From Bordetella parapertussis (lineage in GTDB: Bacteria > Pseudomonadota > Gammaproteobacteria > Burkholderiales > Burkholderiaceae_C), in the NCBI GenBank assembly GCA_945901225.1, contig CAMDKR010000006.1, positions 1 to 33,372 of the forward strand: DNA of 33,372 nucleotides. Direction: 5' to 3'. How positions within the stretch are numbered: the first letter of the stretch is position 1; each line of letters starts with the position of its first letter. This document shows positions 1 to 33,372 of the stretch, in pieces. The notes under the pieces were generated by a model. It saw only the letters and a list, made by a program, of their open reading frames with translations, made no database searches and was not told the origin of the DNA. The position numbers and the translations under genes were made by a program.

Positions 1-1262
1 TTGCGGGTATTCACCTTAGAGAGGTTTTGCAACACCTTGCCTGGCAGTGCGCCAATGTAGGTGCGACGGTGGCCGCGGATTTCGGCCTCGTCACGCATAC
101 CACCCAAGGCCATCCGCACGTATTTACGTCCTGTGGCCTTGGCAATCGATTGACCCAAAGAGGTTTTACCGACACCTGGGGGGCCTACCAAACAGAGAAT
201 AGGTGCTTTGACCTTGTCGACACGTTGCTGCACCGCCAAATATTCCAAGATGCGGTCTTTGACTTTCTCTAAACCGTAATGGTCTTCGTTGAGCACCGCT
301 TCGGCGTTCATCAAATCGTGTTTGATCTTGGTGCGTTTGCTCCAAGGCAAACCCACCAACACATCGATGTAATTGCGCACCACCGTGGCTTCGGCCGACA
401 TGGGTGACATAAGTTTGAGTTTTTTAAGTTCGCTGTCGGCTTTTTTGCGTGCCTCGGTGGACATGCGAGCAGCTTTGATCTTTTTCTCGATCTCTTCAAT
501 GTCAGCGCCCTCTTCACCCTCGCCCAGTTCTTTTTGAATCGCTTTGACTTGCTCGTTCAAATAGAAATCGCGTTGGTTTTTTTCCATTTGGCGTTTGACA
601 CGGCCACGGATGCGCTTGTCGACATTCAAGATGTCCACTTCGCGCTCGAGTTGGGTATAGAGGTTTTCCAAGCGCTCTTTGATCTGCGGCAAATCGAGTA
701 CCGCTTGTTTGTTTTCAAGCTTCAAAGGCAAGTGCGCCGCAATGGTGTCGGCCAAGCGGCCCGCATCGTCGATGCTGGAAATAGAGGTGAGGATTTCGGG
801 CGGGATTTTTTTGTTGAGTTTGACGTACTGGTCAAACTGCTGCATCACCGCGCGGCGCAAGGCCTCGATTTCGGTATCTTGGTCGCCAACCTCGGCGGGC
901 TGCACAGGCGTCAAGGTACAAACAAAGTGAGAGGCGCCATCTTCAATGCGGTTGACCATGGCGCGTTGCTGGCCTTCAACCAAGACCTTGACCGTGCCAT
1001 CAGGCAATTTGAGCATTTGCAAGATGGTGGACACGCAGCCCACCTCGAACATATCGGTGACCAAGGGCTCATCTTTGGCTGCGGCTTTTTGAGCGACCAA
1101 CATGATGCTGCGGTCGGCCGCCATCGCGGTTTCCAAAGCTTTGATACTTTTGGGCCGCCCCACAAACAAGGGAATGACCATGTGCGGAAACACCACCACG
1201 TCGCGCAAAGGCAGCAAGGGCAGGTCAATGGCGCTAGCGGGTAAGGGGGTTTGTCCTGACAT
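1..1262 (-). CDS. lon: ATP-dependent protease La (Lon), N-terminal half, cut by window edge
   Basis: Lon is a cytoplasmic hexameric AAA+ serine protease that degrades misfolded and short-lived regulatory proteins. About 420 codons are present, from the ATG at 1260-1262 to the left window edge. They cover the LON substrate-binding domain (opening with an LPLLPLRDVVVFPHMV-type start), the coiled helical region and the start of the AAA+ module. The Walker A motif GPPGVGKT lies at residues 360-367 (bases 162-185), close to its position in E. coli Lon. The rest of the ATPase and the Ser-Lys protease domain lie outside the window. A GGAAG ribosome-binding site sits about 7 nt before the start. The gene follows clpX on the same strand after 49 nt that contain a terminator-like hairpin. 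Identity is clear from continuous family-like sequence and gene order. Confidence 0.97.
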   Translation of the reverse strand, partial: MSGQTPLPASAIDLPLLPLRDVVVFPHMVIPLFVGRPKSIKALETAMAADRSIMLVAQKAAAKDEPLVTDMFEVGCVSTILQMLKLPDGTVKVLVEGQQRAMVNRIEDGASHFVCTLTPVQPAEVGDQDTEIEALRRAVMQQFDQYVKLNKKIPPEILTSISSIDDAGRLADTIAAHLPLKLENKQAVLDLPQIKERLENLYTQLEREVDILNVDKRIRGRVKRQMEKNQRDFYLNEQVKAIQKELGEGEEGADIEEIEKKIKAARMSTEARKKADSELKKLKLMSPMSAEATVVRNYIDVLVGLPWSKRTKIKHDLMNAEAVLNEDHYGLEKVKDRILEYLAVQQRVDKVKAPILCLVGPPGVGKTSLGQSIAKATGRKYVRMALGGMRDEAEIRGHRRTYIGALPGKVLQNLSKVNTR

Positions 1263-1281
1263 GGTCAAACTTCCAATCTGC

Positions 1282-1303
1282 AAAAAATCAACCCAAGGGT
1301 TGA
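1282..1303 (-). terminator. Intrinsic-terminator-like hairpin between clpX and lon
   Basis: On the minus strand the stem TCAACC/GGTTGA (loop CTTG) is followed directly by six T residues. It starts 8 nt after the clpX stop codon and ends 20 nt before the lon ATG. The stem is short (6-7 bp), so termination may be partial. Its placement suggests that part of the clpX transcription stops here and that lon depends on readthrough or on a promoter inside clpX. Confidence 0.6.
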
Positions 1304-1311
1304 CGGGGTAT

Positions 1312-2580
1312 TCAGGCCTTCTTGGCTGCCTCTCGGTAGACCAATAAAGGAGGTTTGTTCTCTTCGATCGTAGATTCCTCTACAACCACTTTCTCAACAT
1401 TGGTGCTGTTGGGCAATTCAAACATGGTGTCAATCAGCGATTGTTCAAGGATAGAACGCAATCCGCGAGCACCGGTTTTCCGGGCCAAGGCTTTTTTCGC
1501 AATCGCCTTGAGTGCGGAGGGCCGTATCTCTAGCTCAACGCCTTCCATTCCAAACAGTTTGTTGTATTGCTTGACCAGCGCATTCTTGGGCTCGGTGAGA
1601 ATTTGCATCAGCGCATCCTCACTCAGCTCACTGAGGGTCGCGACCACAGGCAAACGCCCCACAAGCTCAGGGATCAGGCCGAATTTGATCAAATCTTCCG
1701 GTTCTACTTGTCCAAACATATCGGACAAACTGCGTTCTTCTTTAGTTTTGACCACTGCGCTAAAGCCAATACCTGAGCGTTCTGTACGGTTTTCTATGAC
1801 TTTTTCCAAGCCAGCAAAGGCGCCACCACAGATAAACAGGATGTTGGTGGTATCCACCTGAAGGAAATCTTGGTTGGGGTGTTTGCGCCCGCCTTGGGGG
1901 GGGACGCTGGCCATGGTGCCCTCGATCAGCTTCAGCAAAGCTTGCTGAACGCCCTCGCCGGAGACATCGCGGGTGATGGAGGGGTTATCGGATTTACGGG
2001 AAATTTTGTCGATCTCATCGATGTAGACAATGCCGCGCTGTGCCCGCTCGACGTCGTAATTGCAGTTTTGCAATAACTTTTGGATGATGTTTTCCACATC
2101 CTCGCCCACATAACCCGCTTCGGTGAGGGTGGTGGCGTCGGACATGACAAACGGCACATTGAGCATACGGGCCAAGGTTTGCGCCAACAAGGTTTTGCCA
2201 GAGCCGGTCGGGCCAATCAGCAAAATATTGGACTTGGTGAGTTCGACCTCGTCTTTTTTGGCGGTTTCCTTGTGCTGAAGGCGTTTGTAGTGGTTATAAA
2301 CCGCCACAGCCAAGGCACGCTTGGCCGGTTCTTGGCCAATCACATAGTTGTCTAGGTTGTTTTTGATGTCCAAGGGACTGGGCAAATCGCCCCGCCCTTC
2401 GCGCATACTCGCCGCCTCAGGGGGCAACTCGTCGCGAATGATGTCATTGCATAAATCGATGCACTCATCGCAGATAAAAACAGAGGGCCCGGCAATGAGT
2501 TTTTTGACCTCATGCTGGCTTTTGCCGCAAAAAGAGCAGTAAAGCGTTTTTTCGCTGGAAGTACCTTTTTTGTCGGCCAT
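1312..2580 (-). CDS. clpX: ClpX, ATPase/unfoldase subunit of the ClpXP protease
   Basis: ClpX is a hexameric AAA+ unfoldase that recognises tagged substrates, unfolds them with ATP and threads them into ClpP. The 422-residue product has full family length. It starts with the C4 zinc-binding domain (C15, C18, C37, C40). The AAA+ core follows: Walker A GPTGSGKT at 123-130, the GYVG pore loop at 156-159, Walker B IVYIDEID at 184-191, the RKH loop near 232-234, and the IGF tripeptide (271-273) that docks on ClpP. The sensor-2 GARGLR motif is present near the C-terminus. The gene lies 44 nt downstream of clpP and upstream of lon, the usual order in proteobacteria, and is probably transcribed with clpP. 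Nothing is missing or unusual in the protein. Confidence 0.98.
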
Positions 2581-2624
2581 TCGGTCTCTGCGTTAAGTTG
2601 GTCTACCAATGATACTCAAATCCA

Positions 2625-3233
2625 TCAGGGCCGCTTGGCAATCACATCGTCCACCAAACCATAGGCCTTGGCTTCGTCAGCGGTCAGGTAGTAATCGCGC
2701 TCGGTATCGACTTCAATGCGTGACAAAGGCTGGCCGGTGTTCTCTGACAGCAACTGGTTTAAGCGCTCACGGGTTTTCAAAATTTCGCGAGCAGCAATTT
2801 CAATTTCTGTGGCTTGGCCTTGTGTGCCGCCCAAGGGTTGGTGGATCATGACCTTGGAGTTGGGCAAAGAAAAACGTTTGCCCTTGGCGCCAGCAGCGAG
2901 CAAGAAAGCGCCCATGCTGGCAGCCATGCCAATGCACAAGGTGGACACTGCGGGTTTGATGAAGTTCATGGTGTCGTAAATCGCCATGCCTGCACTGACC
3001 GAGCCACCGGGTGAGTTGATGTAGAGCGAAATATCCTTGTCAGGATTTTCACTCTCCAAAAACAGCAACTGCGCAACGATCAAATTGGCCGTGTGGTCGT
3101 TGACTGGCCCCACCAAAAAAATGACGCGTTCGCGCAAGAGACGCGAATAAATGTCGTAAGCGCGTTCGCCCCGACCGCTGGTCTCAATCACGACTGGGAC
3201 CATGCCCAGGGCTTGTGTGTCTAATGCGCTCAT
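2625..3233 (-). CDS. clpP: ClpP, proteolytic subunit of Clp protease
   Basis: ClpP forms the double-ring serine peptidase chamber that degrades proteins delivered by ClpX or ClpA. The 202-residue product carries the catalytic triad S106 (GMAASMGAF context), H131 (MIHQPLGG context) and D180. These match the E. coli triad with a constant offset. The SPGGSV oxyanion segment is at 74-79. A short N-terminal stretch before [15 protein letters not shown] fits the processed propeptide of the family. The gene sits between tig and clpX, 18 nt after the tig stop, so tig-clpP-clpX probably form one transcript in which chaperone and protease are made together. Confidence 0.98.
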
Positions 3234-3251
3234 TGCGTTTCTCCAGCCTGT

Positions 3252-4565
3252 TTAGGCTTGTTGTCCCATTAATTCATCAAAGCTGATGGCTTTCTCATTG
3301 ACTTTGACCAATGAGAACACATAGTTGGTGACATTTTGCTCAATCACAATGCCTTCCACCTCGGCCATGCGACGGTTGTCACTGTAGTACCAGCGTTGCA
3401 CCTCGGTGGGCTTTTCATAGCTGGCAGACAGTTCTTCCACATGGGCCTTGATTTGATCGGGCGTGGCTTGCAAGCCTTGTTGGCGCACCAACTCTGACAC
3501 CACCAAGCCCATGCGCACACGGCGCTCAGCTTGTGGCTTGAACACCTCTTCAGGAATGGGAGCTTTGTCAGCGTCTTTGATGCCGCGTTGTTTCAACTCT
3601 TCACGGGCACCTTGCACCATGCGATCGAGTTCAGCTTGCACGATGGAGTTGGGCAAGTCGAGTTCTGCGTGCTCGACCAAAGCGTCTAGGGCTGCTTGTT
3701 TGTTGCGCCCCAGCAAGCGGAACTTCACTTCACGCTCTAAGTTGCCACGGATGTCAGCACGCAAGCCAGTGACGGTGGCGTCGACTGCCCCCAAAGACTT
3801 GGCAAGTTCGTCGGTGACTTCTGGCAAATGGCTGGCTTCCAGCTTTTTCAAGGTCACCATGAAGTCGGCGGTTTTGCCAGCCACTTCACGGCCTTGGTAG
3901 TCTTCGGGAAAAGCCAAGGGGAAGGTTTTGCTCTCGCCTACTTTCATGCCTTTGACGGCGGCTTCAAACTCTTGAAGCATCTGGCCTTCGCCCACCACAA
4001 ATTGAAAGTCCTGGGCCCGGCCACCATCGAAAGGCTCGCCGTCAATCTTGCCTTCGAAGTCCACGGTCACGCGGTCGTCGGTATCAGCTGTCGAGTCGAG
4101 TGCGCGCTGGGCATAGGTGCGGCGTTGCTTGCGCAAAATTTCGATTGTTTTGTCAATGGCTTCGTCGGTGACATCGGCCTGCAGTTTGTCAATGGTGACG
4201 TGTGCCAAGTCTTTCATCTTCACTTCAGGGTACACCTCGAAGATGGCGTCAAATGCCATTTCACCTTCAGGCGCTTGTTCTTTTTCGCTGATGCGGGGCT
4301 GGCCGGCCACACGCAACTGGGCTTCTATGGTGGCTTGGTTGAAGGCCTCACCTACTTTGTCGTTCATGACTTCGTAATGCACCGAGTAACCGTAGCGCTG
4401 CGCCACGATGTTCATGGGCACTTTGCCAGGGCGAAAACCGTCAATCTTGACTTGGCGAGCGAGCTTCTTCAAACGCGCATTCACTTCGTTTTGAATCACA
4501 GTGGCGGGCAAAGTCAAAGTGATTTTGCGCTCCAACTTTTCCAAGGTTTCAACATTCACGGCCAT
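3252..4565 (-). CDS. tig: Trigger factor, ribosome-associated chaperone and prolyl isomerase
   Basis: Trigger factor binds the ribosome at the polypeptide exit tunnel and shields nascent chains. The 437-residue length matches the family (about 430). The N-terminal ribosome-binding domain contains the GFRPGKVP signature loop (near residues 43-50). A central FKBP-type PPIase domain follows from roughly residue 160 (VTVDFEGKIDGEPFDGG) to 245 (TADFMVTLKKLE). The C-terminal part is the helical substrate-cradling domain. It is first of three proteostasis genes on this strand and lies 49 nt after the tRNA-Leu 3' end. The short gap suggests that some tig mRNA could come from the tRNA promoter. Confidence 0.97.
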   Translation of the reverse strand: MAVNVETLEKLERKITLTLPATVIQNEVNARLKKLARQVKIDGFRPGKVPMNIVAQRYGYSVHYEVMNDKVGEAFNQATIEAQLRVAGQPRISEKEQAPEGEMAFDAIFEVYPEVKMKDLAHVTIDKLQADVTDEAIDKTIEILRKQRRTYAQRALDSTADTDDRVTVDFEGKIDGEPFDGGRAQDFQFVVGEGQMLQEFEAAVKGMKVGESKTFPLAFPEDYQGREVAGKTADFMVTLKKLEASHLPEVTDELAKSLGAVDATVTGLRADIRGNLEREVKFRLLGRNKQAALDALVEHAELDLPNSIVQAELDRMVQGAREELKQRGIKDADKAPIPEEVFKPQAERRVRMGLVVSELVRQQGLQATPDQIKAHVEELSASYEKPTEVQRWYYSDNRRMAEVEGIVIEQNVTNYVFSLVKVNEKAISFDELMGQQA

Positions 4566-4614
4566 GAGGTTTCTCCATCTCTGAACTTAAAAGCGCGGGG
4601 CTTTGGGCATGTAT

Positions 4615-4701
4615 TGGTGCGCGGGGGGGGACTCGAACCCCCACAGTATTGCTACCGTCAGGACCTAAACCTGGTGCGTCTACCAATTTCGCCACCCGCG
4701 C
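4615..4701 (-). tRNA. tRNA-Leu, anticodon UAG
   Basis: The minus strand folds as a class II tRNA. The acceptor stem is GCGCGGG (4695-4701) paired with CCCGCGC (4619-4625), with discriminator A and an encoded CCA at 4615-4617. The T-arm is GGGGG-TTCGAGT-CCCCC. The anticodon loop is TTTAGGT with anticodon TAG (complement of 4665-4667). A long variable arm has stem CGGTA/TACTG and loop GCAA, as expected for leucine. The D-arm GGCGAAATTGGTAGACGC is nearly identical to that of E. coli tRNA-Leu. Position 27-43 of the anticodon stem appears to be a C-A mismatch. Confidence 0.96.
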
Positions 4702-4768
4702 GGGATTGAAAAAAAGCAAAGGGCGGTGTGACTGAACATACCGCCCGTCTGAAATCGGTCAAGGCGAA

Positions 4769-4794
4769 ATTCTACCCGCCCCGGCTGTTGTCAA
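4769..4794 (-). promoter_or_regulatory. Possible promoter for tRNA-Leu (and tig)
   Basis: On the minus strand a perfect TTGACA (complement of 4789-4794) is followed by TAGAAT (complement of 4769-4774), about 67 nt before the mature tRNA. The spacer is only 14 nt, shorter than the usual 16-18. The pairing is therefore uncertain, and another -10 may be used. Confidence 0.35.
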
Positions 4795-4802
4795 GGACAG
4801 CG

Positions 4803-7800
4803 CTAACGCTTAACCCTGAACCAAGCGGCATACATGGCAGGCAAAGCCAACAAAGTCAGCACAGTCGCCACAATCAAACCACCCATGATGGCAACCGCCA
4901 TGGGGCCCCAAAACACGCTGCGAGACAGCGGAATCATGGCCAGTACAGCTGCGGCGGCAGTCAACACAATGGGGCGCAAGCGACGCACCGCTGACTCGAC
5001 GATGGCGTCCCAAGCGGGTACGCCATTGGCACGGTCTTGCTCGATTTGATCAATCAAGATGACCGAGTTGCGCTGAATCATGCCCATGAGGGCAATCACC
5101 CCAAGCAAAGCCACAAAACCAAACGGACGGTCTAAGGTCAACAACGCCAAAGCAACGCCTGCAATGCCCATGGGGCCAGTCAAAAATACCAGCAAGGCGC
5201 GGCTAAAGCTTTGCAGCTGCAACATCAGCAAGGTGAAGGTGACAAACAGCATCAAGGGCAAGCCAGCGGCGATAGAGGCAGAACCTTTAGAGCTTTCCTC
5301 CACAGCGCCAGCGACACTGATGCGGTAGTCGGCGTGTCCATCGATAGCCCATTGCTTCTCCAGTTTTTTCAACTCGGGCAACAACTGTGTGGTGACGGTG
5401 GCTCCTTGCAAGCCTTCGACGATGTCCGATTGCACAGTGATGGCGTAGTCGCGGTTTTCGCGCCACATCACGCCAGGTTCCCAGGTGAACTGCGGCTTGG
5501 CCACTTGCAACAGTGGCACCGATTTGCCCGATGCGGTGGGCACATAGGCATTGCCTAAGTCAGAAATGGCTTGGCGTTCGGTTTGCGGTTGGCGCAGCAC
5601 GATGTCGATCAATTGATCGCCTTCGCGGAACTGTCCCACGGTGGTGCCGCTCAGCAACACCCTCGACGCTTGCGCAATCGACTGGCTGGTCACACCCAAA
5701 GCACGGGCTTTTTCTTGGTCAACAGCCAAACGAATCACCTTGATGGATTCATTCCAGTTGTCGTTCACCCCGCGGGTATTGGCGTTGGTACGCATCACGG
5801 CCTTGACCTCGTCAGCACGCAAACGCAGGGCATGGGGGTCGGGTCCCGCCACGCGAAACTGCACAGGGAAAGGCACGGGTGGGCCATTGGGCAAGAGCTT
5901 GACACGGGCTCTCACGTCGGGGAACTCTTTGGCCATGATGGCAGGCAGTGCCACACGCAAGCTTTCACGCAGTTTCAAGTCTTTGGGTTGGATGATGAAC
6001 TGCGAGACATTGCTTTGCGGAAAGACTTGGTCCAGCGGCAGGTAAAAACGCGGAACCCCGGAACCCACCCACAAACTGACCGACTCCACGCCCTCGGTTG
6101 CCAACAAACGCTTTTCCACTTGCAAACTTAAAGCTTCGTTGGCGGCGACGCTGGTGCCCTCGGGAAACCAAATGTCCATCATGATTTCGGGGCGGCTGGA
6201 GTCAGGAAAAAACTGCTGCTGCACCTTGCCCATGCCCACAATGCCCAGCACAAAGATCAACACCGTGGCAGCAATGGTCAACCAACGGTGCTTGACGCAC
6301 CAGTTAACTGTGCGTCTAAAGGTGTTGTAGAAGGCTGAGTCAAACAGTTCTTGGGGTGCACCACCTGCAATATGCGGCTTGACTTTCAGAATCAGCGTTC
6401 CCAAATAAGGCACAAAAAATACCGAGACCCACCAACTCAGCAACAAAGCAATGACAGTGACCGCAAAAATCGCAAACGTGTATTCACCTGTCACCGATTT
6501 GGCCAAACCAATCGGCAAGAAACCCGCTGCGGTGATAAGGGTGCCCGTCAACATGGGCATGGCGGTCACCTCGTAGGCAAAGGTGGCAGCGCGGACTTTG
6601 TCAAAGCCCTCTTCCATTTTGCGCACCATCATCTCCACCGCAATGATGGCGTCGTCCACTAGCAAACCCAAAGCAATGATGAGCGAACCCAGCGATATCT
6701 TGTGCAAACCAATGCCGAGGTAATACATCGCCAAAAACGTCATGGCCAGCACCAAGGGAATGGTGATGCCCACCACCAAACCAGGCCGCATATCGATGTA
6801 CCAACCAAAGCGCCCACCTTTGTGCCAACCCAAGGACACAAAGCTGACCACCAACACAATCACCACAGCCTCGATCAACACACTGACAAATTCGCTGATA
6901 GAGCGTTCGACCGCTTTGGGTTGGTCTTGCAACTGCACCAATCTCACGCCATGGGGCAAGTTGGCTTGAATTTTGGTTGTTGAATCTTGCAAGGCTTTGC
7001 CTAGGGCAATGATGTCGCCGCCCTTGGCCATGGAAACGCCCAAAGCCACCACTTGCTTGCCTTGAAAGCGCACTTTGACTGACGCTGGGTCGACATAGCC
7101 GCGTTGAATAGAGGCGATATCGCCCAACTTGATTTGTTGGCCAGACGCCCCGCGGATAGGCATGGCTTGGAGTTGCTCAATCGCTTGAAACTGACCTTGA
7201 ACTCGGATTTGCACCATGTCCAAAGGCGTTTGCATGGTGCCGGCACTTTCCACCGCGTTTTGTTGGCCCAGTTGCGCCAGCACCGCGTTCAAGTCCAAGC
7301 CCAGTTGGGCCAAGCGCTTTTGCGCAATTTCAATGTAGATTTTTTCGTCTTGGGTGCCAAACAATTCCACTTTGTAGACATCGGTCACGCGAAGCAACTG
7401 CTGCCTGACATCGTCGGCGATGTCACGGATTTCGGCCATGGAAAAACCCTCGGCCTCGATGGCATAAATCACGCCATACACATCGCCAAAGTCATCATTG
7501 AAGAATGGCCCGACCACCCCTTGCGGCAAGGTCTGTCGCATGTCGCTGACTTTTTTGCGTACCGTGTACCAAACATTGGCGACCTCAGAGGCTTTCGAGG
7601 AGTCTTTGATCTGAAAAATGATTTGCGATTCGCCCGGCTTGGAGTAGCTGCGAATCTTGTCAGCAAATGGTGCTTCTTGCAGGGTGCGCTCAAGTTTGTC
7701 GGTGATTTGCTCCGCCACTTGTTGGGCGGTAGCACCTGGCCAATAGGTGCGAATCACCATGGCGCGAAAGGTGAACGGCGGGTCTTCGTCTTGTCCAAGC

Positions 7801-7922
7801 TGGAAATAGGCGGTCACACCCAAGACCATCAACACCACCATCAGGTAGCGGGTCAGGGCTGGGTGCATAAGCGCCCACAGGGACAGGTTGAATCCCTTTT
7901 TGGTTTCGTACGGGCCGCTCAT
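4803..7922 (-). CDS. RND-family efflux pump, inner-membrane permease (AcrB/HAE1-like)
   Basis: This is a proton-driven resistance-nodulation-division transporter that would capture amphiphilic compounds from the periplasm and inner membrane and pass them to an outer-membrane channel. The 1039-residue length, a first membrane helix near residues 24-42, two large periplasmic loops and two blocks of membrane helices match the AcrB fold. The proton-relay aspartates D423 and D424 lie in GLLVDDAIIAVE, the diagnostic TM4 motif. I see no methionine cluster of the CusA metal type, so drugs or other amphiphiles are the likelier substrates. The ATG overlaps the stop of the adaptor gene by 4 nt (ATGA), so the two are translationally coupled. 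No outer-membrane factor is encoded beside them, so the pump probably borrows a TolC-type channel. The true substrate cannot be read from the sequence. Confidence 0.93.
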   Translation of the reverse strand: MSGPYETKKGFNLSLWALMHPALTRYLMVVLMVLGVTAYFQLGQDEDPPFTFRAMVIRTYWPGATAQQVAEQITDKLERTLQEAPFADKIRSYSKPGESQIIFQIKDSSKASEVANVWYTVRKKVSDMRQTLPQGVVGPFFNDDFGDVYGVIYAIEAEGFSMAEIRDIADDVRQQLLRVTDVYKVELFGTQDEKIYIEIAQKRLAQLGLDLNAVLAQLGQQNAVESAGTMQTPLDMVQIRVQGQFQAIEQLQAMPIRGASGQQIKLGDIASIQRGYVDPASVKVRFQGKQVVALGVSMAKGGDIIALGKALQDSTTKIQANLPHGVRLVQLQDQPKAVERSISEFVSVLIEAVVIVLVVSFVSLGWHKGGRFGWYIDMRPGLVVGITIPLVLAMTFLAMYYLGIGLHKISLGSLIIALGLLVDDAIIAVEMMVRKMEEGFDKVRAATFAYEVTAMPMLTGTLITAAGFLPIGLAKSVTGEYTFAIFAVTVIALLLSWWVSVFFVPYLGTLILKVKPHIAGGAPQELFDSAFYNTFRRTVNWCVKHRWLTIAATVLIFVLGIVGMGKVQQQFFPDSSRPEIMMDIWFPEGTSVAANEALSLQVEKRLLATEGVESVSLWVGSGVPRFYLPLDQVFPQSNVSQFIIQPKDLKLRESLRVALPAIMAKEFPDVRARVKLLPNGPPVPFPVQFRVAGPDPHALRLRADEVKAVMRTNANTRGVNDNWNESIKVIRLAVDQEKARALGVTSQSIAQASRVLLSGTTVGQFREGDQLIDIVLRQPQTERQAISDLGNAYVPTASGKSVPLLQVAKPQFTWEPGVMWRENRDYAITVQSDIVEGLQGATVTTQLLPELKKLEKQWAIDGHADYRISVAGAVEESSKGSASIAAGLPLMLFVTFTLLMLQLQSFSRALLVFLTGPMGIAGVALALLTLDRPFGFVALLGVIALMGMIQRNSVILIDQIEQDRANGVPAWDAIVESAVRRLRPIVLTAAAAVLAMIPLSRSVFWGPMAVAIMGGLIVATVLTLLALPAMYAAWFRVKR

Positions 7923-9004
7923 GGCTTGGTGCCAACAGGCTGAAACAGCGTGACTCTTTGCCCAGGCGACAACACATGCACCCCAGCCACCACCACTTGC
8001 TGACCCGCTTGCAAGCCACTGTTGACCACGGCTTCGTTGCCATCAGCAGTGGTGACTTGAATTTCTTGGGATTTCACCGTCATGGTGGCCATGTCTAACA
8101 CCCACACCATGGTCTTGTTACCTTCTTGGCGCAAGGCGCTGGTGGGGAGCTTGATTTTTTGCACGCTTAACGATGGGTTGGGTTCGATGCTGACGGTCAC
8201 CGTGCTGCCAAGTGGCGCAGTCACCGGCCCTGTCAAAGCCACGCGGACGCTGAAAGTGCGAGTAACGGGGTCTGCACTGGCCGCAATTTCATACACCGAG
8301 GCTTTGTGCATTTCTTCGCTGCCCCAAAACTTCACCTGAATGCTTTGACCACGCTGAAGGCTGGCCACTTTGTCTTCGGGAACGGCAAACAACACATCGC
8401 GAGGGCCGTCTTGGGCCAAAGACAGCACCGGCATGCCCGCACTCACCACCTGACCTGCCTCGGCATCGATGCCAGTGACCACACCGGCTTTATCAGCCAC
8501 CAATTTGCTGTAAGCCACTTGGTTGGTTTGTGCAGACAACTGCGCCTGCGCTTGGTCGACTTGGGCCTGGGCGGCTTTCAAGGCGGTTTCACGCCGCTCA
8601 AGTTCGGCGCTGCTGATGAATTCTTTGTCACGCAATTCTTTGTAACGCTTGAAATCGGCGGCGGCCAAATCGCGGTTGGTGATGGCGGCGTTGATTTGTG
8701 CGCGAGCGGCATCCACCGTCAAGCGGTAGTCTTGCGCGTCGATCGCTGCCAGCAACTGACCGGCCTTGACACGTTGGCCTAACTCCACATGCCTTGCGAC
8801 CAATTTACCGCCTACGCGAAAACCCAAGCGTGACTCGATACGCGCCTTGACCTCGCCAGCATATTCTGCGGGGCTTCCTAATGTGCTTGCGCCCACTTGA
8901 ATAACCTTGACGGAGCGCAAGGGCTCCTCGGTGGCAGGTGGTGGGGAACAAGCCGCCAGCCCCATCATGGCGACAAGCACAAAAAAACGGGACAAATACG
9001 GCAT
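7919..9004 (-). CDS. RND efflux periplasmic adaptor (membrane fusion protein), lipoprotein
   Basis: The adaptor links the RND pump to an outer-membrane channel. I place the start at 9004 because it gives a 361-residue protein opening with a lipoprotein signal peptide (hydrophobic run FFVLVAMMGLAAC, lipobox LAAC, lipidated C19). The longer frame up to 9247 adds 81 residues without signal-peptide character and would run through the hpnC start. After the signal come the biotinyl-lipoyl half-motifs (GFRVGGKLVARHVELGQRVKAGQLLAAID), a helical hairpin rich in Ala, Gln and Glu (about residues 90-160), the second lipoyl half (DKAGVVTGIDAEAGQVVSAG) and beta-barrel domains. It is the first gene of the efflux operon, with a promoter-operator immediately upstream. 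Confidence 0.93.
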   Translation of the reverse strand: MPYLSRFFVLVAMMGLAACSPPPATEEPLRSVKVIQVGASTLGSPAEYAGEVKARIESRLGFRVGGKLVARHVELGQRVKAGQLLAAIDAQDYRLTVDAARAQINAAITNRDLAAADFKRYKELRDKEFISSAELERRETALKAAQAQVDQAQAQLSAQTNQVAYSKLVADKAGVVTGIDAEAGQVVSAGMPVLSLAQDGPRDVLFAVPEDKVASLQRGQSIQVKFWGSEEMHKASVYEIAASADPVTRTFSVRVALTGPVTAPLGSTVTVSIEPNPSLSVQKIKLPTSALRQEGNKTMVWVLDMATMTVKSQEIQVTTADGNEAVVNSGLQAGQQVVVAGVHVLSPGQRVTLFQPVGTKP

Positions 9005-9030
9005 GACAGGGCTTTCTTCAGAAAATATTA

Positions 9031-9050
9031 ATGACTGACCGGTTAGTAAT
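9031..9050. promoter_or_regulatory. TetR-type operator palindrome between the efflux and squalene operons
   Basis: The core ACTGACCGGTTAGT (9034-9047) is a dyad with one mismatched pair. Extending it to 9031-9050 gives 9 of 10 matching pairs outside that core position except one more mismatch, centred between 9040 and 9041. On the minus strand it begins within the candidate -10 of the efflux promoter and covers the expected start of transcription. A palindrome of this size and place is typical of TetR-family repressors that control RND pumps. No such regulator gene is in the window, so the binder is inferred. Confidence 0.6.
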
Positions 9051-9076
9051 CTAATTCTACAACCTTGGTGTGTCAA
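9048..9076 (-). promoter_or_regulatory. Sigma-70-type promoter for the RND efflux operon
   Basis: On the minus strand a consensus TTGACA (complement of 9071-9076) is separated by exactly 17 nt from TAGATT (complement of 9048-9053, 4 of 6 consensus bases). The adaptor ATG lies 43 nt further on. The -10 overlaps the palindromic operator, so a bound repressor would block it. Confidence 0.62.
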
Positions 9077-9093
9077 GCGACAATCGAAAAACC

Positions 9094-9855
9094 ATGTCCT
9101 CCATAGACCATTACGAAAACTTTCCGGTCGCCTCTTGGCTGTGCCCTGCGCACCTGCGAGCAGCGGTGGTAGCCATTTACCACTTTGCCCGTACAGCTGA
9201 CGATATCGCTGATGAAGGGGTGGCGGATGCACACAGCCGATTGTCAAGCTTGAAGGCCATGGAATCAGACTTGCTGGCCTGTACCACCACGGGACACGTC
9301 AGTGCCCAATGGCCGCAGGTGTTCACGCCATTGGCCGCGCAAATACGCCAACACGCCATTCCCTTGCAGCCCTTGCTCGACCTGCTTGACGCATTCACCC
9401 AAGACGTCAACTACACCCATGAAAAGCGGCGCTACGCCTCGCGTGAAGAATTGCTGGACTACTGCTGCCGCTCGGCCAACCCCGTAGGCCGGTTGTTGCT
9501 GCATTTGTATGGCGTGAATGACGCTGCTTCTTTGGCGCAAAGCGACGCGATTTGTTCCGCCTTGCAACTGATCAACTTTTGGCAAGATTTGAGCGTCGAC
9601 ATACCGCGTGGAAGGTTTTACCTGCCTCCAGGCGCCAGTCTTTCCAAGGAAATGGCATTCGCCCGTCACCTCATGCAGCAAGGCAGCCCATTGGTGCATA
9701 GCCTGCCAGGGCGAGGGGGCTGGGAGTTGCGTCTGGTAGTCCAAGGCGGTTTGCGTATTTTGGACAAACTTGACAAGGTGGACGCCTTTGAACAACGCCC
9801 AGTGCTCAAGGGACTTGACTGGGTCAGAATGGTCTGGCGCGCCGTGTGGATGTGA
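9094..9855 (+). CDS. hpnC: HpnC, hydroxysqualene synthase of the bacterial squalene pathway
   Basis: In the three-enzyme bacterial route HpnC converts presqualene diphosphate to hydroxysqualene. The start chosen gives MSSIDHYENFPVASWLCPA, the conserved N-terminus of the family; an upstream in-frame GTG at 9070 adds eight residues unlike it. The first aspartate-rich motif is DDIAD (residues 36-40) and the second is QLINFWQDLSVD (D165, D169), so the diphosphate/Mg-binding sites are intact. The C-terminal ELRLVVQGGLRIL signature is present. At 253 residues it is short: between the FYLP strand (175-178) and the LVHSLPGR segment (from 200) I count about 20 residues, where relatives as I recall them have roughly 20 more. 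Whether the enzyme is fully active is therefore open. It heads an apparent hpnCDE-hemH operon. Confidence 0.9.
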   Translation: MSSIDHYENFPVASWLCPAHLRAAVVAIYHFARTADDIADEGVADAHSRLSSLKAMESDLLACTTTGHVSAQWPQVFTPLAAQIRQHAIPLQPLLDLLDAFTQDVNYTHEKRRYASREELLDYCCRSANPVGRLLLHLYGVNDAASLAQSDAICSALQLINFWQDLSVDIPRGRFYLPPGASLSKEMAFARHLMQQGSPLVHSLPGRGGWELRLVVQGGLRILDKLDKVDAFEQRPVLKGLDWVRMVWRAVWM

Positions 9856-9877
9856 ACTGGATGCCACAATCGCTGAC

Positions 9878-10717
9878 ATGACGCCGCAAGACTATGTTCA
9901 ACAAAAAGCCGCCGCCTCGGGAAGCAGTTTTTATTACGCTTTTTTGTTCCTCCCCCCCCAAAGGCGGGCTGCCATCACCGCTTTCTACGCCTTTTGCCGT
10001 GAAGTCGACGATGTGGTGGACGAGGTACAAGACCCCACCGTCGCCGCACAAAAACTGCATTGGTGGCAAATCGAGGTGCAAAACAGTTTTGCAGGTAACC
10101 CCCAGCATCCGGTCATGAGAGCCTTGATGCCCTTGACTGGCGAGTTCGGTATCACTGCCCAACACCTGCAAGATGTGATTGCAGGTTGCCAAATGGATTT
10201 GAACCAAACTCGCTATCTAGACTTTGCCGGCCTGCAGCGCTACTGCCATTTGGTGGCAGGCGTGGTGGGCGAAGTGGCAGCGCGTATTTTTGGGCAAAGC
10301 CAAGACGAAACCACCCACTATGCCCACCAATTGGGTTTGGCGTTTCAACTCACCAACATCATCCGTGACGTGGGCGAAGACGCTTTGCGAGGCCGCATCT
10401 ACCTGCCGGTGAACGAGTTGCAGCAGTTCGAGGTCAGCGCCAAAGATATTTTGGAACGACGCGACAGCGCCGCATTCCAAGCCTTGATGGCGTTCCAATA
10501 CGAACGTGCCCAAAACCTTTACGAGCAGGCTTTGGCCGATTTGCCTGCAGCCGATTGGCGCAGCCAAAAACCAGGCCTGATGATGGCCAGCATTTACCGA
10601 ACCTTGCTGGTGGAAATCCAAGCAGCAGGTTTTCCCGTGCTGCGCCAGCGAGTGGCGCTCACGCCTTTGCGCAAGTTTTGGTTGGCTTGGAAAATGCAAG
10701 CCTTGGGGCGTTTTTGA
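9878..10717 (+). CDS. hpnD: HpnD, presqualene diphosphate synthase
   Basis: HpnD joins two farnesyl diphosphates to give presqualene diphosphate, the first step to squalene. The start at 9878 gives a 279-residue protein beginning MTPQDYVQQKAAASGSSFYYAF, the usual family opening; the upstream in-frame ATG at 9770 lies inside hpnC and is rejected. Both diphosphate-binding motifs are complete: DDVVD at 44-48 in FYAFCREVDDVVDE, and DVGED (164-168) in QLTNIIRDVGEDALRGRIYLP. The length is normal for squalene/phytoene synthases. It begins 22 nt after hpnC and its TGA overlaps the likely TTG start of hpnE. Confidence 0.95.
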   Translation: MTPQDYVQQKAAASGSSFYYAFLFLPPQRRAAITAFYAFCREVDDVVDEVQDPTVAAQKLHWWQIEVQNSFAGNPQHPVMRALMPLTGEFGITAQHLQDVIAGCQMDLNQTRYLDFAGLQRYCHLVAGVVGEVAARIFGQSQDETTHYAHQLGLAFQLTNIIRDVGEDALRGRIYLPVNELQQFEVSAKDILERRDSAAFQALMAFQYERAQNLYEQALADLPAADWRSQKPGLMMASIYRTLLVEIQAAGFPVLRQRVALTPLRKFWLAWKMQALGRF

Positions 10718-11946
10718 CCCCCTTGACCATCATCGGTGGCGGCTGGGCCGGCTTGGCCGCTGCAGTTCGCGCAACCCAAAGAGGCTTTGCGGTACGGTTA
10801 CTCGAAGCCGCACCCCAGTTGGGCGGTCGCGCCAGACGGGTGGTGCATGAAGGCCTGTCTTTAGACAACGGCCAGCATATTTTGATCGGCGCTTACCGAG
10901 ACACCTTGCAGCTTTTAGAAACTGTTGGTGTGGATACCGACGCCAGTTTGTATCGCTTGCCCTTGCATTTGAAAAGGTGTGATGGCCAAGGGCTGTCCTT
11001 GCCCTCTTTGCCCGCACCGCTGAATCTTTTGATGGGCGTTTGCATGGCGAGCGCTTGGTCTTGGTCAGACAAATACAGCTTGCTGCGCCAATCCACAGGC
11101 TGGCAAACCCAAGGCTTTGTGTGCGATGAGCAGATGACGGTGGCGCAACTGTGCCAAGGCCTGACGCCAAAGGTCATGCAAGAACTGATAGAGCCATTGT
11201 GCGTTTCCGCTTTGAACCTGCCAGCCGAACACGCCAGTGGGCAAGTTTTCCTCACCGTGCTTAAAGATGCACTGTGGTCGGGCAGGGGCAGCAGCGATAT
11301 GTTGCTGCCCAAGGTGGATTTGGGTCGCTTGATGCCAGACGCCGCTCACGCATGGTTGACCGCCCATGGGGCGGTGGTGCAAACCCAGCAACGCGTCGAA
11401 GACCTTAACCCTTGGCTGGAACACCCCTTGGTGTTGGCATGTCCGCCATGGGAGGCAGCCAGGCTGACCCACAGCGTGGCACCCTCTTGGTCCGCCCAAG
11501 CGGCCAATTTGACGCATACCGCCATCGCCACCGTTTATATACGCACTGCCAAGCGCCTGTCGTGGCGCAAGCCTATCGTGGCACTGCTCAGCCACGCCCA
11601 AGCCCCCGCGCAATTTGCGTTTGACAAAAGCCGTCTCAGTGCAGACCCCTCATGGAAAGGTGTGCTGGCCTTGGTGGTAAGTGCATGTGCTGGCGAGCGA
11701 GACACCATCACCCAACAAGTCATGGGCCAACTGCGCGATCAACTGGACATTCACGATGCCAGCCTGTTGACCACCGTGGTGGAAAAACGCGCCACCTTCG
11801 CTTGCACGCCTGCGCTATTGCGTCCCCCCATGCAGGTGTGCACGGGTATCTTGGCTTGTGGTGATTACCTGGCAGGGCCCTACCCGGCCACCTTGGAAGC
11901 CGCGGTTCGCAGCGGCTTCGCCGCAGCCGATGCCTTGCTGCAATAG
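10714..11946 (+). CDS. hpnE: HpnE, FAD-dependent hydroxysqualene dehydroxylase
   Basis: HpnE is an amine-oxidase-fold flavoprotein that reduces hydroxysqualene to squalene. The Rossmann FAD-binding motif IIGGGWAGLAAA begins at residue 6, followed by the EAAPQLGGRA segment (31-40) that also contacts FAD. No ATG fits: the in-frame ATG at 10555 lies deep in hpnD. I place the start at TTG 10714, which overlaps the hpnD stop as TTGA, has a GGGG stretch about 5 nt upstream and leaves a short N-terminus before the FAD motif. A second TTG at 10723 is possible. The product is about 410 residues, normal for the family. Translation is probably coupled to hpnD. Confidence 0.9.
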   Translation: MTPLTIIGGGWAGLAAAVRATQRGFAVRLLEAAPQLGGRARRVVHEGLSLDNGQHILIGAYRDTLQLLETVGVDTDASLYRLPLHLKRCDGQGLSLPSLPAPLNLLMGVCMASAWSWSDKYSLLRQSTGWQTQGFVCDEQMTVAQLCQGLTPKVMQELIEPLCVSALNLPAEHASGQVFLTVLKDALWSGRGSSDMLLPKVDLGRLMPDAAHAWLTAHGAVVQTQQRVEDLNPWLEHPLVLACPPWEAARLTHSVAPSWSAQAANLTHTAIATVYIRTAKRLSWRKPIVALLSHAQAPAQFAFDKSRLSADPSWKGVLALVVSACAGERDTITQQVMGQLRDQLDIHDASLLTTVVEKRATFACTPALLRPPMQVCTGILACGDYLAGPYPATLEAAVRSGFAAADALLQ

Positions 11947-11960
11947 GTGAAAATACCCCC

Positions 11961-13055
11961 ATGTCTATAGAACCCCGTTTCGCCCAAGAGCCCGCTTTTA
12001 CCCATGGTCAAGCCTCTCGTACCGCCATCGTCTACTGCAACCTGGGCACGCCTGACGCACCCACCGCACCTGCCCTGAGACGTTATTTGGCAGAGTTTTT
12101 AAGCGACCCCAGGGTGGTTGAAATCCCTCGTTTTTTGTGGCTTCTTATCCTGCACGGCATCATCTTGCGGGTGCGACCAGCCAAGTCGGCACAAAAATAC
12201 GCCAGCATCTGGACAGAGGAAGGCTCCCCGCTCAAAGTGTGGTCGCAGCGCCAAGCCGACGCCTTGCATCAAAAGTGGAGCGGCCGTGGGGTTCGGGTCC
12301 GTTTGATGATGCGCTATGGTTCCCCTGCCGTGGCAAAAGTGCTGGATGAACTCAAACAAGAAGGCGTCAACCGCGTGCTGGTCATTCCCGCCTACCCTCA
12401 GTATTCGGCCACCACCACCGCCAGCGTGTTCGACGCGGTCTACACCTGGGCTTTGCGCACTCGCCGCGTCCCCGAGTTGCGCTTTGTCAACAATTACCAC
12501 GATCACCCTGGCTATATCTCGGCACTTGCCGACAGCATTCAACGCCACTGGCAAACCCACGGCCGCAATGAACTGCTGGTCATGAGCTTTCACGGCGTGC
12601 CTGCGCGCACATTGAAATTGGGTGATCCTTACCACTGCGAGTGCCATAAAACTGCACGTTTGTTAGCGCACGCTTTGGGTTTATCCAAAGATCAATATAG
12701 GGTTTGCTTTCAGTCTAGGTTTGGCAAAGCCAAATGGCTGGAGCCTTACACAGAACCCACGGTTCGGGAATTGGCACAGGCTGGCTTGAAATCCATGGAC
12801 ATCGTTTGCCCTGGTTTTGTCGGCGACTGCTTAGAAACCTTGGAAGAAATCGCGATGGAAGTCAAAGAAGCGTTTTTGGAAGAAGGGGGCGAGGTTTATG
12901 GCTATATCCCTTGCCTGAACGACAGCCCCTTATGGATCCAAGCCCTGGAGGATTTAACGACTTCTCATCTGGCTGGCTGGCCTTTGCATCCTGCACCCGC
13001 CCATGAGGCCCAAGCCTCGCGCGAGGCAGCCTTGGCCATGGGCGCTGAGAATTAA
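11961..13055 (+). CDS. hemH: Ferrochelatase (protoheme ferro-lyase)
   Basis: HemH inserts Fe(II) into protoporphyrin IX, the last step of protoheme synthesis, at the cytoplasmic face of the membrane. The 364-residue product has the N-terminal AIVYCNLGTPDAPT motif, the conserved SFHGVP segment with metal-handling H211, and the CPGFVGDCLETLEEI signature with E292 and E295. The C-terminal tail of about 30 residues is Ala-rich and not conserved. The gene begins 14 nt after hpnE, so heme and squalene synthesis genes appear co-transcribed. It ends in a 4-nt convergent overlap with the HTH/transmembrane gene on the other strand, leaving no room for a dedicated terminator. Confidence 0.97.
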   Translation: MSIEPRFAQEPAFTHGQASRTAIVYCNLGTPDAPTAPALRRYLAEFLSDPRVVEIPRFLWLLILHGIILRVRPAKSAQKYASIWTEEGSPLKVWSQRQADALHQKWSGRGVRVRLMMRYGSPAVAKVLDELKQEGVNRVLVIPAYPQYSATTTASVFDAVYTWALRTRRVPELRFVNNYHDHPGYISALADSIQRHWQTHGRNELLVMSFHGVPARTLKLGDPYHCECHKTARLLAHALGLSKDQYRVCFQSRFGKAKWLEPYTEPTVRELAQAGLKSMDIVCPGFVGDCLETLEEIAMEVKEAFLEEGGEVYGYIPCLNDSPLWIQALEDLTTSHLAGWPLHPAPAHEAQASREAALAMGAEN

Positions 13056-13873
13056 CGCTCGGAGGGGGCTTTAGCGGGGTTTGTGTCTGATGTTGCCACT
13101 GGGGGTTTGACATCAGCTGTGCCTGCAGGAGCACCCTCAACGGTTGTTCCTGTCCCAGTGTCAGGCACTGCAGTTTCTCCTGCTGCAGGCGTCACGGGTG
13201 GGGTCATGCTTTGCCCTGTTGAAGCTTCTGGCGAGGAGGCCGTGGGTTCGACAGGCTTAGGGCGCATCAAGGCAGCCACAGCAATCGCCACCAAAAACAA
13301 GACCAAAATTTTCAGGAAATAGTTTCCAGAGGGACTGGGTTCGTCTGCCGCAGCTGTCTTAGATTCTTTGGCAGCCGATGTTTGTACAGGCGTTTGGGGC
13401 CTGTCATCAAGATGGCTGGCTTCTTCAGCCTGGGGCGAGGGGCTACTTGTCAGGTCCACTTCTGGAGGCTGTGCCAAGATGTGCAGGGCTTCGCTACGAA
13501 TCAAATGAACACCTGAAGACGCTAATGGGGTTTTATCCGCCGGCGCAGCATGAGCTTGGGCAGGCAACGATGTTGCAACGCTGGCAGAGGCAGATTGGGA
13601 AGGAAACAAAAGTGTCTCTTCCTCCATAGGCACAACAACAGGCGGCACTTGACCAAATAACTGCGCTTCACTGAGTTGCAAAAGACCAGCGATTTTTCTT
13701 GCAGCGGTCAGTTTGACGCTCTCGCTGTAAAAAGAACTCAGGCCGCCCTCTTCAATTTGGCGCACCTGTTTGACCGATAAACAGGCCCTGGCAGCGAGAT
13801 CGTTGATTGCCCAGCCCTGGGCTTCGCGGCACAAACGCACCGCACTTCCATCTATTTGAGAAACGTCCGACAT
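13052..13873 (-). CDS. RodZ-like HTH protein with one transmembrane helix
   Basis: The 273-residue protein starts with an HTH_25/RodZ-type helix-turn-helix domain (residues about 9-75, with LCREAQGWAINDLAARACLSVKQVRQIEEG). A 110-residue linker rich in Ala, Ser and Pro follows, then one membrane helix (about 185-203, YFLKILVLFLVAIAVAALM) and a 70-residue periplasmic tail of Pro, Thr, Ala and Gly. In RodZ the HTH binds MreB and the periplasmic part is a folded beta domain; here that domain is absent. It lies 30 nt downstream of a bactofilin on the same strand. This suggests it acts as a membrane adaptor for the cytoskeletal module rather than as a transcription factor. The HTH-plus-TM architecture is seen directly; the cell-shape role is inferred from context. 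Confidence 0.75.
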   Translation of the reverse strand: MSDVSQIDGSAVRLCREAQGWAINDLAARACLSVKQVRQIEEGGLSSFYSESVKLTAARKIAGLLQLSEAQLFGQVPPVVVPMEEETLLFPSQSASASVATSLPAQAHAAPADKTPLASSGVHLIRSEALHILAQPPEVDLTSSPSPQAEEASHLDDRPQTPVQTSAAKESKTAAADEPSPSGNYFLKILVLFLVAIAVAALMRPKPVEPTASSPEASTGQSMTPPVTPAAGETAVPDTGTGTTVEGAPAGTADVKPPVATSDTNPAKAPSER

Positions 13874-13903
13874 TCCAAGCCTTAAGCGGGTCAGCGAAAG
13901 GCT

Positions 13904-14374
13904 TTACTTTACCAGCAGCAACTCGCCCTTGATAGAGGCGCCTTTTTGTACTGACAAAGTTTGGTAAACCACATGGCCGTCCACCGAGGCAGAAGAAGTG
14001 ACGATCAACTCGCTGCAGGTGGCTGTGCCTGAAAACTTACCCTTGATATGAAGGCTCGAGCAAGTCACCACACCTTCAACCTGGCCACGCGAGCCGATGG
14101 TGAGTTCATCCACTTGAACTTGACCATTGAGAGAGCCTTCAACATGAATGGCACCCTTGGCGGAAATTTCACCTCGAAAGGAAAAGCCCTCGCTCAAAAT
14201 AGAGGGTTTCGAGGCATTAGAAGAAATGATATCCATCATGGTATTTCTCTGAGGTTGATCTAGCGGAACCGGCTCGCTGGAGACTGGTGACTGTACAGGA
14301 GCAACAGGCGGGGGGGCAACTGTAGCGCTCTGGACGGCCGGATTAGGGCTGGTTGTTTTGGATTTACTGAACAT
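13904..14374 (-). CDS. Bactofilin A (polymer-forming cytoskeletal protein), distal copy
   Basis: Bactofilins polymerise without nucleotide through a right-handed beta-helix and place cell-wall enzymes at chosen membrane sites. In this 156-residue protein the beta-helix covers about residues 57-154, with repeats such as GEISAKGAIHVEGSLNGQV and SSLHIKGKFSGTATCSEL. It is preceded by a flexible Pro/Ser/Val-rich segment. The N-terminus MFSKSK resembles the short amphipathic membrane-targeting peptide described for Caulobacter BacA (MFSK-). That supports the start at 14374, which overlaps the end of the M23 gene by 11 nt. Two internal methionines at 46-47 would lose this element. It is the third gene of the module. 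Confidence 0.9.
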   Translation of the reverse strand: MFSKSKTTSPNPAVQSATVAPPPVAPVQSPVSSEPVPLDQPQRNTMMDIISSNASKPSILSEGFSFRGEISAKGAIHVEGSLNGQVQVDELTIGSRGQVEGVVTCSSLHIKGKFSGTATCSELIVTSSASVDGHVVYQTLSVQKGASIKGELLLVK

Positions 14375-15395
14375 ATTGGGCGGTACGGATCACTTTTTGA
14401 GGATTTACAGGATAACCTCCCACCAATATCTCAAAATGCAGATGTTTGCCGGTTGAAAATCCAGTGTTACCAATATAGCCCAAGACATTATCGTTTGTCA
14501 CCTTATCGCCCACCTTGACCAACAACTGTGCCATGTGGGCATACAAAGACTCCACGCCATTTGAGTGACGCACGACAACGGTGTTGCCATACTGGGGGTG
14601 GAATTCTGACATAACTACAACACCAGGTTTGACGGCAAAGACTTTATCATCACCCGTTGCGCTCATGATGTCGATACCTGTATGGAAATGGGACTTACCG
14701 GTGAGTGGGTGTTTGCGGATACCAAAATCAGAGGAAAAGCTGTAATTGGTCACAGGCATGCGATTGGGCAAAGCGTACAGCACTTCACGCAAAGACCGGT
14801 TGGTGGACAACTCTTCCGCGACCTTGCCACGCATCAAAGGATTTGACTGCAAATCACCATCCAAGGTGAAACCACCGTTGGCGGAATTTTGTTGAATGAT
14901 TTTGATTATTTTTTCAGTCAGACCAGAGGTTTCCAGTTGCGACTTGAGGCTGTCGTTTTCTTCTGAAACAGCCACCATGGATGTTTCTACGAAACGACGA
15001 ATGCTCATATCCCTGTCGCGGATGGTTTGCGCCAAGCTGACCATTTGCTCCTCGGTCAAGGCATGCTGGTTTTCTATGTCCTGCTGCGATTCGGCGGTGC
15101 TGCTGATCAAGGCCCTGAAAACCTCTTCATGAGAACGCTCAAGGCGTGCGCGGCTGATGCCAAGCGACAAGGAAGTAATTGATAAAGCAATTAGACTAAC
15201 CAAAATTACTGCAGTCAAAACAATGCTGCCGCGAGCGAAGACCCGCTGGAAACGCCCAGGAATATTGAAATACCGCAGATCGCCACTTTGCTCAATGATG
15301 AGTTTGACATCTTGGTAATCGCGCAACCAAAGCTGACGCACAAGGTACGGCAAAGCTCTCAACTGAGATAAAAAAGTAATGAGCGCGAAACGCAT
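14364..15395 (-). CDS. Membrane-anchored M23 (LytM) peptidoglycan endopeptidase
   Basis: M23 enzymes are zinc peptidases that cut cross-linking peptides in the cell wall. The 343-residue protein has a cytoplasmic N-terminus of about 55 residues, one membrane helix (about 57-79), a periplasmic helical/coiled region (about 83-170) and the C-terminal M23 domain (about 220-335). All catalytic residues are present: zinc ligands H238 and D242 in HTGID, H287 in SLYAHM, and H320 in HLHFE. It should therefore be active, unlike degenerate LytM factors such as EnvC. The bitopic layout with a sizeable cytoplasmic tail, placed between two bactofilin genes, matches the LmdC-type peptidases reported to be recruited by bactofilins. 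No clear ribosome-binding site precedes the ATG, so coupling to the upstream bactofilin gene 28 nt away is possible. Confidence 0.93.
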   Translation of the reverse strand: MRFALITFLSQLRALPYLVRQLWLRDYQDVKLIIEQSGDLRYFNIPGRFQRVFARGSIVLTAVILVSLIALSITSLSLGISRARLERSHEEVFRALISSTAESQQDIENQHALTEEQMVSLAQTIRDRDMSIRRFVETSMVAVSEENDSLKSQLETSGLTEKIIKIIQQNSANGGFTLDGDLQSNPLMRGKVAEELSTNRSLREVLYALPNRMPVTNYSFSSDFGIRKHPLTGKSHFHTGIDIMSATGDDKVFAVKPGVVVMSEFHPQYGNTVVVRHSNGVESLYAHMAQLLVKVGDKVTNDNVLGYIGNTGFSTGKHLHFEILVGGYPVNPQKVIRTAQYVQ

Positions 15396-15423
15396 AAATC
15401 TTGTAAATTAAATCTGAGAACGC

Positions 15424-15801
15424 TTAAGGCTTAGAAGGGCTAGGGGGAGCTGCGGAGGGCGCTATGGGCTCGGCACCTTGGTTGAGCGCACCTTCAATTT
15501 CACCGCCCTTTTCAATCTCGATTTCTGAATAGTGAATTTTCCCCACTATTTTTCCAGTTGTCCGAACAATGAGGCTTTTTTCACTGACGATGGTGTTGTG
15601 AAGTTGACCGCGAACGTCAATCACTTTGGCCGAAACGCGTCCACTGATACGTCCTGTGGGGCCAATCAAGACCTCTTCTGCCGTCAAGTCACCTTCGATC
15701 ACGCCATTGATCACGGCTTTGGACGGAACGGTAAACGCACCCTTGACAACAACGCCGTCACCAATGACAACGCTTTCTAAAGTATCGGATTGATTAGCCA
15801 T
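15424..15801 (-). CDS. Bactofilin B, proximal copy
   Basis: The 125-residue protein is almost entirely the bactofilin beta-helix (about residues 9-106), with motifs such as GVIEGDLTAEEVLIGPTGRISGRV in regular spacing. A short Pro/Ala/Ser tail follows. Unlike the distal copy it lacks an MFSK-type N-terminus, so its membrane attachment may depend on co-polymerisation or on the M23 partner. A good Shine-Dalgarno AAGGAG (complement of 15807-15812) lies 5 nt before the ATG. It is the first gene of the minus-strand module and is read from the AT-rich intergenic region shared with the type I secretion genes. The two bactofilins differ clearly outside the core, so they are not a recent tandem copy. 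Confidence 0.92.
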   Translation of the reverse strand: MANQSDTLESVVIGDGVVVKGAFTVPSKAVINGVIEGDLTAEEVLIGPTGRISGRVSAKVIDVRGQLHNTIVSEKSLIVRTTGKIVGKIHYSEIEIEKGGEIEGALNQGAEPIAPSAAPPSPSKP

Positions 15802-16190
15802 ACATGCTCCTTATTCGACATCTTAGCAAAGAATCAATGTAAATTAAGTTTTTTATTGAAGCTATTGATTTTATTGAGAAAAATTTAAATTATTGGTTAT
15901 TGCCTTCAAAAATACAAAATATAATTTATATTATAGTATTCATATTTAAAAATATTAAAGTTATTAATAATTCATTATAAAAGCTGAACAGCATTTCCAA
16001 ATTGCCAAAAAAATTCACTAATTAGTGAATTCGAGGTTGTTTTGCAACGCTTAAATGAGATAAAGGAAGAAATTGCCTTCATTAACGATTTTTTCTAATG
16101 TTGCGCATTCAAAAAATCTCACAATTTCTTGTAATTTAACAGTTTATTCCCGAATCAATCAATTTTTAAATTCTAACGTCGAAACTCAGC
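15802..16190. other. AT-rich divergent intergenic region between bactofilin module and type I secretion operon
   Basis: This 389-bp stretch has no gene. Bases 15841-15960 contain only 17 G or C among 120, far below the coding DNA on either side. It must hold the promoters of both flanking operons. On the bactofilin side a TAAGAT-like -10 lies about 25 nt before the start, without a convincing -35. On the secretion side TAATTT/TTTAAC stretches lie 45-60 nt before the tolC-like start, again without a clear -35. A perfect 20-bp palindrome lies at 16012-16031. Such AT-rich, curved-looking DNA is typical of sites bound by H-NS-like proteins, which is inference here. Confidence 0.7.
16012..16031. 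promoter_or_regulatory. Perfect 20-bp palindrome, candidate operator
   Basis: AATTCACTAATTAGTGAATT is a perfect inverted repeat (10 of 10 pairs) centred between 16021 and 16022, about 160 bp upstream of the type I secretion operon and 210 bp upstream of the bactofilin operon. It is not followed by a T-run and the stem is AT-rich, so it looks like a dimer-binding operator and not a terminator. The binding protein is unknown. Confidence 0.55.
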
Positions 16191-17462
16191 ATGTTTTTCC
16201 ATAGGTTTTTTATTGGCATGTTAATTGGCCTGTCGCATGGCTGGGTTGCTGCACAAACCTTGAATTTGGGGCAACTGATTCAATTGGCCATCGATACACA
16301 TCCTTCCGTGCGGGCGCAACTGTCCAATGAAAAATCAGCGCAAAGTGGCATTGAAACAGCGCAGTACCAAAGGTACCCCACACCACAACTGAGTTATGAA
16401 AGCGTCAAAAAAAACAGCGCTGACCCAAGCTACATCGGCAGTGATGGCGTTGCTACCGTCCGCATCAGCCAGCCCATCTTCACCGGCGGTCAGTTCACCG
16501 CACAACTTGACAAAGCCAAAGCAAACTTGCAACTTAGCCAAGCCAGCGTTCGTGAAACGCGCCGGCAAATTGCGCTCAAAGTGGTGCAAGCCTATTCCGA
16601 GTGGAGCAGCGCAGAACTCAAAGTGCAATCTGTTGGAGAAAGTTTAGCCATCCATCAAAAACTTTTACAGCAAGCTAAAAATCGCATTGCGCAAGGGGTG
16701 TCCCCCCAAAGTGACCTCACGCTCGTGCAAGGCCGACTTGATGCAACCTCAGGGGAACTTTTTTCAGCCAAGTTGCAAGCTGAGTTGGCTATTCACAAAC
16801 TGATGGAGTTAACGGGGCACTCTTTCAACGCGACACAACTGCAAGCCGGCAAAACAGGACCCATTCAACACACGCAGTTGCTCGATAGTTTGCTGGCCGA
16901 TGCCAAAATACATTCGCCTGAATTGCAAAAAGCCAAAGCGCAAGCGCTGATTTTTCGCGCCAGCAAGCAAGAAAAAGAGTCGGCCTTAAAACCCGATATC
17001 TATGTTCGAGCAGAACGCCAATACGGCAACTTTTTCTCAACCGATACCAATGCACATACACGTGTTTTTATTGGGGTGAGCAGCAAATTTGGCCCGGGTC
17101 TGTCAAGCTTCACCCAGATATCTGCTGCCAAGGCACAAGAAGACACGAGTGAATTCGAAATTCAATCACAAGAGCGACTTGTAAGAGAGCAGGTCATGAA
17201 CGATGTGAGTGTGATTCGATCCTTGCAACAAAGAATGCAAGCCATCCGAGGGGCCCTAGATTCCTCTATGGCAGTATTGGATTCATTTGAACGACAGTTC
17301 AATGCAGGTCGAAAGACTTGGCTTGACTTGATGACGGCGGCCAAAGATGTAGCCCAAAACGAAATGCAATGGGCAGAGTTGCGCGGGGCAGAACTGCAAA
17401 CCAGTTGGCACCTGCACATTTTGACTAGCGACAACTACTCACAAGTCAACCCTAAGCCATGA
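16191..17462 (+). CDS. TolC-family outer-membrane channel of a type I secretion system
   Basis: This is the outer-membrane/periplasmic tunnel of the secretion system. The 423-residue protein has a cleavable signal peptide (about residues 1-21, ending GWVAA before QTL). It then shows the TolC repeat pattern: alternating short beta segments (SYESVKK, TVRISQPIFTGG) and long helices rich in Gln, Ala, Ser and Leu. Two homologous halves are visible (first helices near residues 29-60, second half from about 235). The ISQPIFTGGQ and QAYSEW segments are typical of the family. It lacks the C-terminal extension of E. coli TolC. Its stop overlaps the ABC gene by 4 nt (ATGA). No clear Shine-Dalgarno is seen. 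It could also serve the RND pump encoded 8 kb away, which has no channel gene of its own. Confidence 0.9.
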   Translation: MFFHRFFIGMLIGLSHGWVAAQTLNLGQLIQLAIDTHPSVRAQLSNEKSAQSGIETAQYQRYPTPQLSYESVKKNSADPSYIGSDGVATVRISQPIFTGGQFTAQLDKAKANLQLSQASVRETRRQIALKVVQAYSEWSSAELKVQSVGESLAIHQKLLQQAKNRIAQGVSPQSDLTLVQGRLDATSGELFSAKLQAELAIHKLMELTGHSFNATQLQAGKTGPIQHTQLLDSLLADAKIHSPELQKAKAQALIFRASKQEKESALKPDIYVRAERQYGNFFSTDTNAHTRVFIGVSSKFGPGLSSFTQISAAKAQEDTSEFEIQSQERLVREQVMNDVSVIRSLQQRMQAIRGALDSSMAVLDSFERQFNAGRKTWLDLMTAAKDVAQNEMQWAELRGAELQTSWHLHILTSDNYSQVNPKP

Positions 17463-19591
17463 GCACTCTCGCTTCATTACCGGCCTGCTTGGTTCGCATT
17501 GCGCAACTGCAACAAAATCCCATAGACCGCTCAGCTTTGCTACAAGCCGTTGCTGATGTCAAGCAACGCAAGCCACGTAATGTGAAACAGACCATCAATG
17601 CGCTGGGTCGTATTTTGAATGTGCCTGAACCACGCTGGTTTCGTAAACCCGATCCTGCCAATATGCCGTTGCTGGCGCATAGCCCTTTGGTGGGATGGTT
17701 TGTGGTTCGCGGCCAAAACGCTCATCAAAAGTGGATTTTGGAGACTTGGTCGCAAGAACAGCAAAAATTTGTGGAGTCCACCAGCGACTTACCCAGCCAG
17801 AAGGAAACCCATTTAGTCAAGCTGTCTTTGTTGCAACCGTTTGACTCGTCCTCCAGCCCTGTCTATAGCCTCATCAAACGACAGTTGTTCTCGCACCCTA
17901 CGCGTTTATTTGAAATCATGCTGGCAACCATGGCCATCAACATACTGGCACTAGGCACTTCGCTCTACAGCATGCAAATCTACAACCGCGTCATACCCAC
18001 CAATGCCACGCAAACATTAACGGTGTTGACCTTAGGTGTCTTGATGGCACTTGTGGTGGAGTACTTGATGAAGCATGCAAGATCATCGCTTTACGATGTG
18101 TTGATAGATTCTGTGGATCAGCAGTTATCTCGCAAAGTGTTCATGCGATTGCTGTCGATTCGCCTAGACCAATTGCCCTCAAGTGTGGGGAGTTTGGCAG
18201 CTCAAATGAGTGCCTACCAGACGGTACGCAGTTTTCTTACCACTGCCACCACCCACTTGATGGTGGATGCGCCTTTTGTGGTCATCTTTTTAGTTTTGAT
18301 TGGTTTTTTAGGCCATCCCATTCTTTCAGCAATCCCCATTTTGTTTTTTTTGCTGGCACTGTCCAGTGGCGTCTGGTATCGCAAACGCATTGAAAAACTG
18401 GCCAGCAGCGCCACACACCTGAGCAACTTCAAAACGGGCATCTTGGTTGAAACCATAGAAGGCGCTGAAACCATCAAGTCCGGCCAAGGCGGGTGGCGCA
18501 TGCTCAGCCGTTGGATGGGTGCAGCAGATGAGTCACGCAACCATGAAATGACTTTGCGTCATATCACAGAGAGAAACCAACACACCACGGCCACGCTGCA
18601 ACAAGTCGCCTATGTCCTCATAGTGGCCTTAGGCGCACTGCTGGTGTCTGCTGGCATGACCACCCTCGGCGGCTTGATTGCTTGCTCCATCTTGGCTGGT
18701 CGGATTTTGACGCCTGTCAGCATGTTGCCATCCTTGCTTTTGCAATGGGGTCATGTGAAAGCTGCATTACAAGGCTTGGACCGTCTGTGGAAATTGGAAG
18801 ACGACCACCACGGACAAGAACACCCGCTCACGCCGCAGACTATTGAAGGTTCATACGCGATTGAAAAGATCAGTACAGCTTATCAAGGAAATGCTCAAAA
18901 AGCATTGCATATCAATAAACTGCAAATCAACGCTGGTGAAAAAATTGGCATCATCGGCCCCATTGGGTCAGGCAAAACCACGTTACTTCGATTGTTGTCT
19001 GGCATGTACAAGCCACAAGAAGGAAGAGTGTTGCTTGACCATATGGATATCACTCATCTGAATAAGCCGCTGTTGTCAGAGAACATGGGCTTCTTAGCCC
19101 AAGAAGGTCGCTTATTTGCAGGCACTTTACGCGAGAACCTCATTTTGGGACTGCTAGATCCAGGAGACGACCAATTGCTGGCGGCCGCAGAGAAAACAGG
19201 CTTGCTCCAATTGGTCATCAAAACGCACCCTAAGGGCTTGCAACTGCCCATCTCCGAGGGTGGTATGGGGTTATCGGCGGGTCAGCGCCAATTGGTGCAT
19301 CTCACCCGTGTCTTTTTGCGATGCCCCAAAATTTGGCTGCTCGATGAACCTACCTCTTCAATGGATCGACAAACCGAGCAAAAAATCATCCAAGCGTTAT
19401 CGCAAACCTTACGCCCTACAGACACCTTGGTCATGACCACACACAAACACGAACTTCTTGCTTTGGTAGATAGATTGATTGTGGTGGCCAACCATGAAAT
19501 TGTGTTGGATGGTCCCAAAGACAAAGTGTTGGAGCGTTTGCAAAATCCAAATCCTGTCATGCCCATCCGCCAAACTGCCAAATCAGCATGA
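17459..19591 (+). CDS. Type I secretion ABC transporter (LapB-like permease/ATPase)
   Basis: The inner-membrane exporter drives one-step secretion of a protein substrate. The 710-residue layout is the LapB type: an N-terminal domain of about 135 residues where C39-like domains sit but without the catalytic Cys-His pattern (only C10 is nearby), a membrane domain (about 145-430, including SMQIYNRVIPTNATQTL), and an ABC ATPase. Walker A GPIGSGKT is at 500-507, signature LSAGQ at 605-609 and Walker B IWLLDE at 625-630. The degenerate N-terminal domain argues for export of a protein with an uncleaved C-terminal signal (RTX or large adhesin) and not for a double-glycine-leader peptide. It overlaps both neighbours by 4 nt, so all three secretion proteins should be made together. 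Confidence 0.93.
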   Translation: MSTLASLPACLVRIAQLQQNPIDRSALLQAVADVKQRKPRNVKQTINALGRILNVPEPRWFRKPDPANMPLLAHSPLVGWFVVRGQNAHQKWILETWSQEQQKFVESTSDLPSQKETHLVKLSLLQPFDSSSSPVYSLIKRQLFSHPTRLFEIMLATMAINILALGTSLYSMQIYNRVIPTNATQTLTVLTLGVLMALVVEYLMKHARSSLYDVLIDSVDQQLSRKVFMRLLSIRLDQLPSSVGSLAAQMSAYQTVRSFLTTATTHLMVDAPFVVIFLVLIGFLGHPILSAIPILFFLLALSSGVWYRKRIEKLASSATHLSNFKTGILVETIEGAETIKSGQGGWRMLSRWMGAADESRNHEMTLRHITERNQHTTATLQQVAYVLIVALGALLVSAGMTTLGGLIACSILAGRILTPVSMLPSLLLQWGHVKAALQGLDRLWKLEDDHHGQEHPLTPQTIEGSYAIEKISTAYQGNAQKALHINKLQINAGEKIGIIGPIGSGKTTLLRLLSGMYKPQEGRVLLDHMDITHLNKPLLSENMGFLAQEGRLFAGTLRENLILGLLDPGDDQLLAAAEKTGLLQLVIKTHPKGLQLPISEGGMGLSAGQRQLVHLTRVFLRCPKIWLLDEPTSSMDRQTEQKIIQALSQTLRPTDTLVMTTHKHELLALVDRLIVVANHEIVLDGPKDKVLERLQNPNPVMPIRQTAKSA

Positions 19592-20772
19592 GTGACGACG
19601 ACCTAGACGAGGACAAGCGCAGCGGCCGATTGATCATCCTGCTGTCAGCCTGCCTAGGGGTGTTTATTGCTTGGGCTGGCTACTTTGAAATTGACCAAAC
19701 GGTACACACCACGGGCCAGGTGATATTGAGCGCGAGAACCCAATTGGTGCAAACCGCAGATGGCGGCGTGCTGAAAGAACTCAGGGTTCAAGAGGGCGAC
19801 ACCGTCACCAGTGGGCAGCTGCTGGCTGTGCTTGAAAAAGAACGGGTGCAAGCCAACCTTGAAGAGACTCGTGCACGAATCATGTCACTCAAGGCATCTT
19901 TGCTACGAGCAAAAGCCGAGGTGCATTTTGAAACCCCCAAGTTTGGTGCTGAGTTCAAGCGTTATCCAGAATTTGTGTCTGCTCAGCAAGGCCTTTACAC
20001 GCAGCGAAAGCGCTCGCTTGACGAAGAGTTACGCACTATGCAAGATGCTTTGGGTATGGCTTTGCAAGAAAAGCGCATGAACGACAATTTATTTAAAAGT
20101 GGAGATGTCAGCGAGCTTGATGTGTTGCGTGCCAAACGCCAAGTCACTGAAATCGAGGGTCGTATAGCCGCAACCAAAAACAAATATTTACAAGATACCC
20201 GTACCGAGTTGAAGCGCATCGAGGATGAGTTATCTGGCCAAAACCAAAAACTCAACAGCGCTGAAAACATGTTGTCGCACACCGACATCATGGCACCTAT
20301 GGATGGCGTGGTGAAGACCTTGAAAATCCATACGCTAGGTGGAGTGCTAAGGCCTGGCGAGGAACTCATGCAAATTGCGCCAGTGGGGGACGATTTGCTA
20401 CTAGAGGCTAAAGTAGCCCCATCTGATATAGGTCAGCTGGTTAAAGGGCAAATTGTTTTTATCACGCTTGACGCCTATGACTACAGCATTTACGGTAATC
20501 TGAAAGGTGAATTGACCGATATCAGCCCTGACACGCTGTCTGACAATAATGCACAAGGTTCATTGGTCAACTCACCCAACGGTCAACCCAGTGTTTATTA
20601 CAAGGTCAATATCGTTATAGCCAAAGACCAAGAAAATCCCAAGGTCAAATTGATGGAAATCAAACCGGGGATGACAGCAAGCATTGATATCCGCACAGGC
20701 ACGCGCAACTTACTTACCTATTTGTTAAAACCAGTGATCAAAACTTTAGGGACATCGCTCAACGAGCGATAG
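19588..20772 (+). CDS. HlyD-family membrane fusion protein of type I secretion
   Basis: This adaptor connects the ABC exporter to the TolC-like channel. The 394-residue protein has a short acidic cytoplasmic N-terminus, one membrane helix (about 14-33), a lipoyl half-motif (GGVLKELRVQEGDTVTSGQLLAVLE, about 59-83) and a periplasmic alpha-hairpin with coiled-coil character (about 85-235). The second lipoyl half (IMAPMDGVVKTLKIHTLGGVLRPGE) and the beta-barrel/HlyD C-terminal domain follow. This is the LapC/HlyD plan, distinct from the lipoprotein adaptor of the RND pump at 7919-9004. It is last in the operon; a hairpin spanning its stop codon may end transcription. Confidence 0.93.
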   Translation: MSDDDLDEDKRSGRLIILLSACLGVFIAWAGYFEIDQTVHTTGQVILSARTQLVQTADGGVLKELRVQEGDTVTSGQLLAVLEKERVQANLEETRARIMSLKASLLRAKAEVHFETPKFGAEFKRYPEFVSAQQGLYTQRKRSLDEELRTMQDALGMALQEKRMNDNLFKSGDVSELDVLRAKRQVTEIEGRIAATKNKYLQDTRTELKRIEDELSGQNQKLNSAENMLSHTDIMAPMDGVVKTLKIHTLGGVLRPGEELMQIAPVGDDLLLEAKVAPSDIGQLVKGQIVFITLDAYDYSIYGNLKGELTDISPDTLSDNNAQGSLVNSPNGQPSVYYKVNIVIAKDQENPKVKLMEIKPGMTASIDIRTGTRNLLTYLLKPVIKTLGTSLNER

Positions 20773-20776
20773 TCCC
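20749..20776. terminator. Hairpin between convergent type I secretion and helicase genes
   Basis: GGGAC-ATCGCTC (20749-20760), loop AAC, GAGCGAT-a-GTCCC (20764-20776) forms a 12-bp stem with a single bulged A over the stop codon of the HlyD-like gene. No T-run follows on the plus strand, and only a TAAAGTTTT stretch follows on the minus strand. It may act as a two-way transcription barrier or protect mRNA 3' ends. Its position in a 14-nt convergent gap supports that role. Confidence 0.5.
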
Positions 20777-20786
20777 CAAATTGATC

Positions 20787-22292
20787 TCAACCGCGGGCGG
20801 GGCCGCGTGGTTTGAAGCCAGAACCACGCTTGGCAGCAGCACCCGCATAAGAGCGTCCACCCGAGGGCTTGCCAAAGCGCTTGGGCTCTGCACCACTGGG
20901 TGCGCGAGGCGCACGTTGGGTGGGCTCCAAGCCAGGGATCATGTCAGCGCGTAAAGGCTGCTGTGTGAAATGTTCGATGTCCAAAATTTTGCGACGGTCA
21001 CGCCATTCGGCAAAGGTCACGGCCAAGCCGTCACGTCCTGCACGGCCTGTGCGGCCAATGCGGTGAACATAGTCCTCTTGCTTCATGGGCAAACCAAAAT
21101 TGAACACATGGCTGATGCTGGGCACATCAATGCCGCGAGCAGCCACATCGGTGGCGACCAAGATTTGCACACGGCCATCACGCAGCGCTTGCAAACGGCG
21201 ATTACGCAAACCTTGGCTCAAGGCGCCATGCAAAGCCACCGCTGAGAAACCCACTTGTTGCAGGTCTTCTGCCAAGGCATCGCATTCGATTTGGGTAGAC
21301 GCAAACACAATGGCTTGGTCGATGGTGGTGTCGCGCAACCAATGGTCCAGCAACTTGCGCTTGTGCTGCTGGTTATCAGCCCAAAACAGCACTTGTTTGA
21401 TGTTGGCGTGCGCCTCTTGAGGGGAATCCACTTGCAAACGCTGGGGCGTGCGCATGATGCGAGCGGCCAACTGCTGAATGCGAGGCGCAAAGGTGGCGCT
21501 GAACATCATGGTTTGACGACGAGTTTGTGTGAGTTTGTGAACTTCGGCCAAGTCTTCGGCAAAACCCAAATCGAGCATACGGTCAGCTTCATCCACCACC
21601 AAGAACTGCACTTTGTCCAAGTTCAATTGTTTGGAACGTTGCAGGTCTAACAAACGCCCGGGCGTGGCCACGACCAAATCGGCATTGTGCAAACGTGCAA
21701 TTTGCAAAGGGTAAGGCATGCCGCCCACCACACAAGCGATTCGCAGACCCTTGCAATGGCGCACCAAATCGATGGCGTCTTTGGCCACTTGCTGGGCCAG
21801 TTCGCGGGTGGGGCACAAAATCAAAGCGCCTGGATTGGCAGGTTTGACATGGCGGGTGTCGGTGGGATTTTTACGTCGTGGTTTTTTGGGGGCTTCCTCA
21901 CCATTGGCCACAGCTTTGGCCACTTTGTCAGCCCAAGCTTTGTTCTCGGCCTTTTCAGCCTGCTTTTGTTGTTGCAACAAGGTGTGCATCACGGGCAGCA
22001 AAAACGCTGCCGTTTTACCGCTGCCCGTTTGACTGGAAACCAGCAAATCGTTGGCGGGTTTGTCAGCGTTGTCTTGCAGGGCCAGAGGGATGGCGCGAAC
22101 TTGTACCGGCGTAGGTTGGGTAAACGACAAGTCGCGCAAAGCGGCCAGCAGTTCGGGGGCAAGTCCCATGTCAACAAAGCCAGAACCATCAACAGCCAAG
22201 GCTTTAGGGGGGGCAACTGTTGTTGCAATAGAGTTGTCGTCAGTTGTATCAAGAACAACTTCAGCCAAGGCGTGTGAATTCAAATCAGTCAT
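20787..22292 (-). CDS. DEAD-box RNA helicase (RhlE-like)
   Basis: This ATP-dependent RNA-unwinding enzyme would act in ribosome assembly or RNA turnover. The 501-residue protein shows all core motifs in order: Q-motif region FTQPTPVQ (57-64), motif I SSQTGSGKT (86-94), PTRELAQQ (161-168), DEAD (234-237), SAT, HGALSQGLRNRRL, ARGIDVPS and HRIGRTGRAG. A highly charged insertion (about 108-154, Lys/Glu/Ala-rich then KKPRRKNP) lies between motifs I and Ia. The C-terminal tail after about 445 is rich in Arg, Gly and Pro, typical of RhlE-type RNA-binding tails. It ends in a convergent gap of 14 nt with the secretion operon. A GC-rich hairpin lies 7 nt upstream of the ATG. Subfamily assignment is tentative. 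Confidence 0.92.
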   Translation of the reverse strand: MTDLNSHALAEVVLDTTDDNSIATTVAPPKALAVDGSGFVDMGLAPELLAALRDLSFTQPTPVQVRAIPLALQDNADKPANDLLVSSQTGSGKTAAFLLPVMHTLLQQQKQAEKAENKAWADKVAKAVANGEEAPKKPRRKNPTDTRHVKPANPGALILCPTRELAQQVAKDAIDLVRHCKGLRIACVVGGMPYPLQIARLHNADLVVATPGRLLDLQRSKQLNLDKVQFLVVDEADRMLDLGFAEDLAEVHKLTQTRRQTMMFSATFAPRIQQLAARIMRTPQRLQVDSPQEAHANIKQVLFWADNQQHKRKLLDHWLRDTTIDQAIVFASTQIECDALAEDLQQVGFSAVALHGALSQGLRNRRLQALRDGRVQILVATDVAARGIDVPSISHVFNFGLPMKQEDYVHRIGRTGRAGRDGLAVTFAEWRDRRKILDIEHFTQQPLRADMIPGLEPTQRAPRAPSGAEPKRFGKPSGGRSYAGAAAKRGSGFKPRGPARG

Positions 22293-22299
22293 AGATAAG

Positions 22300-22318
22300 G
22301 CCCTGCCAAAAGGCGGGC
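22300..22318 (-). promoter_or_regulatory. RBS-proximal hairpin in the helicase leader
   Basis: On the helicase mRNA strand GCCC-GCC-TTTT-GGC-a-GGGC folds into a 7-bp GC-only stem with one bulged A. It ends 7 nt before the ATG at 22292. The only purine-rich segment that could serve as ribosome-binding site (GGCAGGG) lies in its 3' arm, so the fold would hide it. A control role is inferred. Confidence 0.4.
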
Positions 22319-22491
22319 GCTCCGTTCAAAGGTTGGAAAAAACATCAACCTTCAAACAAAGCAAGCCAATAAATGAATGTTGGCGTGGTTCAACTCTATG
22401 AACCCAAGGTGAGAGGCAGATGTAGCAAGCAGGTCTAAGACCCAACAGCAAACATTGTCGCACGGATAAGGGTCAACCCTGAGAAATATTT

Positions 22492-23085
22492 TTAAAGCTT
22501 CAAAAAATGTTCTCGGTAATGCACCAACTCATCAATCGATTCATGCACATCGGCCAAGGCCGTATGGCTTTGTTGCTTCTTGAAAGAGGCATACACCTGC
22601 GGCTTCCATCGTTTGGAAAGTTCTTTGAGTGTGCTGACATCCAAATTTCGATAGTGAAACCAAGCTTCGAATTTGGGCATGTACTTGACCAAAAAACGCC
22701 TGTCTTGGCTGATGGTATTGCCGCACATGGGCGACACACCTTTAGAAACATACAGCTTCATAAAGGCAATGAGTTGCTCTTGTACTTGCGCTTCATCAAA
22801 AGTGGAGGCTTTGACTTTGTCGATCAACCCGCTTTTACCGTGCGTCCCTTTGTTCCAAGCGTCCATGCCATTGAGGACAGCGTCGGATTGGTGCAGCACC
22901 CATACAGCACTTTCTTTGCGGGGCGTCAGATGCGGCCCCGTCACCACCACCGCAATTTCCAACAACTTGTCTTTTTCGGGATCAAGGCCAGACATCTCGC
23001 AGTCCAACCAGACAAGGTTTTCATCGGACTTTGACAACACAGCGTCTTCGGGGGCGGCAGGGCTATTCGGTACGTTCAGATTCAT
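22492..23085 (-). CDS. orn: Oligoribonuclease
   Basis: Orn is the DEDDh 3'-5' exonuclease that degrades 2-5 nt RNA fragments, including pGpG from cyclic-di-GMP breakdown. The 197-residue protein has D28 and E30 in [16 protein letters not shown] (Exo I) and further conserved segments including [12 protein letters not shown] and a C-terminal [14 protein letters not shown] with the DEDDh His-Asp pair. It carries about 20 extra N-terminal residues compared with E. coli Orn. The start at 23085 has AGGA 10 nt upstream; another ATG at 23093 is out of frame and only 2 nt from that site. It is divergent from the M48 protease gene with a 27-nt gap, so one promoter at least must overlap coding DNA. Confidence 0.95.
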
Positions 23086-23112
23086 TGGTCCATTGTCCTC
23101 TAAACTTGACGC

Positions 23113-24369
23113 ATGACGACCTCTTTAACTTTCACCTTGGTTTTCACCAGTTTGCTGGTTGTTAACCTGCTTATCAAATTTTGGCTTTCCAATCGACAAA
23201 TGCGTCACGTAGCGCTGCACCGCGCCAAAGTCCCCGAGGCATTTGCCTCTGTCATCGATATTGCAGATCACCAAAAAGCCGCGGATTACACCATCGCCAA
23301 ATTACGCGTAGGTCATTGGGACTTGGCACTAGATTCTGCGATGTTGGTCATGTGGACCTTGCTTGGCGGGTTGGGTTTATTGGACCTCGTGTTGCTCGAT
23401 CTTTTAGGCCCAGGTATGTGGCAACAAATCTGCTTGGTCATGAGTTTCATATTGATCAGCGCTGTGGTCAGCTTGCCCCTGTCGTATGTGCAAACCTTTC
23501 ACATCGAACATTCGTTTGGATTTAACCGCATGACCGTGGGGCTGTGGCTCACTGACATGCTCAAAGGTGTTTTGCTGGGCGCTGCCTTGGGTTTGCCCTT
23601 GCTGTGGTTGGTCTTGTATTTGATGCAGTCCGGTGGCGCGTGGTGGTGGATGATCGCCTGGGGTGTGTTGGTGGTGTACCAGTTGTTTGTCATGTGGTTA
23701 GCCCCCAGTGTCATCATGCCCTTGTTCAACAAGTTTCAACCGCTGGAAGATGCCTCCCTGAAAGACCGTGTGATTGCCTTGATGAAGCGCACGGGTTTTC
23801 AAGCCAACGGTTTTTTTGTCATGGATGGCAGTCGCCGCTCTGCACATTCGAATGCTTTTTTCACAGGCTTGGGCAAACAAAAACGCGTGGTATTTTTTGA
23901 TACCTTGCTCAAGCAACTGAGCGCCGATGAAATGGAAGCTGTGCTGGCCCACGAACTGGGACATGCCAAGCTCAAACACATTCCAAAATCTTTGCTCAGC
24001 AGCTTCGCATTCACCTTGGTGGGACTTGCTGGCTTGGGTTGGCTCAGCACCCAGACGTGGTTTTTTGAAGGCCTGGGAATTCAACCGCACTTAGGCAGCG
24101 CCAACGACGCCCTCGCTCTTTTGTTGTTCATGTTGTTTGTGCCGCTCGTCACTTTTGTCACCACGCCTTGGCACTCTGCACGCTCACGCCAACATGAATT
24201 TGAAGCAGATGCCTTTGCTTGCCAATACGCCAATGGTGCTGACTTGCGTCAAGCACTCCTCAAGCTCTATCAAGACAATGCGTCGACGCTGACGCCCGAC
24301 CCTCTTTATGTGGCTTTTTACCATTCGCATCCACCTGCGGCGCAACGACTTGCGCGGCTGACTGCATGA
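23113..24369 (+). CDS. M48-family membrane zinc metalloprotease (Ste24/CAAX protease 1-like)
   Basis: This integral-membrane peptidase resembles Ste24. The 418-residue protein has several membrane helices (near residues 5-25, 70-95, 100-125, 150-175, 185-205, and two after the active site). The zinc motif HELGH lies at 280-284 and the third ligand is E362 in HEFEADAFA. The N-terminal M48 extension and the FNKFQPLED segment match the CAAX-protease-1 group. Bacteria of this group lack farnesylated proteins as far as is known, so its role is probably membrane-protein quality control; this is inference. Its TGA overlaps the rsgA ATG by 4 nt, indicating translational coupling. Confidence 0.92.
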
Positions 24370-25259
24370 ACAACACAGGCTTGGTGGTTGCCAGCCATGG
24401 TCGCCATGTCTGGGTGGAAGATGCACAAGGTGAACGCCGTATTTGCCACCCGCGAGGCAAAAAAAACCAAGCGGTCGTGGGGGACCACGTGCAGTGGAGT
24501 GCCAGCGAAGATGGCGGCAGTATCGAATCGATTGATACGCGAAGAAACCTTTTTTATCGCCAAGATGAGGTGCGTACCAAGTCCTTTGCTGCCAATATCG
24601 ACCAAGTGTTGGTGCTAGTTGCAGCAGAACCCGATTTTTCGCAAAGCCAACTTGCTCGGGCCTTGATTGCCGCTCGCCACGAAGGCATTCGTACCTTGAT
24701 TGGGTTAAACAAACAAGACCTGAGCGATGCTTTTGCGAAGGCTTGGCAAAAGCTCCTGCCCTACCAACAGCTCGGTTGTCTGGTGCTGCCCCTGAGTCTG
24801 AAAGACCATGAACAAGATCTGAGCGCCCTGAACCACGAACTCGCTGACCGTGTCACTTTGGTGCTGGGCCCCTCTGGTGCTGGCAAAAGCACGCTGATCA
24901 ACCGTTTGGTGCCCCATGCAAAAGCAGCGACTAACACCATTTCTCAAGCTTTGCAGTCTGGCAAACACACCACCACTTCCACCACTTGGTATTGGGTAGA
25001 TGAAGCCAAAAAAACAGCCTTGATGGATTCACCGGGTTTTCAAGCCTTTGGCCTGCACCACATTGCGCCAAATCTATTGGCATCTTGTATGCCCGATATT
25101 GCCGTGCATACAGATCACTGCAAATTCCATAACTGCAGCCATGTGCATGAACCCGATTGTGGTGTTCGCCAAGCTTTACTTGAACATGCCATCGATCCCG
25201 GGCGTTACAAAATTTATACCGAGCTTTTTGCAGAATTGTCTGCGCCTACAAGCTACTAA
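24366..25259 (+). CDS. rsgA: RsgA, small-ribosomal-subunit biogenesis GTPase
   Basis: RsgA binds immature 30S subunits and releases RbfA during late assembly. The 297-residue protein has an N-terminal OB-fold (about 1-75) and a circularly permuted GTPase: G4 NKQD (115-118) comes before G1 GPSGAGKS (168-175) and G3 DSPG (221-224). The zinc domain near the C-terminus has C252, C257, a histidine at 259 or 261, and C265. This permutation is diagnostic for the family. The gene overlaps the M48 protease gene by 4 nt and ends 4 nt from the convergent CobD-family gene. Confidence 0.97.
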   Translation: MNNTGLVVASHGRHVWVEDAQGERRICHPRGKKNQAVVGDHVQWSASEDGGSIESIDTRRNLFYRQDEVRTKSFAANIDQVLVLVAAEPDFSQSQLARALIAARHEGIRTLIGLNKQDLSDAFAKAWQKLLPYQQLGCLVLPLSLKDHEQDLSALNHELADRVTLVLGPSGAGKSTLINRLVPHAKAATNTISQALQSGKHTTTSTTWYWVDEAKKTALMDSPGFQAFGLHHIAPNLLASCMPDIAVHTDHCKFHNCSHVHEPDCGVRQALLEHAIDPGRYKIYTELFAELSAPTSY

Positions 25260-25263
25260 GCAA

Positions 25264-26238
25264 TCAGCCCAGCAAACGCGCCAAAGTCAAAAGCGCCAGC
25301 AGCAACATCCACATCACCACGGCCCGCCAAACCAAGCCCACCATGCTGCGCAAATGAAACAGTTCGGGTTCTCGACCTGCGGTGGTCTCTACTGCACCAG
25401 GGTTAAGCAGTAACTCATCCTCTGGCAGGCCTAAGTTTTTACCCCCCAAGCGCACATTGATGGCGCCCGAGGTAGCGGCCAACACCACCCCGTCATTGGA
25501 ATCAGGGAAATGTGCGGCATCGTGACGCCAAGCTTCAACCGCGTCTTCAAAATTGCCTACCACCGCAAAACTTAAAGCGGTCAATCGGGCTGGCAACCAG
25601 TCTGCGCTGCGCCAAGCTTTGGCTGCAGAGGTTTCTAGGGCTGCACTGTTGTGTTCGACGTCTGCCAAACTGGAGGCTTCGCTGCTTTCCCACGAGCGGG
25701 ATAAAAATTCACTGAGGCGGTAAAAAATAGCGCCGACAGGGCCCAATCCCAGACCTGCCAAAACAACAAACCAAACCACCACACCGAACACATGCCGGTG
25801 CGCGGCAATGGCTGAATACTCGATCACATGGCGAATAATTTCCTGACGAGGCAGGTCTTCTCCTTTGGCACCAGACCATTGGGAAAGCAAAGTATTGGCC
25901 AGCACATCGTCCCCAACTGATAGCGCATGTCGAATATCGGTGAAATGGTGGCTGAAATGTCGAAATCCCAAAGTGGCGTACAGCACAGCCACACTCCACA
26001 CCATGGCAAACACCCAGCCGAGATACCACGCCAAAGCCATATGGATCGCCCACACCAGCAAGCAGGGCGCGCCAATGGCCACTGCCCAAGCGGTCCAAGC
26101 GTGGCGTTGGTTGCCGGTGTCTAGCGTGTTGCGCACCTTGTCAGACCAAGCTTGCGAGACTCGCTCCAAACTTTCGCCAAAACTCAAAGGTCGGGCTTGT
26201 TCTAGCAAGAAAGCAAATAAAAGTGCGAAAAAACTCAT
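25264..26238 (-). CDS. CobD/CbiB-family membrane protein
   Basis: CobD/CbiB proteins are membrane enzymes that attach the aminopropanol arm to cobyric acid in cobalamin synthesis. This 324-residue protein has the family pattern: membrane helices at about 1-14, 48-90, 150-175 and near the C-terminus, and the conserved segment NDGVVLAATSGAINVRLGG followed by a region aligning with the family C-terminus. No other cobalamin gene is in the window. It is paired with a Nudix gene 13 nt upstream on the same strand. Many Burkholderiales carry such a stand-alone homologue, so a cobalamin role should not be assumed. Family assignment is fairly sure; function is not. Confidence 0.75.
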   Translation of the reverse strand: MSFFALLFAFLLEQARPLSFGESLERVSQAWSDKVRNTLDTGNQRHAWTAWAVAIGAPCLLVWAIHMALAWYLGWVFAMVWSVAVLYATLGFRHFSHHFTDIRHALSVGDDVLANTLLSQWSGAKGEDLPRQEIIRHVIEYSAIAAHRHVFGVVVWFVVLAGLGLGPVGAIFYRLSEFLSRSWESSEASSLADVEHNSAALETSAAKAWRSADWLPARLTALSFAVVGNFEDAVEAWRHDAAHFPDSNDGVVLAATSGAINVRLGGKNLGLPEDELLLNPGAVETTAGREPELFHLRSMVGLVWRAVVMWMLLLALLTLARLLG

Positions 26239-26251
26239 TCCCGCATGATAG

Positions 26252-26971
26252 TCAAGACTCGACGCTTGACTCAGCCTGATTGGCGTCAGTACTCAAAAAA
26301 CAATACAGGTTGCGCAAAATACCGGCAGTCACACCCCAAATAAAGCGTTTTTGATCGGTATCTTCATAGGGCATCGAAAACCATTCGCGCCTTACGCCTG
26401 ACCATTCCACCGCATGGCGGCAATGGTTGGCAGGGTTCATCACATACGCGAGCGGCACCTCAAACACTTGCGCTACCTCATGGGGATTGGCGCTCAGACG
26501 CATGGCGGGGTCAAGCAAGGCCACCACCGGCGTGACACTGAAGCCTGTGCCGGTGAGGTACAAAGGCAATTGACCCAAGATCTCGACATGCGAGGGATCC
26601 AAGCCCACCTCTTCTTGCGACTCACGCAACGCTGCTGCCACCGCATCAGCGTCTCCTTCGTCTAGGCGTCCCCCAGGAAAGGCTATCTGGCCCGAATGGG
26701 TCGACAAATGGGCGGTTCTGAGTGTCAGCAGCACACTGGGCTCAGGGCGCATCACCACCCCAACGAGGACTGCAGCGTCCACTGGAGGCTTCAGGGGGTT
26801 TAAGGGCGGCTCGAGCATGGCATCGGGTTGCCACACGGGGGGACTGGCGAAATGCTGTCGCAAACCCAACGGCGCAAGCCTTGGCACAGGCACTCTAGGC
26901 AAATGCCCATCCCATCCCAAAACCTCGGCGGATTCGGGTGAGAAACGGGGAATTTGGGTCAAGGAAACCAC
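26252..26971 (-). CDS. Nudix hydrolase, probable CoA pyrophosphatase (NudL/YeaB-like)
   Basis: Enzymes of this group cleave coenzyme A and its derivatives to phosphopantetheine and 3',5'-ADP. The Nudix box lies at about 100-124 (GGRLDEGDADAV..LRESQEEVGL, with the REXXEE metal-binding core). It is preceded by THSGQIAFPGG, whose FPGG plus upstream Gln pattern is typical of the CoA-pyrophosphatase subgroup. The 239-residue protein carries about 60 extra N-terminal residues compared with YeaB. The start is assigned to GTG 26971 because no ATG is available before residue 52 and no clear Shine-Dalgarno exists, so the true start could lie further in. The rplS terminator sits directly upstream, so the gene needs its own promoter. 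Confidence 0.85.
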   Translation of the reverse strand: MVSLTQIPRFSPESAEVLGWDGHLPRVPVPRLAPLGLRQHFASPPVWQPDAMLEPPLNPLKPPVDAAVLVGVVMRPEPSVLLTLRTAHLSTHSGQIAFPGGRLDEGDADAVAAALRESQEEVGLDPSHVEILGQLPLYLTGTGFSVTPVVALLDPAMRLSANPHEVAQVFEVPLAYVMNPANHCRHAVEWSGVRREWFSMPYEDTDQKRFIWGVTAGILRNLYCFLSTDANQAESSVES

Positions 26972-26991
26972 AGTGGTTATTGGGCGGTCAG

Positions 26992-27025
26992 AAAAAAACC
27001 GCCGCAGTGTGAACTGGGGCGGTTT
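26992..27025 (-). terminator. Strong intrinsic terminator of the rpsP-rimM-trmD-rplS operon
   Basis: On the minus strand, 26 nt after the rplS stop, AAACCGCC pairs with GGCGGTTT, with an inner CAG/CTG extension around the loop TTCACA. Seven T residues overlap and follow the stem (complement of 26992-26998). Long GC-rich stem plus T-run is a canonical Rho-independent terminator. Confidence 0.9.
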
Positions 27026-27051
27026 GTTTCAAGCAGACCTTGAAGTGGGTC

Positions 27052-27435
27052 TTACTTAGCGGCAGCAGCAGGTGCTGCTTTGGCTGTGAGTTTTTCTTTG
27101 ATACGGGCAGACTTACCGCTGCGCTCACGCAAATAGTACAACTTGGCACGACGCACATCACCACGGCGCTTGACTTCAACGCCAGCGATCAAGGGGCTGT
27201 AGGTTTGGAAAGTACGCTCAACGCCTTCACCGCTGGAGATTTTGCGAACGATGAAATTGGAGTTGATGCCGCGGTTGCGTTTGGCAATGACCACGCCTTC
27301 AAAGGCCTGCACACGTTTGCGCGTTCCCTCGACCACGTTGACACTGACCACCACGGTGTCGCCAGGAGAGAAAACCGGGATTTTCTTGCCCATGCGGGCG
27401 ATTTCTTCTTGTTCCAGAGTCTGGATGAGATTCAT
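27052..27435 (-). CDS. rplS: 50S ribosomal protein L19
   Basis: L19 sits at the 30S-50S interface of the large subunit. The 127-residue protein opens [22 protein letters not shown] and has the conserved segments [49 protein letters not shown] and [24 protein letters not shown], spanning the whole family length. An Ala/Lys-rich tail of about 10 residues extends the usual C-terminus. GAGGACATC before the ATG gives a good ribosome-binding site. It is the last gene of the operon, 105 nt after trmD, and appears to have its own promoter as well as the operon promoter. Confidence 0.98.
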
Positions 27436-27515
27436 GATGTCCTCACAATGATCGTGGATGCGCTACACAAAAGGCCTATGGTGTTCGAGACACGAGGCGG
27501 CCACCCAGAGGATCG

Positions 27516-27532
27516 AAAGCCTGCCATTATAG
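27516..27532 (-). promoter_or_regulatory. Promoter element before rplS, exact copy of the rpsP element
   Basis: On the minus strand CTATAATGGCAGGCTTT contains a perfect TATAAT (complement of 27526-27531) about 90 nt before the rplS ATG. The same 17 bases occur upstream of rpsP at 29235-29251. No good TTGACA is seen 16-18 nt upstream. The identical block at two ribosomal-protein genes suggests a shared promoter type with a fixed initial transcribed sequence. Confidence 0.6.
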
Positions 27533-27540
27533 CTGGCTGG

Positions 27541-28302
27541 CTAGGGCTTAGGCTTCTCGGCCAACAGTTGCTCGTCTGCGCGGCTTAAAAGCCCAGATTG
27601 ACGGGCTTTTTCCATTAAATCTGGGCGATGTTGGGCGCTGAGCTTCAAGCTTTGCTGGCGACGCCAAGCGGCAATTTGCGCATGGTGACCCGACAGCAGC
27701 GCCTCAGGCACGGCTTGGTCTTGCCACACCTCAGGGCGGGTAAAGTGGGGGCAATCCAGCAAACCACTTAAGGCAGGCGTGAAACTGTCTTGCAAATGGC
27801 TTTGCTCATCGTGCAAAACCCCCGGTTGCAATCGCGCCAAGGCATCCAACCACGCCATGGCGGCAATTTCGCCACCAGACAACACAAAGTCACCCAAGCT
27901 GATGTGGGCGTCCACGTGTGCATCAATAAAGCGCTGGTCTATGCCCTCGTAGCGTCCACACAGCAGCACCACGCCAGCCGTTAGTCCGCTGCGCTGAACC
28001 AAGCTTTGGCTCAAGACCTCGCCCACGGGTGAAAAATAGACCAACGGCGCTTGCTGGCGATCTAAGTCGCTTTCAGCCCGAACGGCTGCCAAGCAAGCCG
28101 CCAACGGCTCAGCAAGCATGACCATGCCAGGGCCACCGCCAAATGGCCGGTCGTCCACCCGCTTGTAGTTGCCCTCAGCGTAGTCACGTGGGTTCCAGGT
28201 TTTGACGTCTAACTGCCCGCTTTCATAAGCACGGCGCGTCACCCCCGCTTGCACAAACGGTATAAATAGCTCGGGAAACAAAGTGATGATGTCGACACGC
28301 AT
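27541..28302 (-). CDS. trmD: tRNA (guanine-37-N1) methyltransferase
   Basis: TrmD uses S-adenosylmethionine to methylate G37 next to the anticodon and so prevents +1 frameshifting. It is a SPOUT-fold dimer with a trefoil knot. The 253-residue protein has the N-terminal MRVDIITLFPELF, the knot segments LVYFSPVGE and LLCGRYEGIDQRFID, and the SGGEIAAMAWLDALARLQPGVL stretch that binds the cofactor. Length is normal. It follows rimM by 17 nt in the standard operon order. Confidence 0.98.
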   Translation of the reverse strand: MRVDIITLFPELFIPFVQAGVTRRAYESGQLDVKTWNPRDYAEGNYKRVDDRPFGGGPGMVMLAEPLAACLAAVRAESDLDRQQAPLVYFSPVGEVLSQSLVQRSGLTAGVVLLCGRYEGIDQRFIDAHVDAHISLGDFVLSGGEIAAMAWLDALARLQPGVLHDEQSHLQDSFTPALSGLLDCPHFTRPEVWQDQAVPEALLSGHHAQIAAWRRQQSLKLSAQHRPDLMEKARQSGLLSRADEQLLAEKPKP

Positions 28303-28319
28303 GGCGAAAGTATGCAGCC

Positions 28320-28892
28320 TCAGTAATCGGCTTGCCAGTCCACCGTGATGAGGCGACCTTGGATGTCCACCTTGTCTACATAAACCGAGACAAATGGAAT
28401 CATCCGCTCTATGGGTTTACCTTCGCCATCGGTCACCGTGTCGCGCAACACCAAAACGGTTTGCGGGCCGGTGGACAGCAATTCGGTGACCTCGCCCAAG
28501 TCCACGCCTTCACGGTTTCGCACTTGCAAGCCAATCAGGTCGACCCAATAGTATTCGTCGCTGGCAGGTGTGGGAAAACTGGAACGGGGAACAAAGATGC
28601 GTGCGCCCTTGAGGCTTTCGGCGATGTCGCGGTCGTCCAACTCGTGGATGCAAGCCACCACGCTGTCGGAATGCTCCTTGGCTTCACGCACCCGCAGCAA
28701 GACCGTGCCACTGAAGGGCGAAGCGCCGCGCTCGTTGGGCTGTAAAAACCAGCGTTTAGACGAAAACAGCGCCTCGGGAGAGGCGCTGTGAGGGAGGATT
28801 TTCAGCCAGCCTTTAAGACCCCAAGCATCCAAAATGCGACCGACTTCGACAGCATCCGCTGGCAGTTCAGCAGGCTCCCAAGCGGCTTGCAT
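28320..28892 (-). CDS. rimM: RimM, 16S rRNA processing/30S maturation factor
   Basis: RimM binds S19 and assists maturation of the 30S head. The 190-residue protein has the N-terminal RimM beta-barrel (VEVGRILDAWGLKGWLKILPHS near residues 16-37) and a C-terminal PRC-barrel (about 107-185, starting YYWVDLIGLQV and including RMIPFVSVYVDKVD). Length is slightly above the E. coli protein because of a short N-terminal extension. It lies 17 nt after rpsP and 17 nt before trmD. Confidence 0.96.
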   Translation of the reverse strand: MQAAWEPAELPADAVEVGRILDAWGLKGWLKILPHSASPEALFSSKRWFLQPNERGASPFSGTVLLRVREAKEHSDSVVACIHELDDRDIAESLKGARIFVPRSSFPTPASDEYYWVDLIGLQVRNREGVDLGEVTELLSTGPQTVLVLRDTVTDGEGKPIERMIPFVSVYVDKVDIQGRLITVDWQADY

Positions 28893-28909
28893 GGGTTGGG
28901 GATGGGCTT

Positions 28910-29161
28910 TTAAGCGGCAGTTTTGCCGGCTTGTTTGATCAAACGGTCAACGGTGGGCGAAGTTTGTGCGCCCACGCCGACCCAGTAGCTGAGTCGGTCT
29001 TGGGCAATGCGCAAGCCTTCCTCACCACCGGCAGCGATGGGGTTGTAAAAACCGATGCGCTCGATAAAGCGGCCATCGCGGCGAACGCGTTTGTCAGCCA
29101 CAACAATGTTGAAAAAGGGACGGGCTTTTGCGCCGCCGCGTGAGAGTCGGATGACGACCAT
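28910..29161 (-). CDS. rpsP: 30S ribosomal protein S16
   Basis: S16 is an early-binding small-subunit protein. The 83-residue product starts [25 protein letters not shown] and continues with [14 protein letters not shown], both invariant features of the family, over the full normal length. GGATAAACC precedes the ATG. It leads the rpsP-rimM-trmD-rplS operon, transcribed from the TATAAT element about 85 nt upstream and divergent from the GNAT gene. Confidence 0.98.
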
Positions 29162-29234
29162 GGTTTATCCTTGGGTGCAGTCTTAGATTCAACGATGAGA
29201 CACGCGACATGGCCACCCGGCCAGCGCTCGCTGA

Positions 29235-29251
29235 AAAGCCTGCCATTATAG
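29235..29251 (-). promoter_or_regulatory. Promoter element of the rpsP operon
   Basis: The minus-strand sequence CTATAATGGCAGGCTTT contains a perfect TATAAT -10 (complement of 29245-29250) about 85 nt before rpsP. It is identical to the 17 bases at 27516-27532 upstream of rplS. No clear -35 is visible; the divergent GNAT gene begins only 12 nt away, so the upstream part of the promoter lies in its coding start. Confidence 0.65.
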
Positions 29252-29262
29252 ACTGACCATCC

Positions 29263-29817
29263 ATGCCCTCTTCCGCCCTGCTTATTCGCCCCAGTTTGGA
29301 GGCCGATCTGCCTGCCATCAAAGCCATTTACGCCCACCATGTGATGCATGGCACGGGCAGCTTTGAAATAGATGCGCCGAACCTTGCCGAAATGACACGC
29401 CGCCGCGCCGATGTACTGGCCAAAGGCTTGCCGCATCTAGTGGCCAGCCGAGAGACTGAGGTGCTGGGCTTTGCCTATGCAGGTATCTTCCGACCCCGCC
29501 CTGCTTTTCGCTTCATGGCCGAAGACTCGGTTTACATCCATGCCGACCATGTGGGCTTGGGTATTGGCCGCGCCCTGCTAGCAGAACTTTTGCGCCATTG
29601 CGAGGCGATGGGTATTCGCCAAATGCTGGCGGTCATTGGCGACTCGGCCAACGCGGGATCGATGGGGCTGCACCACAGCTTGGGCTTTGCGCATACCGGT
29701 ATCTTGAAAGCCAGCGGCTGGAAGCATGGCCGTTGGTTGGACACGGTGTTCATGCAAAAAACTTTAGGGGCGGGAGATTCCAGCCCCGCCAGCGAGCTCA
29801 CGCCATCAAACGGATAA
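29263..29817 (+). CDS. GNAT N-acetyltransferase (phosphinothricin acetyltransferase-like)
   Basis: This GNAT-fold enzyme would transfer an acetyl group from acetyl-CoA to a small amine; relatives act on phosphinothricin or methionine sulfone/sulfoximine. The 184-residue protein shows the family start IRPSLEADLPAIKAIYAHHV and GTGSFEIDAPNLAEM, the core strand EDSVYIHADHVGLGIGRALL with the acetyl-CoA-binding GxGxG/A-type loop, and the C-terminal GLHHSLGFAHTGILKASGWKHGRWLDTVFMQK. These match the Pat/YncA group closely. The actual substrate cannot be assigned. The gene is divergent from rpsP and is followed after 8 nt by a small membrane-protein gene. Confidence 0.88.
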   Translation: MPSSALLIRPSLEADLPAIKAIYAHHVMHGTGSFEIDAPNLAEMTRRRADVLAKGLPHLVASRETEVLGFAYAGIFRPRPAFRFMAEDSVYIHADHVGLGIGRALLAELLRHCEAMGIRQMLAVIGDSANAGSMGLHHSLGFAHTGILKASGWKHGRWLDTVFMQKTLGAGDSSPASELTPSNG

Positions 29818-29825
29818 TCCAGCCC

Positions 29826-30272
29826 ATGAAAAATAAAACATTGGCTACGTGGTTAAGTTTTTTGGGTGGCCCTTTGGGCTTGCACCGTTTTTATATGTTC
29901 GGTAAAAGCGATTGGCTGGCTTGGGTTTTGCCATGGCCAACTTTGCTGGGCTTGTACGGCTTTCAAAGGGCGCAAGACTTTGGCGTAGACGATCCTTTGA
30001 GTTGGCGGCTGGTACCCATACTGGGCATAACCATTGCTGGCTCGGCAATGAACGCGATTTACTGGGGCTTGATGTCGCCTGAGCGCTGGAACAGCACTTA
30101 CAACCCCGAAGCTGACCCCGAGTCAACGGCTGGCAACAGCAACTGGCTGACCGTGGCCGCCTTGGTGCTCTCGCTGTTGGTGGGCTCCACCGCTTTGCTT
30201 TCCACCTTGGCTTATGGGTTTCAGCGCTACTTTGAATCGCAAATCGAAGAAGCGCGAAAAATTTCGCAATAA
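29826..30272 (+). CDS. TM2-domain membrane protein
   Basis: The 148-residue protein starts at the ATG 29826, 8 nt after the GNAT stop; a longer frame from 29598 lies inside that gene. The N-terminus has the TM2-type signature: a first membrane segment ATWLSFLGGPLGLHRFYMFGK with the G-LHRFY motif, then a helix WLAWVLPWPTLLGLYGFQ with a DFGVDDP segment. Two more hydrophobic helices lie at about 60-80 and 106-130, and the C-terminus is charged. Function of the family in bacteria is unknown. It converges on folK with only 4 nt between stops. Confidence 0.75.
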   Translation: MKNKTLATWLSFLGGPLGLHRFYMFGKSDWLAWVLPWPTLLGLYGFQRAQDFGVDDPLSWRLVPILGITIAGSAMNAIYWGLMSPERWNSTYNPEADPESTAGNSNWLTVAALVLSLLVGSTALLSTLAYGFQRYFESQIEEARKISQ

Positions 30273-30276
30273 ACAT

Positions 30277-30789
30277 TTAGTCGGGCAACCAAGCCGCTGC
30301 TTGATCGGCCACGGCTTGCAACATCTGCGAACTGACTTTATCGGGATACAGCTTGTGCAAAGGCAGCAACACAAAAGCACGTTGCTGCCAGCGCGGATGG
30401 GGCAAGCTTAAATATTCGCTTTGCATTTGAGCCTCACCATAAAACAGCAAGTCCAAATCCAGTGTGCGCGGCGCATGGCGGTAATCACGGGTGCGCCCAG
30501 CGGCTTGCTCTAAGTTCTGCAAAGCTTCCAAGAGATTCACTGCGTTCAAATGGGTTTGGATGTGTGCCACTGCGTTGACGTAAGTGGGCCCATCCGCGTC
30601 AACTGGGGCGCTGCTGAGCAAGGGCGAGGCTTGCACCAAGTGCGTATGCGGAACTTGATTCAGCGCTGCGATGGCTTGGCGAACAGCCAGGATGGCGTCG
30701 CCCAAATTGGCACCCAGTGCCACGTAGGCACTGACGGGTTCAAACCGCGCTGAACGGTCAGGCCGTGCTGTCACCACTTGCGGGGGCAT
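30277..30789 (-). CDS. folK: HPPK, 6-hydroxymethyl-7,8-dihydropterin pyrophosphokinase
   Basis: FolK transfers pyrophosphate from ATP to hydroxymethyl-dihydropterin in folate synthesis. The conserved start AYVALGANLGD lies near residue 21 of the version given here, and HAPRTLDLDLLFYG and LSLPHPRWQQRAFVLLPL are the catalytic and substrate-binding signatures. The frame stays open to 30906, far inside pcnB, but that would give about 60 residues before the fold. I chose ATG 30789 (170 residues), which overlaps the pcnB end by 32 nt. Two adjacent GTG codons at 30777 and 30774 are equally plausible because none of the three has a well-spaced Shine-Dalgarno. It is last in the hda-HAD-pcnB-folK cluster. 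Confidence 0.93.
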   Translation of the reverse strand: MPPQVVTARPDRSARFEPVSAYVALGANLGDAILAVRQAIAALNQVPHTHLVQASPLLSSAPVDADGPTYVNAVAHIQTHLNAVNLLEALQNLEQAAGRTRDYRHAPRTLDLDLLFYGEAQMQSEYLSLPHPRWQQRAFVLLPLHKLYPDKVSSQMLQAVADQAAAWLPD

Positions 30790-32218
30790 CCCCTGCGGGC
30801 TTGCGGCGACGGCGCGGTCGTTTACGCGCCACAGGGGTGCCATCGGCTTTGACGGCGCGGGGTGGCGCTTTGACCGATTGCAACATGTCGGTACGGGTAT
30901 CGTCACTGGCGGTGCTGAAGGTTTCCCACCAATCGGCCAGCTCTTCGTCCACCTCGCCTACCTCAGCTCTCAAACGCATGAAGTCAAACCCGGCACGGAA
31001 CCGCGCTTGATCAACCAAGCCAAACGGGGCACTGCCGCTGCGTTTTTCAAAGCGTGGTTGCATGGTCCAAATTTCACGCATATCGCCAGCCAATTTGCCG
31101 CGTCCCGACACATCGCCGATGCGGGCATTGAAGACATCTTCAATGGCTTCTTGCAAAGCGGGAAACGTGGGCATCTCGGTGCTGCGCACCTGCCAACCTT
31201 CACGCACATCGGCCCACAACACACATGCCAGCAAAAAGCTAGGTGCGACTGGTTTGCCCTCGCCCACACGGCGGTCGGTGTCTTGCAAAGCGGCGTTCAC
31301 AAAGGGCGAATCCACACGCTCGACCACCACATCCAGCAAGGGGTAAATGCCCCGCGCCAGCCCTAAGGTTTTGAGTTGCGCAATGCTGGCCAGCGCATGG
31401 CCGGTTTGCAAAAGCTTGAGCATTTCGTCAAACAAACGGCTTTGCGGCACATCGGCCAACAAGGCCGCCGAAGCCTTCAGAGGTTTGGCGGTGCGAGGCT
31501 CCAAGGCAAAGCCCAAGTTGTTCAGCTTGGCAGCGAAACGCACGGCGCGGATGATGCGCACTGGGTCTTCGCGGTAACGGGTGGCAGGGTCGCCAATCAT
31601 GCGCAAGACACGCTTTTTGGCGTCTTCCAAGCCATGGTGGTAATCGATGACGTCGCCCGTCAAGGGGTCGTAGTACATGGCATTGACGGTGAAGTCACGC
31701 CGCGCCGCATCTTCTTCTTGAGGGCCCCAGACGTTGTCGCGCAGCACACGGCCACTGGCGTCCACCGCATGGGTCATATTGGAGAGGGCTTTTTTGCTGG
31801 TGCGCTCATTGCCACTGACTTGCTCGGCGTCGTTGCTGTCAAGGTGAGCACGGAAGGTGGAGACTTCAATCACTTCGTGTTCACGGCCACGGCCATAAAC
31901 CACATGGACGATGCGAAAGCGTCGCCCAATGATGAAAGCACGGCGAAAACAGGCTTTCACCTCTTCGGGCGTGGCGTTGGTGGCCACATCAAAGTCTTTG
32001 GGCTTCAAGCCCACCAACAAATCGCGCACCGCACCGCCGACGATATAGGCCTCAAAGCCACGCTCTTGCAAGGTACGCACCACGTTCATGGCACGCTCAT
32101 CCACCAAGGTGTGGTCAATGCAGTGATCCTGCTCGTTGATGACGCGGCGCTTGCCAAATTTAGATGCAAGCTTGGCGCTGCTGCGGCCCATCAAACGGTG
32201 AATGATTTTGCTGATCAT
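30758..32218 (-). CDS. pcnB: Poly(A) polymerase I
   Basis: PcnB adds poly(A) tails to RNA 3' ends and so promotes decay. I place the start at ATG 32218, which overlaps the stop of the HAD gene as ATGA and gives 486 residues opening MISKIIHRLMG. The longer frame to 32248 runs into the HAD gene. The nucleotidyltransferase core has GGAVRDLLVG (61-70) and the metal aspartates D75 and D77 in KDFDVATNATP. The RDFTVNAMYYDP segment and the helical RNA-binding part follow. The C-terminus (about 450-486) is strongly basic (RKRPRRRRKP), typical of PcnB and not of CCA-adding enzymes. Probably co-transcribed with folK. Confidence 0.95.
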   Translation of the reverse strand: MISKIIHRLMGRSSAKLASKFGKRRVINEQDHCIDHTLVDERAMNVVRTLQERGFEAYIVGGAVRDLLVGLKPKDFDVATNATPEEVKACFRRAFIIGRRFRIVHVVYGRGREHEVIEVSTFRAHLDSNDAEQVSGNERTSKKALSNMTHAVDASGRVLRDNVWGPQEEDAARRDFTVNAMYYDPLTGDVIDYHHGLEDAKKRVLRMIGDPATRYREDPVRIIRAVRFAAKLNNLGFALEPRTAKPLKASAALLADVPQSRLFDEMLKLLQTGHALASIAQLKTLGLARGIYPLLDVVVERVDSPFVNAALQDTDRRVGEGKPVAPSFLLACVLWADVREGWQVRSTEMPTFPALQEAIEDVFNARIGDVSGRGKLAGDMREIWTMQPRFEKRSGSAPFGLVDQARFRAGFDFMRLRAEVGEVDEELADWWETFSTASDDTRTDMLQSVKAPPRAVKADGTPVARKRPRRRRKPAGDAPASGDSTA

Positions 32219-32886
32219 GAAGTCTCGAAAAGGTCGAGGATACGCCACCCGCGTTCTTGGGCGATTTGCTTGAGGGCTGGACCGCCATTGGTGACCACGG
32301 GGACATCGACGTTTTCAAGCAAGGGCAAGTCGTTCATCGAGTCGCTGTAAAAGGTGGCGTGAACCTCGGAAAGACTCAATCCCTGCGCTGCCAACCATTG
32401 GTTCACACGGGTGACTTTGCCTTCGCGCAGCGTGGGCACGCCGTCAATCTCGCCGGTGAAATTGCCGTCGGCATCTCGCACCAGTTGCGCGGCCAACAAC
32501 ACATCCATGCCAAAAGCTTGGGCGATGGGGCCGGTCACAAACTCGTTGGTGGCGGTCACCATCACCAAGGTGTCGCCCTGAGCGCGGTGCTGTTCCACCA
32601 GCGCCAAGGCCTGTGGTCGGATGGCCGGTTGAATGACTTCACGCATAAAAGCTTGGTGGGCCACGCTGGCTGCCGCCACACCTTGCTGGCGAATCGCTTC
32701 GGTGGCAAAACGCACATAGGCATGGATATCCAAACACCCGGAGTTGTAATCGGCATAAAACCCATCGTTGCGTTGCTTGAAGCTATGGGCATCGACCCAG
32801 CCCAGCTTCAGCGTGAACTCGCCCCACGATTGGTCGGAATCGAGTGGCAGCAAGGTTTGGTCTAAATCAAACAGGGCGAGTTTCAT
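32215..32886 (-). CDS. HAD-IB family phosphatase (SerB-like)
   Basis: This is a haloacid-dehalogenase-fold phosphatase of subfamily IB. The 223-residue protein has motif I FDLDQTLLP with nucleophile D7 and acid/base D9, motif II MVTATNEFV, and motifs III/IV with REGKVTRV and YSDSMNDLPLLENV. The all-helical cap between motifs I and II fits the IB group that includes phosphoserine phosphatase. The substrate is not evident; close relatives next to hda in Burkholderiales are given various names (phosphoserine or histidinol phosphatase-like). It sits 3 nt after hda and overlaps pcnB by 4 nt. Confidence 0.9.
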   Translation of the reverse strand: MKLALFDLDQTLLPLDSDQSWGEFTLKLGWVDAHSFKQRNDGFYADYNSGCLDIHAYVRFATEAIRQQGVAAASVAHQAFMREVIQPAIRPQALALVEQHRAQGDTLVMVTATNEFVTGPIAQAFGMDVLLAAQLVRDADGNFTGEIDGVPTLREGKVTRVNQWLAAQGLSLSEVHATFYSDSMNDLPLLENVDVPVVTNGGPALKQIAQERGWRILDLFETS

Positions 32887-32889
32887 GCG

Positions 32890-33372
32890 TCAGGTCTCGT
32901 CGAGCATGGCTCGAAGCAATGGAATGGTGAGGGCGCGTTGGGTTTGCAAAGCGAATGCATCTAAGCGGTGCAGCAAATCAATGAGATGGCCCAAATCGCG
33001 GCTGAAGCGGCTGAGCAAATAGTCCAGCAAGTCGGTGTTCAAGGTCATGCCCAGCGCTTGCGCATGACGCACCAGCACCGCGCGGCGATCGTCGTCGCCC
33101 AAGACCTGCAAATGAAACACATGGCCCCAGCCCAAACGGGTACGTAAGTCTTCACGCAAAGGCAAATCTTGCGGGGGCAACAACCCTGCCGCCAGCACCC
33201 ATGGCTGACGCGCAGAACCCGGGGTGGCGGCATGTACAAACCAGTTGAAGGCGGCGTGTTGTTGCACTGCGCTGTAGGCCTGCACATCGTCCATCAACAC
33301 CACATCCCACTCGGCGTCAAATGCGGCGGGTTCGGTGCTGCTGGCATCCATCCAACCCACACGGTGGCCTTG
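32890..33372 (-). CDS. hda: Hda, DnaA regulatory inactivator, N-terminal part cut by window edge
   Basis: Hda binds the DNA-loaded beta clamp and stimulates ATP hydrolysis by DnaA, preventing re-initiation of replication. The 161 residues seen are open to the right edge (…QGHRVGWMDASS), so the clamp-binding N-terminus and the Walker A region are outside. The fragment includes the Walker B-like WDVVLMDDVQAY, the LREDLRTRLGWGHVFHLQ arginine-finger region typical of DnaA-type AAA+ proteins, and the C-terminal lid helices (DYLLSRFSRDLGHLIDLLHRLD). It lacks a DnaA DNA-binding domain, which identifies it as Hda. It begins the HAD-pcnB-folK cluster. Confidence 0.92.
   Translation of the reverse strand, partial: QGHRVGWMDASSTEPAAFDAEWDVVLMDDVQAYSAVQQHAAFNWFVHAATPGSARQPWVLAAGLLPPQDLPLREDLRTRLGWGHVFHLQVLGDDDRRAVLVRHAQALGMTLNTDLLDYLLSRFSRDLGHLIDLLHRLDAFALQTQRALTIPLLRAMLDET

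Follow-up and report, generated by a model that had tools for sequence, protein, structure and literature searches.

The question raised by this locus is whether four adjacent genes, encoding two bactofilins, an M23 peptidase and an HTH protein with one transmembrane segment (HTH-TM), form a unit, and what the fourth protein contributes to it. All coordinates refer to the window, the whole stretch of DNA analyzed (33,372 nucleotides). The core of the set pairs a bactofilin with an M23 peptidase anchored in the membrane, a combination of the known BacA-LmdC kind; what is new is the fourth gene, and the four together are a conserved, real module. Its products probably form an under-membrane scaffold by which an enzyme that cuts the cell wall is kept in position. 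The reading that we favor, with a probability of roughly 0.6, is that of a bactofilin-M23 cell-shape module in which the HTH-TM protein acts as another partner spanning the membrane, independently of MreB.

Gene layout

The four open reading frames lie on the same strand (Table 1), with 28 nt between bac1 and the M23 gene, an 11-nt overlap between the M23 gene and bac2, and 30 nt between bac2 and the HTH gene, exactly as the preliminary description had them. In addition, the HTH gene and the convergent hemH share 4 nt (13052-13055). The start of bac2 falls within the M23 gene: the overlap is 11 nt in the window and 26-32 nt in 38 of 41 loci fetched from the genus of the window; in the remaining three, the bac2 start is lost (L102 and L103) or was not placed by the script (L109).

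Table 1. Features of the four-gene module, with positions in the window
Feature	Position	Strand	Basis or remark
AAGGAG, ribosome-binding-like, 5' of bac1	15807..15812	-	Sequence inspection
bac1, first gene, short bactofilin without membrane-targeting start, 125 aa	15424..15801	-	PF04519
LmdC-like membrane-anchored M23 peptidase, 343 aa	14364..15395	-	PF01551, catalytic residues, model
Predicted cytoplasmic beta-hairpin, M23 residues 30-45	15261..15308	-	AlphaFold2 strands 30-36, 39-45
M23 membrane segment, residues 58-76	15168..15224	-	Hydropathy maximum 2.6
M23 catalytic region, residues 206-336	14388..14780	-	PF01551 residues 237-332, Foldseek
bac2, bactofilin with membrane-targeting start, 156 aa	13904..14374	-	PF04519
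MFSKSKTT, Bac2 membrane-targeting start	14351..14374	-	MF..K-type start in relatives
Met-Met-Asp, Bac2 residues 46-48	14231..14239	-	Conserved amid variable linker; possible internal start
RodZ-like HTH protein, one membrane segment and short disordered end, 273 aa	13052..13873	-	PF13413, AlphaFold2
HTH domain, residues 8-75	13649..13852	-	AlphaFold2 helices 9-72, mostly high pLDDT
HTH-protein membrane segment, residues 184-202	13268..13324	-	Helix in AlphaFold2 model

Conservation and distribution

Loss of the gene order in close relatives had been set beforehand as the check on this unit, and no such loss was seen. The order is kept in all 41 wide loci fetched from the genus, which were chosen among matching genomes partly on contig size, and in 62 of the 66 named-genome loci with enough flanking sequence; several contigs are of equal size in both sets, which means that neither count is independent of the other. 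The script tally for the named genomes was 64/67 for bac1, 60/66 for bac2, 62/66 for the HTH gene and 48/60 for hemH. On inspection, the gene proved to be present in all three bac1 and all six bac2 misses, which were match ends overlapping past the distance limits of the script, and the counts become 67/67 and 66/66. The HTH gene is not at its usual place in 4 of the 66 loci (about 3.4-4.0 kb beyond bac2). The neighbor of the module is hemH both in the window and at 37 of the 41 fetched loci. Among near relatives, very few amino-acid changes occur in the HTH domain, the membrane segment of the HTH protein and both bactofilin domains. Because the order is conserved and these four regions change so little, the set is present beyond chance.

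The carriers of the module are freshwater bacteria of the Limnohabitans group.

Conservation of the order across Burkholderiales at large, which the preliminary description had named as supporting evidence, was found only within the genus; elsewhere, a relative without the HTH gene turned up in one family-sample genome, and we do not regard the module as a wide feature of the order. An M23 N-terminal profile matched 1 of 399 genomes of the order, the window's own, in a search that scored, in part of the genomes, seven of a larger number of candidates and may have missed some. Although 149 of 150 family genomes contain some M23 match, those running from tail to end occur, among the matches listed in the family search, only in G080, which belongs to the window's genus, and in G051. 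The HTH protein was found in 2 of the 150, both of the window's genus. A profile of the HTH domain matched 23 of 299 genomes, 19 of them outside the genus and most of these weakly. Both G051 and the distant G710 have M23-bactofilin cores lacking the HTH gene. In a plasmid collection, no M23 match covered 80% of the query and nothing suggested that the module exists in mobile form; Bac2 matches occurred in 28 of the records, all below 60% identity.

The bactofilins and the M23 peptidase

Both bactofilins score well above the PF04519 cut-off of 27.9 bits (70.7 for Bac1, 80.1 for Bac2), and the claim that their ends differ holds among relatives: an MF..K-type start occurs in 61 of 68 Bac2 relatives versus none of 66 Bac1 relatives. 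A membrane-targeting peptide at the N-terminus is common in bactofilins, though not defining, and that of Caulobacter BacA (MFSKQAKS; PMC12448750) is of the same type as the Bac2 start. In the linker of Bac2, M46, M47 and D48 are conserved in 39, 42 and 41 of 43 sequences, respectively.

The peptidase is catalytically complete and carries a membrane anchor, in agreement with the earlier description. It scores 102.5 bits against PF01551 (cut-off 28.7), and the residues H238, D242, H318 and H320 are present in 43/43 aligned copies and H287 in 27/27; we take these five to be the catalytic positions of the family. Zinc and catalytic residues are thus complete, as in an LmdC-type enzyme, and the gene adjoins a bactofilin gene. 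Foldseek matches of the domain include 2gu1, 6ue4 (ShyA) and 5j1l (Csd1-Csd2). Each of the 43 copies has one strongly hydrophobic stretch of 19 residues. In an AlphaFold2 model of the whole protein (mean pLDDT 80.2), helices at 47-105 and 115-156 precede the M23 fold, and the coiled coil is judged from these long helices alone; the predicted layout is that of a bitopic LmdC-type protein, with hairpin, membrane helix, coiled coil and M23 domain. The pN of residues 26-55 is 0.014-0.099 versus 0.239-0.374 for residues 1-25, a pattern that points to purifying selection on the predicted cytoplasmic hairpin.

The HTH-TM protein

The last gene encodes, as proposed, a RodZ-like HTH-TM protein without the RodZ periplasmic domain. 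Its match to HTH_25 (PF13413) is borderline (24.7 bits, cut-off 24.6) and, with one membrane helix, gives the basic RodZ architecture; the NCBIfam RodZ model scores it at 18.2 bits, far below the cut-off of 208, and AlphaFold2 predicts no folded domain past the membrane segment. A single strongly hydrophobic 19-residue stretch is present in 42/42 HTH proteins, and in near relatives the pN of residues 181-207 is 0 to 0.082. The HTH domain and the membrane helix are constrained, while the linker and tail are free to vary. Foldseek gave no HTH match below E 0.001, and when the HTH profile was run against the sequences of solved structures, the best E was 0.012. A tree built from the HTH domain only gave weak and partly odd placements, so no claim of descent is made. 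A canonical rodZ is encoded separately from the module in G080, between rlmN- and ispG-like genes, as in E. coli.

It has been suggested that this protein might tie the polymer to MreB. As a mini-RodZ, it would connect MreB and the elongasome with the bactofilin polymer, a role for which the RodZ-like fold of its HTH domain speaks, together with a further HTH-bactofilin cluster in the same genome (L043) that includes an MreB paralogue, and with the RodZ of Chlamydia, which binds MreB though it lacks a periplasmic domain (PMC4047632). However, the positions of the MreB-contact aromatics F60 and Y64 of E. coli RodZ are occupied by V/I and A/S/V/T in 42/42 module HTHs, a test that is only moderate, since the canonical RodZ of the genus (L193) also aligns, with gaps, with L and V there. 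Moreover, G174, which is 97% complete, bears the module and yielded no MreB match at 1e-15; the genomes of the genus hold two, one or no detectable MreB (eight genomes checked). Given the missing aromatics and the module in G174, we set aside MreB linkage as the main role, regard the mini-RodZ as quite unlikely, and judge the HTH protein to be a partner of the bactofilins or the M23 peptidase. A non-structural role is also conceivable, in which the protein, tethered to the membrane, would regulate transcription of these four genes or of wall genes, like many XRE-type HTHs. Its fold is XRE-like, its gene is the last of the set, and SinR (Z 9.4, counted as tied with the RodZ entries), HipB and phage repressors are among its structural neighbors, close behind RodZ. 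Nevertheless, the best two neighbors in the VIA-align comparison are RodZ-type (3fym, Z 10.3; 2wus_S, Z 10.1), the membrane helix is conserved, and HTH genes recur beside bactofilins at different genomic places of the genus, and a regulator therefore seems unlikely. Division or cell separation, as opposed to lateral shape, might be the process served, for some related clusters adjoin what we presume, from their sequences, to be minC-minD-like (L196) or zapD-like (L171, L174) genes; the neighbor in the window and in nearly all fetched loci is hemH, which is no division gene, and we consider this reading improbable.

Recurrent HTH-bactofilin neighborhoods

The recurrence of such pairs is marked within the genus. 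Among 71 HTH_25 matches in 18 genomes, 31 lie within 2.5 kb of a bactofilin, versus about 0.4 expected if placement were uniform, the 31 being largely inherited copies; with the module itself excluded, 13 of 53 do so. In a control of 56 other genomes of the class, 0 of 106 matches are near a bactofilin, and counted per genome the pairing occurs in 18/18 versus 0/56. The control comprises one genome per genus, so unlike samples are compared; five rows from the window's genome and four below the cut-off were left out of it, and pairs split across contigs are missed in both sets. Four distinct arrangements were found: the module (18 genomes), HTH-bactofilin-MreB (3), HTH-bactofilin (8) and an HTH gene before an M23'-bactofilin pair (2). 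M23 genes are thus near the bactofilin in two of the four, the second M23'-bactofilin pair with an adjoining HTH gene being that of L109-L111 and L196. Pairing is frequent but not obligatory, since HTH genes of the EEGG/FYS pattern occur at five loci where tblastn (E 1e-3) found no bactofilin in the searched flanks: L044, on a 5.6-kb contig from the same genome as the window; L240 in G151, of the same genus; and L220, L221 and L243, from a different genus of the family.

Proposed model

The genes, their order, domains, conserved residues and selection pattern and the recurrent neighbors are observed; what we infer in the model is every contact between the proteins, the activity of the enzyme, where the components sit and the effect on shape. 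The MFSK peptide would hold Bac2 polymers on the inner membrane, and Bac1, without a membrane signal, may join these polymers or run alongside them. The cytoplasmic hairpin of the M23 protein would dock onto the polymer and thereby restrict the periplasmic catalytic domain of the same protein to cutting peptide cross-links where the polymer lies. The HTH domain of the HTH-TM protein could contact a bactofilin or the M23 tail from the cytoplasm, while its membrane helix would add tethering for which MreB is not needed. The result would be local remodeling of the wall, and hence cell shape. Two reports describe comparable contacts: in R. rubrum, the LmdC hairpin is required for BacA binding (PMC10945521), and membrane attachment of bactofilins is aided by client proteins (PMC12448750).

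The module alone does not curve cells, as the ovoid isolate B9-3 carries it (L134). The preliminary description's positioning device for wall cleavage remains the best such reading of this conserved unit, but its self-containment is unproven, as the HTH gene is out of place at the four loci mentioned above and at least two further bactofilins are encoded in each of the 18 genus genomes searched. It may be, although we would put this at somewhat under even odds, that such HTH-TM proteins are a new class of bactofilin partners, an MreB-free counterpart of RodZ, recruited repeatedly in Limnohabitans (with M23, with an MreB paralogue or alone), and that partner swaps help to bring about its range of shapes from cocci to C-shaped cells. 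Isolates of the genus do range from cocci to large C-shaped cells despite low 16S diversity (PMC3591437). With its four HTH-bactofilin arrangements and its differing MreB complement, a single genus offers a natural series in which one can test whether an HTH membrane protein does for bactofilin what RodZ does for MreB, and how cell shape responds to small changes in a wall-cutting scaffold. This bears on how bactofilin polymers choose their partners and their place.

Comparison with known systems

In Helicobacter pylori, the M23 proteins Csd1 and Csd2 act with the bactofilin CcmA in cell shape, and their complex is the 5j1l structure matched by the module's M23 domain. To our knowledge, no second bactofilin or HTH partner belongs to that system. 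More than one bactofilin likewise acts on cell shape in Rhodomicrobium vannielii, where the bactofilins interact (PMC10259793); MreB and RodZ are reported missing there, and the text of that paper mentions neither M23 nor an operon. E. coli RodZ shares with the module HTH protein an N-terminal HTH_25 domain and one membrane helix, and Chlamydia RodZ the lack of a periplasmic domain (PMC4047632); the module protein differs from RodZ in lacking the MreB-contact aromatics and in its score against the NCBIfam model.

The novelty claimed earlier is accordingly narrowed: bactofilin with M23 (PMC10945521) and periplasm-less RodZ (PMC4047632) are both known, and the addition of the second bactofilin and the HTH protein stands as new. 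We found no description in the literature of a second scaffold protein plus small membrane partner as such an addition; in open-licence literature, no title among the matches listed describes a bactofilin-paired HTH protein, and no paper treats bactofilin together with Limnohabitans. The closest relative is BacA-LmdC of Hyphomonas neptunium and Rhodospirillum rubrum (PMC10945521), with the same bactofilin gene overlapping a bitopic M23 gene and the same hairpin, membrane helix, coiled coil and complete M23 domain, which are here predicted. The module differs from that system in having, upstream, another bactofilin that lacks a membrane signal and, downstream, an HTH-TM gene.

Gene content and organization of the module

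The four minus-strand genes are present as originally described, with spacings of 28 nt, an 11-nt overlap and 30 nt. In Pfam, the first and third are clear-cut Bactofilin genes (bac1 and bac2) and the second a clear-cut Peptidase_M23 gene, while the fourth, encoding the HTH-TM protein, barely matches HTH_25 (24.7 bits versus a cut-off of 24.6). By eye, a good ribosome-binding-like sequence, AAGGAG, precedes bac1; such sequences are less clear at the M23 and bac2 starts, and the bac2 start codon lies within the M23 gene. This arrangement suggests that all four genes form one translationally coupled transcript. In relatives such as L073 the M23 gene runs on for about seven more codons, and the overlap with bac2 is usually 32 nt; the earlier stop in the window shortens it to 11 nt.

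Coordinates of the module and of related gene clusters
Locus	Coordinates	Content
Window, minus strand	13052-15801	Four-gene module
Window	14364-14366	Stop codon of the M23 gene
L043 (window's genome, contig C77)	2491-4221	HTH-bactofilin cluster with MreB paralogue and histidine kinase
L194	3957-5789	As L043
L199 (also L188, L200, L205)	3834-5230	RodZ-like HTH protein, some 320-340 aa long, immediately ahead of a bactofilin whose start is of MFK type
L189 (also L201, L245)	3449-4964	145-aa HTH protein whose membrane helix is C-terminal; its gene diverges from those for a TetR-like protein and a bactofilin and, in L189, adjoins what we take to be fliN/fliM/fliL-like flagellar genes
L196 (also L109, L110, L111)	1046-9250	Joined cluster: RodZ-like HTH, M23', bactofilin', bac1, M23, bac2, HTH; presumed minC- and minD-like genes beside L196
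L044 (window's genome G000, contig C108)	3611-4555	RodZ-like protein with longer C-terminal part and the EEGG/FYS pattern in common
L208 (G710)	5696-8037	Bactofilin-bactofilin-M23-bactofilin

Conservation and distribution

A long M23 match is found in 70 of 84 genus genomes, and in 36 of the 40 with completeness of at least 90% and contamination of at most 5%; the window's genome (1.77 Mb) is 77% complete. The expected conservation of gene order holds in all 41 genus genomes from which wide stretches were compared (L039, L073-L112), where bac1, M23, bac2 and the HTH gene follow one another on one strand. The convergent neighbor hemH is beside the HTH gene in 37 of these; the L089 stretch stops there, and L109, L110 and L111 are arranged differently. 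Among 70 named contigs, bac1 is upstream of M23 in 67/67 loci with enough sequence and bac2 follows M23 in 66/66, after automated exceptions were inspected by reading. The HTH gene lies within 1.5 kb after bac2 in 62 of the 66. In L169, L171, L174 and L176 an HTH gene is instead located some 3.4-4.0 kb past bac2, adjoining a divergent second M23 gene (M23'), and in three of these a third bactofilin occupies the position expected for the module's HTH gene. A gene upstream in L171 and L174 is presumably zapD-like.

Beyond the genus, no intact module was found in the genomes searched. Among the family-search matches listed, only G080 (same genus) and G051 match M23 from tail to end. In G051, counterparts of bac1, M23 and bac2 stand in this order with 30-36% identity, and no HTH gene comes after them. 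A profile built on the N-terminal half of M23 matched only the window's own genome among the candidates scored from 399 genomes of the order. A distant genome of the class, G710, encodes three bactofilins and an M23 protein, the last bactofilin starting MFGKKK, with no HTH gene inside the cluster. The core of two bactofilins and M23 therefore extends beyond the genus, to which the HTH gene appears to be a local addition.

The M23 protein and the two bactofilins

H238, D242, H318 and H320 are retained in 43/43 aligned M23 copies, and H287 in 27/27. The AlphaFold2 model (mean pLDDT 80.2, pTM 0.54) predicts a hairpin (30-36/39-45), a long helix crossing the membrane (47-105), a further helix (115-156) and an M23 fold whose Foldseek neighbors include V. 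cholerae 2gu1, ShyA and H. pylori Csd1-Csd2. Comparison of the window with four near relatives shows little change in the hairpin region (pN 0.014-0.099) but free variation in residues 1-25 (0.239-0.374) and in the membrane helix (0.275-0.385). In R. rubrum, hairpin changes in LmdC, the bitopic M23 protein, are reported to abolish its enrichment at the inner curve, the site of BacA (PMC10945521).

Bac2 starts MFSKSK in the window, and an MF..K-type start occurs in 61/68 Bac2 relatives and in 0/66 Bac1 proteins. The membrane signal of Caulobacter BacA is described as MFSKQAKS, with MFSKKKK as a wide consensus, and the overproduced client PbpC can substitute for it (PMC12448750). The long N-terminus is intact in L167 and L168, where the start was missed by the pattern (MFKIS in L167's contig). 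In L156, the start is followed by a masked stretch, and L124 has a frame break within the bactofilin domain. In L148 (contig of L102), L155 (contig of L103) and L164 the N-terminus is interrupted and the domain intact. The frame could still start there at a Met-Met-Asp that is nearly fixed in the otherwise variable Bac2 linker (39/43, 42/43 and 41/43), although with draft genomes this counts as no more than an observation.

The HTH protein and its partners

The strongest support for the HTH gene belonging with bactofilins is recurrence, despite five HTH genes of the module-type pattern that have no bactofilin in the flanking sequence searched. Across 18 genus genomes, with 107 bactofilin and 71 HTH_25 matches, 31 of the latter lie within 2.5 kb of a same-strand bactofilin, where uniform placement predicts about 0.4. 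These pairs comprise four arrangements: the four-gene module (18), HTH-bactofilin (3, with an MreB paralogue and histidine kinase in the two clusters read), a RodZ-like HTH gene followed by a bactofilin (8 of the 18 genomes), and an HTH gene ahead of M23'-bactofilin (2). In 56 bactofilin-bearing genomes from other genera of the class, one of which (G114) belongs to the window's family, none of the 106 HTH_25 matches is near any of 81 bactofilins. No description of HTH-bactofilin pairing was found among the listed titles of open-licence papers. The HTH proteins of L194 and L195 lack a membrane helix by hydropathy, and in L195 (genome G174) MreB and bactofilin are absent between HTH gene and kinase.

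The HTH protein had been considered a truncated RodZ-like partner that might tie the polymer to the membrane or to MreB. Its model (mean pLDDT 64.7) has a high-confidence five-helix domain, a membrane helix (184-202) and otherwise disorder. The two closest VIA-align neighbors of the domain are of RodZ type (3fym: Z 10.3, rmsd 1.7, 68 aligned; 2wus_S: Z 10.1, rmsd 2.5, 72 aligned), followed by SinR (Z 9.4), tied by the tool's count. Among near relatives, constraint is seen in residues 1-80 (pN 0.027-0.089) and in the membrane helix (0-0.082) but not in linker and tail (0.36-0.46). E. coli RodZ requires F60 and Y64 for MreB contact (PMC4047632), and the matching positions are V/I and A/S/V/T in 42/42 module HTH proteins. 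Additionally, G174 (97% complete) carries the module (L081) with no MreB match at 1e-15; seven other genomes searched yielded two matches in six and one in one. Both observations speak against an MreB link as the main role. Canonical RodZ in G080 scores at the 1e-10 level, and in 7 of the 18 genus genomes, the window's included, no HTH_25 match surpasses this.

Comparison with known systems

The best reading, in which we infer all contacts, is that a membrane-located bactofilin polymer would hold the M23 cutter via the M23 hairpin and that the HTH-TM protein would be an additional partner in the membrane. Genus morphology ranges from cocci through large C-shaped cells (PMC3591437), and L. australis cells are curved rods (PMC3031073). 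Because the ovoid isolate B9-3 also carries the module (L134), the module alone does not produce curvature.

The resemblance of the fourth protein to RodZ extends to its HTH fold, but by the tested features it is not RodZ. A published survey counts 226 species with neighboring bactofilin and M23 genes, and its figure legend includes a beta-proteobacterial label (PMC10945521). The gene set described here is a variant of these already known bactofilin-M23 systems, with new features.
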